Shown one piece after another: positions 1 through 64,000 of a stretch of 64,000 nt of DNA (its first letter is position 1; every line of letters begins with the position of its first letter). Location: the NCBI RefSeq assembly GCF_015644585.1, contig NZ_JADOBI010000002.1:620001-684000 (forward strand), written 5' to 3'. Below the pieces are notes generated by a model. That model had not been told where the DNA came from. It worked only from the letters and a program-made list of their open reading frames with translations, and made no database searches. The position numbers and the translations under genes are program-made. Source of the stretch: Rahnella laticis (lineage in GTDB: Bacteria > Pseudomonadota > Gammaproteobacteria > Enterobacterales > Enterobacteriaceae).

Positions 1-1888
1 GCGCGATATCTTTCAGAAAACGGGCCGGTTCGCGCAAACGATCCAGTAAATTTGCGGCCAGAACCAGATCATACAGTTCGCCCTGCGGCTTCAGGTTACA
101 GGCATCGCCCTGTACAAAACTCACGCGCCCGGTTTGCTCTGCACCGATATTCACTTCAGACAATGAGGCCTGACAATAATCGATAAGCTCGCCCTCTTCC
201 GGAATAACATAACGACAGGCTTCGCCGCGAGCCAGCGCTAAAGCAACATCAATAAATCGGGCCGAATAATCCATCCCGACCACAGAATCAAAATGTCGTG
301 CCAGCTCGAAACTTGCGCGTCCGGTCGCACAACCTATGTCCAGCGCCCTCCTGCGTAAATCGACATTTTTAACGGCAATATCAACCAGTTGTTCAGCATA
401 GTTGGGTACATTGAAATGACGCGGCCCGTACTGGAAATCCAGATACTGCGCGATCAGGCCGTCCGTTTCGTAAGGATTCACCGTCTGTGTTTCCTGATGA
501 CCGGATATCACATACCGGAAACCGGCGTGCTGGAAAAAGTGACGACGAAACGCATAACGCGAGGATTTCAGCGCTTCATTACCGGTAGAAATCCAGCTTC
601 CGCCTTTAATCATCGAATGTTTACCGTCAAACGTTGGCGTAGAAAAATCATCATAAAGCGGATGCACGCGGAAACCTTCAAAGCCGCTGATCGGCGTGGA
701 CGCCCATTGCCACACATTCCCCACGATGTCGAAGAAATGCCCCTGAGCGAAGTGATCGACCGGGCATGACGACGCCCACCAGGCGAGATTGATATTCCCC
801 GGCGCAGTTTCCCAGTCAGGCTGGTCCCCTTCTACCTGATTTCGCAAAATCATCCATTCAGCTTCGGTCGGTAATTGCACAGATTCGCCCGTTTGTACCG
901 CCTTCCACCGGCAAAATGCTGCCGCTTCCAGCTGATTCACTTCAACCGGCCAGTCCCACGGCATCTCCACTTCTTCGGTCATTAACCGCAGTTTCAGTTG
1001 CTCCGGTTCGCTTGCCGATCCGACCCAAAAAGTCGGCATTTCGGCCTGAGCAAAGTCCCGCCACCCGGCGCCTTCTTCATCCCACCACTTCGCGTCCCGA
1101 TAACCACCGCTTTCTACAAAAGTAAAATACTCAGCGTTGCTGACCAGCATTTTGCTGGCGCTAAATGCCTGAATTTTATGTGTTACTGAACCGTATTCAT
1201 TATCCCAGCCGTAAGTGTCGTCCTGCTTACCGAGCGTGACAATGTCACCTTTAACTGCCAGCGTTTCGTTTTCTGGTACGGTCTGACGGTCATGGCGGGC
1301 AATGTGGCATGCTGGCCAGTGCGGCTGCGGAGTGACCCAGCTCACCGGCAACTGACGGATCAGCACGCTGGATGTTTCCAGATGGATACGTTCATGCTCG
1401 ATGCCCATCAGAATTACCCACGCCGGGCTGTCCCAGCCAACGGGGAGCGTCAGCGGCATCGAATCAATAATGCCGAGAACTTCTTCGCGAACCTTGTCGC
1501 GATATGCCCGTAAATTGCTGACATTAGGCCAGTTATAATTCTGATCGTCGAGATCGTCCCAGCTCATTTCGTCAACGCCGATCGCCAGCATCGCCTCGAT
1601 ATGGGAATCAATACGCTGCGGGATCAGCCCCGCCGCCATAAGTTTATTGATGTAAAAAGTGGCAGTATGGCCGAAGTAAAAAATGAGCGGATGGCGCAGT
1701 GAAATCGCTTTAGTGAAATATGCACGTTCGTCGGTCAGGCAATCAAACAGGCTTTCATAGAGTTCCCATGTCTGAATAAAGTACGCGCGAATTTCCTGAC
1801 GCTTTTGTTCCGCGGTTCCGGTACTCAGCAGGATTGTCCGGGTCGGTTCGGGTAAACCGGCCATGTTTGATTGTGGTGAATGCATCAT
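1..1888 (-). CDS. ovoA: OvoA, 5-histidylcysteine sulfoxide synthase (partial, 3' end outside window)
   Basis: Catalyses the iron- and oxygen-dependent coupling of cysteine to the C5 of histidine in ovothiol biosynthesis; the fused C-terminal methyltransferase domain would N-methylate the imidazole. About 629 residues are visible. The N-terminal DinB-like domain carries the three expected iron ligands, H74 and the HERIHLE segment (H165, H169). A middle FGE-sulfatase-like domain follows (LPTEAEW, GNVWQWASTP, KGGSW). The methyltransferase domain has a SAM-binding loop (DIGCATGRASFELA) and is cut by the left edge. The start is the first of two adjacent ATG codons at 1888, preceded by AAGGA. The fused methyltransferase and the histidine motif favour OvoA over the ergothioneine enzyme EgtB. 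Confidence 0.93.
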   Translation of the reverse strand, partial: MMHSPQSNMAGLPEPTRTILLSTGTAEQKRQEIRAYFIQTWELYESLFDCLTDERAYFTKAISLRHPLIFYFGHTATFYINKLMAAGLIPQRIDSHIEAMLAIGVDEMSWDDLDDQNYNWPNVSNLRAYRDKVREEVLGIIDSMPLTLPVGWDSPAWVILMGIEHERIHLETSSVLIRQLPVSWVTPQPHWPACHIARHDRQTVPENETLAVKGDIVTLGKQDDTYGWDNEYGSVTHKIQAFSASKMLVSNAEYFTFVESGGYRDAKWWDEEGAGWRDFAQAEMPTFWVGSASEPEQLKLRLMTEEVEMPWDWPVEVNQLEAAAFCRWKAVQTGESVQLPTEAEWMILRNQVEGDQPDWETAPGNINLAWWASSCPVDHFAQGHFFDIVGNVWQWASTPISGFEGFRVHPLYDDFSTPTFDGKHSMIKGGSWISTGNEALKSSRYAFRRHFFQHAGFRYVISGHQETQTVNPYETDGLIAQYLDFQYGPRHFNVPNYAEQLVDIAVKNVDLRRRALDIGCATGRASFELARHFDSVVGMDYSARFIDVALALARGEACRYVIPEEGELIDYCQASLSEVNIGAEQTGRVSFVQGDACNLKPQGELYDLVLAANLLDRLREPARFLKDIA

Positions 1889-2030
1889 AATTTCCTTTAT
1901 CTTCTGGCAACGACGAACAATATCCAAGTGTAGCAGTTCAACTTTGCAAACCGTGCCAGCAGAGGTTTGGATCGCTGCCCGGTGTTTTTACAGATGAAGA
2001 TGAACAAGCCTGAAATTCATTTAAATGGCG

Positions 2031-3062
2031 TTATCTTTCCATATAAAGCAGCGAAATTTCCGGAAGTTCCAGAAACTCGCCTTCATACTTGTGGCGTAAG
2101 TCGAAGTAATCCGGGGCGTCAATAATGCCCTTTATATTGTCAGAAAATGCTTCGAGCGCCTGTTTCATCTGCGGTAAATAGTCGTGAGTGTCGTAAACCC
2201 TGTCGATGCCTTCCAGCGAGTGATTCATAATTTTGCGGGCAACATCGTTGGGAACATTGAGGGACGATAATTTGGAACGTGCAGTCCTGCGTAAGTCGCG
2301 GGTCGTAAAAGCATCGATACCCAGGCCACGCCCGGCGCGCAACATCCGGCGGATCACCTGCGTAATTGCGCCTCTGGATAACGGTTTCTGCGCGTCTTTC
2401 GGGGAAGGAACCAGCCAGACACTGTCTTTCGGGCTGGCATCGAATAAAGCATTGATGCAAATAGTCGCCAGCGGCGTCAGAGGCAGACTGTGATCGCGGG
2501 CTGATTTGTTTCGGGTGCCCTGTCGCCAGACGCCAATTCGCAAATTAAATTCGTCTTTCCGCGCGCGGATCACTTCGTCCGGCCGTCTTGCGGTCAGTAA
2601 ACACAGGCGCAATGCCCAGCGACATTGTTCTGAAATATCCCATAAATCAAGACCATGCCAGAACACCCAGATTTCAGCATCGGTCAGCGCCCTTTCGCGC
2701 GGCGGCGTGTTGCGGCCACCGACGTCACGGCGTTTCATAGAACTCAGCGGCGAATGTGCCAGATAACCCTGCGTTTCTGCCCAACCAAAAAATTGCTTAC
2801 ACAACGCAAAAACCCGTTTAGCTTCCGAAATCTTCCCTTCGGCCAGCAAAATATTAAACAACCGGTTCAGGCGCAGGCGCGTAATTTTGTTCAGCGGTAC
2901 ATCCCCGATCACTGGCAACACATGTTTCATCAAAGAAGACACCGCGATTTCCGGACGACGTCGGGTCAGCATCAGCGAAAGACGGATCCAGATATTGATC
3001 ACCTGCCGGACCGTCGCATTGCCCTCTTCGTCAAAATCGTCCAGTTTCGCCAGTGGTGTCAT
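2031..3062 (-). CDS. Tyrosine recombinase / P4-type phage integrase
   Basis: Site-specific recombinase of the tyrosine integrase family, expected to cut and rejoin DNA at att-like sites. The proposed protein is about 343 residues. Visible catalytic features are the first Arg (TARRPDEV), the TTRDLRRTAR block in which Arg replaces the usual first His of HxxR (common in P4-type integrases), and the C-terminal NHSLEG...VYDTHDYLP segment with the likely nucleophilic Tyr. An in-frame upstream extension to 3218 is open, but the ATG at 3062 has a perfect AGGAGG six bases upstream, so I prefer it. No phage, plasmid or island genes and no tRNA adjoin it. It lies between ovoA and a chemoreceptor, so it may be a remnant of a small element or a stand-alone recombinase. 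Confidence 0.87.
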   Translation of the reverse strand: MTPLAKLDDFDEEGNATVRQVINIWIRLSLMLTRRRPEIAVSSLMKHVLPVIGDVPLNKITRLRLNRLFNILLAEGKISEAKRVFALCKQFFGWAETQGYLAHSPLSSMKRRDVGGRNTPPRERALTDAEIWVFWHGLDLWDISEQCRWALRLCLLTARRPDEVIRARKDEFNLRIGVWRQGTRNKSARDHSLPLTPLATICINALFDASPKDSVWLVPSPKDAQKPLSRGAITQVIRRMLRAGRGLGIDAFTTRDLRRTARSKLSSLNVPNDVARKIMNHSLEGIDRVYDTHDYLPQMKQALEAFSDNIKGIIDAPDYFDLRHKYEGEFLELPEISLLYMER

Positions 3063-3222
3063 TTTGACCTCCTGAAGATAGGCCAGAACGTGGCGGCCTA
3101 CATTTTCGGCGGCAAAATCCGCTCCGACTTCTGTTACTGAAACCACATTGCCCGCCCGCTGAAATCCATCAGAAAAATCACAGTGCGCAGTTATAGCAAG
3201 CCCGCGAAACAGAGGCAAAATG

Positions 3223-3259
3223 TTTGTGACTCCAGACCTATTAAGTCTGGAGTCACAAA
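3223..3259. repeat. Perfect 15-bp inverted repeat with 7-nt spacer
   Basis: TTTGTGACTCCAGAC (3223-3237) and GTCTGGAGTCACAAA (3245-3259) are perfect inverted arms around a 7-nt centre, CTATTAA. It lies about 160 bp upstream of the recombinase start. Two arms around a 6-8 bp centre is the architecture of tyrosine recombinase core sites (lox, FRT, att cores). It could also be a short transcription terminator, since the plus-strand right arm ends in an A run and the left arm begins with T's. The function is inferred; only the dyad is seen. Confidence 0.75.
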
Positions 3260-3449
3260 AAGAATGAATAAAGAAAAATTAAGAAGTTATGACGGAGATT
3301 GGCGCCTGAAAGATTGGTCATAAAAACAGCACACATAATGATATAGCGCATATTTTCAACTGAACACATCGTTGTAGCTTATAAATTGGCGAAAATATCT
3401 CCCGTTTTGCCACCTGAATACATTAATTTCAATAACGTGCTTTCAGCCC

Positions 3450-3476
3450 TAAAGAAAATTTTGGTTATGCCGACAT
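3450..3476 (+). promoter_or_regulatory. Sigma-28 (FliA) promoter for aer
   Basis: TAAA (3450-3453), a 15-nt spacer, then GCCGACAT (3469-3476). This matches the enterobacterial flagellar class 3 consensus TAAA-N15-GCCGATAA at 11 of 12 positions. It lies about 60 bp upstream of the aer start, which fits co-expression with flagella and chemotaxis. Confidence 0.8.
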
Positions 3477-3536
3477 CTAAAGAGTTAAACCTCTTTTATC
3501 TCCTCCAAATCGCAGTCTGGCCATGGAAATGTCACT

Positions 3537-5084
3537 ATGCGCAATAATCAACCTGTATCACAGCGGGAATATCAGTACCCGGACGACGCTACATTGATGT
3601 CAACGACTGATGCCGACAGCCATATTACCTATGCCAATGATGCTTTTATTGAAGTCAGCGGTTTTGCCAGTGAAGATATTATCGGTCAGCCCCACAATAT
3701 TGTCCGGCATCCCGACATGCCGCCGTCCGCTTTCAAAGATATGTGGGCCACATTGCAGCAAGGTATTCCCTGGACGGCGCTGGTAAAAAACCGCCGCAGA
3801 AACGGCGACCATTATTGGGTTCGGGCAAACGTGGTGCCGATTATTCGTGGCGGAAAAACTAAAGGCTATCTTTCTGTCCGGACCAAACCCACGGCGACCG
3901 AAATTTCTGACACTCAGGCGCTCTATGACAAAATGAATCGTGGCGAGCTGAACAACCGCCGGTTGTTTCGGGGTCTGCTGATCCGCACCGGCATCACCCG
4001 TCCGTTCTCAATTCTAAAAACACTTTCAGTTCGCGGACGGATCCGCAGCGGGCTCTTCCTTTTATTCCTGCTTAACTCTCTGGCAATTTCCACACTCACC
4101 GCGTTGCCGTCAGCTCAGTTGTATTCTGCATATGCGCTCAGCACATTTTTCATTTTGCTTTTAGGCTTCTGGCTTGAATGGCAAATCACGCGCCCGGTCG
4201 AACAACTTTGTCATCAGACATTGCGCGTTGCCAGCGGTGCGAGTCATACGATCACGCCGATGGAACGCGTCGATGAAATCGGGATGACGCTGCGCTCGGT
4301 TGGCCAGCTGGGATTGATCTGCCGGTGGATGGTGGACGACGTTAACGATCAGGCACACAAAGTCCGCACCGCCAGTGAATCTCTGGCAAACGGAAACGAA
4401 GCGCTGAGTCAGCGGACTGAACAGACCGCTGCGAATGTTGGCGAGACTGCCGCCGCGATGAATGAAATGAGTGCGACCGTTGAGAGCAATACGCAAACGG
4501 CCGCCGAAGCCGATAAACTTTCGCTGACCGCCAGCGCCGCAGCGGAAAAAGGCAGTAACGCCATGCAGGGAGTCGTCGGCACAATGCAGGAAATCACCGA
4601 CAGTTCGCAACAGATTGCGACCATCACCAATGTGATTGACGGCATCGCCTTCCAGACAAATATTCTGGCGCTGAATGCGGCAGTCGAAGCGGCCCGCGCC
4701 GGAGAACAGGGAAAAGGATTTGCGGTGGTGGCCGGTGAAGTCCGCAGCCTGGCGCAACGAAGTGCCAGCGCCGCCAGCGAAATCAAAAGACTGATCGACA
4801 CCAGCGTCGAGACCGTTGTGTCGGGATCAAAACAGGTCGATCAGGCCGGTAAGACGATGGCGGAAATTGTTTCTCAGGTGCGAAATGTCTCGTCGCTGAT
4901 CGGGCAAATTCGTAACGCGACCAGCGAACAAAATCTGGGATTACTGGATATCGCCAAAGCCATCGAGGAACTCGACCGGATCACACATCAGAATTCGCTT
5001 CAGGTTCAGGAAGGTGCGCACGCCTCCACCGGCCTGAAACGACAGGCCGACCGGCTGGTGGAAGCCGTCGGTGTGTTCAGATAG
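3537..5084 (+). CDS. aer: Aer-type aerotaxis receptor (PAS-containing MCP)
   Basis: Redox/oxygen-sensing chemoreceptor that signals to CheA/CheW from the inner membrane. It has 515 residues, close to E. coli Aer (506). The N-terminal PAS domain (about residues 10-115) has the Aer-specific run [11 protein letters not shown]...[17 protein letters not shown] that binds FAD in Aer. Two closely spaced hydrophobic segments follow (about 178-220), forming the membrane hairpin, then a HAMP-like region and the signalling domain with the conserved hairpin tip ([20 protein letters not shown]). It ends in VEAVGVFR with no CheR-binding pentapeptide, as in Aer. The upstream sigma-28 promoter ties it to the flagellar regulon. 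Confidence 0.93.
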
Positions 5085-5146
5085 TTTGTAGGAATTCGAT
5101 CATGTTCAGCACCCGATCCGGAGATTTCGCCGAATTTGGTGCTGGG

Positions 5147-5695
5147 TTATTGCCTGACTATGTTTCTGACCTCCCACTCTGACGCCAGCAAAGCATACAA
5201 ATATTCACTGCACCATTCCCCTTTAAGAAAGCAGTTTTCCAGGAAACTTCCTTCCCGCCGAAATCCTGCTGACTCGAATAACCGGTAACTGCCGTGATTG
5301 CGGATATCGGTAACGGCGTACACGCGGTGCTTTTTGAGATGGTCAAAAAGATACGTTAGCAACAGATTTAATGAGCTCTTAGCGATCCCTTTTCCCTGCC
5401 ATTTCGGGTCAAGCGTTATACCCAGTTCCACCTGATAGTCATCGACAAAGTGCAGCCCGAAATCACCTACCATGCCGAATTCAGCGTGTTCGATCGCAAT
5501 CTGAAACCAGTTATCCGGCGTACCAAAAGGAATTTCATTCATCTGTTCAAACAACAATTCCGCCTGCGGACGGGTGAAATATTCCCAACTCTGATAGCGG
5601 GCAACAGCCGGATCCTGGCGATAACGGGTGAAAGCGTCGAGGTCGTCATGATGAAAGTGACGCAGACTGAGTAAAGGTGAGGCCAGTAAAGTCAT
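5147..5695 (-). CDS. GNAT family N-acetyltransferase (RimJ/RimL-like)
   Basis: Predicted acetyl-CoA-dependent N-acetyltransferase of 182 residues; the substrate is unknown. The acetyl-CoA binding region reads ELGITLDPKWQGKGIAKSSL (motif A, Q/RxxGxG/A type), followed by NHGSYRLFESAGFRREG (motif B), the standard end of a GNAT fold. The N-terminal pattern (LRHFHHDDLDAFTRYRQDPAVARYQSW) resembles RimJ/RimL-type enzymes acting on protein or amino-acid amines. It is a single gene convergent with aer. Confidence 0.85.
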   Translation of the reverse strand: MTLLASPLLSLRHFHHDDLDAFTRYRQDPAVARYQSWEYFTRPQAELLFEQMNEIPFGTPDNWFQIAIEHAEFGMVGDFGLHFVDDYQVELGITLDPKWQGKGIAKSSLNLLLTYLFDHLKKHRVYAVTDIRNHGSYRLFESAGFRREGSFLENCFLKGEWCSEYLYALLASEWEVRNIVRQ

Positions 5696-5775
5696 GGAGT
5701 TTGCTCGTTAATATAAAAGACAATTCATCCGTTATATCAAAGTGTTATTCATTGTGAAACCGTTTCCGTATCAAT

Positions 5776-5807
5776 AAAAAAGCCGGACAAGGTTTCCCTG
5801 TCCGGCC
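5776..5807 (-). terminator. Rho-independent terminator after the second MCP
   Basis: On the minus strand, GCCGGACA, a 9-nt loop, TGTCCGGC and a run of six T's (complement of 5776-5781). It lies about 40 bp past the stop of the MCP at 5845. Confidence 0.88.
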
Positions 5808-5844
5808 TGATTAATCACAATTTCCGATCAGTCCGCTGCCGGGC

Positions 5845-7392
5845 TCAGGCGTTCGCCAGCCTGAACGCAGACACCGACCGGGTCAGATGAAGCACCTGCT
5901 CTTCCAGAGAAGCCGCCGCCGCCGCCGATTCCTGCACCAGCGCCGCATTCTGCTGGGTCACGCCGTCAATTTCTGTCACGGCCTGCTCAATCTGACTGAT
6001 CCCCCTGCTTTGCTCATCGGACGCCGTCGAAATATGTTCCATCAGAACATCGACCTGCGTAACCGACGAAATGATTGCCGAAATAGATTCTCCGGTACGG
6101 GAAACCTGATCCGACCCTTCCTTTATATTGGCAACCGATTCAGAAATCAGACTTTCGATTTCTTTTGCCGCCACCGCACTTCGTTGCGCGAGACTGCGCA
6201 CTTCGCTGGCGACCACTGCAAATCCGCGACCCTGTTCGCCGGCGCGTGCGGCTTCAACCGCGGCATTCAGCGCCAGAATATTGGTCTGGAAAGCAATGCT
6301 GTTGATGACGCCCGTAATGTCTTCGATCTTTTTGGAGCTGCTGTTAATGCGCCCCATTGTTCCGATCACATCCTGCGCCACCTTTTCACCTGCGCGGGCA
6401 TTTTTTACCGCTTCGCGCGTCAGACCGCTGGCCCGGCTGACGTTTTCGGTATTTTGCTTAACCGTCGCGCCCAGCTCTTCCATGCTGGCGGCAGTTTGTG
6501 TCAGCGCCGCGGCCTGTTGTTCAGTACGCGAGGCCAGATCGATATTGCCTGCGGAAATTTCCTGCGACGCGTGCGCAACGGTATGGCTGGTGTCACGTAC
6601 CTGCCCGATAATTTGGGTCAGGGACTGGCGCATATGTTCCATCGACTGCATCAGTTCTTCAATTTCACTGCGGGAACTGTTTTTAAACGGTACCGGCGTA
6701 TCGAGATAACCTTCTGCAATTTTGCGGCAATGATCGCGGGAGCTCAGCAGCGGAGTCAGAACGAAGCGCTTGAGTAATAACAACACGCCAATAATGATGA
6801 TCAGGAACAGCAAACCAAACGCAATCGTCAGCCCGATACCAAACTTAAAATTGTCCTGCGCGTCGCTGTTGAGATTTCTGGCGTACTGCTCATGCAGCGC
6901 CAGCACTTTATCGAGCACCACTTCGTACTGATGATCAAGCTGAACTACCGCCGGGATCCGCGCTTTGAACTGCGCCTGATCGCCCGCTTTCGCCGCATCA
7001 ATCAACGGCTCGATCCCGTTCTGACGATAGTTCTGATAAGCCGTGCGGTAAGCCTCCGCCAGTGCATTTTCGCCCGGTAATTTTGGCGCATTAATATATG
7101 CCTGGAATGCGGCGTCCGCTTTTCCCATCACTTCACTGACGCCGTCCAGGGAAGTAGCAGACGGCTGGCCGCCGTTGTTTTCAATCTCCTTCATATATTC
7201 CATCACGCGAACACGCGAGGTACGGCTGTGGTTGATCGGGTCAATGATGGAAAGCACCACGCGGATTTCTTTATTCACGTCATCCAGAGACTGGTTGCTC
7301 TGCGTCAGCAACCAGACGTTTGAAATCATACTGGTAAAAAAGAGAGTAAAAAGAACAACTAAAACAAGCAAAGAAGACTTTTTAAGCGACAT
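5845..7392 (-). CDS. Methyl-accepting chemotaxis protein (Tar/Tsr architecture)
   Basis: Transmembrane chemoreceptor of 515 residues. TM1 spans roughly residues 7-29. A periplasmic four-helix ligand-binding domain follows, with a Tar/Tsr-like segment ([15 protein letters not shown]), where Arg residues bind amino-acid ligands in Tar/Tsr. TM2 ([14 protein letters not shown]), HAMP and the cytoplasmic signalling hairpin ([33 protein letters not shown]) come next. The C-terminus ([10 protein letters not shown]) lacks the NWETF-type tail, so it probably relies on other receptors for efficient methylation. An in-frame ATG at 7461 is rejected because it lies upstream of the sigma-28 promoter at 7425-7451. 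The ligand is unknown. Confidence 0.92.
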
Positions 7393-7424
7393 CGATACAT
7401 TCTCAAAATGGGGCTGGAGTCTGT

Positions 7425-7451
7425 TTATCGGCAATTTGCACCAGATGTTTA
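7425..7451 (-). promoter_or_regulatory. Sigma-28 (FliA) promoter for the second MCP
   Basis: On the minus strand TAAA (7451-7448), a 15-nt spacer and GCCGATAA (7432-7425), a perfect match to the consensus TAAA-N15-GCCGATAA. Transcription would begin near 7415, about 25 bp upstream of the chosen start, which also decides between the two possible start codons. Confidence 0.9.
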
Positions 7452-7606
7452 ACATTCTCATCGCCCTATCTGAAATTTACGGCAGGATGATCGGTGTCTG
7501 CGAGGGCGGCAACGGAGTAGTCGGCAGACTAAATCTGACTATTCAGAACAAGGCGTTTTCCCTATTTTTGAAATGTTCTTTCACGCCTGAATTAAGAAAC
7601 TTGTGA

Positions 7607-8256
7607 TCAACCTCTTTTAAATGATCTTTAACAGGCAATTTTCCTGACGATCAGAAATCGCTAAATCAGAGGGAATAAATATAATCACACCAATGAACAA
7701 TAAATCCTGACAGCACGAATGATTCACGGCGCGAATATTCTTAGGAAAATTAGAGGAAAAGTCTTATATTTACTCTCTTTTCTCACCCTGCACTAAATAC
7801 AAATTGATTGCGAGTTGTTATATATTTTTTGAGAGCAGACGGACAATTACTAAGAAATTTCTTACGACCTTCTACTTGTAAAAAAATCTACTGAAGTCCG
7901 AAACCCTTACTCCATGCGGCCTGCGGGGTTATATGAAGAAAATTCCTATATATCAATAAAATGATCTGTATTTGGCCACACCAAAATCAGTAACATTTAT
8001 TTACATATTTAGTTTTCCTTAAAACACCTAATGTTTCTAAAATGCCGTCAACAGGTACTTATCTGAAATTTTCTTTCCAGATAAATTCAAAAACACACTG
8101 CAAAATGTTCCCAAAAATATTTTGTCTCGCTTGTGACCCTGATTTTAGTTGCACACCGACGTGCATAAAAAGGATGTTTTTTTGGCAGGGTTGCCAACCT
8201 TTCATTTATTTATGGATTCATTGGCAGCGTTTATCACTCCACAGTAAGGGATAGGC
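7607..8256. other. AT-rich intergenic region upstream of the T6SS operon
   Basis: About 640 bp of clearly AT-rich DNA between the divergent MCP and tssB. No convincing protein gene was seen. It must carry the promoter of the T6SS operon. A short dyad TTGGCA-GGGT-TGCCAA at 8182-8197 is the only regulatory-looking element I can point to. The base composition makes it a candidate for H-NS silencing, which is inference only. Confidence 0.6.
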
Positions 8257-8754
8257 ATGTCTAATAGCTTTCAGGAAGAAATACCCAAGGCTCGCGTCAA
8301 TATTAAACTTGATTTACATACTGGCGGCGCCCAGAAGAAAGTCGAATTACCTTTAAAATTAATGGTAATGGGCGACTACAGCAATGGTAAAGAGACCCGT
8401 CCATTGTCAGAGCGTGAAAAAGTTAACATCAACAAAAATAACTTTAACAGTGTTCTGGCCGACTTCAGCCCGTCGCTCAACCTGACCGTGGAAAACACCC
8501 TGGCCGGCGATCGCAGCGAAGAAAGCGTCAGTCTCAACTTCAAAGAGATGAAAGATTTCGAGCCTGAACAGGTTGCACGCCAGATCCCACAACTGCGCGC
8601 GATGCTCGCTATGCGTAATTTATTACGTGACCTCAAATCCAACTTATTGGACAACGCCACTTTCCGCAAAGAACTCGAAGCCATCCTGAAAGATGACAAT
8701 TTGAGCGATGACCTGCGTGCTGAACTGGCTGCTCTGGCTCCCCAGAATTCTTAA
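8257..8754 (+). CDS. tssB: TssB, T6SS contractile sheath small subunit
   Basis: Small subunit of the T6SS contractile sheath that co-polymerises with TssC around the Hcp tube in the cytoplasm. It has 165 residues, typical length. The start MSNSFQEEIPKARVNIKLDLHTGGAQKKVELPLKLMVMGDY is diagnostic of the family, followed by the SVLADFSPSLNLTVENTL segment. The ATG at 8257 is preceded by AAGGGA. It is the first gene of the long plus-strand T6SS operon and lies 28 bp ahead of tssC. Confidence 0.97.
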   Translation: MSNSFQEEIPKARVNIKLDLHTGGAQKKVELPLKLMVMGDYSNGKETRPLSEREKVNINKNNFNSVLADFSPSLNLTVENTLAGDRSEESVSLNFKEMKDFEPEQVARQIPQLRAMLAMRNLLRDLKSNLLDNATFRKELEAILKDDNLSDDLRAELAALAPQNS

Positions 8755-8782
8755 CCCTTCCTGAACGGATTAACCCGAGACT

Positions 8783-10327
8783 ATGCTGATGTCTGCTACT
8801 GAAAACAGTCAAGAAAGCCGCACAACCGTGCTGGAACGTGCCGACGCAGGAAGTGTTTATGCGTCATTGTTTGAAAAAATCAATCTGACTCCAGTCTCTG
8901 CACTGGGTGATGTTAATGCCTTCCAGGACGATCAGGCGCTGTCTGATGTCTCTACGGATGAACGTGTCACAGCGGCAGTTCAGGTCTTCCTGGAACGCCT
9001 GAAACAGTCCGGTCAAAAAGTTGAACGTCTGGACAAAACCTTGCTGGACGGCCACATCGCGATGCTCGACGAGCAAATCAGCCGCCAGCTGGACGAAGTC
9101 ATGCACCACCCTGAATTCCAGCGTATGGAATCCGGCTGGCGTGGGCTGAAGTTCCTGGTCGACCGTACTGATTTCCGTCAGAACGTAAAAATTGAACTGC
9201 TGGACGTTTCTAAAGACGACCTGCGTCAGGACTTCGAAGATTGCCCTGAAATCATTCAAAGTGGCCTGTACCGTCATACCTACATCCAGGAATATGACAC
9301 ACCGGGCGGCGAACCCATCGGTTCTGTGATCTCCAACTACGAGTTTGATGCCAGCCCGCAAGACGTCGCGCTGCTGCGCAATATCTCCAAAGTGTCTGCT
9401 GCGGCACATATGCCGTTTGTCGGTGCTGTCGGCCCTAAATTCTTCCTGAAAGATTCCATGGAAGAAGTGGCCGCCATCAAGGATATCGGCAACTACTTTG
9501 ACCGTGCTGAATACATCAAATGGAAATCTTTCCGTGACTCCGATGACTCCCGCTATATCGGTCTGACCATGCCGCGCGTGCTGGGTCGTCTGCCATACGG
9601 GCCGGACACCGTGCCAGTTCGCAGCTTCAACTACGTTGAAGAAGTGAAGGGCCCGGACCACGAGAAATATCTGTGGACCAATGCGTCTTTCGCGTTTGCA
9701 GCAAACATGGTGAAAAGCTTCATCAAAAACGGCTGGTGCGTACAGATCCGAGGCCCGCAGGCTGGCGGTGCAGTCACTGATCTGCCAATCCACTTGTATG
9801 ATCTGGGCACCGGCAATCAGGTGAAAATCCCGTCTGAAGTCATGATCCCGGAAACCCGCGAATTTGAATTCGCCAATCTCGGCTTCATCCCGCTGTCTTA
9901 CTACAAAAACCGTGATTACTCCTGCTTCTTCTCCGCGAACTCCGCGCAGAAACCGGCACTGTATGACACGGCTGATGCTACTGCGAACAGCCGTATCAAC
10001 GCGCGTCTGCCGTACATCTTCCTGCTGTCACGCATCGCGCATTACCTGAAACTGATTCAGCGTGAAAACATCGGCACCACCAAAGACCGCCGTTTGCTTG
10101 AGCTTGAGCTCAACACCTGGGTGCGCTCACTGGTGACTGAAATGACCGATCCGGGCGACGACCTGCAGGCTTCTCACCCACTGCGCGACGCTAAAGTGAC
10201 CGTAGAAGATATCGAAGATAACCCGGGCTTCTTCCGCGTGAAACTGTACGCCGTACCGCACTTCCAGGTGGAAGGTATGGACGTCAACCTGTCATTGGTT
10301 TCTCAGATGCCGAAGGCGAAAGCGTAA
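8783..10327 (+). CDS. tssC: TssC, T6SS contractile sheath large subunit
   Basis: Large sheath subunit, 514 residues, partner of TssB and target of ClpV disassembly. Family hallmarks are the ESGWRGLKFLVDRTDF region, the GAVGPKFF stretch, PRVLGRLPYGPDTVPV, the NASFAFAANMVKSFIKNGWCVQIRGPQAGG segment, and a C-terminal PHFQVEGMDVNLSLVSQMPK. An ATG at 8789 is an equally plausible start, giving a protein two residues shorter. Codon use is that of a highly expressed gene. Confidence 0.97.
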   Translation: MLMSATENSQESRTTVLERADAGSVYASLFEKINLTPVSALGDVNAFQDDQALSDVSTDERVTAAVQVFLERLKQSGQKVERLDKTLLDGHIAMLDEQISRQLDEVMHHPEFQRMESGWRGLKFLVDRTDFRQNVKIELLDVSKDDLRQDFEDCPEIIQSGLYRHTYIQEYDTPGGEPIGSVISNYEFDASPQDVALLRNISKVSAAAHMPFVGAVGPKFFLKDSMEEVAAIKDIGNYFDRAEYIKWKSFRDSDDSRYIGLTMPRVLGRLPYGPDTVPVRSFNYVEEVKGPDHEKYLWTNASFAFAANMVKSFIKNGWCVQIRGPQAGGAVTDLPIHLYDLGTGNQVKIPSEVMIPETREFEFANLGFIPLSYYKNRDYSCFFSANSAQKPALYDTADATANSRINARLPYIFLLSRIAHYLKLIQRENIGTTKDRRLLELELNTWVRSLVTEMTDPGDDLQASHPLRDAKVTVEDIEDNPGFFRVKLYAVPHFQVEGMDVNLSLVSQMPKAKA

Positions 10328-10342
10328 AAGGCCGGAGTGGTA

Positions 10343-11680
10343 ATGAAAATTTATCGACCACTGTGGACTGACGGGGCCTTTCTGGCCCCGCAACAGTTTC
10401 AGCAACAGGCCCGCTGGGATGCCTATATGGCTGACGGCGTGGCTCATATGGCGCTGGCGAATCCCTGGGGCGTTATCGAGGCCGCCTTCGACAGCGGTTC
10501 GCTGGCACTCTCACGTCTGAACGCCCTGCGCCTTGTCGTTCGCTTTCAGGACGGCACACAGATTGATACCGAACTGGCCGATAACCTGCCGCCGGCCTGT
10601 GATTTGTCAACCATCACAGACCGCGAAAGCGTAGACATTGTGCTGGCCTTACCTTTGTTGTCTGCCAACGGCGGCAACCTGGATGACGGTCAGGACAGCG
10701 AACGCCCGCGCCGCTGGCAGCAGCAATGGCATACCGTGCAGGAGCTGACCGGGCATGAACGTACCGAACTTGCAGTCATGCACCACGCCATCACCCTGCG
10801 CTTTACACATCAGGAAAACGCCGCATACCTGACCTGCCCGGTATTACGCCTGATACGCAGCGCGCAAGGTCAGTGGATGCCGGATGAGAACTTCATTCCG
10901 CCAATGCTCTCTCTTGCCGCCAGCCCGCTGGTACAGACCGAACTGAGCGACCTGCTTCATCGTCTGCAAGCCCGCCGCCGTCGCCTGATGGCCATGCGTC
11001 GTGAAAGCAACGAGCGCATGGCGGATTTTGCCGTGGCCGACGTATCGCTGTTCTGGCTGCTCAATGCATTAAACAGCATGGAACCGGTTCTTACCGAGCT
11101 TATTCAGACCCCGTCACGCCACCCGGAGCTGTTTTACCGTGAGCTGGTGCGACTGGCCGGCAGCCTGCTGACGTTCTCCCTCGAGCATAAAGCGGAAGAC
11201 ATCCCGCTGTATCAGCATGATGCGCCTGAGCAGGTTTTCCCGCCGTTGTTTGTGCTGCTGGATAAGTTGCTCGAAGCGAGCCTGCCGTCGCGCATGGTAG
11301 CCATTGACCTCAAACACGACGGTCAGTTCTGGACCGGCTCCCTGCACGATGCACGTCTGCGCGAAGGGGCGGATTTCTATCTCTCCGTGCGCTCGTCAAT
11401 GACCAATCACCTGCTGCAGACCCAGTTCCCGCTGCTGTGCAAAGCGGGCAGCTTCGAGGCCGTGTCTGATGTGGTGAACGTTGCGCTCAGCGGTGTGATC
11501 ATGAAGCCGCTGTCGCACGTGCCGGCGGCTATCCCGCTGCGTCTTGAAAACCAATACTTCTCCCTTGATCTCAACAGCCCGGCCGCCGTGGCGATGCTGG
11601 AGGCGGGCAACTGCGCCTTCTACACGCCGGGCACGCTGGGTGATGTCAGGCTTGAACTGTTTGCGGTGCTGCGCTCATGA
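10343..11680 (+). CDS. tssK: TssK, T6SS baseplate subunit
   Basis: Trimeric baseplate protein that links the TssFG wedges to the TssJLM membrane complex through TssL and TssM. It has 446 residues. The N-terminus (MKIYRPLWTDGAFLAPQQFQQQARWDAY) is typical of the family. The ATG at 10343 is chosen over an in-frame GTG at 10337 because the GGAG Shine-Dalgarno sequence overlaps that GTG. The stop overlaps the tssL start by four bases (ATGA), indicating translational coupling. Confidence 0.96.
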   Translation: MKIYRPLWTDGAFLAPQQFQQQARWDAYMADGVAHMALANPWGVIEAAFDSGSLALSRLNALRLVVRFQDGTQIDTELADNLPPACDLSTITDRESVDIVLALPLLSANGGNLDDGQDSERPRRWQQQWHTVQELTGHERTELAVMHHAITLRFTHQENAAYLTCPVLRLIRSAQGQWMPDENFIPPMLSLAASPLVQTELSDLLHRLQARRRRLMAMRRESNERMADFAVADVSLFWLLNALNSMEPVLTELIQTPSRHPELFYRELVRLAGSLLTFSLEHKAEDIPLYQHDAPEQVFPPLFVLLDKLLEASLPSRMVAIDLKHDGQFWTGSLHDARLREGADFYLSVRSSMTNHLLQTQFPLLCKAGSFEAVSDVVNVALSGVIMKPLSHVPAAIPLRLENQYFSLDLNSPAAVAMLEAGNCAFYTPGTLGDVRLELFAVLRS

Positions 11681-12330
11681 GTCAGATCAATACATCAATC
11701 GTTGATGAAGTCTTCTATCCCTGCTGGCTGATGGTAAGTCAGTTACGTAACGGCCAGGAGATCACCGACGGAGAAGCGCTGTACCGTCAGGCCTGCGGCT
11801 GGATGGACGGTGCGCGGGAGGCCCTTTCCCGCGCAGGGTTCAGCGACGCGAGCTGCAACCACATGCTCTACACACAATGTGCGCTGCTGGATGAAAGCGT
11901 GATGAACAGGCAAAAACAGGACAGTGGCTATGCAAAATGGCTGAAAGACCCGCTGCAGGCGCGCTACTTCAACACCCTCAATGCGGGCGAAGAACTGTGG
12001 GAGCGTATCCGCACCGTGTTGCATGAACCCGCACCGGATACCGCCGTGCTGACCTGCTTTTACCGTGCGCTGACGCTGGGCTTTGCTGGCCGCTACCGTG
12101 AGCAGGGCGATGAGCGCCGTGAAGACGTGGTCCGCAAGCTGAGCCTGCTTGTCCCCGCGTTCTCACTGACGCAGGACGCTCCCGTCGTCTCGCGGTCATC
12201 ACGCCTGCGCTCCGGCCGCAAAACCTACTGGCTCTCCTGGGTGCTGGGTGCTGCCTTTCTGGTCGCGCTGTGGTTCGGACTTTCCACAACGCTGGCGAAA
12301 ATGGTCTCGCAGCTGACAGGGGCGCACTGA
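11677..12330 (+). CDS. tssL: TssL (DotU family), T6SS membrane complex subunit
   Basis: Inner-membrane protein of the TssJLM complex. It has 217 residues with a cytoplasmic DotU domain (ADGEALYRQACGWMDGAREAL-type segment, YTQCALLDESVM) and one C-terminal membrane helix (YWLSWVLGAAFLVALWFGL). It lacks a fused OmpA-like domain, but the next gene supplies one as a separate protein. It overlaps tssK by four bases. Confidence 0.95.
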   Translation: MSQINTSIVDEVFYPCWLMVSQLRNGQEITDGEALYRQACGWMDGAREALSRAGFSDASCNHMLYTQCALLDESVMNRQKQDSGYAKWLKDPLQARYFNTLNAGEELWERIRTVLHEPAPDTAVLTCFYRALTLGFAGRYREQGDERREDVVRKLSLLVPAFSLTQDAPVVSRSSRLRSGRKTYWLSWVLGAAFLVALWFGLSTTLAKMVSQLTGAH

Positions 12331-12333
12331 CGG

Positions 12334-14028
12334 ATGCGCGGATTAACGCGGTTATTGCTGCTGCTTCTCGGTACCTGTCTGGCGTTGTGGCTGATCACCG
12401 GCTTCTGGCCGCTTGGCACCGGCAGCCGTGTGGCGCTCAGCATGATGGTGGTGATTGTCTGCGGGGCGGTGGCGTATTTTCAGTGGCGTCGTGACAGCCG
12501 CAACAAACTGGCCCATGCGCACATTGCCGGTGCACACCTGCCGCCGGAAGATTTCCAGGGCGCGGTCGTGCTGGTGTGCGGCGACAGTGCTCCGCTGTTT
12601 TCAAACAACCAGCCTTTTCGCGAAACGCGTCAGGGCTGGTATCTGCCGGTCGCAATGCCTGAACAACTTCCCCTTTTAGCTCAGCACCTCGCCTCTGAAC
12701 GCCCGGCACTTGTCGCGCAAATTTCTGTGCTGCTGGCCGTTGTGCCGGAAATGCATCAGGACCCGGATGATTTCATCCAGAAGTTGCGCGCCTGGCACCG
12801 TGCCATCGTGCAGTGTAAAGGGTGGCTGGCAGGCATTCCGCCTGTCTGGATCAGCACCTGGCTTTCCCCGCTGGTGACATCTGACACGGCGGCTGAACGC
12901 TGGTTCACGGTAACGCCGGGGCTGTCCGGCGTGCAAGTCCGTGAGGCCGGAGCCGGTGTTATGCCGCTGGCTGAATGGAGTCGTGAGCTGAACGCAGGCA
13001 ACGGACTGGAGCGGCTCAGCGGCATGTTGTGGATGGAAAGTCTGCTGAGCTGGAGCAATTCGCAGGTTCTCGGCGTAATCGGACAGCGTCAGGGCGATTT
13101 GCCAGCCCTGACCCCGTGCGCCTGGGGCAGTTGCTTTACGCCGGTGACGGGCAGTGCGGACAACCTGTGGCAGACTCATATCGCCGGGCTGACCACACTG
13201 AAACCTGCCACCGCCACGATACAGGAGTGCCTGCCTCTGCCGGATGTTTTGCTGCCTTACCTGCCCTGCCGCCACGGCGTGTCACGTCTGATGCAAAGCT
13301 GGCAGCTTGCGGGGCTGCTCTTTGGCCTGTTCCTGCTGTTCGCCCTGCTGGCGTCGTACATCAATAACCAGCGGTTGATACAAAGCGTGGGCGATCATCT
13401 GGCCGTCTATAACCGCCTGACGGGAACCCCTCCAGCCCCCAAACTCCAGTCACAGCAGCAACTGCGCGCCGACGATCGGCTTCTGGACGGCTGGTTGCGC
13501 GGCGGTGCACCGATGCGTCTGTCTCTGGGGCTCTATCAGGGCATGCGCCTGATTGCCCCGTTGCAAAGTGCAATCAACAGCTGGTCACCGCCACCGCCGC
13601 CGCCTCCGGTGATTAAGAAAATCATTCAGGGGCCAAAAACCTTCCGGCTCGATGCCCTGTCGCTGTTCGATACCGGCAAATACGTGCTGAAAAGCGGCTC
13701 CACCAAGGTGCTGATTAACGCGCTGGTCGGCATCAAGGCCAAACCGGGCTGGCTGATTGTCGTGGCCGGGCACACCGACGATACCGGCGACGACAAATTC
13801 AACCAGGTGCTCTCTCAGAAGCGCGCCGAATCCGTGCGTGACTGGATGCGTGACACCGGCGACGTACCGGAAAGCTGTTTTGCCGTACAGGGCTTTGGCG
13901 AAAGCCGCCCGCTGAAATCCAACGACACGGAAGAAGGCCGTGCGGCCAACCGCCGTGTCGAAATCAGTCTGGTGCCGCAGGCAGACGCCTGCAAGGCAAC
14001 AGCAACCCCCGATTCATCAAATGATTGA
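12334..14028 (+). CDS. T6SS-associated OmpA-domain inner-membrane protein (TagL-like)
   Basis: 564-residue protein expected to anchor the T6SS membrane complex to peptidoglycan. Two membrane helices lie near the N-terminus (LLLLLLGTCLALWLITGFW and VALSMMVVIVCGAVAYF). A large soluble domain follows, then a third helix near residues 325-345 (GLLFGLFLLFALLASYI). A Pro-rich stretch of PP repeats precedes a C-terminal OmpA/MotB-like domain (LDALSLFDTGKYVLK...VVAGHTDDTGDDKFNQVLSQKRAESVRDWM...GFGESRP...NRRVEISL). It begins three bases after tssL stops. The middle region has no family I can name. Confidence 0.9.
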   Translation: MRGLTRLLLLLLGTCLALWLITGFWPLGTGSRVALSMMVVIVCGAVAYFQWRRDSRNKLAHAHIAGAHLPPEDFQGAVVLVCGDSAPLFSNNQPFRETRQGWYLPVAMPEQLPLLAQHLASERPALVAQISVLLAVVPEMHQDPDDFIQKLRAWHRAIVQCKGWLAGIPPVWISTWLSPLVTSDTAAERWFTVTPGLSGVQVREAGAGVMPLAEWSRELNAGNGLERLSGMLWMESLLSWSNSQVLGVIGQRQGDLPALTPCAWGSCFTPVTGSADNLWQTHIAGLTTLKPATATIQECLPLPDVLLPYLPCRHGVSRLMQSWQLAGLLFGLFLLFALLASYINNQRLIQSVGDHLAVYNRLTGTPPAPKLQSQQQLRADDRLLDGWLRGGAPMRLSLGLYQGMRLIAPLQSAINSWSPPPPPPPVIKKIIQGPKTFRLDALSLFDTGKYVLKSGSTKVLINALVGIKAKPGWLIVVAGHTDDTGDDKFNQVLSQKRAESVRDWMRDTGDVPESCFAVQGFGESRPLKSNDTEEGRAANRRVEISLVPQADACKATATPDSSND

Positions 14029-14060
14029 TGGATGCTTAACCTAGAAATGGAGAACTACCC

Positions 14061-14552
14061 ATGGCAATTCCTGTTTATCTGTGGCTGAAAGACGACGGCG
14101 GCGCGGACATTAAAGGCTCCGTAGACGTAAAAGATCGCGAAGGCAGCATCGAAGTGGTTGCGCAGGAACACAACCTGTACATCCCGACCGATAACAACAC
14201 CGGCAAACTGACGGGTACTCGTATTCACACCCCGTTCCTGTTTACCAAAGAAATCGACTCATCCAGCCCGTATTTATACAAAGCAGTGACCACCGGTCAG
14301 ACCCTGAAATCTGCTGAGTTCAAATGGTACCGCATCAACGACGCTGGCCAGGAAGTTGAGTATTTCAACACCAAGCTTGAGAACGTCAAACTGGTGAAAG
14401 TCGCGCCAAAAATGCACGACATCAAAGACCCGGCTAAAGAGAAACACAATCACCTCGAAGCGATTGAGCTGCGTTACGAAAAAATCACCTGGACTTACAA
14501 AGACGGCAACATCATTCATTCCGATTCGTGGAACGAACGTACCACCGCCTAA
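14061..14552 (+). CDS. hcp: Hcp (TssD), T6SS inner tube protein
   Basis: Hexameric tube protein that is secreted and acts as chaperone and carrier of small effectors. It has 163 residues. The start MAIPVYLWLKDDGGADIKGSVDVKDREGSIEVV and the NHLEAIELRYEKITWTYKDGNIIHSDSWNE end are typical Hcp. A TGGAGA element precedes the ATG. No C-terminal toxin extension is present. It is followed by a palindromic repeat and a terminator-like hairpin, so its transcript may be partly uncoupled from clpV. Confidence 0.97.
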   Translation: MAIPVYLWLKDDGGADIKGSVDVKDREGSIEVVAQEHNLYIPTDNNTGKLTGTRIHTPFLFTKEIDSSSPYLYKAVTTGQTLKSAEFKWYRINDAGQEVEYFNTKLENVKLVKVAPKMHDIKDPAKEKHNHLEAIELRYEKITWTYKDGNIIHSDSWNERTTA

Positions 14553-14677
14553 TTACCCGTCATCTTTCGCGCCGCAGATGCGTTGGCTGCATTCGCTCAC
14601 CCCGGTCACATAGTTATCTATGCTCCCGGGGCTTTGCGAACTTGCCGCCTTTCTGCAGCACGAAATATTTAGGGTAA
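14553..14677. repeat. Enterobacterial dispersed palindromic repeat
   Basis: A roughly 125-bp element bounded by TTACCC and GGGTAA. The ends are imperfect inverted repeats (left CATCTTTCG against right CGAAATATT), and the centre folds as CCCCGG...CATAG-TTAT-CTATG...CCGGGG. I recall closely similar sequences, with the internal words GCAGATGCGTTGGCTGC and GCTTGCCGCCTTTCTGC, as a repeat scattered between genes in Yersinia and Serratia genomes. The transcript would form a long hairpin after hcp. Confidence 0.75.
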
Positions 14678-14685
14678 TACCCTGT

Positions 14686-14713
14686 GCGGACAGGATTTTC
14701 TGTCCGCCGTTTT
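14686..14713 (+). terminator. Terminator-like hairpin downstream of hcp
   Basis: GCGGACAG, loop GATTTT, CTGTCCGC, then CGTTTT. The T run is short and offset by CG, so it may be leaky and allow partial read-through to clpV. Confidence 0.65.
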
Positions 14714-14841
14714 CCTGAGCGTCTGCGTGTCGGGTGCTGAGTAAAAAAACAATCTGCCTTCCGTCCTGATGCGCTTTAGGTTCCTGATGACAAGGAAACA
14801 GCGACGGGCGGTAGCGTACCTAAAATCAAGGAGCAGCCCGC

Positions 14842-17484
14842 ATGGAACACCAGTCAGCCGTTTTACTTCGTCGTTTGAACCCGTATTGCGCGAAAGCGCT
14901 GGAAGCTGCCGCGACCCTTTGCCAGACCCGCGCACATGCGGAAATCACGCCTGAACACTGGCTGCTGAAACTGCTCGAACAAGGCGAAGGCGACATCACC
15001 GTGCTGGCCCGCCGTTATGAATGGGACATGGACGCGCTCTGGCAAAGCCTGCTGGCCCATCTCGATGCCCTGCCGCGTTCCGTGCGCACCCGCCCGCAAC
15101 TCTCCGACGATTTGCAGACGCTGATGAAATCTGCCTGGCTGGCCGCCTCTTTGCAGGACGACAATCAGACCATCCGCAGCGTGAATCTTCTCGAAGCTCT
15201 GATTGCCAAACCTAAGCTGCTGCGCTGTAAAGGCCTGTGGCCGCTGTTCAGCCTGAGTGAAGAACATCTCCGCCGCCTCAAACCGATGCTGGATGCGGTG
15301 TCAGAAGAGCGTTCAGAACTCCAGCAACAAGAAAGCCTGAACATGCCGGTGTCCTCACTGAATGAGCCCTCTGCCACGCCGAAAGCGGATAACCTCTCCA
15401 GCAACGGTCTGAGCGAAGCCCTGCAAGCCGCACTGGATAAGTTCACGCTGGACGTCACCGCAAAAGCGAAAACCGGGCAAATTGATCCGGTATTTGGCCG
15501 CGATAACGAAATCCGCCAGATGGTTGATATCCTCTCCCGCCGCCGTAAAAATAACCCGATCCTCGTGGGCGAACCGGGCGTGGGGAAAACCGCGCTGGTG
15601 GAAGGCCTTGCGCTGCGCATTGCGGAAGGGAACGTGCCGGACAGCCTGAAAACGGTCGGCCTGCGCACGCTGGATTTGGGTCTGCTACAGGCCGGTGCGG
15701 GCGTTAAAGGCGAATTCGAACAACGCCTGAAAAACGTCATCGACGCCGTCCAGCAATCCCCGACGCCGGTTATTCTGTTTATCGACGAAGCGCACACCAT
15801 CATCGGTGCAGGCAATCAGGCCGGTGGCGCGGACGCCGCCAACCTCCTCAAACCCGCCCTTGCCCGCGGCGAACTGCGTACCATCGCCGCCACCACCTGG
15901 TCGGAGTACAAACAGTATTTTGAACGCGATGCCGCCCTCGAGCGCCGCTTCCAGATTGTTAAAGTCGACGAGCCGGACGACGAGATGGCCAGCCTGATGC
16001 TGCGCGGCCTGAAATCGCGCTACGCCGAACATCACGGCGTACACATTACCGATGAAGCGGTAAAAGCCGCCGTCAGCCTGTCGCGCCGCTATATCACTGG
16101 CCGTCAGCTGCCGGACAAAGCCGTAGATTTGCTGGACACCGCCAGCGCCCGCGTCCGTATGAGCCTCGATACGTTGCCGGAAGATTTAACCCGTCTGAAA
16201 GCGCAAATCACCGCGCTGGAAATGGAAGAGCAGGCACTGCTGGAAGATATTGCGCTGGGCAACAAAACGCACGGCGATCGCCTTGAAAAAATTGAACATG
16301 AGACCGATCGTCTGAACGAACAGCTCACCGCGCTGGACACGCAGTATCACGCGGAGAAAGCCCTGACGCAGCAACTGCTGGAGACCCGTCAGGACATCAG
16401 CCGTCAGGAAGAGATCGCCAGCCTGCAGGATCAGCTCAGCCATTTGCAGGGCAACGCGCCGCTGCTGAGTCTGGATGTTGATGTGCGCACGGTGGCCACC
16501 GTGATTGCCGACTGGACCGGCGTGCCGTTGTCCAGCCTGTTAAAAGACGAACAAACCGATTTGCTGCAACTTGAAAATCATCTGGGGCAGCGCGTCGTCG
16601 GGCAGGATCACGCGCTCGTGGATATGGCGCAGCGTCTGCGCGCCGCCAAAACCGGCCTGACGTCAGAGAACGGTCCGCTGGGCGTATTTCTGCTGGTCGG
16701 GCCGAGCGGCGTGGGTAAAACCGAGACCGCGCTGTCACTCGCCGACTGCCTGTTCGGCGGCGAGAAATCCCTGATTACCATTAACCTCAGCGAATATCAG
16801 GAAGCGCACACCGTCTCCCAGCTGAAAGGTTCGCCTCCGGGCTACGTCGGCTACGGCCAGGGCGGGATTCTGACCGAAGCCGTACGCAAACGTCCGTACA
16901 GCGTCGTCCTGCTCGATGAAGTCGAGAAAGCTCACCGCGACGTCATCAACCTCTTCTATCAGGTCTTCGACCGCGGCTTTATGCGCGACGGCGAAGGGCG
17001 AGAGATCGACTTCCGAAATACCGTCATCCTGATGACCGCCAACCTTGGCAGCGACCACATCATGCAGCTGCTGGAAGAACAACCGGAATCGACAGACAGC
17101 GATTTGCAGGAAATGCTGCGCCCTATCCTGCGCGACCACTTCCAGCCCGCGCTGCTCGCGCGTTTCCAGACTCTGATTTACCGCCCGCTGGCCGCCACCG
17201 CGCTGCGCACCATTGTTGAGATGAAACTGGCGCAGGTCGCCAAGCGCCTGAACAAACATTACGGCCTGCAAACCACCATCGAAGAAAGCCTCTACGACAC
17301 GCTGGTCGCCGCCTGCCTGCTGCCGGACACCGGCGCGCGTAACATCGACAGCCTGCTCAACCAGCAAATTTTGCCGGTACTGAGCCAGCAACTGCTGAGC
17401 CGCATGAGCGGGCAGCAACGCACCACTTCACTGGCGCTGGGCTGGGATGAAGAGGAAGGGATTACGCTGGAATTTGGGGAGTAA
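14842..17484 (+). CDS. tssH: ClpV (TssH), T6SS sheath-recycling AAA+ ATPase
   Basis: Hexameric unfoldase that disassembles the contracted TssBC sheath. It has 880 residues. The N-domain is Clp_N-like. The first AAA module has Walker A GEPGVGKT near residue 243 and Walker B LFIDEAH near 312. A coiled-coil middle domain covers about 405-500, and the second AAA module has GPSGVGKTE near 620 and [11 protein letters not shown] near 690. The ATG follows AAGGAG. The N-terminus is of the TssC-recognising ClpV type rather than ClpB. Confidence 0.97.
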
Positions 17485-17499
17485 TAAAGGAGATTTCAG

Positions 17500-18048
17500 A
17501 TGGCAGATGAATCAGACAAAATATTAAAAGAAGGCGGGATCCGCTTGCTGACTCCCGGAGAAATCGCGCTGGCGAAAAAGGTTTTTGGATCCTCCATCGA
17601 ATACGGCACCGTGTGGATCCATAGAGACAGTTATCCGCCATTCAATTTGCAGAATGAACATACGGCGATGACCCCAAACGGGGAGATCTATTTCCGTAAT
17701 GAATATAGAGATGATTTTTCGGCATCAACAGATAACTTGCAGCATATGTTTATCCACGAAATGAGCCATGTCTGGCAACGAAAAAAAGGGATGAATGTGA
17801 TTGGTAGGGGCTTAATCAGCTGGCTGGTGAGTTATCGATATACGCTGGATGGCCGACTGCTATGTGAATATCCCATGGAGCAACAAGCTCAAATAATTGC
17901 AGACAATTTTACATTACAGGCTCGTGGTTATGATATCTGGCATCGACTATGGAGCAACAAATATCCTGATATTACCCTTGACGGCGATATTACTGAGCAA
18001 GTAATACGGCAGCAATACCGCAATGCACTGCGAGGTTTTCCATGGTAA
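17500..18048 (+). CDS. Small zincin-like protein, candidate T6SS cargo
   Basis: 182-residue protein with an HEMSH motif at residues 86-90 (HExxH) and a downstream EQQAQIIAD segment whose E127 could be the third zinc ligand. It therefore looks like a small metallopeptidase-type domain. Similar proteins lie next to vgrG in other enterobacterial T6SS clusters, often named Vgr-related or Rhs-associated. It has no signal peptide. The stop overlaps the start of a lipoprotein gene by seven bases, the arrangement of effector and immunity genes. Peptidase activity and an effector role are inference. A 3' fragment of a second copy lies at 18600-18708. Confidence 0.65.
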   Translation: MADESDKILKEGGIRLLTPGEIALAKKVFGSSIEYGTVWIHRDSYPPFNLQNEHTAMTPNGEIYFRNEYRDDFSASTDNLQHMFIHEMSHVWQRKKGMNVIGRGLISWLVSYRYTLDGRLLCEYPMEQQAQIIADNFTLQARGYDIWHRLWSNKYPDITLDGDITEQVIRQQYRNALRGFPW

Positions 18049-18530
18049 ATATATCTAAAAATCGATTTTTTGTGCCTGCCATATTTTTATTCCCAACCAT
18101 GTTAATGCTGACTGGATGCCCGGGGCCCGGTGACAGAATGCGTTTCGATGAAACTGCGCAGGTGAGCGTTGTGGGGGAGAGCGTCTGTTTTTCAATTGCT
18201 GAACCGCAGGATTATCAACCAAAAGATATGGGTATTAATCCAAGAGAAATTCCATCAAAGAACAAGAATTTCAATTTTTCTCCTGGTCTTAAAGTTACTG
18301 ACGGAAAATTATGTATTCCGCCTTCGTTTTACCGCTTCCCGGATAAAGGACAATTTATTGTCGAATACTTATTGACCTCAGAGAAACATCAAGGTGAGCC
18401 TAGAAATTTTGTTGTCACTCTGGAAGTGAATCACGGGCATGTTTATAACGTGACGCCGACAGAAAGAGAGATTTTCCTGCCATATTGCCGCTACGAGTCG
18501 GACACCCCACTTGCTGCCTGCCAGCGGTAA
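18042..18530 (+). CDS. Putative T6SS immunity lipoprotein, copy 1
   Basis: 162-residue predicted lipoprotein with lipobox LTGC (Cys26) after a hydrophobic signal segment. The mature part has no domain I can name confidently. It has several Cys and a conserved C-terminal block (KLCIPPSFYRFPDKGQFIVEYLL...LPYCRY...PLAACQR). It overlaps the zincin-like gene by seven bases. A nearly identical second copy lies at 18702. An envelope-located immunity role against the neighbouring cargo is inferred from context only. Confidence 0.75.
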   Translation: MVNISKNRFFVPAIFLFPTMLMLTGCPGPGDRMRFDETAQVSVVGESVCFSIAEPQDYQPKDMGINPREIPSKNKNFNFSPGLKVTDGKLCIPPSFYRFPDKGQFIVEYLLTSEKHQGEPRNFVVTLEVNHGHVYNVTPTEREIFLPYCRYESDTPLAACQR

Positions 18531-18597
18531 ACCTTACAGGCACTGAAGAATTACATGGAGTAAGTATCATGAGCCTGATTGATACACTTTCCAATTT
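18294..18597 (+). repeat. Long direct repeat, copy A
   Basis: About 300 bp covering the 3' half of lipoprotein copy 1, the spacer and the first codons of a vgrG. It is nearly identical to 18855-19158. The two copies mark a tandem duplication of the cargo-lipoprotein-vgrG unit. Confidence 0.9.
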
Positions 18598-18616
18598 CGC
18601 CAATGGCTCAGCCTGA
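18569..18616 (+). pseudogene. vgrG 5' stub
   Basis: MSLIDTLSNF matches the first ten residues of the intact vgrG at 19130 except for one change (NF for NI). After about ten codons the match is lost and the frame closes at a TGA (18614-18616). It is the start of a lost vgrG copy joined directly to the tail of a zincin-like gene. Confidence 0.85.
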
Positions 18617-18708
18617 GGAATGATGGCGATGTCACTCTTGATGGTGATATCACTGAGTCCGCAGTGCGGCAAAAGTTTAAAGAAGCGCTGCGGGGGTTCC
18701 CATGGTGA
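18600..18708 (+). pseudogene. 3' fragment of a second zincin-like gene
   Basis: In the frame ending at TGA 18706-18708 the sequence reads VTLDGDITESAVRQKFKEALRGFPW, matching ITLDGDITEQVIRQQYRNALRGFPW at the end of the intact gene at 17500. The 5' part, including the HExxH motif, is gone. The stop region again overlaps the next lipoprotein start, preserving the original junction. Confidence 0.87.
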
Positions 18709-19091
18709 AGATATTTGAATATCGTTTCTTGTGGTCTGGTTTATTGCTGTTATTAAGCTTGCCAGTATTAACAGGCTGCCCCGGTCCCGGTGACAGGATG
18801 CGACCTGATGAAACTGCACAGGTCAGTCAGCAGGACGAAAGTGTATGTTTCAATGTCACTGACGGAAAATTATGTATTCCACCTTCGTTTTATCGCTTCC
18901 CGGATAAAGGACAATTTATTGTCGAATACTTATTAACCTCAGCGAAACATGAAGGTAAGCCTAGAAATTTTGTTGTCACTCTGGAAGTGAATCACGGGCA
19001 TGTTTATAACGTGACACCGACAGAAAGGGAGATTTCTCTGCCATATTGCCGCTACGCGTTGGACACCCCGCTTGCTGCCTGCCAGCGGTAA
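18702..19091 (+). CDS. Putative T6SS immunity lipoprotein, copy 2 (internally shortened)
   Basis: 129-residue lipoprotein with lipobox LTGC (Cys26). From VTDGKLCIPP to the C-terminus it is almost identical to copy 1, but 34 residues of copy 1 (after SVCF) are replaced by a single Asn, an in-frame internal deletion. The signal peptide differs (MVKIFEYRFLWSGLLLL), so the 5' end descends from a diverged paralogue. It lies 38 bp upstream of vgrG. It may still be functional or be a decaying copy. Confidence 0.7.
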   Translation: MVKIFEYRFLWSGLLLLLSLPVLTGCPGPGDRMRPDETAQVSQQDESVCFNVTDGKLCIPPSFYRFPDKGQFIVEYLLTSAKHEGKPRNFVVTLEVNHGHVYNVTPTEREISLPYCRYALDTPLAACQR

Positions 19092-19158
19092 ACCTCACAG
19101 GCACTGAAGAATTACATGGAGTAAGAAGCATGAGTCTGATTGATACACTTTCCAATAT
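18855..19158 (+). repeat. Long direct repeat, copy B
   Basis: Partner of 18294-18597. Copy B continues into an intact vgrG, whereas copy A breaks off into the zincin-like remnant. Confidence 0.9.
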
Positions 19159-21628
19159 TGCCAAAACAACGCTAAACCGCTATCGACTTGACATCCCTTC
19201 CTGCTCTTCCGCCTTAGATGTGGAAGAGTTCAGTGGCAATGAGGGGTTGAGCACGACGTATCGCTACACTGTTATTTTCACCAGTGCCGATAAAGATCTG
19301 GATGCAACTCAGTTCCTGCTCAAATCCGCCAGCCTGACCATGGGAACCGGATCGCTGCAAGGCCTGGTTGATCAGAAAGTGGTTCACGGCGTAGTTACCG
19401 ATTTTAGCCGGATTTCAAGCTCAGCCGACGAGGCAAAATACCGGTTAACGCTGGAACCTTCCCTCGCCCTGCTGGATAAACAGTTCCGCACGCACCGTTT
19501 CTTCGTCAATAAATCCGTGCAGGATGTCGTGACGCAGATCCTGGAAGAACATGGCTTTAAGGGCTGGGAATATGAGTTTGCACTTAAACAGAACTACCCA
19601 AAACGCGAACAGATAAACCAGTACAAGGAGAGCGATCTGGCATTTATCCAGCGCCTGCTTTCCGAAGTCGGGATCTTCTATTTCTTCAGCCTGCAGGCCG
19701 ATACGCAAACTGAAGTCGTCCACTTTGCCGATAAGCAAAGCGCCTACGCGTTTGGTAAGACCCTGCCGCTGAGCCACCCGTCCGGGATGAGCGACAGCGG
19801 CGTTGAGTCGGTATGGGATCTGAATGTGCTGCACAACGTGGTTGAGGCCAGCGTCACCGCCAAAGACTACAACTACCGTGAAGCCCAGAAAGTTTTGCAG
19901 TCGGCCAGAGCCGATGTGACGAGCGGTGACGGTGACGGCGTAACCTATGGTGAAGTCTATCACTACAAGCCCCGGAATCTGGATACCGGTGCTAAAAGCG
20001 ACCCAGCGGTAGAAACCGCCAACTTTCACGCCCGCCTTGACCACGAGCGATTCTTGTCAAAGCAGGCGCGTATCATGGGCATGGCAAACGATGCCAACCT
20101 CAGCCCCGGCCAGGTTTTAACGATCACTGAACTCGCCCTTGTGCCGACATTGCCCGCCGCCGCGGCAAATGGCGTGGTGATTACGGGCATCAACGTCAGT
20201 GCCAGCCGGAAAGAGGCATTCGTCGCACAGTGGATGGCTATTCCCTTTAGCGAAACCCTCTGCTGGCGTCCTGCACTTAAACCGCGTCCGAAAGTCAGCG
20301 GCACCATGATGGCACGCGTCACCAGCGCAAAAGCCAACGATATCTACGCCTGGCAGGACGCGTCCGGTTTGTATCGCGTGAAATTCGATGCTGACCAGGA
20401 CGATAAAACGCAGGGTCAGGAAAGCATGCCGGTGCGCCTCGCGAAGCCGTACGGCGGCGACGTTTACGGCATTCACTTCCCGCTGATTCAGGGCACAGAA
20501 GTCGCGATCGCCTTCCACGACGGCGACCCGGACAGGCCTTACATCGCTCACGCCCTGCACGACTCGCGTCATGTGGATCACGTGACCGAAAAGAATAATA
20601 CCCGCAACGTGATCCGCACACCGGCGAATAACAAACTGCGGATGGAAGACAAGCGCGGCGAAGAGCACATCAAACTCAGCACCGAATACGGCGGCAAAAC
20701 GCAGCTGAATTTAGGGCACAATGTGAACGCTGCCCGTGAAAAACGTGGTGAAGGTGCTGAACTTCGCACCGATAAATGGGTGACCATTCGCGGCGGAGCG
20801 GGTGTGTTTATTACTGCGGATACGCAGTCATCTGCCAGCGGAATGATGCTGGGGATGAAGGACGCGATTACTCAACTGGAGAGTGCGCTGAGTATTGCAA
20901 AAAGCTTATCTGCAGCGGCCGAAGGTGCTCTGGCGTTACCATCCGATACGCAAAGTCAGCAGGCATTGACCGCGGCCCTCAAAGAACTGGTCCAACCGGG
21001 AATGGTTCTGAATGCACCTCAAGGCATCAGTATCAGCAGCCCACAGGCCGTTCGCCTGGCATCGGGAAGTGCCAGCGTAGGTATCATGTCGCAGCAAAAC
21101 ACTGACATCAGCGCAATGAAGCGTTTTACCGTTGCCGCCGGTGACGCCATCAGCATGCTGGCGCGTAAGACGGGCATGAAGTTGTTTGCAGCAAAAGGGA
21201 AAGTAGAAATCCAGGCGCAGGACGACAACATCGAAGCGCTTGCTAAAAAAGATATAACGGTTACGAGCGTTGAAGGCCGTGTCGAAATCACAGCAGCAAC
21301 AGAGTTGTTGGTGAATTGCGCAGGGGCATACATCAAACTCAGCGGTGGAAATATAGAGTTAGGCTGCCCGGGTAATATTTTGCTTAAGTCTACAAATGTG
21401 CAAAAAATGGGTCCAGCGGATTATGATGTTGCAAAACCTGAATTACCAAAGGGATACGCTGAGAATTTCATTGCTCGTAGTGAAGATGATGGGAAAATCA
21501 TGCCCAATGCCCTCTATCGGATAACAACAGGTGAAGGTAAGAGTTTCGAAGGCAGAACCGATTCAGAAGGAAAAACAATTGATGTTTATACCTCACTACC
21601 CGACGACCTGAAAATCGAGTTACTTTAA
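19130..21628 (+). CDS. vgrG: VgrG (TssI) spike protein 1
   Basis: Trimeric needle tip of the T6SS. It has 832 residues from the ATG at 19130, which follows a GGAG element. An N-terminal gp27-like domain (LNRYRLDIPSCSSALDVEEFSG...ESDLAFIQRLLSEVGIFYFF) is followed by a gp5-like OB fold (DADQDDKTQGQESMPVRLAKPYGG...YGIHFPLIQGTEVAIAFHDGDPDRPYI). A DUF2345-type beta-helix (ELRTDKWVTIRGGAGVFITAD...GKVEIQAQDDNIEALAKKDITVTSVEGRVEITA) and a short tail (PNALYRITTGEGKSFEGRTDSEGKTIDVYT) complete it. That tail resembles transthyretin-like cargo-recruiting domains. It lies 25 bp upstream of the 761-residue effector candidate, its probable cargo. Confidence 0.95.
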   Translation: MSLIDTLSNIAKTTLNRYRLDIPSCSSALDVEEFSGNEGLSTTYRYTVIFTSADKDLDATQFLLKSASLTMGTGSLQGLVDQKVVHGVVTDFSRISSSADEAKYRLTLEPSLALLDKQFRTHRFFVNKSVQDVVTQILEEHGFKGWEYEFALKQNYPKREQINQYKESDLAFIQRLLSEVGIFYFFSLQADTQTEVVHFADKQSAYAFGKTLPLSHPSGMSDSGVESVWDLNVLHNVVEASVTAKDYNYREAQKVLQSARADVTSGDGDGVTYGEVYHYKPRNLDTGAKSDPAVETANFHARLDHERFLSKQARIMGMANDANLSPGQVLTITELALVPTLPAAAANGVVITGINVSASRKEAFVAQWMAIPFSETLCWRPALKPRPKVSGTMMARVTSAKANDIYAWQDASGLYRVKFDADQDDKTQGQESMPVRLAKPYGGDVYGIHFPLIQGTEVAIAFHDGDPDRPYIAHALHDSRHVDHVTEKNNTRNVIRTPANNKLRMEDKRGEEHIKLSTEYGGKTQLNLGHNVNAAREKRGEGAELRTDKWVTIRGGAGVFITADTQSSASGMMLGMKDAITQLESALSIAKSLSAAAEGALALPSDTQSQQALTAALKELVQPGMVLNAPQGISISSPQAVRLASGSASVGIMSQQNTDISAMKRFTVAAGDAISMLARKTGMKLFAAKGKVEIQAQDDNIEALAKKDITVTSVEGRVEITAATELLVNCAGAYIKLSGGNIELGCPGNILLKSTNVQKMGPADYDVAKPELPKGYAENFIARSEDDGKIMPNALYRITTGEGKSFEGRTDSEGKTIDVYTSLPDDLKIELL

Positions 21629-21653
21629 CAGACCTGTAAAATAGGAGATAAGC

Positions 21654-23939
21654 ATGGCTAGCGGTGAACAGGAAAGTAAAACAGCCCAGGAAAGTAAAGG
21701 AACTGTGGTAAAAGGTAAATATGCCCCAGAAGTTTATTTCCATCCCGGAAGCGCCACATTACTTTGTGTCGATGCATCGGGTAGTAAGGTGTTGGAACAA
21801 GAACATGACTTAATGGCTGGTTTACTGGAGAAGTTGAAGCAAGCCCAGAAAAACCTTGATGATATTAATTTCGAAGCTATAAGTCAGGCCGGGCGTCAAC
21901 CAGAAAGAAAAGGACAAGATAAAATCCAAAAAGCTTATGATGCCCTGAATACAGCAAATCAGGCATTGCGTAATGAGCTAATGTCTTTAACTAAAAATTC
22001 TCCAGAAGGTGAACTTCTGGATGATAAAATGAAAGATACCGCCATTGGAATAATGGAACTTATACCGCTAAAAAAGAATTCAGTGACTGGATTTAAAAGC
22101 ACCTATGTTCGTTCAGACAGAATAAGTAGCCACTGGCGAAGATATCAGCTAAGCGAAGTAGATAAAAAAAGTGGTGAAGCCAGTTTTATTAAGTATGAAA
22201 ACAAAAATATTACCACGCAGGATGCAGAGGGTAATAATGTTACGCGAACAGTTCGCAAAGCCAAAATAGATACTCAGGTACTGAAAGAACAATTAAAAGA
22301 TACCGAGAAAAAAGTAAAACTTGATTTAATTGAAGACAGTAATGTTATTTTGACAAACTGGGCAAAAGAGATGAATAAATCTCTCTCCTGGCCGAAAGAC
22401 GGTGGGAAAGGTGATGAGTCCGTCTACCATCAATATGTTGATATCAGTGCGCAGGCTCAGCTAATGCGTTATAGCCAGGGAGCGGGTCTGGAAGGCGAAT
22501 TCAACCCGTTGCAAGGCAAGGTTAAAGGAAAAGTAGAGGGGCATGCCAGCTTTGCGCTAGGAGAGGCAAAGGCAGAGGCCTCGTTGTACCTACCCGATCG
22601 TCTTGGCATCAGTTTATTGTTCCCCGGCAAAGTGACACCAGAAACTCCGGACGGTATCTGTAATATGGGTGCTTTGCGGTTTGCAATTAAAACAGTCCTG
22701 TCCGGAAGTGTGGGGGCAAGCCTTGGTATTGAACTTGGCGTGGAAATGGACTGGAGTGGTGAAATGGGGAAAGGGTATGGTATTCGTGGGCGTTCAACTA
22801 CATTACCGCCACCTCCACCGCCGGGGCAACGACGGGTTAATCTGGTGAATCCCAAAATTCCGGAAGCGCAGGCTGGGGGAGAGATTGGGGCATTCGTTGG
22901 TATACAAGCCGGGGGAAACATCAGTGGTGCTATAGAATGGTTTGATCCTCACCCAGATGACGCCAGTTCTACAGAAGCGAAAAACATAAAGCATGACGAC
23001 AAGAGTGCCATTGTCCCTAAAGAGAAAAAATTCGCTGAAATAGCAAAACTGGAAATGGGTGTCACTGTCCAGGCTGGTGCCGGGGGAAGTGGAGTCTTTT
23101 ACGTAACCTATATTCAGGGGCGTTTTCGTATCTATTGCAAAGCCGCTTTTTGTTGGGGGGTTGGCGCAAAAGGGAGTGCAGGTTTTGAAGTGGATGGCGG
23201 GACCTTTGCTGCATTTATGAAAAGCTTTATGTATATGCTGAGAAATGTTGATTATCAAAAGCTAGAGGAAATGATGGAGTCCGGTTCATTTAAAGCGTTA
23301 TGTGCAATACCGCTTATAATGGCTGCTCAAGGAATGCAGGCTGCTGAGGCGATGTTGGATAGTGTTGATAGCATTTTGGATCAGCTGGCAAATGATTTGG
23401 AGAAGGAGAATAAACGAGTCGCTTTAATGAATAGCATACGGGACAACCCCAACCAGTTAAAATATTCCCCACCAGAGACAAAAGGTGCAATTATTGCCCA
23501 GTTAATGGATATTAGTTGGGTTGATTCAATTGATCCACGCAATCAAAATCTTAACCCACTCACCTTTAATTACTGGAAGAGTGGCCCAATGAAGTTACGT
23601 AAGCAGGCTATATTCAAGGCGTTGAAGTGGGTACAAAGCAAGGCTGATTATAATAATATTATGCAGCATTTAAGTAAAACGCCAGGGGAAAGAAAAGGAG
23701 ATAAAACTACTAATGAAAAAATTCTAGTAGATTTTTTATCCTATGGAGAGGTGAAGTATTTAACATCAACCAACTACGGTGAAAAACTCGCATGGTTATA
23801 CGAAAGTTTACCCAGTCAGGTTGACCCTGACGCGCCTTTCGTACCAATCTCTGAAAAATTAATGGATGAATATTTAGCGATGATCGATAGTCAGCACTCT
23901 AATGATATAATGGAAGATAATAAAACTCGAATGGCATAA
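21654..23939 (+). CDS. Large T6SS effector candidate of unknown activity
   Basis: 761-residue protein encoded directly after vgrG 1; I do not recognise its catalytic or toxic domain. The N-terminal 60 residues (GKYAPEVYFHPGSATLLCVDASGSKVLEQEH) look like a small beta domain. A Lys/Glu-rich helical region follows. The middle is Gly/Ala-rich with alternating beta patterns (about 290-560) and is interrupted by LPPPPPPGQ near 385-390. A hydrophobic helix (SFKALCAIPLIMAAQGMQAAEAML) precedes a charged helical C-terminus (about 600-761). There is no signal peptide. GC is lower than in the core T6SS genes, which fits recent acquisition. Position and the lipoproteins behind it suggest a toxin, possibly membrane-active; that is inference. 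Confidence 0.7.
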   Translation: MASGEQESKTAQESKGTVVKGKYAPEVYFHPGSATLLCVDASGSKVLEQEHDLMAGLLEKLKQAQKNLDDINFEAISQAGRQPERKGQDKIQKAYDALNTANQALRNELMSLTKNSPEGELLDDKMKDTAIGIMELIPLKKNSVTGFKSTYVRSDRISSHWRRYQLSEVDKKSGEASFIKYENKNITTQDAEGNNVTRTVRKAKIDTQVLKEQLKDTEKKVKLDLIEDSNVILTNWAKEMNKSLSWPKDGGKGDESVYHQYVDISAQAQLMRYSQGAGLEGEFNPLQGKVKGKVEGHASFALGEAKAEASLYLPDRLGISLLFPGKVTPETPDGICNMGALRFAIKTVLSGSVGASLGIELGVEMDWSGEMGKGYGIRGRSTTLPPPPPPGQRRVNLVNPKIPEAQAGGEIGAFVGIQAGGNISGAIEWFDPHPDDASSTEAKNIKHDDKSAIVPKEKKFAEIAKLEMGVTVQAGAGGSGVFYVTYIQGRFRIYCKAAFCWGVGAKGSAGFEVDGGTFAAFMKSFMYMLRNVDYQKLEEMMESGSFKALCAIPLIMAAQGMQAAEAMLDSVDSILDQLANDLEKENKRVALMNSIRDNPNQLKYSPPETKGAIIAQLMDISWVDSIDPRNQNLNPLTFNYWKSGPMKLRKQAIFKALKWVQSKADYNNIMQHLSKTPGERKGDKTTNEKILVDFLSYGEVKYLTSTNYGEKLAWLYESLPSQVDPDAPFVPISEKLMDEYLAMIDSQHSNDIMEDNKTRMA

Positions 23940-23953
23940 TTGAGGTAGACACT

Positions 23954-24847
23954 ATGAAATACAAATTTACTTTTTTACTATCAGTTCTATCGATTTTTTT
24001 AGTCGGTTGTGATAACAACCAGTCGGCTGAAAATAAGCAACAGTCTCAGAAGGTCGTTAAACGTTCACTGGATAATATGGTTCTGGTAAAAGGTGGTGAG
24101 TTTTTGATGGGGGACTTTGGTCCTCTTGTTGGAGAGAAAATTCCATTTAGTATTAACAGCGATGATAAGACATTGCACAAAGTTATATTAGATGATTTTA
24201 TGATGAGTAAATACAAAGTCACTAATGAAGATTATAATAACTATGTAAAATTAGCCGGAGGTGAAAAAATATCCATCAGTGCTCTGTATAGGCAGCACTC
24301 TAAATTATTAGACGGAAATATCTCTGTTAATATACCCTGGAAGATGGCCAAAGATTATTGCTTATGGCTGGCTAAAGTGTCAGGAAAAAAGATAGATTTA
24401 CCGACAGAGGCACAGTGGGAATTTGCAGCTCGCTCTCGGGGGAAATATCTTCCTTATGCAACTAACAACGGAACTATTATTAGAGGTTTGAACATCCCTA
24501 CCTATGAAGAAATAGATATTGGGAGCGATGGATTATCTTTACCTATTTATCCGATCGGAAAATACCCACCAAATCCATTAGGGTTGTATGATATGGGATT
24601 AAGTGGAGCAGAATGGACTAATGACTGGTATTCAAAAGACTATTACGCCCACTCACCAGTAAAAAACCCCCAGGGCCCTGATACAGGTGAAAAGAAAGTT
24701 CGACGTGGCAATATTGGTGGTGATATGCAATATGCTTTAACTATGTTCAGACAGTCAGCGTTACCTGTTCCTGTTTCAAAGGGTAGAACTTATGAAAAAA
24801 ATGGTATACCTCCTGGTTATGTCTTTCGCTGTGTAGTGAATAACTGA
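23954..24847 (+). CDS. FGE/SUMF1-fold lipoprotein 1, putative immunity protein
   Basis: 297-residue lipoprotein with lipobox LVGC near residue 19. The mature part has the formylglycine-generating-enzyme fold: MVLVKGGEFLMGDFGP at the start, PTEAQWEFAARSRG in the middle, GLYDMGLSGAEWTNDWY and a final FRCVVNN. The paired Cys residues that bind copper in FGE are absent from the KVRRGN...FRQSALP region, and the HxxxHxE iron site of OvoA/EgtB enzymes is also missing. It is probably a binding protein, not an enzyme. It lies 14 bp after the effector candidate. The region is AT-rich. Confidence 0.78.
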   Translation: MKYKFTFLLSVLSIFLVGCDNNQSAENKQQSQKVVKRSLDNMVLVKGGEFLMGDFGPLVGEKIPFSINSDDKTLHKVILDDFMMSKYKVTNEDYNNYVKLAGGEKISISALYRQHSKLLDGNISVNIPWKMAKDYCLWLAKVSGKKIDLPTEAQWEFAARSRGKYLPYATNNGTIIRGLNIPTYEEIDIGSDGLSLPIYPIGKYPPNPLGLYDMGLSGAEWTNDWYSKDYYAHSPVKNPQGPDTGEKKVRRGNIGGDMQYALTMFRQSALPVPVSKGRTYEKNGIPPGYVFRCVVNN

Positions 24848-24909
24848 TCTCTATTTTAGTTTATGACTGAGTAATAACTGAATGTAATAGATAAATCAGG
24901 AACGATGTC

Positions 24910-25803
24910 ATGAAATATAAAGTTGTTTTATTGTTATCAGTTGTATCAACTTTTCTGCCAGGTTGCGATAATAGTCAGTCAACCGAAAATAAGCAGCAGG
25001 CACAGGAACTTGTTAAGCACTCACTGAACAATATGGTTCTGGTTAAAGGTGGTGAGTTTTTAATGGGGGATTTTGGACCATTAGTTGGAGAGAAACTACC
25101 TTTTAGTATTCAACAAGATGACAAAGTACTGCATAGAGTTATATTAAGTGATTTCTCAATATCAAAATACAAAGTGACCAATGTTGATTATAATGATTAT
25201 TTAAGTGTGACTGGAATTAGAAAACTACCATTATATATATTGGCTAAAAATTCCCGCTCATTACAAAAGATTAATTATTCTGTCTATGTTAACTGGCAGC
25301 AAGCTAAAGACTATTGTTTGTGGTTAGGCAAGATGTCAGGGAAAAAGATTGATTTACCAACAGAAGCTCAATGGGAATATGCAGCACGATCCAGAGGAGA
25401 GTATTTCCCTTATGCTACCAACAATGGTAAGTTGGAAAAAGGTATGAACATCCCTACTTATGAAGAGAAAGAACAAATGACGGGGGGGCTGGGGTTACCT
25501 TATTATCCTATTGGGAAATACCCACCCAATCCTTTAGGGTTATATGACATGGGATTGAGCGGAAAAGAATGGATATATGATTGGTATGCTGCAGATTATT
25601 ATACCTACTCCCCGCAAAAAAATCCTACTGGTCCTCAATCTGGGAAGAAAAAAGTACTTCGAGGTTATGCAGGTGGTGATTATCAATCCGCATTGACTAT
25701 GTTTCGTCAGTCCTCACTTCCTTTCCCGGTGCTAGATGGAAGCAAGTATGAAGAAGATGGTATTACCCCAAGCTATGTTTTCCGTTGTGTAGTGAATAAT
25801 TAG
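24910..25803 (+). CDS. FGE/SUMF1-fold lipoprotein 2, putative immunity protein
   Basis: Paralogue of the preceding gene, also 297 residues, lipobox LPGC. The stretch ENKQQAQELVKHSLNNMVLVKGGEFLMGDFGPLVGEK is near-identical to copy 1, while the middle (about residues 85-125 and 160-190) has diverged. That pattern would fit selection on a toxin-contact surface. It also lacks the FGE copper-site Cys pair. The gene follows copy 1 by 62 bp. Confidence 0.78.
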   Translation: MKYKVVLLLSVVSTFLPGCDNSQSTENKQQAQELVKHSLNNMVLVKGGEFLMGDFGPLVGEKLPFSIQQDDKVLHRVILSDFSISKYKVTNVDYNDYLSVTGIRKLPLYILAKNSRSLQKINYSVYVNWQQAKDYCLWLGKMSGKKIDLPTEAQWEYAARSRGEYFPYATNNGKLEKGMNIPTYEEKEQMTGGLGLPYYPIGKYPPNPLGLYDMGLSGKEWIYDWYAADYYTYSPQKNPTGPQSGKKKVLRGYAGGDYQSALTMFRQSSLPFPVLDGSKYEEDGITPSYVFRCVVNN

Positions 25804-25817
25804 TCTGAGAGTGGTTC

Positions 25818-26707
25818 ATGAATAATAAATATATAATCCTCTTTTTGATTTCTCCTCTCTTGCTTGCAGGTTGTGATAACAGCCAGTCAACCGAAAATAA
25901 GCAGCAGGCACAGGAACTTGTTAAGCACTCACTGGATAATATGGTTCTGGTAAAAGGCGGTGAGTTTTAATGGGGGACTTTGGCCCTCTGATAGGAGATA
26001 AACTGCCATTAAGCATTAACCATGATGATAAAAAATTGCATGAGGTAATATTAGACGATTTTATGATAAGCAAATATAAAGTCACTAATAAAGATTTTAA
26101 TGAATATATAAAAATATCAGGCAAGAGTAAATTACCATTAGGACTTGGGGCAGGGCACCCCTCATTATTAAAAGATAATGTATCGGTCAGTGTTCCCTGG
26201 CAGATGGCAAAAGATTATTGCTTATGGATGGGTAAACAGTTGGGGGAAAAAGTGGATTTGCCTACTGAGGCACAGTGGGAATATGCCGCCCGCTCACGAG
26301 GGCAGTATTCGCCTTATGCAACAGATAATGGTGAGTTTACTGAAGGGAAAAATGTTCCAGGTGATGATGAGTTGAGTGAATACACTGAGGGGTTGTATTT
26401 GCCTGTCTACCCAATAGGTAAATATCCTCCAAATCCGCTGGGATTATATGATATGGGATTAAGTGGTGCAGAGTGGGCAAATGACTGGTATGAAGCAGAC
26501 TATTACTCGCACTCTGCGTTAAAAAATCCGCAAGGACCGAGTACTGGGAAAAAGAAAGTTCGGCGTGGCAACGTTGGTGGTGATGTGCAATATGCATTAA
26601 CTATTTTCCGCCAGTCAGCACTACCTGTTCCGGTGCTGGAAGGTAGTAAATACGAAGAGGATGGTATTGCGCCAAGCTATGTTTTCCGTTGTGTGATTAA
26701 TAATTAG
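25818..26707 (+). pseudogene. FGE/SUMF1-fold lipoprotein 3, frameshifted at a T run
   Basis: Third tandem copy. The reading frame from ATG 25818 gives a lipoprotein signal (LLLAGC) and 50 residues ending at GGEF, then TAA (25968-25970). Copies 1 and 2 have GAGTTTTT at this point; copy 3 has GAGTTTT (25962-25968), a one-base loss in the T run. The rest is intact in the other frame (25970-26707, 245 residues beginning MGDFGP), and its ATG overlaps the stop as TAATG. It is a recent frameshift, a slippage-prone switch or a sequencing error. As written, the lipoprotein would not be exported whole. Confidence 0.88.
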
Positions 26708-26771
26708 AACTATTCATGGGTGTAATCTCATATTAATTATTAAGGAATGGACATTTAGAAGGAAATATTTT

Positions 26772-27038
26772 ATGCCAAAAGGCTTTGTATTACTCGGCGA
26801 TAAAACCACGCACGGTGGCGCTGTTATTTCTGCATCGTCAACTATGGTCGTGAACGGAAAAACTGTCGCACTTGTTGGCGACAAAATCAGTTGCCCTGTT
26901 CCCGGACACGGCACTAACCAAATTGTGGAAGGTTCTCCTGACTGGGCATCTGATGGTAAAGCCGTTGTAGTCGATGGCTGCCGGTGTCAGTGCGGTTGTC
27001 AGGTCATTTCAAGCGCGCCGGATTGCGCAATAGGATAA
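26772..27038 (+). CDS. PAAR-domain spike tip protein
   Basis: 88-residue protein that caps the VgrG trimer. It shows the PAAR pattern: LLGDKTTHGGAVISAS, VVNGKTVALVGDKISCPVPGHGTNQIVEGSPDW and a final DGCRCQCGCQVIS with His/Cys residues that could hold the zinc at the tip. There is no toxin extension. An AAGGAAA element precedes the ATG. It is the only PAAR gene in the window, so it may serve both VgrG proteins. Confidence 0.93.
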   Translation: MPKGFVLLGDKTTHGGAVISASSTMVVNGKTVALVGDKISCPVPGHGTNQIVEGSPDWASDGKAVVVDGCRCQCGCQVISSAPDCAIG

Positions 27039-27041
27039 GTC

Positions 27042-28202
27042 ATGGGCTGGGAACGTCAAAAACCCTTTACGCCTGAGCAACCCGCTCCCCCTTCTTCCGG
27101 AAGCTGGTTGCTCAGTGGCGTACTGGCAGTCATCGCTGGTGTGTTGTTCTTCGTTTTACACGCTTCCGGAACGCTGAGTGTCCTCAATGCAGTGAACATC
27201 TGGTTATTTTCGCTGATCCCCGTGGTCCTCTGGATACTGATTTTCTGCATGCGCGGCTATCTCTACGGACGTGAACTGGAACGCTTTCAGTTTTTTACGC
27301 AGGAAGCTGAACATGCTCAGCAGCAGTGGACTGCATGGGCAGAGCGCTATATCGCGATATCGGCAAGTTGCCTGTTATTGCCAGACCATATTTCAGCCGC
27401 GCTGTTGCAGCAAAATGCCACCGGCCTCGAGCAGTTCCCGCGACTCGTTCGCCGCATTGATTATCTCGAAGACAAATCTCCCCTGTCCGTTCTGTTGACG
27501 AGTGTGCAGGAGGCAATATCGGGGCTGCCCATTGAATTACCTCTTCAGGTCACTTTACTCAGCGATGAACCGGAAAGAACCCGGCAAGATTTACTGGCCC
27601 GGTTTAATAAAACCTGGCAGGAAGTGTTCCCGGGGCAACCGGGGCCAGCTTCACTCAATCTTACTGACCAGCTTTCCTTTAGTACTCTCGATGAACGCCT
27701 CAGACAGCCGGAGTCTTTTGTTCATCTGGTTCTGGTCATGCAGTTACATGGCGACAAGGCTTATTCCGATGGACTGGGCGCACTGATGTTTACCAGCGAT
27801 GACGTGGCGAGTAAGTATTCATTACCACATTCTGTCCGGCTGCTGCGTCCTATGCCTCTCGATATGGATCATTTTGATGAAGATCTGACACTGTTTCTGA
27901 CGACGCAAACGCATGCGATTCGTACTGCCGGTGTTCTTGCTGACCATCAAAAATGGAAAGAATCCACAGCCAGGCTGCTTGGTACCGGTAATGCACTGGG
28001 CACGAAGTGGCAGGCAGAAGACATGACAACTGTCGAAACATATTGCGGTATTCAGGGGCCTTATTCCCCCTGGCTCACCCTTGCGCTGGGGGCTGATTTT
28101 GTCCGCATCGGGCAACAATCATGGTTAGCGTTATCCACAACAGGAGCAGAAAATTTTGTCTATACCATCACATCAGGGAGTGGGGATGAGCGCGTTAAGT
28201 AG
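27042..28202 (+). CDS. Conserved T6SS-associated membrane protein upstream of tssM
   Basis: 386 residues. Two membrane helices lie near the N-terminus (WLLSGVLAVIAGVLFFVLHA and IWLFSLIPVVLWILIFCM), followed by a soluble domain of about 300 residues. I recognise the gene type from other enterobacterial T6SS clusters, where it also lies between PAAR and tssM, but cannot assign a biochemical role. It starts 4 bp after the PAAR gene, and its 3' end overlaps tssM by 17 bp, so it should be made together with the membrane complex. Confidence 0.75.
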   Translation: MGWERQKPFTPEQPAPPSSGSWLLSGVLAVIAGVLFFVLHASGTLSVLNAVNIWLFSLIPVVLWILIFCMRGYLYGRELERFQFFTQEAEHAQQQWTAWAERYIAISASCLLLPDHISAALLQQNATGLEQFPRLVRRIDYLEDKSPLSVLLTSVQEAISGLPIELPLQVTLLSDEPERTRQDLLARFNKTWQEVFPGQPGPASLNLTDQLSFSTLDERLRQPESFVHLVLVMQLHGDKAYSDGLGALMFTSDDVASKYSLPHSVRLLRPMPLDMDHFDEDLTLFLTTQTHAIRTAGVLADHQKWKESTARLLGTGNALGTKWQAEDMTTVETYCGIQGPYSPWLTLALGADFVRIGQQSWLALSTTGAENFVYTITSGSGDERVK

Positions 28203-31200
28203 GATCTGGCGTGTTGGCGGGCTGACGGTTCTGCTACTGGCGATACTCAGCCTTATTGGCTGGGCGATCTGGCGTCACGGCGAAATGATCGGGCTCGATA
28301 CAACCAGCAAAAAGGTCGTCGCCTTCCTGCTGGTCTGTGTGCTGGGTGCCGCTTTGCGCTTTGGCCCTTCACTGGCGCGTCTGGCCCGTCAGGTCATGCA
28401 CCGCAAAGAAGAGAAAAAACAAAATATTCTGCCGGACAGTGAAAACCGCCTCGCACAAACGCCGCCGCGTCACATCACGGTTGCTGAAATCCGCCAGGCC
28501 TTGCGCCAGACCTATGGCCGCTTCTGGTTCCGTAAAGTCCGCATTTTGCTGCTCACCGGCAGCGCGGCGGATGTGGAGCAGCTTGCGCCCGGCCTGACCG
28601 GACAAAACTGGCAGGAAGATGCGGGCACCGTTTTACTCTGGGGTGGCGATTTAGGCGCACAGGCGGATGCCGCATGGCTGGGCGCGCTGCGTAAACTGCG
28701 CCGCCGCCCGCTGGATGGCGTGGTCTGGGTGACGTCTGCCCTCGCGAAAACCGCGTTACCCGGCCAGAAAGATGCGCGGCCAGCGCTTTCCACCGACATG
28801 ATGGACAGCGTCGCGCAGGCGTTTACCGCGCGTTACACCCTCCTGGGCTGGCGGCTGCCGCTGTATGTCTGGTCGCTGCACATCGCCGAAGGTGTAAAAG
28901 CTGACCGCATTACCCAGTCTGTCGGCTGTTTGCTGCCGGCGGGTTGCCGCGCGGATGAGCTTAGTGAACAGCTCAGCGGTCTGGTGCCGGTGCTGATAGA
29001 GCAAGGCACACAGCAGGTGAGTGCTGACACCGGGCATCAGTTTTTACTGCAACTGGCTGACCAGCTGGCACGTACACCGGAGTCGGTCGCCGGGCCGCTG
29101 GGCACGCTGCTGAATCCTTACCGCCCTTCCCCGCTGGCGGGCGTGATGTTCAGCCCGGCCTCGGTGGAGGCCAAACGCACCGTGAAACATCACTGGGGCA
29201 AAGATAACCGCTGGGATGTTTTGCTGGGTTCTCTGACCGCACTGCCTGCCGGGCTTGCGGCGAAGAAGCTCGGTTTTGCCTGGCGCAGATTGTTCGCCCT
29301 GATTACGACCGGTGCGATGATGTTGTGGGGCGCGGGTTCGGTGATGGCCTTTCTGGTTAACCGCGACGCCGTTAAGGATGCACAGTCACAGGTTGAGCTC
29401 GCGGCAAACGACAAACAGCCTTTACCGGCGCGCCTGCAGGCGCAGCTGGCGTTACAGCACACGCTGGATAAATTGCAATATCGCCAAATTGATGGCGCAC
29501 CGTGGTACACCCGTTTTGGCCTGAGCCAGAACGACCCGCTGCTCGCTGCCCTCTGGCCGCATTACGGTGCCAGCGCACTGCCGCTGCTGCGTGACGCCGC
29601 GTCTCAGCACCTTGAGTCTCAGCTCGAAGCGCTGGTGCAGCTTGCGCCTGATGACCCGAACCGCGACAAGCTCATCAGACCCGCTTACGACCAGATGAAA
29701 ATGTACCTGATGCTGGCGCGCCCGGAGAAGATGGACTTCACCTGGTTCAGTCATACGTTACTGACCGACTGGCCGCAGCACGCTGGCGTGCCGGACGGCG
29801 TCTGGCAAGGTGATGGCCCTGCATTGTTAGCCTTTTATGCCCGCAATCTCGCTGCGCACCCTCAGTGGCGTCTGACCACGGATGACCGCCTGGTCAGCCA
29901 GGTGCGCACCCTGCTGGTCCGCCAGATGGGCGCGCGCAACAGCGAGTCTTCGCTTTACCAGAAAATGCTGCGACAGGTGGCCAATCAGTACGCAGACCTT
30001 CGTCTGGCGGACATGACCGGCGATACCGACGCGAGCCGCATCTTTACCACAGATGCCGTGGTGCCGGGCATGTTCACCCGCAAAGCCTGGGAAGAATCGG
30101 TTAAACCGGCCATTGAAAAAGTCGTCAGCGGACGCCGTGAAGAGATGGACTGGGTGCTCAGCGACATCAAAACCACCGCCGGGCAGCAGGACTCCCCGGA
30201 GGCGCTGCAGGCCCGCCTGAAAGAACGTTACTTTGCGGACTTCTCCGGTAGCTGGCTGGAGTTCCTCAACAGCCTGCGCTGGCAGCAGGCGCAGACGCTA
30301 TCCGATGCCATCGACCAGCTCACGCTGATGGCCGACGTGCGTCAGTCGCCGCTCGTGGCGCTGATGAATACCCTGAGCATTCAGGGCAAAACCGGGCAGA
30401 CTGGCGAAGCGCTGTCTGACTCGCTGGTGAAATCCGCCAAAAATCTGTTAAACCGCGATGAACAACCGGCCATCGACCAGCAGGCAGGCGCTAAAGGGCC
30501 GCTGGACGCGACCTTCGGCCCGGTACTGGCTCTGATGGATAACAAAGGCGGCGGGCAGACCAGCCTCAGCCTGCAGACCTTCCTGACCCGTGTCACGCAG
30601 GTTCGCCTCAAGCTGCAGCAGGTGGTGAACGCCGCCGATCCGCAGGCCATGACCCAGACGCTGGCACAAACCGTGTTTCAGGGGAAAGCGGTGGACCTGA
30701 CTGAAACCCGTGATTACGGCAGTCTGGTGGCCGCCAGCCTCGGGCAGGAATGGAGCGGGTTCGGGCAGACGGTGTTTGTCCAACCGATGGAACAGGCGTG
30801 GCAGCAGGTGTTAACGCCGGCCGCCGAAAGCCTGAACGCCCAGTGGCAGGCCGCGATTGTCGATGACTGGAACAGCACCTTCGGCGGACGCTATCCGCTC
30901 AAAGACACCAGCAGCGAAGTCTCCCTGCCGCTGATGGCGCGTTACCTCAACAGCGACAGCGGCCGAATCGCCCGCTTCCTGCAAACCCGCCTGAACGGCG
31001 TGCTGCATAAAGAAGGCAGCCACTGGGTGCCGGACAGCATCAATGCGCAGGGGCTGACCTTCAGCCCGGCATTCCTCAAGGCCGTGGACCAGCTGAGCAT
31101 GCTCTCTGACGTGGTGTTTGCCAACGGTGAGGCGGGTATCAGCTTCGAACTGCGTCCGGGAACCGCCAAAGACGTGATGCAGACCGACCTGATTGTCGAC

Positions 31201-31599
31201 AGTCAGAAACTCAGCTATTACAACCAGCTGCCTGCCTGGAAGCGTTTCACCTGGCCGCACGACACCGAAGCGCCGGGAGCCAGCCTGAGCTGGATAAGCA
31301 CGCAGGCCGGTACGCGCCAGTATGCCGATATGCCGGGTGCGTGGGGGCTAATCCGCCTGCTTGATAAAGCCACCGTAACGCCGTATCCGGGCGTTAACAG
31401 CAGCTTCAATATCACCTGGAAAGCGCCCGACGGCAGGCCGCTCAATTACACCCTGCGCACCGAAGCCGGAGAAGGCCCGCTGGCCTTGCTGAAGCTGCGC
31501 AACTTCACGCTGCCCGCACAAATTTTTCAGGTAAAGGCGGTAACGCTCGCACCGGCTGAAAAACCTTTCGACCCCGACGCCCTTGCTGAGGAACAGTAA
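28186..31599 (+). CDS. tssM: TssM (IcmF family), T6SS membrane complex subunit
   Basis: Large inner-membrane protein spanning the periplasm to contact TssJ. It has 1137 residues from the ATG at 28186 (GGGAG upstream; the in-frame TTG at 28156 is less likely). Membrane helices are near residues 9-29, 42-62 and 375-398. The cytoplasmic NTPase-like region reads RILLLTGSAADVEQL where other TssM proteins have a GxxGxGK[ST] P-loop, so this copy has no obvious Walker A motif. The long periplasmic part ends with the TssJ-binding beta domain (PGVNSSFNITWKAPDGRPLNYTLRTEAGEGPLALLKLRNFTLP). Confidence 0.96.
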   Translation: MSALSRIWRVGGLTVLLLAILSLIGWAIWRHGEMIGLDTTSKKVVAFLLVCVLGAALRFGPSLARLARQVMHRKEEKKQNILPDSENRLAQTPPRHITVAEIRQALRQTYGRFWFRKVRILLLTGSAADVEQLAPGLTGQNWQEDAGTVLLWGGDLGAQADAAWLGALRKLRRRPLDGVVWVTSALAKTALPGQKDARPALSTDMMDSVAQAFTARYTLLGWRLPLYVWSLHIAEGVKADRITQSVGCLLPAGCRADELSEQLSGLVPVLIEQGTQQVSADTGHQFLLQLADQLARTPESVAGPLGTLLNPYRPSPLAGVMFSPASVEAKRTVKHHWGKDNRWDVLLGSLTALPAGLAAKKLGFAWRRLFALITTGAMMLWGAGSVMAFLVNRDAVKDAQSQVELAANDKQPLPARLQAQLALQHTLDKLQYRQIDGAPWYTRFGLSQNDPLLAALWPHYGASALPLLRDAASQHLESQLEALVQLAPDDPNRDKLIRPAYDQMKMYLMLARPEKMDFTWFSHTLLTDWPQHAGVPDGVWQGDGPALLAFYARNLAAHPQWRLTTDDRLVSQVRTLLVRQMGARNSESSLYQKMLRQVANQYADLRLADMTGDTDASRIFTTDAVVPGMFTRKAWEESVKPAIEKVVSGRREEMDWVLSDIKTTAGQQDSPEALQARLKERYFADFSGSWLEFLNSLRWQQAQTLSDAIDQLTLMADVRQSPLVALMNTLSIQGKTGQTGEALSDSLVKSAKNLLNRDEQPAIDQQAGAKGPLDATFGPVLALMDNKGGGQTSLSLQTFLTRVTQVRLKLQQVVNAADPQAMTQTLAQTVFQGKAVDLTETRDYGSLVAASLGQEWSGFGQTVFVQPMEQAWQQVLTPAAESLNAQWQAAIVDDWNSTFGGRYPLKDTSSEVSLPLMARYLNSDSGRIARFLQTRLNGVLHKEGSHWVPDSINAQGLTFSPAFLKAVDQLSMLSDVVFANGEAGISFELRPGTAKDVMQTDLIVDSQKLSYYNQLPAWKRFTWPHDTEAPGASLSWISTQAGTRQYADMPGAWGLIRLLDKATVTPYPGVNSSFNITWKAPDGRPLNYTLRTEAGEGPLALLKLRNFTLPAQIFQVKAVTLAPAEKPFDPDALAEEQ

Positions 31600-33203
31600 T
31601 GTCCACATTAATCACCTTACAAAGCGCCTGTTCTGCAAACCCGGAGTCACTGCCCGAGCAGGCAGAACAGCAGACCGCCCTTTGGGAGAACTGGCTTAGG
31701 CCGGTCACCTCAGAAATGCCGGCCGGCGAAGACCCCGGCTACAATGATGACTTCCAGCAGATGCGCGAAGAGGTCAATAAGCTCTCCGGCGCGGATACCA
31801 CACTGACCTGTGAGCTGGCCGAAAAACTGCTTACAGCACACTGCAAAGATGTGCGCGTTGCCACTTATTACATCTGGGCCCGGCTTCACCGCGACGGCGA
31901 AGCCGGGCTGGCGGACGCACTTTCCCTGCTGGCCGGGCTGATTACCCGTTTTGGTGAATCCCTGCATCCGCAGCGTGCAAACAGCCGGAGAACGGCACTG
32001 GAATGGCTTGCGGGTTCACGCGTTCTGGACAGTCTGTCACTGTTCCCGGAGGTTAACCGCGTTGATTTTGCCCGCATCGTCGGTGCACTGGCGCTCATCG
32101 AACAGGGGTTAAGCACCTGGGAAACCGCCTCCAGACCACAGTTGGGTGCACTCTACACGGCGCTGGAAAACCGCCTCGCGCAGTCCGGCGGCTTTGACGC
32201 CGTTGTCCCGCAAAACAGCGCGGCCTCAGGCAGTCCGGCAGGCAACACGTCAGCGGATTCTCCGGCGCTAAAACCGGTCGCCTCCGGACGCGATTTGCTC
32301 GATCAGGGCAAGCTGCTGGCAAAATTCCTGCGCGACCAGCCGGACGGCTGGCTCTCCGGCAATCATCTGATGAAAAGCATCCGGCTGGATACACTGCATG
32401 AACTGCCGCCGCTGGCTGCCGACGGACGTACCCGCCTGATGCCGCCGAAACCCGAACACCGCGCCCTGCTCAAACGTCTGTACCTGCAACAAAGCTGGCT
32501 GGAACTGCTCGAACAAACCGACAGCCTGTTTGCGCAAGGTGTCAACCATCTGTGGCTGGATCTGCAGTGGTATGTCCATCAGGCGCTGACCAGAGCGGGC
32601 GCACCGTATGAAAGCTGGGCGGGCATTATTGAGCAGGATCTGAGTGGTTTACTGACCCGACTACCGGGCCTTGAAGGGCTGGCGTTCAGTGACGGCACGC
32701 CGTTTGCCGATGAAGTGACGATGAACTGGATCACCCAGCAGGTCACGATGTCATCTGAGTGGAGCAACGACTCCGCCGCCTCTGCCAGCACGGCCGGTTC
32801 CGGCGATGACGACATCCTGCAGCTTGAACCGGAAGCACTGGCGCAGGCAGACAGCGACGGTGTCGAAGCCGCGCTCGGTTGGCTGCAAAACCGCCCCGGC
32901 ACCCGCACGCCACGCCACCAGTGGCTGATCCGCCTGCTGATGGCACGCGTCGCCGAACAGTACGGCAAGAACGACATGGCGCTGCATCTTCTCGGTGAAC
33001 TGGATGGCAACGGAGCCCGGCTAACACTCACGCAGTGGGAACCGGACCTGCTGTTCGAAGTCAAAGCCCGTCGCCTGAAACTGCTGCGCATCAAAGCCAG
33101 CCGCGCGGACGCCGATAAACCCCGCCTTCAGGGTGAAATGGAAAGTTTACTGGCCGGATTAATCAGCCTCGACCCGGCGCGCGCTGCGGTGTTGTGTGGA
33201 TAA
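31599..33203 (+). CDS. tssA: TssA, T6SS baseplate/tail assembly cap protein
   Basis: 534 residues with an N-terminal ImpA-type domain (WENWLRPVTSEMPAGEDPGYNDDFQQMREEVNKLSG...CKDVRVATYYIWARLHRDGEAGLADALSLLAGLI). A low-complexity Ala/Ser/Pro linker near residues 205-225 and a helical C-terminal region follow. TssA proteins prime and coordinate sheath and tube growth. The start overlaps the tssM stop (TAATG). A second ImpA-type protein (VasL-like) lies at 43711. Confidence 0.93.
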   Translation: MSTLITLQSACSANPESLPEQAEQQTALWENWLRPVTSEMPAGEDPGYNDDFQQMREEVNKLSGADTTLTCELAEKLLTAHCKDVRVATYYIWARLHRDGEAGLADALSLLAGLITRFGESLHPQRANSRRTALEWLAGSRVLDSLSLFPEVNRVDFARIVGALALIEQGLSTWETASRPQLGALYTALENRLAQSGGFDAVVPQNSAASGSPAGNTSADSPALKPVASGRDLLDQGKLLAKFLRDQPDGWLSGNHLMKSIRLDTLHELPPLAADGRTRLMPPKPEHRALLKRLYLQQSWLELLEQTDSLFAQGVNHLWLDLQWYVHQALTRAGAPYESWAGIIEQDLSGLLTRLPGLEGLAFSDGTPFADEVTMNWITQQVTMSSEWSNDSAASASTAGSGDDDILQLEPEALAQADSDGVEAALGWLQNRPGTRTPRHQWLIRLLMARVAEQYGKNDMALHLLGELDGNGARLTLTQWEPDLLFEVKARRLKLLRIKASRADADKPRLQGEMESLLAGLISLDPARAAVLCG

Positions 33204-33229
33204 GTAAAACATAAGGATTTGGCCGAAAG

Positions 33230-35737
33230 ATGGATATTCTTAAAAGTACTGTTTCTGCGTTGAGCGCAACCACCCTGAACCGTTACCGCCTTGATATTCC
33301 TCCCTGTACGTCACCGCTCGACGTGGAAAGCTTGCGCGGGGATGAGGGCATAAGCCGGACGTATCGCTACTCCATCACCTTCACCAGCACCGACCACGAC
33401 ATCGGCGCCGCTCAGCTGTTGCGTAAACCGGTCACGCTGACGATGGGCACCGGACTGCTGCAAAACCTGACTGCCCAAAAAGTTGTCCACGGCGTTATCA
33501 CGGATTTCCAGCGGATTTCAGGCTCTGCCGACGAGGCGAAATATCGGTTAACGCTGGAGCCTTCCCTAGCCCTGCTGGGCAAACAGTTCCGCACGCACCG
33601 TTTCTTCGTCAATAAATCCGTGCAGGATGTCGTCGCGCAGATCCTGGAAGAACATGGCTTTAAGGGCTGGGAATATGAGTTCGCACTGAAACAGACTTAC
33701 CCAAAACGCGAACAGATAAACCAGTATCAGGAGAGTGACCTGGCCTTTATCGAACGCCTGCTTTCGGAAGTGGGGATTTTCTATTTCTTCAGCCTGCAGC
33801 CGGACACGCAAACTGAAGTCGTGCACTTTGCCGATAAGCAAAGTGCCTATGAATTCGGGAAAACGCTGCCGCTCAGCAGCCCGTCAGGCATGAGCGACAG
33901 CAGCGCGGAGTCGGTCTGGGGGCTGAGCGTTCAGCACCACGTCGTTGAGGCCAGCGTCACCGCCAAAGACTATAACTTCCGCGAAGCGCAGAAGGTCAAT
34001 CAGTCCGCCAAGGCCGACATGACGCGCGGCGACGGTGAAGGGATAAATTATGGCGACGTCTATCACTACAAGCCCCGCCATCCGGAGTCCGGCGCAAAAA
34101 CTGACCCGGCGGCGGAAACCGGCAACTTCATGGCGCGTCTCGACCATGAACGTTTTCTGGCTGCACAAACGCTGATTACCGGCAACAGCACCGGCGCCAC
34201 GCTGCACCCGGCGCAGGTGCTCACCGTGGCCGACAACAGCATTCCGTCCATGCTGCCCGAACAGTTATCACTGCCGATGGTGATTTTGCGCACCGGATTC
34301 ACCGCCAGCCGCAAAGAAGCGCTAAAGGTCACCTTCGCCGCCGTGCCCTTCAGCGAAACGCTGTGCTGGCGCCCCGCGCTCATGCCGCGTCCGAAAGTCA
34401 GCGGCACGATGATGGCGCGCGTCACCAGCGCAAAACCGAACGACATCTACGCCTGGCAGGACAACGCCGGTTTGTATCGCGTGAAATTCGATGCCGACCA
34501 GGACGATAAAACGCAGGGTCAGGAAAGCATGCCGGTGCGCCTCGCCAAACCTTACGGCGGCGACGAATACGGCATTCACTTCCCGCTCATTCAGGGCACA
34601 GAAGTCGCGATCGCCTTCCACGACGGCGATCCCGACCGGCCTTACATCGCCCACGCCCTGCACGACTCGCGTCACGTGGATCACGTCACTGAAAAGAACA
34701 GCACCCGAAACGTGATCCGCACACCGGCGAATAACAAACTGCGGATGGAAGACAAACGCGGCGAAGAGCACATCAAGCTCAGCACCGAATACGGCGGCAA
34801 AACGCAGCTGAATTTAGGGCACAACGTGGATGCTTCAAGAACAATTCGCGGTGAAGGTGCTGAACTTCGCACCGATAAATGGGTGACCATTCGCGGCGGA
34901 GCGGGTGTGTTTATTACTGCGGATACGCAGTCATCTGCCAGCGGAATGATGCTGGGGATGAAGGACGCGATTACTCAACTGGAGAGTGCGCTGAGTATTG
35001 CAAAAAGCTTATCTGCAGCGGCCGAAAGTGCTCTGGCGTTACCATCCGATACGCAAAGTCAGCAGGCATTGACCGCGGCCCTCAAAGAACTGATCCAACC
35101 GGGAATGGTTCTGAATGCACCTCAAGGCATCGGTATCAGCAGCCCACAGGCCGTTCGCCTGGCATCGGGCAGTGCCAGCGTAGGTATCATGTCGCAGCAA
35201 AACACTGACATCAGCGCAATGAAGCGTTTTACCGTTGCCGCCGGTGACGCCATCAGCATGCTGGCGCGTAAGACGGGCATGAAGTTGTTTGCAGCAAAAG
35301 GGAAAGTAGAAATTCAGGCACAGGACAACAACATCGAAGCGCTTGCTAAAAAAGATATAACGGTTACGAGCGTTGAAGGCCGTGTCGAAATCACAGCAGC
35401 AACAGAGCTGGTGGTGAATTGCGGCGGCGGCTACATCAAACTCAGCGGCGGGAATATCGAGATTGCCGATCCGCAAAACATCTTATTTAAGTCGGCCAAC
35501 TGGCAAAAGATGGGGCCGGCGAGTCTGAATACTCCTCCGGTGACGTTCCCGAAAGGCTACGGTGCAGTTTATGCGTTGCAGGATGAGGAAGGAAAACCTA
35601 TCCCACTCACTGAATACCGCATAACAACCGCAGAAGGAACAATATATGCAGGCGTTTCTGATAAAAACGGGAAGACAGCCCCAGTCTATACCGCGGCTCC
35701 GGGCAGGATGAATATAGAAATCCTGGGCACTAAATAG
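33230..35737 (+). CDS. vgrG: VgrG (TssI) spike protein 2
   Basis: 835-residue spike protein with the same domain order as VgrG 1. The two diverge in the N-terminal domain and at the very C-terminus but are almost identical in DNA from about 34850 to 35409 (against 20746-21306), suggesting gene conversion. Its tail (KGYGAVYALQDEEGKPIPLTEYRITTAEGTIYAGVSDKNGKTAPVYTAAPG) is transthyretin-like and differs from that of VgrG 1. It is followed after 29 bp by a Tle1-type lipase gene, its probable cargo. Confidence 0.95.
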   Translation: MDILKSTVSALSATTLNRYRLDIPPCTSPLDVESLRGDEGISRTYRYSITFTSTDHDIGAAQLLRKPVTLTMGTGLLQNLTAQKVVHGVITDFQRISGSADEAKYRLTLEPSLALLGKQFRTHRFFVNKSVQDVVAQILEEHGFKGWEYEFALKQTYPKREQINQYQESDLAFIERLLSEVGIFYFFSLQPDTQTEVVHFADKQSAYEFGKTLPLSSPSGMSDSSAESVWGLSVQHHVVEASVTAKDYNFREAQKVNQSAKADMTRGDGEGINYGDVYHYKPRHPESGAKTDPAAETGNFMARLDHERFLAAQTLITGNSTGATLHPAQVLTVADNSIPSMLPEQLSLPMVILRTGFTASRKEALKVTFAAVPFSETLCWRPALMPRPKVSGTMMARVTSAKPNDIYAWQDNAGLYRVKFDADQDDKTQGQESMPVRLAKPYGGDEYGIHFPLIQGTEVAIAFHDGDPDRPYIAHALHDSRHVDHVTEKNSTRNVIRTPANNKLRMEDKRGEEHIKLSTEYGGKTQLNLGHNVDASRTIRGEGAELRTDKWVTIRGGAGVFITADTQSSASGMMLGMKDAITQLESALSIAKSLSAAAESALALPSDTQSQQALTAALKELIQPGMVLNAPQGIGISSPQAVRLASGSASVGIMSQQNTDISAMKRFTVAAGDAISMLARKTGMKLFAAKGKVEIQAQDNNIEALAKKDITVTSVEGRVEITAATELVVNCGGGYIKLSGGNIEIADPQNILFKSANWQKMGPASLNTPPVTFPKGYGAVYALQDEEGKPIPLTEYRITTAEGTIYAGVSDKNGKTAPVYTAAPGRMNIEILGTK

Positions 35738-35766
35738 GACGATATTAAATTCAAGGAACTTGCAGA

Positions 35767-37350
35767 ATGGCACAACGTAATACATGGGAAGTCAGTGATG
35801 GTCAGCATACCTCTGACGTAAACGTTTCAGAAAAAATCGTGATTTGTAAGCGTAAAGAAGTGCCCGGCATCACGCTCACCATCGGCATGTTTTTTGATGG
35901 CACTGGCAATAATGTTTTCAATATAGATAAGCGCCTCCTCGAGACCTGCACCCATCTGGATGTGGGAATGAACACTGAAGATGCAGCATCCTGTGTCAAA
36001 AAACTGGATAAAAACGGCAACAGTGCGGGGAGTTATCTTGGGTATTATTCGAATATTCATTGGTTGAATACCCTTTATTCTCAGGATAATAAAATAACTG
36101 AGGGTAAAGAACTATATCAGCGCGCCATATATATTCAGGGAATAGGTACATCAAGAGACAAAGATGACAGCCTTATAGGTATGGGGCTGGGGGTATTGTT
36201 TGAAGGCGTTATTGATAAGACGAATGAGGGCATTACACAAATCGCTGAGCAGGTTGCACTATTGTTCAAAGAAAGCAGAGGTATTACATGCGCTATAGAA
36301 AAAATTCAGTTTGATATCTTCGGTTTTAGCCGCGGTGCTGCTGCTGCCCGTCACTTCGCAAACCGTGTCAGAAACGGCGATCAGGCCATTCAGGAAGCAA
36401 TAACGAAAGGGCTTGATGGCCGAAATCAGCATGGGAAACCCGCAGGAGAAGTACGTTTCCTCGGGCTATTTGATACGGTCTGTGCAGTTGGCGGTGTAAA
36501 AAATTTGCTGGACATCCACGGTGGAGTAAACCCCGGTATTGAGCTGGCACTGCCGAAGGATATTGCGCAAAACGTGTTTCAGATTACGGCAATGAACGAA
36601 TGCCGTTATAACTTTAGCCTTAACAGTATTAAAGAGTCCTGGCCTGAGCTCCCCCTCCCCGGCGTGCATTCCGATATTGGCGGTGGCTATAATCCGCAAG
36701 AAAAAGAATATCTGTTTCTCACCAAACCTGAATTTGCAACCGTCAGTGAAAATATTCCTGCTGAGATGACAGATATTTACCGCCATTGCGAAGCTGAAAT
36801 TCCGGCTTTACAGAAATTACCAAATCTGAGTTCTGTTATGCCTTCGGGAGTGGTAAAGGTCGGAACATGGTTTGACTACCTGGTTAATCCGAATAAGAAA
36901 CGCGCCGGCATTACTGAAAAGCGTGTTGGTGCAGCATTGACTCTGGAACGGGTGGTCACGAATGACTGGTCAAAAATCACCTTACGGGTAATGTTTGATA
37001 CTGCGCAGGACGCTGGATGTGAGTTTGATCGTATTCGTAATACGAATACAGATTTGAAATTGCCACCAGAATTGGAACCTCTTTGCCAAAAAGCCATTAC
37101 CCAGGCAAAAAAGGTTGTAGTCGGAGGAACGCCCGCTCCTTTTTCCGCGGATGAAATGAAACTGATTGGTAAATATCTGCATTGTTCAGCCAGCTGGAAT
37201 GCGGTGGCATTTAAAGATGTCTGGCTCGACGGAAACAAAGTAAAAGTCATATATGGCGCAGCAAAAACCGCTGAGCTGTTTGGCTTTGTCAATCGCCCCA
37301 ATCCGGGGTGGGCTCGTGCCGTATGGAATATGCAGGGAGAAGAAGCATGA
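35767..37350 (+). CDS. tle1: Tle1-type phospholipase T6SS effector (DUF2235)
   Basis: 527-residue predicted lipase of the Tle1/DUF2235 family, expected to hydrolyse membrane phospholipids in the periplasm of target cells. Family features are TLTIGMFFDGTGNN near the N-terminus, the nucleophile motif GFSRG (residues 186-190, Ser188), LFDTVCAVGG with the likely Asp, and LPGVHSDIGGGY with the likely His/Asp region. There is no signal peptide, as expected for T6SS delivery. The stop overlaps the following lipoprotein gene as ATGA, the usual effector-immunity coupling. Confidence 0.92.
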   Translation: MAQRNTWEVSDGQHTSDVNVSEKIVICKRKEVPGITLTIGMFFDGTGNNVFNIDKRLLETCTHLDVGMNTEDAASCVKKLDKNGNSAGSYLGYYSNIHWLNTLYSQDNKITEGKELYQRAIYIQGIGTSRDKDDSLIGMGLGVLFEGVIDKTNEGITQIAEQVALLFKESRGITCAIEKIQFDIFGFSRGAAAARHFANRVRNGDQAIQEAITKGLDGRNQHGKPAGEVRFLGLFDTVCAVGGVKNLLDIHGGVNPGIELALPKDIAQNVFQITAMNECRYNFSLNSIKESWPELPLPGVHSDIGGGYNPQEKEYLFLTKPEFATVSENIPAEMTDIYRHCEAEIPALQKLPNLSSVMPSGVVKVGTWFDYLVNPNKKRAGITEKRVGAALTLERVVTNDWSKITLRVMFDTAQDAGCEFDRIRNTNTDLKLPPELEPLCQKAITQAKKVVVGGTPAPFSADEMKLIGKYLHCSASWNAVAFKDVWLDGNKVKVIYGAAKTAELFGFVNRPNPGWARAVWNMQGEEA

Positions 37351-38009
37351 AAATAATAACAGGTCTGTTATCGCTGTCGCTGCTGGCAGGCTGCAGCAGC
37401 CATGCGCAGACGCAGACGCAGACGCAGACGCAGAAAGGGAATTTTAAAGCCCCCTGGGATGAATGGTATTTCACATTTTCAACCCCCAAGGCCCTGCCTG
37501 CCCAGGTCACCCTGGTGAAACTGCTGGATACTGATGGCTATGGCTATGTTTTCCAGACCATCGATCAGCCGCAAGGTGATAGCGTGGGCAAATGGGACTC
37601 ACATAATGGCCTGGGTTCTTCACCGTTCAACAAAGCTAAAGCCCCCCCTCAAATGATTAAATTTTGCTGGGATTCAATTATCGATAAAAAGGTTTATGAA
37701 ACCACCTTATTCTTCTTACCGGACACGCAAAATAAAATGACCAGTTCAGAGCCAGACTGGTATAACGCGAAAGAAACTTATTATTTTCGTTATTTGGTGA
37801 TTGGTCTGGCACCAGAAGGAAAAGTTCGGGTGTGGCTGAAGAATAATGGTAATCCTGACTTATTACAGAGCAGTACAAAAATAACCACCGTTTCAGGTAA
37901 AGATCTGGATATGTGTAAAGGAGTGACTAAAAGTGATTTTACCTATGATTACGATGACGATATCAAAGCCTTCATAAAAGACAAAAAGTATCCCTACGGA
38001 AGCTGGTGA
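37347..38009 (+). CDS. tli1: DUF2931-type lipoprotein, Tle1 immunity protein
   Basis: 220-residue lipoprotein starting at ATG 37347 with MKIITGLLSLSLLAGC (Cys16). The mature protein (WDEWYFTFSTPKALPAQV..., VYETTLFFLP, YYFRYLVIGLAPEGKVRVWL) matches DUF2931 lipoproteins, which protect against Tle1 lipases in the periplasm. Just after the lipid Cys, four perfect CAGACG units (37407-37430) encode a QTQTQTQT linker. The start overlaps the tle1 stop by four bases. Confidence 0.85.
   Translation: MKIITGLLSLSLLAGCSSHAQTQTQTQTQKGNFKAPWDEWYFTFSTPKALPAQVTLVKLLDTDGYGYVFQTIDQPQGDSVGKWDSHNGLGSSPFNKAKAPPQMIKFCWDSIIDKKVYETTLFFLPDTQNKMTSSEPDWYNAKETYYFRYLVIGLAPEGKVRVWLKNNGNPDLLQSSTKITTVSGKDLDMCKGVTKSDFTYDYDDDIKAFIKDKKYPYGSW
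37407..37430 (+). repeat. Hexanucleotide microsatellite (CAGACG x4)
   Basis: Four perfect CAGACG units followed by CAGAAA, encoding Gln-Thr repeats in the linker behind the lipid anchor of the Tle1 immunity protein. Gain or loss of units would keep the frame and change only linker length. Confidence 0.95.
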
Positions 38010-38029
38010 GTCATTATCGGATTAATACA

Positions 38030-38158
38030 GACTATGCAGGGAGAAGAAGCATGAAAATAATAACAGGTCTGTTATCGCTGTTGCTGCTGGCAGGTTGTAG
38101 CGGTCATGCGCGGACCCAGACACTTACCCTGAGTCGTTTTTCCTACGATCACCCCTAA
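38030..38158 (+). pseudogene. Duplicated tle1-tli1 junction with a lipoprotein stub
   Basis: From 38030 the sequence repeats the end of tle1 (ATGCAGGGAGAAGAAGCA) and the signal peptide of tli1 (MKIITGLLSLLLLAGCSGHARTQT; ATG at 38051). It then diverges and stops at TAA 38156-38158 after 35 codons. It is the remnant of a second lipase-immunity unit, parallel to 37327-37412. Confidence 0.85.
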
Positions 38159-38396
38159 AGTGCCTGAAATCAACGATATCGTCCCGCTGCCACCCGCCCC
38201 GCTGCCCGCCTGGAACGGTAAGCTGAAATGGGTCGAAGCCCATGAAGCCAACGTGCCGCCCCCGAAACCTAGCGAAGCCCTGATTGAACAGCTGGCGAAA
38301 GACAAACAACTCAACCCGGAAACAGGCAGGCCGCTAATCAGCCTCCGTACGTCTGCTGTGTAAAACCGGTGAGCCCTGCCCGAAAAGCGGCTACTG
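38159..38396 (+). pseudogene. Remnant of an unknown cargo or adaptor gene
   Basis: One frame encodes PEINDIVPLPPAPLPAWNGKLKWVEAHEANVPPPKPSEALIEQLAKDKQLNPETGRPLI and stops at 38363. The next frame continues as RLLCKTGEPCPKSGY to a TGA at 38394-38396. The two parts read as one protein broken by a frameshift. I recall CxTGEPCPxSG-type motifs from T6SS effector proteins, with low confidence. No start codon or signal peptide remains attached. Confidence 0.5.
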
Positions 38397-38497
38397 ATGG
38401 CATCTCAAATTAACGATGTCATACAAAAACTCAAACCTGCAATATCGAAATTATCAGGCAAACATAATAACGACGTTTATAAAAATCAAAGGAATTT

Positions 38498-39184
38498 ATG
38501 TGTAATTTATTAACAGATTTACAAGATGGAATTAACAAATTAAAAAATGGTATAAACATACCAAAGGAAATAGAACTTCTTTACAAGTGGATTGAAAATA
38601 ACGGTCTTATCGAGTCTCATGACGGACTTATTCAAACACCTAAAGGAATGGTGGGGGATCCTACCGTTTATCTGTATGGTCGAATAAGTGCTGACTATGA
38701 GTTTTCCCCAGACGTCACTTTCACTACTTCAAGCCAGAAAGGGCTAAATTATTGGTTTGATCTTCCGGAAATCACGGATGAAATATCATCAAGGCTGGTG
38801 CCATTCGCGGAAAGTGGATTTGATGGTTCTCGCCTTGCTTTTTGGCTTGATGATAACAATGAGCTTAGATTTGTTCACATGGGGTCGGGTTCTGCTTCGA
38901 CGCTATGTTGTATCATTGCTAATGATGCAAAGGAGTTCTTATCTTTGCTTTCTATAGGATATGGTCAGTTAGGTGATGTCTGTGATTTTTCATTATCGCC
39001 TGAAGAAATAGCAGATGGAGAGGAGATAAAAATAAATTACTCATTTGTTGACTGGTTAGAGAAAACCTTCAGCATAAAAAGACCTTCTAATGCCGCCAAT
39101 ATAATCAAGGAAACGCCAGATATTGGTGATGAAGATACTATTGACGAATTTTGCTTATGGTGTAACAAGCAATTCAGGCAATAA
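38498..39184 (+). CDS. Possible orphan immunity protein (SUKH/SMI1-KNR4-like)
   Basis: 228-residue acidic soluble protein without signal peptide, in AT-rich DNA. The pattern PKEIELLYKWIENNGLIE near the N-terminus, the WFDLPEI segment and the FAESGFDGSRLAFWLDDNNELRFVHMGSGSAS segment with a late FVDWLE resemble SMI1/KNR4 (SUKH) domain immunity proteins. There is no intact toxin gene before it, only the remnant at 38159-38396, so it may be an orphan kept against kin toxins. The family call is by eye. Confidence 0.5.
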   Translation: MCNLLTDLQDGINKLKNGINIPKEIELLYKWIENNGLIESHDGLIQTPKGMVGDPTVYLYGRISADYEFSPDVTFTTSSQKGLNYWFDLPEITDEISSRLVPFAESGFDGSRLAFWLDDNNELRFVHMGSGSASTLCCIIANDAKEFLSLLSIGYGQLGDVCDFSLSPEEIADGEEIKINYSFVDWLEKTFSIKRPSNAANIIKETPDIGDEDTIDEFCLWCNKQFRQ

Positions 39185-39304
39185 ACGAATAGCGGAATAA
39201 ATTATAGGCTAGCTGTCATTGCTGATGACTATATCTATACACCCGCTCAGACTTGGGCATTTATTTATCTGCCGTAACAGAAATCAATTTATTCTGGAAA
39301 GATA

Positions 39305-41068
39305 ATGAAAGACTTAACCTTGCGTTATTACGACACCGAATTGCGCTATCTGCGCGATGCGGGAAAAGAGTTTGCACAAACTCACCCTGACCGGGCGGCG
39401 ATGCTTGACCTCGATAAACCCGGTACGCCCGACCCTTACGTGGAGCGCATGTTCGAAGGCTTTGCCTTCTCAATGGGGCGCCTGCGCGAAAAGATTGATG
39501 ATGACCTGCCGGAGTTCACCGAAGGGCTGGTGAGCATGCTGTGGCCGCATTATCTGCGCACTATCCCCTCGCTTTCGATTGTGGCGCTCACGCCGGACGT
39601 GCCGTCAATGAAGATTGCCGAAGTGGTGCCTGCGGGGATGGAAGTGTTTTCCCGCCCCGTCGGGCCGAAAAATACCATCTGCCAGTACCGTACCACGCGC
39701 GAGTTGATGCTTAACCCGCTCGCCGTCTCCAAAGTGGTGATGGCCACCGAGCCGGACGGGCGCTCGGTGCTGCGTCTGCGTCTGGCGTGCAGTCCCCAGG
39801 CCGACTGGTCGCAGGTGGATTTAACGCAACTGAGCTTTTATCTGGCGGGCGACGCGCCGGTCAGCAGCGCGCTGCATCTGGCGCTGACCCGGCGTCAGGC
39901 GGCGCTGTATCTGCGTCTGCCCAATCAGGCCGACCGCATCCGGCTCGACGGCTGGTTCTCCCCCGGCGGATTTGCCGACGAAGATCTGCTGTGGCCAAAA
40001 GGCGAAAGCGCGTTCAGCGGCTACCAGCTTTTGCTGGAATATTTCACCTTCCGCGAGAAGTTTATGTTCGTCAATCTCAACGGACTGGGCGATATCACGC
40101 TGCCTGCGGGGATTGATTATTTCGACATTGAGGTCGTACTCAGCAGCCAGTGGCAGAGCGACCTGCCGGTGACCGACGATGTGATGCATCTTCACTGTGT
40201 ACCGGTGATTAACCTGTTTTCCCTGGAAGCCGACCCGCTGATTATCAACGGGCTGGAAAGCGAATACATGCTGCGCCCGCGTCGTCTGCAGGACGGGCAT
40301 ACTGAGATTTACTCGGTGGACTCGGTCACCGGGTCGAGCCGCACCTCGGAGGCCAGCTATGTGCCATTCACCAGCTTCCGCCATCAGGGCGGAATGCAGC
40401 GCCGTCATGCGCCTGAGCGCTATTATCACACCCGCGTCAAACGCGGTGTGACCGGGATGCATGACACCTGGCTTATCCTCGGCGGCGTGCAGTGGGAATC
40501 GGACCGCGATTTTGCGCGCGAAGCCGTCTCGCTGAAAATCACCGGCACCAACGGCCAGTTACCGCGCAAAGCCCTGCAAAGCACCCTGCTCGACCACTGC
40601 GAAGCGGTGCTGCAAACCCCGCTGAAAGTGCGCAATCTGTGTAAGCCGACGCTGCCCGCCTATCCGCCTGCGGAAGATCGTTTTCAATGGCGGGTGCTGA
40701 GCCATCTCGGCTCAAGCTATCTCAACCTGATGTGCAGCGCCGAAGTGCTGCGCGGCACGCTGGAGCTGTACAACTGGCAGGGTGATGAGCTGAATAACCG
40801 CCGTCTCGACGCCATTCTTGAGGTGCAGCATCACCAGATCCAGCGCTTTGAAAAGGGCTTCCTGCTGCGCGGTATCGACATCGAAGTCACGATTGACGGC
40901 AACGGCTTTACCGGCGAAGGCGATATCCACCTGTTCGGGGAAATGCTCAACCGCTTCCTGGCGCTGTATGCCGACATCCACCTGTTTAATCAGCTCACCT
41001 TAATCGTTCAGCCCGAAGGCAAATGCATCCGATGGAAAGAGAACCACAATCAGCGACTGCCCGGCTAA
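39305..41068 (+). CDS. tssF: TssF, T6SS baseplate subunit
   Basis: 587-residue baseplate wedge protein that forms TssF2G complexes. The start MKDLTLRYYDTELRYLRDAGKEFAQTHPDRAAMLDL and the YVERMFEGFAFSMGRLREKIDDDLPEFTEGLVSMLWPHYLRTIPSLSI block are family hallmarks. GC returns to the high core-T6SS level here after the AT-rich cargo region. Its 3' end overlaps tssG. Confidence 0.96.
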   Translation: MKDLTLRYYDTELRYLRDAGKEFAQTHPDRAAMLDLDKPGTPDPYVERMFEGFAFSMGRLREKIDDDLPEFTEGLVSMLWPHYLRTIPSLSIVALTPDVPSMKIAEVVPAGMEVFSRPVGPKNTICQYRTTRELMLNPLAVSKVVMATEPDGRSVLRLRLACSPQADWSQVDLTQLSFYLAGDAPVSSALHLALTRRQAALYLRLPNQADRIRLDGWFSPGGFADEDLLWPKGESAFSGYQLLLEYFTFREKFMFVNLNGLGDITLPAGIDYFDIEVVLSSQWQSDLPVTDDVMHLHCVPVINLFSLEADPLIINGLESEYMLRPRRLQDGHTEIYSVDSVTGSSRTSEASYVPFTSFRHQGGMQRRHAPERYYHTRVKRGVTGMHDTWLILGGVQWESDRDFAREAVSLKITGTNGQLPRKALQSTLLDHCEAVLQTPLKVRNLCKPTLPAYPPAEDRFQWRVLSHLGSSYLNLMCSAEVLRGTLELYNWQGDELNNRRLDAILEVQHHQIQRFEKGFLLRGIDIEVTIDGNGFTGEGDIHLFGEMLNRFLALYADIHLFNQLTLIVQPEGKCIRWKENHNQRLPG

Positions 41069-42129
41069 TTGAACAGATGCGCGAAAAACTGCCGTACACG
41101 CAGTTTTACCGCTTCTGTCAGTTGCTGGAACAAAGCCAGCCGGATGCACCCGCACTGGGCAGTCACTGGCAGGTGAAATATGACCCGGTGCGTTTTCGTC
41201 CGCATCCGGGGATGGGCTTTCCGGCCAGTGAATTTAAACGGGTGGAGTTCCCGGACGAGGCGCACCTGCCGCCCACGATCCGCACCACCTTTATGGGGTT
41301 ATACGGTGTGGAATCGCCGCTGCCGACGGCCTATATCGACGACATCACTCAGCGCCGGGACGGGCACGAGGCCGTCAGTGATTTTCTGGATATCTTCAAC
41401 CACCGGATGATCACCCAGTACTACCGCATCTGGCGCAAATACTCATATCCGGCCACCTTCGTGGCGGGCGGTACGGACAGGACCTCGAAATATTTGCTGA
41501 GCCTGTGCGGTCTGGGGATTGACGGATGCGCGAAAACGGTGGCAACGCCTGTCTCACGCTTTCTCGCACTGACCGGTATGATGCGCCTGCCGACCCGCAC
41601 GAGTGAAGGCGTCGTGGCGCTGGTTACGCTGCTGGCCCCGGACACACAGGCCACGGTGATGGCGCACGACAAGTTGCGCATTCCGCTGCGCAACCGGCTG
41701 GCTATGAGTGCGCGTCAGCCCGTCAGTATGCGCAGCAGCCCGGTCATGGGCACCCACGCGGTGGACGTCAACAGCCAGATATTGCTGAACCTGAACACCC
41801 GCAATACGGATGAAGCCCGCGAGTGGCTGCCCGGCGGGCAACTGCACACCGATTTAATGGCGCTGCTGCACGTTTATCTCGGCTCGCGGCTGCACGTACG
41901 CATGCAGCTCTCGGTGCTGCGCAGCCTGTTGCCGGATGCCCGGCTTTCCTGCCAGCCAAAAGAAAGTGGCGTGCTGCTGGGGCGAACCGCGGTCATGCGT
42001 ACACAACGCGCCGTCACGGCCACACCCGTTAACGATACCGTTATTACGATTAATCTGGGCCGCTATCAGCGCGTTCAGGAAAACCCACACCGGAGAGAGA
42101 CCGATGAACATGGCGATTACCGCTGGTAA
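41032..42129 (+). CDS. tssG: TssG, T6SS baseplate subunit
   Basis: Wedge partner of TssF, 365 residues from ATG 41032; an ATG at 41023 is also possible, and the GAAGG element is oddly spaced for both. Family features are LIEQMREKLPYTQFYRFCQLLEQ, RVEFPDEAHLPPTIRTTFMGLYGVESPLPTAYIDDI and FLDIFNHRMITQYYRIWRKYSYP. It overlaps tssF by 37 bp and reaches into the start of tssJ. Confidence 0.95.
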   Translation: MEREPQSATARLIEQMREKLPYTQFYRFCQLLEQSQPDAPALGSHWQVKYDPVRFRPHPGMGFPASEFKRVEFPDEAHLPPTIRTTFMGLYGVESPLPTAYIDDITQRRDGHEAVSDFLDIFNHRMITQYYRIWRKYSYPATFVAGGTDRTSKYLLSLCGLGIDGCAKTVATPVSRFLALTGMMRLPTRTSEGVVALVTLLAPDTQATVMAHDKLRIPLRNRLAMSARQPVSMRSSPVMGTHAVDVNSQILLNLNTRNTDEAREWLPGGQLHTDLMALLHVYLGSRLHVRMQLSVLRSLLPDARLSCQPKESGVLLGRTAVMRTQRAVTATPVNDTVITINLGRYQRVQENPHRRETDEHGDYRW

Positions 42130-42646
42130 CACCCGCTGCGCACTGCTGGCACTGGCAATAACTTTCACGCTGAGCGGCTGCGGGCTGACCCAAAAAGTGA
42201 GCGACGGCACTGTTGCGGTCACGAAATCTATTTTCTACAAGCAGGTAAAAACGCTGCACCTGGATATTCAGGCACGTGACGCGGTCAACAACAATGCCAA
42301 AGGTGCGCCGCTGGCGACAGTCGTGCGCATCTATCAGCTGAAAGACCGCAAGGTTTTTGACGGCACGGATTATCCGTCACTGTTTGCCGGAGACAGTCAG
42401 GCCATCAAAGCCGATCTGGTCGCGGAAAAAGACATCCGCGTCCGTCCGGGCGAGGCGATAACGGTGGATATGCCTATGGACGAAAAGGCGCAATTTGTCG
42501 CCGTGGCCGGGCTGTTTCTGGCCCCGGATATCACCAACAACACCTGGCGACTGGTGCTGAGCCGCGATGACCTTGACCCGGATAAAGCCCGCCAGATTGA
42601 GCTCAATAATCAGGGGATGACGCTGATCCCCCTGAAGGACAAGTGA
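42104..42646 (+). CDS. tssJ: TssJ, T6SS outer-membrane lipoprotein
   Basis: 180-residue lipoprotein anchoring the TssJLM complex in the outer membrane by binding the C-terminal domain of TssM. The signal peptide ends in lipobox LSGC with Cys26. The mature domain (KTLHLDIQARDAVNNNAKGAPLATVVRIYQLKDRKVF...FLAPDITNNTWRLVLSRDDLDPDKARQIELNNQGMTLI) is typical. A GGAGAGA element before the ATG at 42104 sets the start, which overlaps the end of tssG. Confidence 0.95.
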   Translation: MNMAITAGNTRCALLALAITFTLSGCGLTQKVSDGTVAVTKSIFYKQVKTLHLDIQARDAVNNNAKGAPLATVVRIYQLKDRKVFDGTDYPSLFAGDSQAIKADLVAEKDIRVRPGEAITVDMPMDEKAQFVAVAGLFLAPDITNNTWRLVLSRDDLDPDKARQIELNNQGMTLIPLKDK

Positions 42647-42647
42647 G

Positions 42648-43073
42648 ATGCCGCAGCCTTCCGTCTATGAAATGCTGCTCGGCAATTTTGCCGGCGGCAT
42701 TGAGCTTCATCAGGTCAGCGAAGCCAATCAGGTCATTCTGTCCGTGCTCGACAACATGCAGCGGGTCCTTAACTGCCGCGCAGGAACGATTTCGCATCTG
42801 CCGGATTACGGCCTGCCGGACATGAGCAAAATCTTGCAGGGGATGCCCGGCACCGCGCACTCCCTGCTGACCGCGCTCTCCGCCACGCTGCTGAAATACG
42901 AGCCGCGGATCCAAAAGCTGAACGTGATTTTACTGCCACAGTCCACACCAGGGCATCTTGAATACGCCATCGACGCCGAGCTGAAAGAGCTTGGTCTGGT
43001 GCGGTTTGGGACTGAGTTTATGCCGGAAGGCCGGGTGCTGATGCGACATATGAAACAGCAGAATTATGTTTGA
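42648..43073 (+). CDS. tssE: TssE, T6SS baseplate protein (gp25-like)
   Basis: 141-residue gp25/lysozyme-like baseplate component that joins baseplate and sheath. It shows the expected LNCRAGTISHLPDYGLPDMSKI and EPRIQKLNVILLP segments. It starts one base after the tssJ stop. A degenerate copy of its 3' end lies at 43646-43699. Confidence 0.95.
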   Translation: MPQPSVYEMLLGNFAGGIELHQVSEANQVILSVLDNMQRVLNCRAGTISHLPDYGLPDMSKILQGMPGTAHSLLTALSATLLKYEPRIQKLNVILLPQSTPGHLEYAIDAELKELGLVRFGTEFMPEGRVLMRHMKQQNYV

Positions 43074-43125
43074 TGGTCAGATTCAATCCTGAGTGTCACC
43101 TGCCATCGTCAATGACAGAGGAAGT

Positions 43126-43596
43126 ATGTCAGCTAAAGAACGTTTTTTGAAAAAGCTACAAGACAAACAACCGGGCCGTACCGTGTTTGAAAATAAAGGT
43201 CAGGCTGATATCGCTGAGTTTCAGCAACAGATGAGTCAGCTTCAGGAGAACATGGAAACATGGCTGGCCGGTACCGGCATCCGGACGGAAAGCACCTCCG
43301 TTTCATTGGTTGAATTTCTGATAGGCGGAAAGGCATTCAACATTCCCGGCATCCACCTGCGTTATGAAAACAAGATGGTGAAATTCACGCCTGCCTTTTT
43401 ATACGGTCAGGGCGTGACCGGCTGCGTAGAAGTCAGCCTCTGCGCTGAGGGCGCTCCTGTCCCTCTTTGCCGTTTATTCATGCGTTCCGCAGAGCACAAT
43501 CACTGGACATGGCGTCCGGCGGGCTGGTCCACGCAGCCCGGCGAAACGTTCAGCGAAGAGATCTTTTTCAACATGATTGAAGGTTTATTGTCCTGA
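43126..43596 (+). CDS. Hypothetical protein inserted between tssE and vasL
   Basis: 156 residues from ATG 43126, preceded by GAGGAAG; an in-frame GTG at 43093 is less likely. I recognise no domain. The N-terminus is charged and helical (ERFLKKLQDKQPGRTVF...IAEFQQQMSQLQENMETWLAGTGI), and the C-terminal part is beta-rich (FNIPGIHLRYENKMVKFTPAFLYG...GCVEVSL...HWTWRPAGW). There is no signal peptide or membrane segment. It is bracketed by the real and the duplicated tssE 3' ends, so it seems to have been inserted here. It could be cytoplasmic immunity or a T6SS accessory. Confidence 0.65.
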   Translation: MSAKERFLKKLQDKQPGRTVFENKGQADIAEFQQQMSQLQENMETWLAGTGIRTESTSVSLVEFLIGGKAFNIPGIHLRYENKMVKFTPAFLYGQGVTGCVEVSLCAEGAPVPLCRLFMRSAEHNHWTWRPAGWSTQPGETFSEEIFFNMIEGLLS

Positions 43597-43645
43597 CCTT
43601 TAATCCTGCCACCTGAATTCTTTAATGCACTGGCCTTCGGGAATA

Positions 43646-43699
43646 CCTGAAGGCCTTGTGCTGATCCGCTATGTGAAAGAGCAGAATTACGTAAGTTAA
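43646..43699 (+). pseudogene. Duplicated tssE 3' end
   Basis: CCT 43646 to TAA 43699 reads PEGLVLIRYVKEQNYVS, aligned with the tssE C-terminus PEGRVLMRHMKQQNYV. A few bases upstream the match continues out of frame (GGCCTTCGGGAAT). It is a diverged scar of tssE left on the far side of the inserted gene at 43126. Confidence 0.85.
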
Positions 43700-43710
43700 G
43701 GAAAACAACC

Positions 43711-45081
43711 ATGTCTATTGAACGCCAGCTGCGCACCGGGGGCGACCCGCGTGCGCTGGCTGATTATGCCGTTTTACGCGAAGAACTGAGTAAACTGACA
43801 CACCCGGCGCGTCCGGATGTGAACTGGAAAAAAGTGGAACAGCTGTGTCTGAGCCTGTTCCAGCAAAACGGCATCGAGCTGCAAACTGCATCGTGGTACA
43901 CGCAGGCACGGGCGCAACTCGTCGGATTGTCCGGGCTGAATGAAGGGCTGGCGATACTCGACGCGCTGATCTCCCGCCAGTGGCCGGGGCTATGGCCGCA
44001 GCCGGTTCATGCACGGATGGAAATTCTGACCGGGCTGAGCCAGCGCTTGCAGCAATCCCTTCGGGGAATGACGCTGGAATACCGCGACCTGCCGCAAATT
44101 TATGAGGCGGAAAAACTCATCAATGCGCTGTGTGATGTATTGCAACGTCTTGAACTAAAACACGCCAGCCAGCTTACCGTGCTGAGCACCTATATGCAGG
44201 GTGCCGCGATGCGCCTCGAAAACATGCACGCCACGACAGACTCTGCCGTTGTGCTGCCCGCTGCCGCCGAAAAAGTTGAAAGAACATGGGATACCCAGGC
44301 CAGAGAACCCTGGGTTTATGTTGCTCAGGCAGAACCCGAGCTTCCGCAGGTGGTGATTGCACCCGCTCCGGCAGCGAGGCGTCCGTTACAGTGGAAAGGA
44401 TTTGTGGCGGGGATTGTGGTCACCGTACTGGTCGGCAGCGGCGTGGTGGCAGGCGTGAACGCGTTTTATCATCCGCCTGCCAGCGAGCGGCTGATAGCGT
44501 CACTGACTAACACGCCTAAACCTCTGAGCGCTACTGAGCTGCAAGCCCTGAAAAATCGCGAGGCAGAATCACTTCACCGCGAGGCGCCAGAGATCATTGC
44601 CACCACCCGCCAGCTAACCCGCCATCTGGCCGCACTTTCGCCGCGCTGGGCGCAGGACACCGGTTCGCAGCTGATACAGCAGACCCGGTTCCTCTGGCCT
44701 GACAATCCCGAGACGAAAAAGCTGACGCAGGAATGGAACGAGCAGCTGACCGCCAATGCTATGCCGCTGGAAAACCTCAACGGCTGGTATTCGGCCAACG
44801 CGCAGTTGCAGCAACTGGCAGATAAGCTTAACGGGCTGGATGAACAGCGCGGCAAATATATGACCGTCTCGCAGCTCAAATCGTCGGTTTTTGCCATTCA
44901 GCAGGCGCTGAACACAGCCACGTCGGTCGAAGAATCGCTGCGTAAATTAGCCGAAGCGAAGCAGCAAAAAAATGCCGTATCTCCTCAGCTGCTGATGCAA
45001 CTGGATAATCAGTTCACGCAGTTGCTGAACCGGTATGCATTGCTGATGCCAGCCTCGATGCCCTCCCAACCACAGCCCTGA
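43711..45081 (+). CDS. vasL: VasL-like TssA-family protein
   Basis: 456 residues. An ImpA-related N-terminal domain (LRTGGDPRALADYAVLREELSKLTHPARPDVNWKKVEQLCLSLF...ELQTASWYTQARAQLVGLSGLNEGLAILDALI) is followed by a linker, one membrane helix near 225-250 (WKGFVAGIVVTVLVGSGVVAGVNAFY) and a helical periplasmic or cytoplasmic tail. This is the VasL layout, a membrane-bound TssA relative. Its exact task in this system is not visible. Confidence 0.82.
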   Translation: MSIERQLRTGGDPRALADYAVLREELSKLTHPARPDVNWKKVEQLCLSLFQQNGIELQTASWYTQARAQLVGLSGLNEGLAILDALISRQWPGLWPQPVHARMEILTGLSQRLQQSLRGMTLEYRDLPQIYEAEKLINALCDVLQRLELKHASQLTVLSTYMQGAAMRLENMHATTDSAVVLPAAAEKVERTWDTQAREPWVYVAQAEPELPQVVIAPAPAARRPLQWKGFVAGIVVTVLVGSGVVAGVNAFYHPPASERLIASLTNTPKPLSATELQALKNREAESLHREAPEIIATTRQLTRHLAALSPRWAQDTGSQLIQQTRFLWPDNPETKKLTQEWNEQLTANAMPLENLNGWYSANAQLQQLADKLNGLDEQRGKYMTVSQLKSSVFAIQQALNTATSVEESLRKLAEAKQQKNAVSPQLLMQLDNQFTQLLNRYALLMPASMPSQPQP

Positions 45082-45123
45082 TAAGCAGCGGCCAAAGCAT
45101 ATTTCAATTTGAGGTCCCTCCAC

Positions 45124-45561
45124 ATGAACAAATTTTTAAATATCGGCCTGATCACTTTACTCATGACGGGCAGTACCTGCGTCCATGCAGATGAACGCTC
45201 AGCCGTGTTACTGCTATCCGGAGGAGTGGCCAGCGCCGGGAGTTCTGTTGTGGTCAGCGGACTGATCCTCTCCCCGATTCTGTTACCCGCCGCATTGGTG
45301 ATTAAAAGCGTGGAATACAGCAAAGGAGAGAAGACTGCCACCTTGCTGACTGAAACGCCTGAGAGGAAAACCGTAAAGTTAAAACTGTCTGATAAAATGG
45401 CAAAGGATGCCAAATTGAAAGCTGGGGATCGTCTTACCCTCGAACCCGCTCCTCAGGGCGAAGGGGCGGTGCTGAAGAAAGAGGGAAAAGCCGTTGCCCA
45501 TATGCGCAACGCCAGTGACGAAGGATTATCTTCGAGCGCACAAATGGCTGAAAAACCGTGA
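45124..45561 (+). CDS. Exported hypothetical protein at the T6SS 3' end
   Basis: 145 residues from ATG 45124 (GAGGT upstream), with a Sec signal peptide ending near CVHA-DE. A Gly/Ser/Ala-rich hydrophobic stretch (LLLSGGVASAGSSVVVSGLILSPILLPAALVI) could be a second membrane segment, and a small basic beta domain follows (TVKLKLSDKMAKDAKLKAGDRLTLEPA). I do not recognise a function. The stop overlaps the next start as GTGA, so the two genes are coupled. Confidence 0.65.
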   Translation: MNKFLNIGLITLLMTGSTCVHADERSAVLLLSGGVASAGSSVVVSGLILSPILLPAALVIKSVEYSKGEKTATLLTETPERKTVKLKLSDKMAKDAKLKAGDRLTLEPAPQGEGAVLKKEGKAVAHMRNASDEGLSSSAQMAEKP

Positions 45562-46379
45562 AAACGCTCAGTTACTGCCTCTGCCTGATGTGTTGTTTAG
45601 CCCTGCCAACCTATGCTGCCAGCTCAGCTTGTGACTCAGATATTCAGCCTGATGTGATCAACGTTTCAAAAACCATGGCGAATGCGGTTGCCTTAAAAAA
45701 TGCGCTAAATGTGCGTCCGGATGAAATTGTCATTCTGGTACGTCAGGGGCAGGATTTGGGGAGATACGATATTCAGTATTCTCACGCCGCCTGGGCCAGG
45801 AAAAACTCTGACGGTAACTGGCAGGTGATACACAATCTGAATATCTGTGAAACACCACGTTCGGCGCTTTATGTTCAGGGGTTGTATGAGTTTTTAAGTG
45901 ATGACCTGACAGGGAAGCAGATTGCTATTTTGATCCCCGATCCGGAGCTACAGAATGGGGCAAAAATGTTGCTCAGCGATCCCCAGCAAGCTCAGCGACT
46001 TCACGACAGCCGTTACAGTCTGGTGGCTTATCCTTATTTCTGGCGCTATCAGAACTCGAACAGTTGGTTGCTGGAGTCCTTTGCACAGACCAGCCAACCC
46101 GACATATCAGATCGAATGCAGGCCCAGCGTTGGTTAAAACAAAAAGGTTATCAGCCCTCGGAGATCGCGGCAGGTTTGCCTGCACGCATTTTTGCTTCAT
46201 TGTCCTCGCAGAATATTTTTATCGATGACAGGCCAGAGGCGCTGATTAAGGCAGGGAAAATTAGCTTTAGCAGTGGCGACAGCGTTATCGGTTTCCTGCA
46301 ACAGTTTAGCCAGCCGCGCCCAGATTGTTACCACGGAAAATGGCAGAAAAACGTATGCATCTTTACCTTGCCGGAGTGA
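45558..46379 (+). CDS. DUF2145 family exported protein
   Basis: 273 residues from a GTG start, with a signal peptide ending near TYAA-SSACDSD. It resembles DUF2145 proteins. The fold may be a cysteine-peptidase/NlpC-P60-like one, suggested by an YSHAAW segment and conserved Cys residues (NICETP, QPRPDCYHGKW), but I cannot confirm a catalytic set. It is coupled to the preceding exported protein. As the last gene before a 640-bp gap it may or may not belong to the secretion system. Confidence 0.65.
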   Translation: MKTLSYCLCLMCCLALPTYAASSACDSDIQPDVINVSKTMANAVALKNALNVRPDEIVILVRQGQDLGRYDIQYSHAAWARKNSDGNWQVIHNLNICETPRSALYVQGLYEFLSDDLTGKQIAILIPDPELQNGAKMLLSDPQQAQRLHDSRYSLVAYPYFWRYQNSNSWLLESFAQTSQPDISDRMQAQRWLKQKGYQPSEIAAGLPARIFASLSSQNIFIDDRPEALIKAGKISFSSGDSVIGFLQQFSQPRPDCYHGKWQKNVCIFTLPE

Positions 46380-47017
46380 AATAAACTAAATTGAGGAACA
46401 AAATTCAGATGTGACGGATTACCTCTCTAGCACCCTTTGTGACAGAAAGGCATGCCGGAGAGGTATCGGAACATACTGTTACCCTGCGGTTTTTCTTCAC
46501 CAGGTTGTGATACATAAATGTAAACAAATACTACAACCATTACCTATTTTGACGTCATTTCAACCAAAACCGATGACATAAATTTACATTGCATTAAAAT
46601 CAGAATGCGCTGATGCCGCTGGAGATTTAACTTTTTAGTTACCAATATGGCACACAACAAGTCATTACTGGACGCAGGGTAATTACATTCAGAAAACATC
46701 AAAACTCTTTGATCCAGATCAATGCAACATCATGTCCGCGTACTTTTCAGGGTTACTCTTCACTCGGGCGTTTCGGGCTGAAATAAGTTTCCTTCCCCGC
46801 TCCCATTCCCCTGCCACAAAAGTGTTTCAGCCGGTAATTTCCCCACGAAACCGTCCCTGTTAATACCTTTAACCCCTGTGGTTAAATCGGCCCCTCGCGA
46901 AAACCCAGCTGTACCACCCTTTCATTCAAGACTTCACCTGCGAATGTCAGAAATTACCGGTTCCCGTACCGGTATTAATGTCTGGAAGGGTTACCTGACA
47001 CACAAAAAGAGGTTGTT
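46380..47017. other. Regulatory gap upstream of the bd oxidase operon
   Basis: About 640 bp with no recognisable gene. It carries the FNR box described separately and should contain the cioAB promoter. No strong terminator for the T6SS operon was identified. Confidence 0.6.
46709..46722 (+). promoter_or_regulatory. FNR box upstream of cioAB
   Basis: TTGATCCAGATCAA is a perfect TTGAT-N4-ATCAA FNR consensus, about 300 bp upstream of cioA. FNR represses cydAB in E. coli under strict anaerobiosis, so oxygen control of this operon is plausible. Confidence 0.75.
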
Positions 47018-48442
47018 ATGTTTGGTCTTGATGCGCTAGAACTGGCCCGGATCCAGTTTGCGTTCACCGTCTCTTTTCACATCATTTTCCCCGCAATCAC
47101 AATCGGGCTTGCCAGTTTTCTGGCAGTTCTGGAAGGCATGTGGCTGAAAACGAAGAAAGAGGCTTACCGCGACCTGTATCATTTCTGGTCGAAAATTTTT
47201 GCCGTGAACTTTGGTATGGGCGTGGTCTCCGGCCTGGTGATGGCCTACCAGTTCGGCACCAACTGGAGCATGTTCTCCTCGTTCGCCGGAAGCATTACCG
47301 GCCCGCTGCTGACCTATGAAGTGTTAACCGCGTTCTTCCTCGAAGCCGGTTTCCTGGGCGTGATGCTCTTCGGCTGGAACCGCGTCGGCCCCGGTCTGCA
47401 CTTCTTCTCCACCTGCATGGTGGCGCTCGGTACGCTGATGTCCACCTTCTGGATCCTCGCGTCCAACAGCTGGATGCAGACACCGCAGGGCTACGAGATT
47501 GTTAACAATCTGGTCGTGCCGGTCAGCTGGATGAAAATCATCTTCAACCCGTCTTTCCCGTTCCGTCTGATGCACATGACCACCGCGGCCTTCCTGGCGT
47601 CGGCGTTCTTCGTGGGTTCTGCGGCGGCCTGGCATTTACTGCGCGGGCGAGATACCCCGGCAATCCGCACCATGCTGTCGATGGCGATGTGGATGGCGCT
47701 GATTGTCTCCCCGATTCAGGCATTTTTGGGCGATGCACACGGCCTGAACACCCTGAAATATCAGCCGGCTAAAATCGCGGCCATCGAAGGTCACTGGGAA
47801 AATAAAGACAATAAACCGACGCCGCTGGTGCTGATCGGTTACCCGGATATGAACCGCGAAGAAACACGCTACGCGATTGAAATCCCGTATCTCGGCAGCC
47901 TGATCCTGACGCACAGCCTGACGCATCAAATCCCGGCGCTGAAATCCTTCCCGAAAGAAGATCGTCCGAACTCGTCCGTCATTTTCTACACCTTCCGCAT
48001 CATGGCCGGTCTGGGCATGCTGATGATTTTACTGGGTGTGCTGAGCCTGATCCTGCGTCGTGGCGGCAAAATGTATACCTCTAAAGCGTTCCTGCGCTTT
48101 GCTTTCCTGATGGGGCCTTCCGGTCTGCTGGCGCTCCTGGCGGGTTGGATCACCACGGAAATGGGGCGTCAGCCCTGGGTCGTTTACGGCCTGCTGCGCA
48201 CCAAAGATGCGGTATCGAACCATAACGTTCTCCAGATGAGCGTCAGCCTGATCCTGTTCATCGTGATTTACTGCTCCGTATTTGGCGTGGGTTACGGCTA
48301 CATGATGCGTCTGATCCGCAAAGGTCCGCAGGCGCACGAAGGCGAAAGCGTAGACCACGGTGGTCCGGGCCAGCACCGTACGCCAGCGCGTCCGCTGTCT
48401 GCTATTTCGGAATCACTGTCCGACGACTCTAAGGGAGCTTGA
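47018..48442 (+). CDS. cioA: Cytochrome bd-type quinol oxidase subunit I (CIO type)
   Basis: Quinol-oxidising, haem-bearing subunit of an inner-membrane bd oxidase. It has 474 residues, shorter than E. coli CydA (522) because the Q-loop lacks the long insertion, as in cyanide-insensitive oxidases. Visible features are His21 in TVSFHIIFPA, FGTNWSMFS and the conserved GWITTEMGRQPW. About nine membrane helices are apparent. It is followed at once by cioB and a DUF2474 gene, the layout of CIO operons. Confidence 0.93.
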   Translation: MFGLDALELARIQFAFTVSFHIIFPAITIGLASFLAVLEGMWLKTKKEAYRDLYHFWSKIFAVNFGMGVVSGLVMAYQFGTNWSMFSSFAGSITGPLLTYEVLTAFFLEAGFLGVMLFGWNRVGPGLHFFSTCMVALGTLMSTFWILASNSWMQTPQGYEIVNNLVVPVSWMKIIFNPSFPFRLMHMTTAAFLASAFFVGSAAAWHLLRGRDTPAIRTMLSMAMWMALIVSPIQAFLGDAHGLNTLKYQPAKIAAIEGHWENKDNKPTPLVLIGYPDMNREETRYAIEIPYLGSLILTHSLTHQIPALKSFPKEDRPNSSVIFYTFRIMAGLGMLMILLGVLSLILRRGGKMYTSKAFLRFAFLMGPSGLLALLAGWITTEMGRQPWVVYGLLRTKDAVSNHNVLQMSVSLILFIVIYCSVFGVGYGYMMRLIRKGPQAHEGESVDHGGPGQHRTPARPLSAISESLSDDSKGA

Positions 48443-48444
48443 TA

Positions 48445-49452
48445 ATGGGTATCGACTTACCGCTGATCTGGTTTTTGATCATCATCTTCGGCGTGATGAT
48501 GTATGTGGTGATGGACGGCTTCGACCTGGGCATCGGTCTGCTGTTCCCGCTGGTGAAAAAAGAGCACGAGCGCGACGTGATGATGAACACCGTTGCGCCG
48601 GTCTGGGACGGCAACGAAACCTGGCTGGTGCTGGGCGGTGCGGCGCTGTACGGCGCATTCCCGCTGGCGTATTCGGTGATTCTGGATGCGCTGTCCATCC
48701 CGCTGACCCTGATGTTGTTCGGTCTGATTTTCCGTGGCGTGGCGTTTGAATTTCGTTTCAAAGCCAGCCCGGCCAAGCGCCATGTGTGGGATAAATCCTT
48801 CATCTGGGGATCGGTTATCGCGACCTTCTGTCAGGGCGTGGTTCTGGGCGCCGTCATCAATGGTATTCCTGTGGTTAACCGCACGTATGCCGGTGGCGCG
48901 CTGGACTGGCTGACGCCGTTCACCCTGTTCTGCGGGTTCGCGCTGGTCGTGGCGTATGCCCTGCTCGGCTGCACCTGGCTCATCATGAAAACCGAAGGCG
49001 AATTGCAGGAAGCGATGCACAAAATCGCTAAACCTCTGCTGGTGGTTTTCCTGCTGGTGACGCTGGCAGTCAGCCTGTGGACACCGCTGACGCACAGCGA
49101 TATCGCCACCCGCTGGTTCACGCGCCCTAACCTTTACTGGTTCCTGCCGGTGCCGGTTCTGGTGGTATTAGTGTCTGCGTGGATGTTCCGTGCCATCAGC
49201 AAAAATGCGCATCACGCGCCGTTCCTGCTGACGCTGGCGCTGGTGTTCCTGGGCTATACCGGTCTGGGGATCAGCATCTGGCCGAACATCATTCCGCCGT
49301 CCATTTCTATCTGGGAAGCGGCGTCACCGCCACAAAGCCAGGGCTTCATTCTGGTGGGCGCGCTGTTCATCATCCCGATCATTCTGGTGTACACCTTCTG
49401 GAGCTACTACGTGTTCCGCGGAAAAGTGACGCCGGATCAGGGTTATCACTGA
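48445..49452 (+). CDS. cioB: Cytochrome bd-type quinol oxidase subunit II
   Basis: 335-residue membrane subunit pairing with CioA. It starts at ATG 48445 behind AAGGGAG. MGIDLPLIWFLIIIFGVMMYVVMDGFDLGIGLLFP, followed by NTVAPVWDGNETWLVLGG, is diagnostic of the CydB family. The C-terminal half (IWPNIIPPSISIWEAASPPQSQGFILVGALFIIPIILVYTFWSYYVFRGKV) is typical. Two bases separate it from cioA. Confidence 0.94.
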   Translation: MGIDLPLIWFLIIIFGVMMYVVMDGFDLGIGLLFPLVKKEHERDVMMNTVAPVWDGNETWLVLGGAALYGAFPLAYSVILDALSIPLTLMLFGLIFRGVAFEFRFKASPAKRHVWDKSFIWGSVIATFCQGVVLGAVINGIPVVNRTYAGGALDWLTPFTLFCGFALVVAYALLGCTWLIMKTEGELQEAMHKIAKPLLVVFLLVTLAVSLWTPLTHSDIATRWFTRPNLYWFLPVPVLVVLVSAWMFRAISKNAHHAPFLLTLALVFLGYTGLGISIWPNIIPPSISIWEAASPPQSQGFILVGALFIIPIILVYTFWSYYVFRGKVTPDQGYH

Positions 49453-49462
49453 GGAATTTCGT

Positions 49463-49627
49463 ATGAATCTCATCAGAAAAATGGATGGCAACAACATCAC
49501 CAAAGCGCCGTTTTTAAAACGCGTTGGCTGGATGGCCGTCATCTGGAGTGGAAGTGTGTTAGCGCTGTTTGTCGTCGCGACAGTATTTCATCTGCTGATG
49601 TTTGCAGCGGGAATGCGGGAGCATTGA
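49463..49627 (+). CDS. DUF2474 small membrane protein of the bd oxidase
   Basis: 54-residue single-pass membrane protein with one hydrophobic helix (VGWMAVIWSGSVLALFVVATVFHLLMFAAGM). It starts at ATG 49463 after a GAGGAA element and lies 10 bp behind cioB. DUF2474 proteins commonly form the third gene of CIO operons and are probably small accessory subunits, like CydX in E. coli. It is too short for many gene finders. Confidence 0.85.
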   Translation: MNLIRKMDGNNITKAPFLKRVGWMAVIWSGSVLALFVVATVFHLLMFAAGMREH

Positions 49628-49634
49628 TACAGAG

Positions 49635-49660
49635 GGCCGCTGCATCCGTAGCGGCCTTTT
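49635..49660 (+). terminator. Terminator of the cio operon
   Basis: GGCCGCT, 8-nt loop, AGCGGCC, then TTTT, immediately after the DUF2474 gene. It may serve both directions because the TetR gene ends at 49663. Confidence 0.85.
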
Positions 49661-49662
49661 AC

Positions 49663-50244
49663 TTATTTCTTCAACACCAATTCCACGAAATCACAGATAT
49701 CTTCCATGGCTTCCTGCCTGACCTCTGCTGAGGGCATGACGATCAGCTGATCGGCGTAGCCGTTGAGCATCGCGGAAAGCTGGCGGGTAACACGTGCGGC
49801 GTTGGTGGATCGAAATATCCCCGCTTCAGTGCCTGCGCTGATGATTTCAGCCAGCAAATCCAGCCATTTTCTCACCATCAGCTGCGCCAGCGCGGCGTAA
49901 GCCTCGTTGTGCGCCGCCAGTTGCCACAGCGAACCGTAAAGTCGCCAGATGTCACCCTGCGTGTCCGGCAGATAACTGTTTACCAGCGTGTGGAGTTTTT
50001 CCTGCGGCGGCAGCGCCACGATTTCTGCGGTGAACTCCTTGAGCTCCGCCAGCATTACCTCCGTCAGCGCTTCGATACACAGCGTCTGCCAGTCGGGAAA
50101 GTAGTGATAAATATGACTGCGCGAGATCCCGACGTATTCCGTCAGTTCGCGCGTCGTCACTTTCTCAATCCCCTTTTCGATAAAGAGGCTGATTGCGCCG
50201 TCGAGGATTTTCGCCCTCAACGCTTCCCGATTTTCTTTCATCAT
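49663..50244 (-). CDS. TetR family repressor of the adjacent efflux pump
   Basis: 193 residues from ATG 50244 (AGGA upstream; the longer frame to 50268 is less likely). The N-terminal HTH (KILDGAISLFIEKGIEKVTTRELTEYVGISRSHIYHYFPDWQTL) is a clear TetR domain, with a C-terminal ligand-binding helical domain. It lies 43 bp downstream of the MFS gene on the same strand, so the two form one operon. Two matching palindromes upstream of the MFS gene are its likely operators, which would make it self-regulating. Confidence 0.9.
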   Translation of the reverse strand: MMKENREALRAKILDGAISLFIEKGIEKVTTRELTEYVGISRSHIYHYFPDWQTLCIEALTEVMLAELKEFTAEIVALPPQEKLHTLVNSYLPDTQGDIWRLYGSLWQLAAHNEAYAALAQLMVRKWLDLLAEIISAGTEAGIFRSTNAARVTRQLSAMLNGYADQLIVMPSAEVRQEAMEDICDFVELVLKK

Positions 50245-50287
50245 CAATCCTGTGCTGGCATTGAGCAACCGCTCAGGCCGCAGTTTA

Positions 50288-51784
50288 TCAGGAAGACTGG
50301 CGCACGCCCACCGGCTTACGCAGGACGATTTTGAGCACCACCACGGTGGCGATCACCAGCGTGGCGGCAGAAATCAGGACTGCCAGAAACGCCTGATCAA
50401 ACGCCGTACGCGCCAGTTCGCTGATTAACGTCGCATGCTCCGGGCTGAGATGGCTGGCGATATTCAGCGCTTCATCGAGGCTGTCATACGCGCCGTCGCC
50501 GGTCACAATACCGTCCGGCAGCATAAGGCTGCGGCTGTACACCGCCGTCATCAGGCCGCCCAGCAACGTCACACCCAGCACGCCGCCCATTTCCCATGAC
50601 ACGTCTTCAATCGCTGCGACCATCCCGGCTTTTTCTTCCGGGGCGTTCAGCATGATGGAGGTCGAGGCCGCCGTCACCGCGCCGCCAAGGCCGAAACCTA
50701 AAATAAACAGACTGATGAGCTGCATCGCGGTGCCGCCTTCAAACAGCAGCGCGTGGCTGACAATTCCCGCGGCGGAAAGCGCGAAACCGCCGAGCATAAT
50801 TTTACGGACGCCGTATTTTGGCATCAGCATTCCGGCCAGCGGCGATGCCAGCGCGGAGGCTACCGGAATAGGCAAAATAAACATCGCGGCCATAAATGGT
50901 GTCAGCCCGAGCACCAGTTGCAACCGCTGGCTCAGCACCAGTTCGATGCCGATCAGCGCAATCATTGAGGTGATCGCCACGCCCACGCCGCAGGCAAAAG
51001 CGCGGTTGCGGAACAGCGAAAAATCGATCATCGGCTGCACGGCGCGTTTTTGCCTTCTGGCGAACAGCCCCAGAAACAGTACGCCTGCAAAGGCCGGGAA
51101 CAACACGCCCGCCCATGAAGAGTTCATATTGCTCAGCTCTTTCAGCGCATAAATCACGCCGACCAGCCCGAGCATCACCATCGCAGAACCGGTGAAATCA
51201 CACGGACGCTCCGGGTTGCCTTTGCCGCGCGGGATCAGCGCCAGCGCACAAGGGAATACGGCCAGCACAATTGGCACGTTGATCAGGAACACAGAGCCCC
51301 ACCAGAAATATTCCAGCAACACGCCGCCAATCACCGGCCCGAGCGCCGCCGCGCCTGACGCCACCGCCGACCAGATACCAATCGCCAGCGCACGTTCGCG
51401 CTCATTGGTAAACACATGGCGCACAATCGCCAGCGTCGCAGGCATCATCATGGCCGCGCCAATCGCCAGAAACACGCGGGATGCGATCAGCCATTCTGCG
51501 GACGGCGCAAAAGCCGCGCACAGCGACGCCAGCGCAAACACCGGCAGGCCGCTCATAAACAGATTTTTATGCCCGAGACGGTCACTCAGCATACCCGCGC
51601 CGGGAAGCAGCCCGGCGACGACCAGCGGATACGCATTCACAATCCATAATTTTTCGGATGACGACGCCCCCAGCGCCAGCGTCAGACGCGGCAGCGCCGT
51701 GTAAAGCACCGTCATATCAATGATGATCAGGAAAAGGGTACTGGTGACAATGGCGAGGATCAGCCAGCGGTTTTGGACGAACAT
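50288..51784 (-). CDS. DHA2-type MFS multidrug efflux transporter (SmvA/QacA-like)
   Basis: 498 residues from ATG 51784 (GAGG upstream) with about 14 membrane helices, the DHA2 drug:H+ antiporter topology. The first helix carries the IDMTVLYTALPRLT pattern (family D1 motif, V-D-x-T-V-x-x-x-A-x-P), motif A appears as GMLSDRLGHKN, and motif C as SAVASGAAALGPVIGGVLLEYFWWGSVFLINVP. Closest by eye to SmvA/QacA pumps for quaternary ammonium compounds and dyes. An in-frame start at 51811 would place the start inside the first operator, so the shorter start is preferred. Confidence 0.88.
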   Translation of the reverse strand: MFVQNRWLILAIVTSTLFLIIIDMTVLYTALPRLTLALGASSSEKLWIVNAYPLVVAGLLPGAGMLSDRLGHKNLFMSGLPVFALASLCAAFAPSAEWLIASRVFLAIGAAMMMPATLAIVRHVFTNERERALAIGIWSAVASGAAALGPVIGGVLLEYFWWGSVFLINVPIVLAVFPCALALIPRGKGNPERPCDFTGSAMVMLGLVGVIYALKELSNMNSSWAGVLFPAFAGVLFLGLFARRQKRAVQPMIDFSLFRNRAFACGVGVAITSMIALIGIELVLSQRLQLVLGLTPFMAAMFILPIPVASALASPLAGMLMPKYGVRKIMLGGFALSAAGIVSHALLFEGGTAMQLISLFILGFGLGGAVTAASTSIMLNAPEEKAGMVAAIEDVSWEMGGVLGVTLLGGLMTAVYSRSLMLPDGIVTGDGAYDSLDEALNIASHLSPEHATLISELARTAFDQAFLAVLISAATLVIATVVVLKIVLRKPVGVRQSS

Positions 51785-51803
51785 ATACAGCCTCAGAAAG
51801 TTT

Positions 51804-51819
51804 TTGAGCACTTGCTCAA
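51804..51819. promoter_or_regulatory. TetR operator 1
   Basis: TTGAGCA-CT-TGCTCAA, a perfect 7-bp-arm palindrome 20 bp upstream of the MFS start. Confidence 0.8.
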
Positions 51820-51832
51820 GAGCGAAAGGTAC

Positions 51833-51848
51833 TTGAGCGGGCGCTCAA
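51833..51848. promoter_or_regulatory. TetR operator 2
   Basis: TTGAGCG-GG-CGCTCAA, the same palindrome type as operator 1, centred 29 bp further upstream (TTGAGCR-N2-YGCTCAA for both). Two sites on roughly the same helix face region suggest cooperative repression of the efflux operon. Confidence 0.8.
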
Positions 51849-51924
51849 AATCAAGCGAAGCCAGCGTAATGGTTGAGGATCGGTTGACACACCGGCGGGC
51901 AGAAACGCAGAACTCAGCGGCAAG

Positions 51925-51947
51925 AAAAAGCCCACCGGAAGGTGGGC
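51925..51947 (-). terminator. Terminator of the peptide ABC transporter operon
   Basis: On the minus strand GCCCACC-TTCC-GGTGGGC followed by TTTTTCTTG, about 60 bp past the binding-protein stop. Confidence 0.85.
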
Positions 51948-52005
51948 AAAAGGGGTAAACAGACTTTTATCTCAGCTTTCTTATTATTTCCCCGGTGTGG
52001 CGAAA

Positions 52006-53520
52006 TTACTCTTTAACAGTGTCTTCCAGCGTGAAACGGCCCAGCGGGTTCTGATGGAAATCTTTGATATTTTTACGTGTCACGTTGCGGTACGGGCTGT
52101 AATACAAATCTATCCAGTTCACGTCCGCTTTAGCCATTTTCTGTAAATCGATATACATCTGCTGGCGTTTTGCCGGATCCATTTCCACGCGGGCGGCGGC
52201 CACCAGCGCTTTCACTTTATCGTTGTGATAACGCGTCATGTAGTTGTTGTTGGAATCATGTCCCAGCACAAACGTGGTTTTCTGATCGGGATCGAGGATG
52301 TCATTCGTCCAGTACATCACCGAAATGTCGTAATCGCCCGCGACTAACATGTCCCAGCTCTGGCTCGGATCCACTTTTTGCAGACTGGCCGTAATGCCCG
52401 CTTTTGCCAGCTGTTGTTGCAGCAGAACGGCGATTTGCTCGTCCACTTCATCCCCGGCGTTCACCAGATATTTCAGCGTCAGATTTTTCACGCCCGCCGC
52501 TGCCAGCAGCTGTTTGGCTTTCTCCGGGTCATAAGGGCGTTGTAAGTTACCGGCGTAGTGATACAACGCGCCGTCAGGAATATAGGAATTGGCGATTTTG
52601 CCGTAGCCGAACGTCACGGTGTCGATAATCGACTTTTTGTCGATGGCGAAATCCAGCGCCTGCCGGACTTCAACTTTGCCCAGATCGCCGTGTGAATGGT
52701 TAATCAGCAAGTGGTCTTCTCGCGTAGAAGTGTCCAGTTCGACAGCCAGTTTCGGGTCTTTCTGCAATGAGGAAATGCGTGAGAACGGAATCGACAGCGC
52801 CGCATCGATTTCGCCCGCCTGCACTTTGAGCATGCGGGTATTGTCGTCCGGCAGCGTCAGCCACTCGACGCCATCAAGCTTCACCTTCGCGGCATCCCAG
52901 TAATACGGGTTTTTGACCAGCTCGACTTTCTCGCCACGCGTCCACTCTTTCACGCTGAATGCGCCCGATCCCACCGGATGTTCGGCAAAATCATCCGCGC
53001 CCTGTTTGGTCAGCGCCGCCTGTGAAATCACCGACGCATTGGGCAGCGCCAGCTGGGAAAGAAACGCTGCCGACGGCGTTTTCAGCGTGATAACCAGCGT
53101 GTGCGCATCGTCCGCTTTCAGCGTATCAATAATGCTGTACGAATCTTTCCACAGTGAACCGGCATCGTCGCGGATACGCGTCAGGCTGAACACCGCATCC
53201 GAAGCCGTGACCGGCGTGCCGTCTGAGAATTTTGCCTCGCGCATTTTCAGCGTATACGTTTTGCCGTCCGGCGAAATCGTCCAGCTTTCCGCCAGCCCCG
53301 GCAGCAGTTTGGTGCCGGTATTGTCCACGCGAACCAGCGGATCAAACACATTCGAGAACACCCAGTTATCGGCGTTTTGCGCCGATTTGATCGGGTCAAA
53401 CGTCGTGCTGTCCTCACGACGTCCGATGGTCAGAACCCCGGCCGCCTGCGCCATTTCGCTGACCAGGCTCAACGCCAGCAGCACCCCGGCGGCCACAACG
53501 TTAAAATGCTTTTGCTTCAT
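52006..53520 (-). CDS. Periplasmic peptide-binding protein of ABC transporter (SBP family 5)
   Basis: 504-residue solute-binding protein with a Sec signal peptide (MKQKHFNVVAAGVLLALSLVSEMAQA). Family 5 features are DPIKSAQNADNWVFSNVFDPLVRVD, PGLAESWTISPDGKTYTLKMREAKFSDGTPVTASDAVFSL and VRQALDFAIDKKSIIDTVTFGYGKIA. It is the last gene of a five-gene minus-strand operon that diverges from a LuxR solo. In Pseudomonas the comparable AapF protein is needed for the plant-derived signal, so this protein may import a signal as well as peptides. That link is inference. Confidence 0.9.
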   Translation of the reverse strand: MKQKHFNVVAAGVLLALSLVSEMAQAAGVLTIGRREDSTTFDPIKSAQNADNWVFSNVFDPLVRVDNTGTKLLPGLAESWTISPDGKTYTLKMREAKFSDGTPVTASDAVFSLTRIRDDAGSLWKDSYSIIDTLKADDAHTLVITLKTPSAAFLSQLALPNASVISQAALTKQGADDFAEHPVGSGAFSVKEWTRGEKVELVKNPYYWDAAKVKLDGVEWLTLPDDNTRMLKVQAGEIDAALSIPFSRISSLQKDPKLAVELDTSTREDHLLINHSHGDLGKVEVRQALDFAIDKKSIIDTVTFGYGKIANSYIPDGALYHYAGNLQRPYDPEKAKQLLAAAGVKNLTLKYLVNAGDEVDEQIAVLLQQQLAKAGITASLQKVDPSQSWDMLVAGDYDISVMYWTNDILDPDQKTTFVLGHDSNNNYMTRYHNDKVKALVAAARVEMDPAKRQQMYIDLQKMAKADVNWIDLYYSPYRNVTRKNIKDFHQNPLGRFTLEDTVKE

Positions 53521-53521
53521 G

Positions 53522-54565
53522 TCACATTCCTTCAGTCATCGGAAAAATCCTTTCGCTACCGGGCGCATCAAGCACACAGGCGAAAGCATGGTCGGCAATA
53601 TGCCGGGTTTCGGGTGCCGCGCCCTGCCTGCACGCAGGAATCGCACGGGCACAGCGTGGATGAAAAGCGCAGCCCGCAGGCAGCGAAACCGGGCTGGGCG
53701 GCTCGCCTTGTAACGGGTTCTCCGGCAGCGGGCGGTCGGGGTCAATTTCGGGGATAGCCGCCACCAGCGCGGCAGTGTAAGGATGGCGCGGCGTAGTAAA
53801 GACCGTCTGCGTCGGGCCGCTTTCAACAATCCGCCCCAGATACATCACCGCCACGCGGTCGCAGAGACGCCGCACAATCGCCAGATCGTGCGCGATAAAC
53901 AAAATTGCCAGCCCCATGCTCTCGCGCAGATCCATCAGCAAATTGATGATTTGGGCCTGAATCGACACGTCGAGCGCGGCGACGCATTCATCGGCGACAA
54001 TCAGCCGTGGCTCAATCGCCAGCGCGCGGGCAATTCCGGCGCGCTGGCACTGCCCGCCACTCAGCGCCTGTGGTCTCCGCGACGCATGTTCCGCGCTCAG
54101 GCCGACCAGCGTCAGCAGTTCGTTAACCCGCACCGGGATCGCCGCTTTCGCGACTTTCTGGTGTACACGCAGCACTTCACCAATGCTCTGGCCCAGCGTC
54201 TGACGCGGATTCAGTGAGGAAAACGGATCCTGAAAAATCATTGCCGTTTGCTGACGAAGCCGGGCAATATCCGGTTTCACGCCGCCGGTAATCAGCTGCC
54301 CGTTAAAGCGCACACGCCCTGCACTGGCATTTTCCAGCTGCAACATCGCGCGCCCCAGCGTGCTTTTTCCGCTGCCCGATTCGCCCACCAGCCCCAGCGT
54401 TTCTCCGGCATTGATGTACATCGACACACCGTTTACCGCCTGCACAACGCGCTTTTTACGCCCCAGCCCGCCGGATACCGGAAACGTCACCGACAAATCT
54501 TCGGCTTCCAGCAGCGGGTAAGGCCGCGGATCCGGCGCAGCAGTCCGGTCAGAAAGTGGATTCAT
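53522..54565 (-). CDS. Peptide ABC transporter ATPase (DppF/OppF type)
   Basis: 347 residues. Walker A GESGSGKST, signature LSGGQCQRAGIARAL and Walker B LIVADECVAALDVS are present (Cys-Val replaces the common Pro-Thr, PTSALD). The C-terminal oligopeptide_HPY Cys motif (GCAFHPRCARAIPAC) is typical of Dpp/Opp ATPases. The ATG follows GGGAGGG. It overlaps the upstream ATPase gene by 17 bp. Confidence 0.92.
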   Translation of the reverse strand: MNPLSDRTAAPDPRPYPLLEAEDLSVTFPVSGGLGRKKRVVQAVNGVSMYINAGETLGLVGESGSGKSTLGRAMLQLENASAGRVRFNGQLITGGVKPDIARLRQQTAMIFQDPFSSLNPRQTLGQSIGEVLRVHQKVAKAAIPVRVNELLTLVGLSAEHASRRPQALSGGQCQRAGIARALAIEPRLIVADECVAALDVSIQAQIINLLMDLRESMGLAILFIAHDLAIVRRLCDRVAVMYLGRIVESGPTQTVFTTPRHPYTAALVAAIPEIDPDRPLPENPLQGEPPSPVSLPAGCAFHPRCARAIPACRQGAAPETRHIADHAFACVLDAPGSERIFPMTEGM

Positions 54566-55556
54566 TTTCCCTCCCGGATATCACCGGACTGAGAACCCGC
54601 AAAGGGTGATGGCAGGCGGCGACGTGGCTGCGGGCAAACGCAGCGGTCTGCATCGCGGGCTGAAGGTCATGGCACTGCGCCGTGGCGTGTGAACAACGCG
54701 GATGAAAACGGCAGCCGGTCGGGAAACGCGCCGCAACCGGTGGCTGGCCGGGCAACGTGATCAGCCGCCCCGCGCCGCCTTCGCTGGCGGGCTGGCAGTC
54801 AATCAGGCCGCGGGTATAAGGATGCAGCGCCTGCGCCAGTACGTGGCGTTTTTCGCCGGTTTCACACAAGCGACCGCCGTACATCACCGCGATGCGGTCG
54901 CAGGTTTGTGCTACCACGCCGAGATCGTGAGTAATGAGAATAATGGCGATACCCAGCCTGTCGCGCAGATCGCAAAGCAGCCGTAAAATCTGCATTTGTA
55001 CGGTGACGTCCAGCGCCGTAGTCGGTTCGTCGGCAATCAGAATTTTTGGCTCGCAGGCCAGCGCCACGGCGATCATCGCGCGCTGACGCATACCACCGGA
55101 AAACTCATGGGGATAGTTGTCCACGCGACGCTGCGGATCGGGAATGCCCACCTGCCGCAGCCACTCCACGGCCTGACGCTGTGCCTCACGGCTGCTCGCC
55201 CCAAAATGCAGGCGGCGGCTTTCTGCAATCTGCTGCCCGATGGTCATCACCGGGTTCAGATGGCTGGCCGGGTTCTGGAAAATCATGCCAATTTCCCGCC
55301 CGCGAATGGCCGTCATGCGTTTATCGCTGAGCGTCAGTAAATCGGTGTCATTCAGGCGGATTTCTCCGGCGCGGATGTTCAGCCCTTCGCCCGGCAACAG
55401 GCGCATCATCGCACGGCAGCTCAGCGTTTTTCCGGAGCCACTTTCACCCACCAGACCGAGAATTTCACCGGCACTGAGCGTAAGGGAAAGCTTATCCACC
55501 AGCGCCACGCCCTGCCGGTCTTCAATGGTTAAACCGCGAACCTGCAACAGCGTCAT
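54549..55556 (-). CDS. Peptide ABC transporter ATPase (DppD/OppD type)
   Basis: 335 residues from ATG 55556, which overlaps the permease stop (ATGA) and has GGGGGAG upstream. Walker A GESGSGKTL, signature EFSGGMRQRAMIAVAL, Walker B ILIADEPTTALDV and the Cys-rich tail GCRFHPRCSHATAQC are all present. It pairs with the following ATPase to drive peptide uptake. Confidence 0.93.
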   Translation of the reverse strand: MTLLQVRGLTIEDRQGVALVDKLSLTLSAGEILGLVGESGSGKTLSCRAMMRLLPGEGLNIRAGEIRLNDTDLLTLSDKRMTAIRGREIGMIFQNPASHLNPVMTIGQQIAESRRLHFGASSREAQRQAVEWLRQVGIPDPQRRVDNYPHEFSGGMRQRAMIAVALACEPKILIADEPTTALDVTVQMQILRLLCDLRDRLGIAIILITHDLGVVAQTCDRIAVMYGGRLCETGEKRHVLAQALHPYTRGLIDCQPASEGGAGRLITLPGQPPVAARFPTGCRFHPRCSHATAQCHDLQPAMQTAAFARSHVAACHHPLRVLSPVISGRENESTF

Positions 55557-56413
55557 GGGCGCTCCCCCAGTTTGTCGCCTAAACCGTCGGCCAGCAGGCT
55601 GAAACTCATCGCCAGCATCACAATCGCCAGGCCCGGAAACGTGGTTATCCACCAGGCGGTGGTGATAAAACTTTGCCCTTCAGCGACCATCACGCCCCAT
55701 TCGGCCAGCGGGGGCTGAACGCCTAAGCCGAGGTAGCTCACCGACGCGCCGCTAAGCAAAACCAGAACGCAATCGGACATCGAAAACACCAGCGAACTGG
55801 TCAGCGCGTTGGGTAAAAGATGCAAAAGCAAAATGCGCGGATGGCTGTAACCCAGGCTGCGCGCGGCCAGAATAAAATCCCGGTGTTTAAGCGTCAGCAC
55901 CTGCGAGCGTACCAGCCGGGCGTAAGACACCCAGCCGACCATCGCCATCGCGATATAAAAACTGCTCAACCCCGGCCCGAGAATGGCGATGATCGAGAGC
56001 ATCAGCACCAGAAATGGAAACGCCAGCACCACATCGATAACGCGCATGAAAAACGTATCCACCGCACCGCCGAGGTACCCGGAAAACGCACCAATCAACG
56101 TGCCAAAGGTGAACGGAAAGATGACGCCGATAATGCAGATTTGCAGATCAATCCGCGCGCCCCACATCACGCGGGAAAGAATGTCGCGGCCAAAATTATC
56201 AGTGCCAAACGGGTGCGCAAAAGTTGGCGGCGACAGCGTCACAGAAGCATCCTGCGCAATCGGGCCGAACGGGGCAATCCACGGGGAAAACAGCGCAATC
56301 AGCACCCACGCGCTCAGCATCAGAATACCCAGCCGCAGCGCCTGCTGACGCGGCAACCAACGCAGGTGAAAGCTGCCCAACCGCTGCGTGGCTATTTTTT
56401 CGGTCATGCTCAT
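55553..56413 (-). CDS. Peptide ABC transporter permease (DppC type)
   Basis: 286-residue inner-membrane permease with an N-terminal helix and five to six further helices. The HPFGTDNFGRDILSRVMWGARIDLQI block and the EAA loop region (AARSLGYSHPRILLLHLLPN) are characteristic of DppC/OppC. It overlaps the upstream permease gene by four bases. Confidence 0.92.
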   Translation of the reverse strand: MSMTEKIATQRLGSFHLRWLPRQQALRLGILMLSAWVLIALFSPWIAPFGPIAQDASVTLSPPTFAHPFGTDNFGRDILSRVMWGARIDLQICIIGVIFPFTFGTLIGAFSGYLGGAVDTFFMRVIDVVLAFPFLVLMLSIIAILGPGLSSFYIAMAMVGWVSYARLVRSQVLTLKHRDFILAARSLGYSHPRILLLHLLPNALTSSLVFSMSDCVLVLLSGASVSYLGLGVQPPLAEWGVMVAEGQSFITTAWWITTFPGLAIVMLAMSFSLLADGLGDKLGERP

Positions 56414-57348
56414 AGCTTTACCCTCGGATCTAACGCCACCGTCAGCAAATCAGCCACCAGATTGACGGCCACCGTCGCCAGCGCAAACACCAAAACCACG
56501 CCCTGCACCACCATGTAATCGCGGCTGATAATGGCTTTAACCAGCAACTGTCCCATGCCTGGAATGGCAAAAACGCTTTCAATCACCACCGTGCTGCCAA
56601 TCAGCCAGCCGATATTTACCGCCAGCAGATTGACCGTCGGCACCAGCGAGTTGGGCATGACGTGCCGCCAGAAAATCCGGTTCTCGTTCTGCCCGCGCGC
56701 CCTGGCTGCGGTAACGTAATCGTTCTGCAATTCCATCAATAAACTGGCGCGCAGGTTGCGGGTCAGCACCGCCGACAACGCCAGCGCCACGGTCAGACAA
56801 GGCAAAAACAAATGATGTAAACGCTCGCCGAAATCGCTGCCGTAGCCCGACACCGGAAACCAGCCGAGCGACAGGCTGAACAGCAAAATCATCATGATCG
56901 CCAGCCAGAACGCCGGTAATCCGAGGCCGACGGTAGAAAGCAGGCGGATCATCTGATCTGCCAGCCGCCCGCGGTTTCGCGCCGCCGTTGCCGCCAGTGG
57001 CACGGTAAACAGCATCGCCAGCATCACGCTGCCCAGCACCAGATACAGCGTCGGTTCGATGCGCGACATGATCAGTTTCAGCGTATCCACGCGGTAAATC
57101 AGCGACTTTCCCATTTCGCCGTGCAACAGGTTGCGCAAGAAGTAGAGATATTGCTGCCAGACCGGCAGATCCAGTCCGTACTGCGCACGAATCCGGGCGA
57201 TGGCTTCCGGCGTGCTGCGTACGCCCAGCAGGATCCTCGCCGGATCGCCGGGAATGGCGCGCACCATGACAAACGTCAGGATGCTGATCCCCAGCAAAAC
57301 CGGCAGCAGTTGCAGCGGGCGCCAGAGCAAAAATCGGTAACGGTGCAT
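56410..57348 (-). CDS. Peptide ABC transporter permease (DppB type)
   Basis: 312-residue inner-membrane permease, first gene of the transporter operon. The N-terminus (LLWRPLQLLPVLLGISILTFVMVRAIPGDPARILLG) and the EAA loop (TAARARGQNENRIFWRHVMPNSLVP) identify the DppB/OppB family. It reads away from the LuxR solo, and the shared 228-bp region between them carries a motif also present before pip. Confidence 0.92.
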   Translation of the reverse strand: MHRYRFLLWRPLQLLPVLLGISILTFVMVRAIPGDPARILLGVRSTPEAIARIRAQYGLDLPVWQQYLYFLRNLLHGEMGKSLIYRVDTLKLIMSRIEPTLYLVLGSVMLAMLFTVPLAATAARNRGRLADQMIRLLSTVGLGLPAFWLAIMMILLFSLSLGWFPVSGYGSDFGERLHHLFLPCLTVALALSAVLTRNLRASLLMELQNDYVTAARARGQNENRIFWRHVMPNSLVPTVNLLAVNIGWLIGSTVVIESVFAIPGMGQLLVKAIISRDYMVVQGVVLVFALATVAVNLVADLLTVALDPRVKL

Positions 57349-57576
57349 GGCAATCCTCTTAATGACTGTTTTTGGTGCAGAGCAGGCGTCATTCCCCCTG
57401 TGGCTCTACGTTAGCCTCAGCAAAACCTCACCGGTAGTTAGCAAAAATACTAGGTTTGTCCCGTCGGCGATTTGGCACTGCGATTGCATAACTTTTTCTT
57501 AACAACCGGTCAGCAGCAAAATCGGTGCCCGATCAGCACATTCATGGCGGAAAGAGCAACTTGCGGAGATGAATTC
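57349..57576. promoter_or_regulatory. Divergent control region between the ABC operon and luxR solo
   Basis: 228 bp without a gene, holding both divergent promoters. The motif TAGTTAGCAAAAATACTAGG at 57435-57454 lies 87 bp from dppB and 123 bp from luxR. On the minus strand it matches, at 14 of 20 positions, a sequence in front of pip. Confidence 0.7.
57435..57454 (-). promoter_or_regulatory. Candidate LuxR-solo binding motif, copy 1
   Basis: Minus strand CCTAGTATTTTTGCTAACTA. It contains the imperfect dyad TAGT-N10-ACTA and matches copy 2 at 58344-58363 in 14 of 20 positions (CCTA..-TTTTT-CTA-CT). Confidence 0.45.
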
Positions 57577-58332
57577 ATGAAACTCGCGGTGAAAGAAAGT
57601 GCAGCGCCATTACGGGAAACCACCGTGGACGGCGCGTTTAACCAGCTCTTTGCGCAGACGTCGCGTCTGGGGTTCGACGCCCTGATCTACGATTACACGC
57701 CGGTACCGCGATCGCTGGAAGGCGAGCTGATCACGCCCTCTTTGCTGCGGATGTGTAACGTGCCGGGCGACATGCAAAAGCTGTGGCTGGAAAGTGGCTA
57801 CTATCAGGTGGATCCGGTGCAGCATTACGCGCTGGAAAGCTGCGCGCCGTTTGTGTGGTCCTATCAGCGGCCGGACAACACGTCCCTGCAAAACCGTCTG
57901 AGCGACCTCAACAAACCGGTCACGCATTACATGTGTGATAACAATATGCCGTGCGGCGCGACCGTCCCCCTGCATTTGCCGAACGGCGGGTTTGTCACCG
58001 TGACCGGCATACACACCAGCGCGGGGCATGAACTGGATATTCACGATGTGCTGGCGGAGCTGAGCCTGCTGGCGCTGACGTTTCAGGAGTGCGTCTTTCC
58101 GCTGTTCGACGCCAGCGTGCTGACCTGCAAACATGTGCGGCTGAGCAAGCGCGAGCGCGAATGTCTGGCCTGGGCGGCGGAGGGGTTAACGGCCAAAGAG
58201 ATCGCCCGCAAACTTAACCGCTCGGTGGCCACCGTCACGCTGCACCTCAACACTGCTGGCCGTAAACTGGGGGCCAGCAACCGCGTCCAGGCGGTGGTTC
58301 GCGCGCTGCATTACCGCCTGCTGGACAGCTGA
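57577..58332 (+). CDS. pipR: LuxR solo of the plant-responsive PipR/OryR type
   Basis: 251-residue quorum-sensing-type regulator with an N-terminal autoinducer-binding domain (about 20-165) and a C-terminal LuxR HTH (LSKRERECLAWAAEGLTAKEIARKLNRSVATVTLHL). Counting back from the invariant Asp-Pro (D79-P80, TraR D70-P71), the positions of TraR Trp57 and Tyr61 are Met66 and Trp70, while TraR Trp85 is kept as Trp94. Those two changes define the plant-associated LuxR solos OryR, PsoR, XccR and PipR, which respond to plant compounds rather than AHLs. There is no luxI in the window. ATG 57577 follows GGAG. It is flanked by a peptide ABC operon and pip, as in the pip/aap locus of Pseudomonas. Confidence 0.88.
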   Translation: MKLAVKESAAPLRETTVDGAFNQLFAQTSRLGFDALIYDYTPVPRSLEGELITPSLLRMCNVPGDMQKLWLESGYYQVDPVQHYALESCAPFVWSYQRPDNTSLQNRLSDLNKPVTHYMCDNNMPCGATVPLHLPNGGFVTVTGIHTSAGHELDIHDVLAELSLLALTFQECVFPLFDASVLTCKHVRLSKRERECLAWAAEGLTAKEIARKLNRSVATVTLHLNTAGRKLGASNRVQAVVRALHYRLLDS

Positions 58333-58343
58333 CCGCCCGATTT

Positions 58344-58363
58344 CCTATCTTTTTTACTAGCTG
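58344..58363 (+). promoter_or_regulatory. Candidate LuxR-solo binding motif, copy 2
   Basis: CCTATCTTTTTTACTAGCTG, 58 bp upstream of pip. It is the partner of the motif at 57435-57454. Confidence 0.45.
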
Positions 58364-58420
58364 TTCAGCACCGCCCCGATGTTTACCCTGAGAAGATTAT
58401 TCACCGACAGGGGAAACAAA

Positions 58421-59311
58421 ATGGTCAACATCACTGAAGGCTACGCGCCGCTTCAGGAATACCAGACCTGGTACCGCATCAGCGGCGATCTCAGCAGCGG
58501 TAAGACTCCGCTGGTGATCGCCCACGGCGGACCGGGCTGCACGCACGATTACGTGGACGCCTTTCGCGACATCGCCGAAACGGGTCGCGCGGTCATTCAT
58601 TACGATCAGGTAGGCAATGGTCGTTCGACGCATCTTCCCGATAAACCGGCCGGTTTCTGGCAACCGTCGCTGTTTCTGGCAGAGCTGGACAATCTCCTGC
58701 GCCATCTCGGCATCGAAGAAAACTACGCCCTGCTCGGGCAATCCTGGGGCGGAATGTTAGGTGCCGAACACGCCGTTACGCAGCCCCCCGGCCTGAAGGC
58801 ACTGATCATCGCCAACTCACCGGCCTCGATGGAACTCTGGCTGCAAGCCGCCGCCCGCCTGCGCAGCGAACTTCCTGCCGGTGTGCAGGAAACCCTGCTC
58901 GCCCACGAACAGGCCGGAACGATCGACAGCAAAGAATACAAAGCCGCCTCGCAGGTTTTCTACGCGCGCCACGTTTGCCGTCTCGACCCGTGGCCGGAAG
59001 AGGTAAAACGCACCTTCTCCGCGATGGACGCCGATCCGACGGTTTATCACGCCATGAACGGCCCGACCGAATTTCACGTCATCGGCAGCATGAAAGACTG
59101 GACGATCATCGACCGTCTGCCGGCGATCAACGTACCAGTCTTGCTGATTTCCGGCCGCTACGACGAAGCCGCCCCCGAAGTGGTTCAGCCCTTTGCCGAC
59201 ATGATCAAAGACGTCCGGTGGGTGATTTTTGAGAATTCGAGCCACATGCCGCATGTGGAAGAACGGGGAGCGTGTATGGAATGCATTCAGGAGTTTCTGG
59301 AAGGGGTTTGA
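58421..59311 (+). CDS. pip: Proline iminopeptidase
   Basis: 296-residue alpha/beta-hydrolase that removes N-terminal proline from peptides. The oxyanion motif HGGPGC (GGPG at 36-39), nucleophile GQSWGG (Ser108), an Asp in [10 protein letters not shown] and a His in [10 protein letters not shown] complete the catalytic set. The ATG at 58421 follows AGGGGAA; an in-frame ATG at 58379 is less likely. pip genes beside LuxR solos are a hallmark of plant-responsive regulators, which activate them. Lacking a signal peptide, it probably acts in the cytoplasm on imported peptides. Confidence 0.92.
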
Positions 59312-59325
59312 TTTGGCTTTGGGTT

Positions 59326-59428
59326 GCCGCCCAAACAGCTTTGAAGCAGCAGCTTGGTGTAAATTTCGGTTTTTCAATTGCAGTGATCACTCAAGGTCAA
59401 GACCTTGGGCTCGCCGCCCAAACTGGCC
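59326..59428. repeat. Left arm of a large imperfect inverted repeat
   Basis: CCGCCCAAACAGCTTTG...AAATTTCGGTTTTTCAATTG...GATCACTCA (59328-59394) is the imperfect reverse complement of 60029-60095. A second block here, CCTTGGGCTCGCCGCCCAAACT (59403-59424), also matches the right arm in inverse orientation. Confidence 0.85.
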
Positions 59429-60028
59429 CAAAGGGCGCGTTAACGCGCGCGCCCTCTGGACACCCGCGCTTTTTAACTGCGCGCTGCCGCTAGTAAAGTA
59501 TGTTTCAGCAACTCCGGCTATTGCCGCAAACGCCGCCGCTGCGCGGTTCTCTCGCCTCGGGTTCGAACCTGCTCGAAAAAAAGACTCTCGCTGTTTCTCA
59601 CCACTCACTCGACGTCGTTTTGAAAGCGGCCAAGGACTATGTAATTCGGAAGATTTATGCAGGCTGATTTTGAATTTCTCCTTCCCCTCTCACGAGGGGA
59701 AGGTCGGGATGGGGTGTTGGTTTTAGCGGCTCAGTTGCCTGCTAAACCCCCTCCCGGCCTCCCCCTTCGCAGGGGGAGGAGCAAACCAATCCATTGTTAT
59801 ATCGTGAAGAAGCCTCCAGCCGCTTTCAGAAAGCTTGCTGAATGAGTGTTTCGAGACCAAAAGGCTCGAAGACCGAAATGAAGGTACCGCGCAGCGGCAA
59901 GTTTTCGCGGCAATAGCTGCGGTACCTGAAACATAGCCAGCGAGCGATAGCGCGGGTTGTAAAAAGACGCGGAGATTCCAAAGAGGCCCCGTCCTGGGCC
60001 TCTTTGGTCGGTTTCGGCGCGAGCCGCT
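59429..60028. other. Non-coding interior of the repeat complex
   Basis: No convincing gene; the open frames here are in biased, hairpin-rich sequence. Two G/C-rich hairpins are clear: CCTTCCCCTC-TCAC-GAGGGGAAGG (59680-59703) and CCTCCCCCT-TCGC-AGGGGGAGG (59758-59779). They have the look of REP-type intergenic elements. A further hairpin, AAAGAGGCCC...GGGCCTCTTT (near 59978-60005), resembles a terminator. Confidence 0.7.
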
Positions 60029-60111
60029 GAGCGATCACTGCAAGTGAAAAACCGAAATTTACGCCAAGCTGCCGTTTGAGAGCAGTTTGGGCGGCGAGCC
60101 CAAGGTGTTGA
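60029..60111. repeat. Right arm of the large imperfect inverted repeat
   Basis: GCGATCACTGCAAGTGAAAAACCGAAATTTACGCC...CAGTTTGGGCGGCGAGCCCAAGGTG, the inverted partner of 59326-59428, about 600 bp away. It ends 24 bp before the msrA stop. Confidence 0.85.
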
Positions 60112-60134
60112 CTTTAAAGCCAGAGCGTCAAGCT

Positions 60135-60872
60135 CTACTTTGTCACCAGAACCGGTTTCTCCCGGTAATCCCCCGGAAAAACTTTCTCTAAATCTTTAAT
60201 CTTCGGCAGATCGTTCACCACAATGTACGGATAGTCCGGATTATCATTCAGGAAGTTCTGGTGATAAGCCTCCGCCGGATAGAAATGCGCATTGCTTTCC
60301 ACCTTCGTCACCAGCGGATCGCTGTAGCTTTTGCTGGTGTTCAGTTGCGCGATATACGCTGTCGCCACTTCCGCCTGCGCCGCATTCATCGGGAACACTG
60401 CCGAGCGGTACTGGCTGCCGGTGTCCGGCCCCTGCCGGTTCAGTTCGGTCGGGTTATGCCCCACGGAGAAGAAGATGTGCAGCAGTTCGCCGTAGGTGAT
60501 TTGCGTCGGGTCAAACGTCACTTTGACCGATTCCGCATGCCCGGTATCGCCGCCGCTGACCTGCTCGTAGCTGGCGGTTTGCGCGTCGCCGCCCGCGTAT
60601 CCGGACACCGCGCTGGTCACGCCTTTCACATGCTGGAATACGCCCTGAATTCCCCAGAAGCAGCCACCGGCAAACACGGCCGTTTCACTGTGTGATGTGC
60701 CCGCCGGTTCGTCATGTGCCGGTGCGGGGATCACCACCGCCGTTTCCGCGCCGCCCCACGACCAGGCACTATTCTGAAAGACAAAGGCAGACGCCAGCAC
60801 CAGACCGGCGATCACGCTGATATTGCGTAACGACTTCACTCTTTTTTCGGATGTTTTCACAGTTGTTTTCAT
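60135..60872 (-). CDS. msrA: Exported peptide-methionine (S)-S-oxide reductase MsrA
   Basis: 245 residues. The catalytic motif is AGGCFWG with Cys71, and the domain continues with GYAGG and YRSAVFP. The N-terminal 40 residues (RNISVIAGLVLASAFVFQNSAWS) form a signal peptide or signal anchor, so the enzyme should act in the periplasm, unlike the usual cytoplasmic MsrA. It lies 16 bp downstream of msrB on the same strand, forming an envelope methionine-repair operon. Confidence 0.92.
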   Translation of the reverse strand: MKTTVKTSEKRVKSLRNISVIAGLVLASAFVFQNSAWSWGGAETAVVIPAPAHDEPAGTSHSETAVFAGGCFWGIQGVFQHVKGVTSAVSGYAGGDAQTASYEQVSGGDTGHAESVKVTFDPTQITYGELLHIFFSVGHNPTELNRQGPDTGSQYRSAVFPMNAAQAEVATAYIAQLNTSKSYSDPLVTKVESNAHFYPAEAYHQNFLNDNPDYPYIVVNDLPKIKDLEKVFPGDYREKPVLVTK

Positions 60873-60888
60873 AGCAGCCTCGCGGGAA

Positions 60889-61398
60889 TTAAACTTTTGG
60901 ACTGAACGTCATCGCCAGCCCGTTCATGCAATAACGCAGACCGGTGGGCTGCGGGCCGTCGTCAAATACGTGGCCAAGATGGCCGCCGCAGCGACGGCAA
61001 TGCACTTCGTCGCGAACCATACCCAGTGTCGTATCCCGGCTGGTCAGCGCCGCGTCAGGCAGCGGTTTCCAGAAACTCGGCCAGCCGGTGTGGCTGTCAA
61101 ATTTGGTCGCCGAAGAGAATAAAGGCAGCGCGCAACCCGCACAGGCAAACTGCCCTTCGCGATGCTCATTATTGAGCGGGCTGGAATAAGGGCGCTCAGT
61201 ACCGGCTTCACGCAAAACGTAATACTGTGCTTCGCTGAGGCGCTGGTGCCACTGCGCATCGGTCAGTTCAATTTCGAATGTTTCAGTTTTTGCCTGCGCA
61301 TCGGCCTTGCGGGTAAAGACCCCGGGGAAAAGCCCCATCACGGCAATCGCCGAAACGGCGGTGCTGCCTAAGAGGAAATTACGTCTGTTGATCATCAT
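60889..61398 (-). CDS. msrB: Tat-exported peptide-methionine (R)-S-oxide reductase MsrB
   Basis: 169 residues if translated from the ATG pair at 61398/61395. The N-terminus INRRNFLLGSTAVSAIAVMGLFPG is a twin-arginine signal, so the folded, metal-loaded enzyme would be exported. The MsrB domain has two CxxC zinc pairs (CAGC, CRRC), the HLGHVFDDG motif and the catalytic Cys in RYCMNG. An in-frame start at 61476 would bury the Tat motif and is rejected. It precedes msrA in the same operon. Confidence 0.9.
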   Translation of the reverse strand: MMINRRNFLLGSTAVSAIAVMGLFPGVFTRKADAQAKTETFEIELTDAQWHQRLSEAQYYVLREAGTERPYSSPLNNEHREGQFACAGCALPLFSSATKFDSHTGWPSFWKPLPDAALTSRDTTLGMVRDEVHCRRCGGHLGHVFDDGPQPTGLRYCMNGLAMTFSPKV

Positions 61399-61623
61399 CG
61401 TCACCGTTGCGGTAGTTGTCGATGGCATCAGATTACCGGCGGATGTCTTACCGAATCCTCCCGAAAAGTTAACCATTTTGTGATAACTGACGAATTTGAA
61501 TATTCTGGTATCAATTGATTTACATCTAAAACAGGCAGCAGAAACCCGTTGAAGAAGCGTTGATACCAGCCACCTATAATAATCTCCTGCGAATTATCCT
61601 AATACATTAATACCGGTAAAAAC

Positions 61624-62319
61624 ATGAACAGCAAAAAAGTCACGGCGTTAACCTTAGCTTTGGTGACTTATTTACCTCCTTTCTTTTGTCATGCTTCGCT
61701 TATTCTTAATGAAACCCGGGTGGTATATCCTGAATCGAAAACGCAGGAATCTGTAAAAGTCGATAACCCGACGCGAATTAATTTCCTGGCACAGGCCTGG
61801 ATTGAAAACGATCAAGGTCAGGAAGAAGGTCGTTTTGCTGTGTATCCGCCGCTGTCTAAAATCAGCGGAAATAATGCCAGTACGTTGCGCATTGAAAAAA
61901 TCGACGCCAGTAATCTTCCGTCAGACCGTGAAACGATGATGTGGCTGAACGTGAAGGAAATCCCGCAAAAAGCCAAAGAAAGCGGGCCGCAGCTGGTTGT
62001 CGCCTTCAAGACCCGCATCAAAATTTTCTACCGCCCGAAAGGGATAGACCCGGAACTTCATGACAGTTTTACCCAAATGACCTGGCGCGCGGAACCGGGA
62101 AAACTGATCGTCACCAACCCGACGCCTTACCATATTACCTTCGATAAAGTATGGGGTGGCCCGGTCAGTAACGACAAAAACAAACTATCCGCCAATATGG
62201 TTGAACCGTTTTCCACCCTGACAATTTCCGTTCCCGCCAGCGCCGTAGTCCATCAGGTGCATTACAATATTATCAATGATTTTGGCGGCGTATCAAAAAT
62301 ACAAAACATCTCTCTCTAG
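61624..62319 (+). CDS. Fimbrial periplasmic chaperone (PapD-like)
   Basis: 231 residues with a signal peptide (MNSKKVTALTLALVTYLPPFFCHA). The pili-assembly chaperone pattern is clear: LILNETRVVYPESKTQESVKVDNPTRINFLAQAWIENDQG, YPPLSKI, ETMMWLNVKEIP, and KTRIKIFYRPKGI. It would bind fimbrial subunits by donor-strand complementation and deliver them to the usher. It is the first gene of the operon. Confidence 0.93.
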   Translation: MNSKKVTALTLALVTYLPPFFCHASLILNETRVVYPESKTQESVKVDNPTRINFLAQAWIENDQGQEEGRFAVYPPLSKISGNNASTLRIEKIDASNLPSDRETMMWLNVKEIPQKAKESGPQLVVAFKTRIKIFYRPKGIDPELHDSFTQMTWRAEPGKLIVTNPTPYHITFDKVWGGPVSNDKNKLSANMVEPFSTLTISVPASAVVHQVHYNIINDFGGVSKIQNISL

Positions 62320-62408
62320 TATGTATTTTAATAAAATTTCCCACAGCGATTTAAACCCTCTCTGAAGGAAAGTGAGTCTCCACGCTTTAAATTTATAAAG
62401 GCAAGAAA

Positions 62409-62987
62409 ATGACGTTGAATAAAAATGTATTAGCAGGTGCTTTAGCCTTATCTTTATTACCGGTCGCCGGTATGGTCCACGCTGATGACGCCGCTTCTTC
62501 GGTTGAAATTCAGTTCAATGGTTCAGTGAAAGCCCCGACCTGTACCATCAATGACAGTGATACCGATCATTCCGTGAACCTGACGGAAATCAACCAGGCG
62601 AAAGTTGCCGCGCTCACCACCGGCCAGGCCACCGCGGAAAATCAGCAACGTTTTCACCTTTCTGTGAACTGCGCTGAAAAAGCCAGTGCAGATGATTTGA
62701 CCCTGACCATAGATGGTCATACCGATGGCTCAACGCCGAATATCCTGACCAACGCCAGCACCGATGCCGCCAGTGCAAAAGGCGTAGGCTTCGAGCTTTT
62801 CAGTGAGCAGGATCTGGCAACACCTCTTCAGGTGAATGGCGGCGTCGTGCCTTCTGCCGATTACATCGACCGCCTGAATCAGGGTAACGGAAGCATCAAC
62901 TTTGTGGTGGAATATGCGAAACAGGACGCCACAGTCAGCGCCGGTGCTCTGACGTCCAACGCAACTTTTGCGTTCACATATAAGTAA
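62409..62987 (+). CDS. Fimbrial major subunit
   Basis: 192 residues with a signal peptide ending near GMVHA-DD. An Ig-like pilin pattern follows (SVEIQFNGSVKAPTCTINDSD, two Cys forming the usual disulfide at PTC and VNC). The C-terminus (SNATFAFTYK) has the alternating hydrophobic pattern and penultimate Tyr used for chaperone binding. It lies 89 bp after the chaperone. Confidence 0.92.
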   Translation: MTLNKNVLAGALALSLLPVAGMVHADDAASSVEIQFNGSVKAPTCTINDSDTDHSVNLTEINQAKVAALTTGQATAENQQRFHLSVNCAEKASADDLTLTIDGHTDGSTPNILTNASTDAASAKGVGFELFSEQDLATPLQVNGGVVPSADYIDRLNQGNGSINFVVEYAKQDATVSAGALTSNATFAFTYK

Positions 62988-62999
62988 CGCATAGGGAAA

Positions 63000-63039
63000 T
63001 AACATCTGGCGTCATTCACCTCACGGGCGTCAGATGTTA
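63000..63039 (+). terminator. Stem-loop between fimbrial subunit and usher
   Basis: TAACATCTGGCG (63000-63011) and CGTCAGATGTTA (63028-63039) pair over 12 bases with one G-T wobble. No T run follows, so it is more likely an attenuator or mRNA-stabilising hairpin that keeps subunit mRNA above usher mRNA. Confidence 0.5.
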
Positions 63040-63072
63040 CCGGGCTTTACGGCTCGAATCCCGGCACCCATC

Positions 63073-64000
63073 ATGAAAATCCCCCCGCATTTTCTTACCC
63101 TTTTCTTGCTCCCGATGTGTTATCCGGGCGTTGCGTGCAGTGAAGACTTCGATATGTCTTTAATGGAAAAAGTGGGAAATTTGCAGGGCGTGGATACATC
63201 AGTGCTGGAAAAAGGCGGCGAGATGATCGCAGGAAATTATCCGGTCGTTCTGCTGATCAATACTCAGGAAACCGGCCAGATCACGCAGTCTTTTCAGCTG
63301 GCGGACGGTTCCGTTCAGCCCGTTTTTACCACCGCGCAACTCAGCGCCTGGGGCATTACGCCCGACCATTCCCCTGAAGGGCCGCACCCGCTGGCTGCTT
63401 TTGTGGATGACGCCCAGGTTAATTATGACGCCGGAAGCGAGCAGCTTTCCCTGACGGTTCCGCAGGCACGGTTTTCCGCCGGTTCAGGCGATATCGCGCC
63501 CGAACAAAATTGGGTGGCCGGGCTTAACGCCGCGCGGCTCAACTACAACCTGAACCTGCAACGCAATACCGGCAGCCAGAGTCAGCAAAATGACACCGCC
63601 AGTTCGACGCTCAGCAGCGGCATCAATCTGGGAAACTGGCGGCTGCGCAACGACGGCTATTTTAACTACAGCAGCGAGGCGGGCAGCCATTATCAGAGCA
63701 GCGCCAGCTATATCACCCGCGACATCGCCGCGCTGAAAAGTACATTTCGCGGCGGCGATTTCTTCACGAATGGCAAAATCTTTTCGTCCGTTTCACTGCG
63801 CGGCATGACGCTCTATTCCAGCGATGAAATGCGTCCGGATAATCAGCGTTTTTACATGCCCGTCATCAGCGGAACGGCGCGCAGCAACGCCACCGTGGTC
63901 ATCCGCCAGAACGGTTTTGTGATTGACCAGCGCCGCGTTACGCCCGGCCCGTTTTTGATTAAGGATTTACACAGCGCGAGCAGCTCCGGCGATCTTGATA
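63073..64000 (+). CDS. Fimbrial outer-membrane usher (partial, 3' end outside window)
   Basis: 309 residues visible from ATG 63073, with a signal peptide (MKIPPHFLTLFLLPMCYPGVACS). The N-terminal periplasmic domain and the early beta-barrel follow; QARFSAGSGDIAPEQNWVAGLNAARLNYNLN, RGGDFFTNGKIFSSVSLRGMTLYSSDEMRPDNQRFYMPVISGTARSNATVVIRQNG and TPGPFLIKDL are usher hallmarks. The gene order chaperone-subunit-usher places the usher third. Confidence 0.92.
   Translation, partial: MKIPPHFLTLFLLPMCYPGVACSEDFDMSLMEKVGNLQGVDTSVLEKGGEMIAGNYPVVLLINTQETGQITQSFQLADGSVQPVFTTAQLSAWGITPDHSPEGPHPLAAFVDDAQVNYDAGSEQLSLTVPQARFSAGSGDIAPEQNWVAGLNAARLNYNLNLQRNTGSQSQQNDTASSTLSSGINLGNWRLRNDGYFNYSSEAGSHYQSSASYITRDIAALKSTFRGGDFFTNGKIFSSVSLRGMTLYSSDEMRPDNQRFYMPVISGTARSNATVVIRQNGFVIDQRRVTPGPFLIKDLHSASSSGDLD

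Follow-up and report, generated by a model that had tools for sequence, protein, structure and literature searches.

We consider it quite probable that the window analysed here, a stretch of 64,000 nucleotides from Rahnella laticis (positions 620001-684000 of contig C12, which has 693,852 bases in a genome of 5.7 Mb), carries a locus of the PAB LuxR-solo/pip/importer class whose nearest type is PsrR of Kosakonia, and that its LuxR protein activates both pip and the importer. The locus belongs to a known system as one more member, and its layout was known before from related bacteria; what the present analysis adds is a pair of conserved lux-type boxes, one 5′ of pip and the other between luxR and the divergent importer operon. 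The locus also offers a plant-associated genus in which to seek the ligand of enterobacterial PAB LuxR solos.

The gene set proposed by the first-pass annotation, namely a LuxR solo, pip and a five-gene peptide ABC operon in divergent orientation, is real, as confirmed by open reading frames and domain matches (Table 1). The operon runs from oppB through oppC, oppD and oppF to the gene of the solute-binding protein (SBP) on the minus strand, from 57348 down to 52006, divergently from luxR. Pip, scored as the longer ORF, matched NCBIfam TIGR01250 with 262 bits (cut-off 168), and its best solved relative was 7a6g (466 bits). Judging from sequence, ATG 58421 is the more likely start of pip, because the box spacing of 68.5 bases is the same in the window and in 7/7 close relatives, and because pip of pRAHAQ01 is annotated 89 bases past the luxR stop (88 in the window). 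Similarly, oppD probably starts at 55556 rather than 55652, given its sequence and the shorter CDS annotated in pRAHAQ01. The binding protein matched AapF (7kz8) with 763 bits, 332 of 479 aligned residues (69%) being identical, and the next solved relative reached 191 bits.

Table 1. Genes and predicted lux-type boxes of the module (positions within the window)
Feature	Position	Strand	Remarks
Solute-binding protein, AapF orthologue	52006..53520	-	7kz8 match
ABC ATPase, oppF type	53522..54565	-	ORF, domain, locus comparison
ABC ATPase, oppD type	54549..55556	-	mechanical ORF starts 55652
ABC permease, oppC/aapC type	55553..56413	-	ORF, domain, locus comparison
ABC permease, oppB/aapB type	56410..57348	-	ORF, domain, locus comparison
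Second predicted lux-type box	57436..57455	-	luxR/transporter intergenic region; weight matrix
luxR solo, PAB (OryR/PsrR) type, 251 aa	57577..58332	+	Met66, Trp70, Asp79-Pro80, Trp94, Gly127
Predicted lux-type (pip) box	58343..58362	+	core CT-N12-AG 58345-58360; centre 68.5 bases 5′ of ATG 58421
pip, proline iminopeptidase-family alpha/beta hydrolase, 296 aa	58421..59311	+	mechanical ORF starts 58379

The regulator has the features of a PAB LuxR solo, the class to which OryR, XccR, PsoR, NesR, PsrR and PipR are assigned. It carries an autoinducer-binding domain (Autoind_bind, 75.8 bits) and a GerE HTH domain (60.4 bits), adjoins pip, has no luxI alongside (the only LuxI match of the genome lies 187 kb off), and a lux-type box stands 5′ of pip, as judged by sequence match and conservation. 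The protein was aligned with 13 orthologues, and alignment with solved AHL receptors placed Met66 on Trp, Trp70 on Tyr, Asp79-Pro80 on Asp-Pro and Trp94 on Trp, in agreement with the residues read in the first-pass annotation. Its match to the TraR model, spanning LuxR 59-241 and TraR 50-226 with an initial offset of 9, leads to TraR positions 57, 61, 70, 71 and 85, and the PAB pattern is found there: W57M and Y61W, with D70, P71, W85 and G113 retained (TraR numbering). Both Trp57 and Tyr61 of AHL quorum-sensing LuxR proteins are thus absent in the Rahnella protein.

The relatives of the locus were compared in a sample of 78 distinct loci, the best 80 of 144 relatives, to which all counts of loci below refer. 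Thirteen of the 78 (L088-L100) were excluded as HTH-only or distant, leaving 65 PAB-type loci, and no Xanthomonas locus was among the 78. The intact SBP-F-D-C-B order divergent from luxR-pip was found in 46 of the 65, and 6/6 Kosakonia loci besides KO348 had the divergent layout. Among the 19 non-intact loci of these best 80 relatives, 8 had a more distant peptide transporter, 4 (Trabulsiella) had no transporter beside luxR, and 7 were broken, cut at a contig end, or without a downstream pip. For one of the Trabulsiella loci, L048, this covers only 1.5 kb of upstream sequence, and in another, L050, distant transporter homologues lie ~5 kb off on both sides. Of the 46 intact loci, 23 have another peptidase gene, of the aapA type, placed between the importer and the regulator; the other 23, Rahnella and Kosakonia included, lack it. 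In Enterobacter sp. EA-1 (L059), the importer genes match in pieces, and the module seems to be decaying.

The pocket residues were tabulated for 62 loci and the window (63 rows), with the broken or split L059, L076 and L086 excluded. In this table, which like the layout counts is drawn from the best 80 of 144 relatives, the positions of Trp70, Gln82, Trp94, Val115 and Gly127 were invariant, Asp79 was kept in 62/63 rows and Pro80 in 59/63. Position 66 was Met in 53/63 rows and Trp in the remaining 10, which are the Pseudomonas rows. Leu71 was confined to 7/63 rows: the window, five named Rahnella and Hafnia psychrotolerans. The first-pass annotation had ascribed the Met and Trp pair to OryR-like and PipR solos alike; it holds for the OryR/PsrR type and fails for PipR, which is reported to retain the first Trp (PMC4981722), as do 10/10 Pseudomonas rows among these best 80 relatives. 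A PipR-type pocket was therefore rejected for Rahnella. In a tree of 35 LuxR proteins (34 loci and the window), the six included Pseudomonas rows were separated from all others by one branch with support 94/90, and the window clustered with Rahnella and Prodigiosinella (100/98). Two loci labelled as other classes, Rhodoferax sp. OV413 (L055, a betaproteobacterium) and Martelella alba (L047, an alphaproteobacterium), have the enterobacterial module type with 70% LuxR identity each, reflecting either transfer or a mislabelled record.

Systems of this kind have been described before, so the idea that the locus extends the Pseudomonas arrangement to enterobacteria did not hold: the gene set has been published in Kosakonia (PMC7301841) and Dickeya (PMC8860905), and a 2015 survey already placed Rahnella, Klebsiella, Yersinia, Brenneria and Serratia in a W57M/Y61W group with pip or peptide transporter neighbours (PMC4338825). 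This class of solos is named subgroup 0 in one review (PMC10134790). In Kosakonia sp. KO348, psrR is reported with pip and oligopeptide transporter genes, and PsrR, an enterobacterial PAB solo adjoining pip and peptide ABC genes, resembles the Rahnella protein in these respects (PMC7301841). The six other Kosakonia loci among the best 80 of 144 relatives share with Rahnella the divergent arrangement, the lack of aapA and the Met and Trp pair; their LuxR proteins are 71-75% identical to that of Rahnella, and they have Glu, Arg and Cys where Rahnella has Arg58, Gln67 and Leu71. The pipR/pipA and ABC transporter genes of Dickeya zeae MS2, also of the Enterobacterales, are the same gene set by their published description (PMC8860905).

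The PipR/PipA/AapA-F system of Pseudomonas sp. GM79 is like the Rahnella locus in its five-gene importer with AapF, its LuxR solo and its boxed downstream pipA (PMC4981722), and an AapF-type binding protein with a linked ABC importer is indeed present in Rahnella. It differs in that PipR retains Trp57, where Rahnella has Met66, and in that an aapA peptidase gene is described between pipR and aapB (PMC4981722). This gene is missing from the Rahnella locus, and a search of the genome at E <= 1e-10 gave no second member of the aapA family, so the whole Pseudomonas layout once claimed for the window is not there. Xanthomonas OryR and XccR share the W57M and Y61W substitutions and the pip neighbour (PMC10134790, PMC4981722), as well as a CT-N12-AG pip box (PMC4471428), whereas oryR is reported beside an APC transporter gene with no linked ABC importer (PMC4981722).

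The published core of the pip box is CT-N12-AG (PMC4471428). It was present in 51/51 luxR-pip gaps (50 loci and the window, from the best 80 of 144 relatives), where 13.6 were expected from single-base shuffles, although the match in L082 looks like chance, and the core was unchanged in the window and 7/7 close relatives. A weight matrix was then built from 19 de-duplicated pip boxes, excluding those of the Rahnella group, Prodigiosinella, Brenneria, L082 and L085. Across the 64-kb window, it ranked the pip box first (22.8), a second box in the luxR/transporter region next (21.0), and a third site at 12.9, while the maxima on three shuffled windows were 11.2, 14.7 and 18.7. The second box, whose centre lies 97.5 bases 5′ of oppB and about 131 bases 5′ of luxR, was found by the matrix in 47/47 divergent regions (46 loci and the window, from the best 80 of 144 relatives) with scores of 12.3-24.4, a count drawn from related genomes and not from 47 independent tests. 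In none of these regions did any of 200 shuffles equal the second-box score; the box shuffles preserve single-base composition only. Genome-wide, sites with at most two mismatches to either box numbered 2 and 3, against 3 and 5 in a backward control; each count includes the known box itself, which leaves one and two further sites. Since these counts do not exceed the control, the case for the boxes lies in their position and conservation and not in their rarity, and no wider regulon is proposed for the same reason.

Lying between two divergent genes, the second box could have either of them as its target, and it is thus conceivable, though we regard it as unlikely, that it serves autoregulation of luxR rather than control of the transporter. 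The relatives argue for the transporter in three ways. Trabulsiella retains luxR and pip, with a strong pip box (27-29), and has no importer beside luxR; its second box shows decay in three loci and could not be found in the fourth, which an autoregulatory role would not lead one to expect while luxR and pip persist. Three Trabulsiella genomes contained no binding protein closer than 31%, and in the one also searched for the permease the best match was 39%. Because two T. guamensis rows fall with Kosakonia in the tree (support 98/84), this suggests that the Trabulsiella importer was lost, and the loss may have been a single event. Six Aureimonas-type loci among the best 80 of 144 relatives have pip divergent from luxR and a different transporter downstream, and their best box (12-15) lies 5′ of this transporter, on the other side of luxR, again at odds with autoregulation; the pip-side site is weak there, scoring 5.6-11.7 in five and not listed in L080. 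L070 and L087 likewise carry a different transporter; it is preceded by a strong box (24), and pip by a weaker one (14-16). A box thus precedes a distantly related transporter in 8 loci of this sample (L070, L087 and the six Aureimonas-type loci), while in L075, L079 and L081 the boxes are weak or unclear. In the Trabulsiella locus L071, a long ORF (4611-6341) lies 5′ of luxR at the position of the relatives' transporter and resembles, by eye, a portion of a contact-dependent-inhibition protein.

The gene content, the residues, the orthology and both boxes with their conservation are observed; for the ligand, the direction of regulation and the role of Pip we infer the following circuit. The AapF-type binding protein and the ABC importer would carry a small molecule, probably plant-derived or peptide-like, into the cytoplasm, where LuxR, with its pocket lacking Trp57 and Tyr61, would bind this molecule or its product. 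LuxR would then activate two promoters through similar lux-type boxes, that of pip and that of the divergent importer operon. The Pip peptidase would probably trim or destroy the signal, giving negative feedback, and activation of the importer would constitute positive feedback on uptake, an arm assumed for Rahnella by analogy. In GM79, the response is reported to depend on the importer, pipA is activated by PipR, and peptidase mutants show a stronger response (PMC4981722). That a solo controls its own importer in Rahnella is predicted by the paired-box pattern, and the same report holds hints of such control: a possible PipR site before aapA, whose promoter responds weakly to PipR, and a 12-fold rise, when the regulator XagR was overexpressed, of a transporter gene located next to an OryR-type gene (cited in PMC4981722). 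Counting against the circuit, the Kosakonia experiments reported neither an inducer of pip nor a dependence of pip on PsrR (PMC7301841). More tentatively, we suggest that the LuxR solo acts as a two-sided uptake switch in which specificity is filtered by the conserved importer and its AapF pocket, that the receptor pocket has meanwhile diverged between lineages, and that Rahnella would therefore read a ligand other than HEHEAA, brought in by an importer of the same kind; we hold this possible, though short of probable.

The signal itself could be the one known from Pseudomonas, with AapF importing HEHEAA, the ethanolamine-derived plant cue, and LuxR responding to it as a functional equivalent of PipR. 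The 69% identity of the AapF orthologue speaks for this, as does the tighter conservation of the importer than of the receptor: in the Pseudomonas loci L060-L069 (n=10, from the best 80 of 144 relatives), binding-protein identity is 70-75% and LuxR identity 50-56%. We nevertheless find this equivalence rather doubtful and treat HEHEAA as one candidate ligand. Neither HEHEAA, ethanolamine nor rice root macerate was reported to induce pip in Kosakonia KO348 (PMC7301841), and the binding proteins of the six Kosakonia loci other than KO348 (best 80 of 144 relatives) are 80-81% identical to that of Rahnella. The receptor pocket differs as well, with Met where PipR and the 10 Pseudomonas rows have Trp, and with Gln67 and Leu71 against His and Cys. 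The first-pass interpretation was right in kind, wrong on novelty and on the PipR label, and probably wrong on the signal that it assumed.

A broader reading takes LuxR as a nutrient sensor of imported small peptides from any source, without dedicated plant sensing. PipR is reported to respond to peptone and to the tripeptide SHS (PMC4981722), and relatives occur in records without an evident plant source, for example a Klebsiella variicola plasmid from human faeces. However, SHS was described as active only at about 1 mM or more (PMC4981722), root endosphere colonisation is reported to fall on psrR loss (PMC7301841), and a review table (PMC10134790) assigns plant signals to members of the class, PsrR included, even though no inducer was found in its own paper. 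On balance, we see this reading as somewhat unlikely. That the protein is itself an AHL receptor, or the partner of the resident LuxI, is highly improbable. The one LuxI match of the genome is on the same contig as the window, but it adjoins another LuxR, and the LuxI partnership was rejected because of this neighbour and the distance of 187 kb; moreover, Trp57 and Tyr61 are both substituted in the Rahnella LuxR, and OryR and PipR were silent to the AHLs reported as tested (PMC4981722, PMC4471428). The distant luxI and the other luxR, at 489084-490380 of the contig (loci L001 and L101), are probably a complete AHL quorum-sensing pair.

The nearest named relatives of the regulator among the best 80 of 144 are Rahnella, with 98% identity to Rahnella sp. 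AA and 92-94% to R. ecdela, R. perminowiae, R. inusitata and R. rivi. The regulator was present in 8/14 Rahnella genomes searched and, as an orthologue of at least 65% identity, in 15/198 genomes of a wider family sample, the window's own genome being counted in both; stop codons interrupted the orthologue in 1 of those 15. No luxR match was obtained at the DNA level in an E. coli collection. The regulator was also found on 11 Rahnella plasmid records of 0.5-0.7 Mb (91.6-94% identity), and the gene order of the module in pRAHAQ01 is identical to that in the window. Two other stretches of the window are largely matched by Rahnella plasmid records, no record reaching 80% of either. Because these records match both the regulator and the other stretches, the contig is most likely that Rahnella plasmid replicon, as far as sequence comparison indicates.

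Scans for promoter-like and terminator-like sites in 57330-58440 yielded a single site of each type, against expectations of 0.4 and 1.7 respectively, and an Rfam scan of 51000-61000 matched no family. On the importer side, a cydA/cydB-type oxidase pair adjoins the module at 47018-49452, and two such pairs flank the module in pRAHAQ01. The span 49663-51811 holds a TetR-type regulator gene together with a gene for an SmvA-like efflux pump, which scores 434 bits, under the family cut-off of 701; TetR and MFS genes are at the equivalent position in pRAHAQ01. On the pip side, adjacent msrA-type and msrB-type genes were assigned by eye at 60135-61476. Between these and pip lies a gene-free element of ~800 bases (59317-60115), which has no Rfam match and folds into a single giant hairpin (z -19 vs 20 shuffles). 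By sequence, it is an abundant Rahnella repeat: at least 161 matching pieces were found in the same genome (40 of 124 candidates scored), with about 40 genomic sites among the matches listed, and further pieces occur on 12 Rahnella plasmid records, together with one short Aeromonas match. The element is also present at both ends of the contig.
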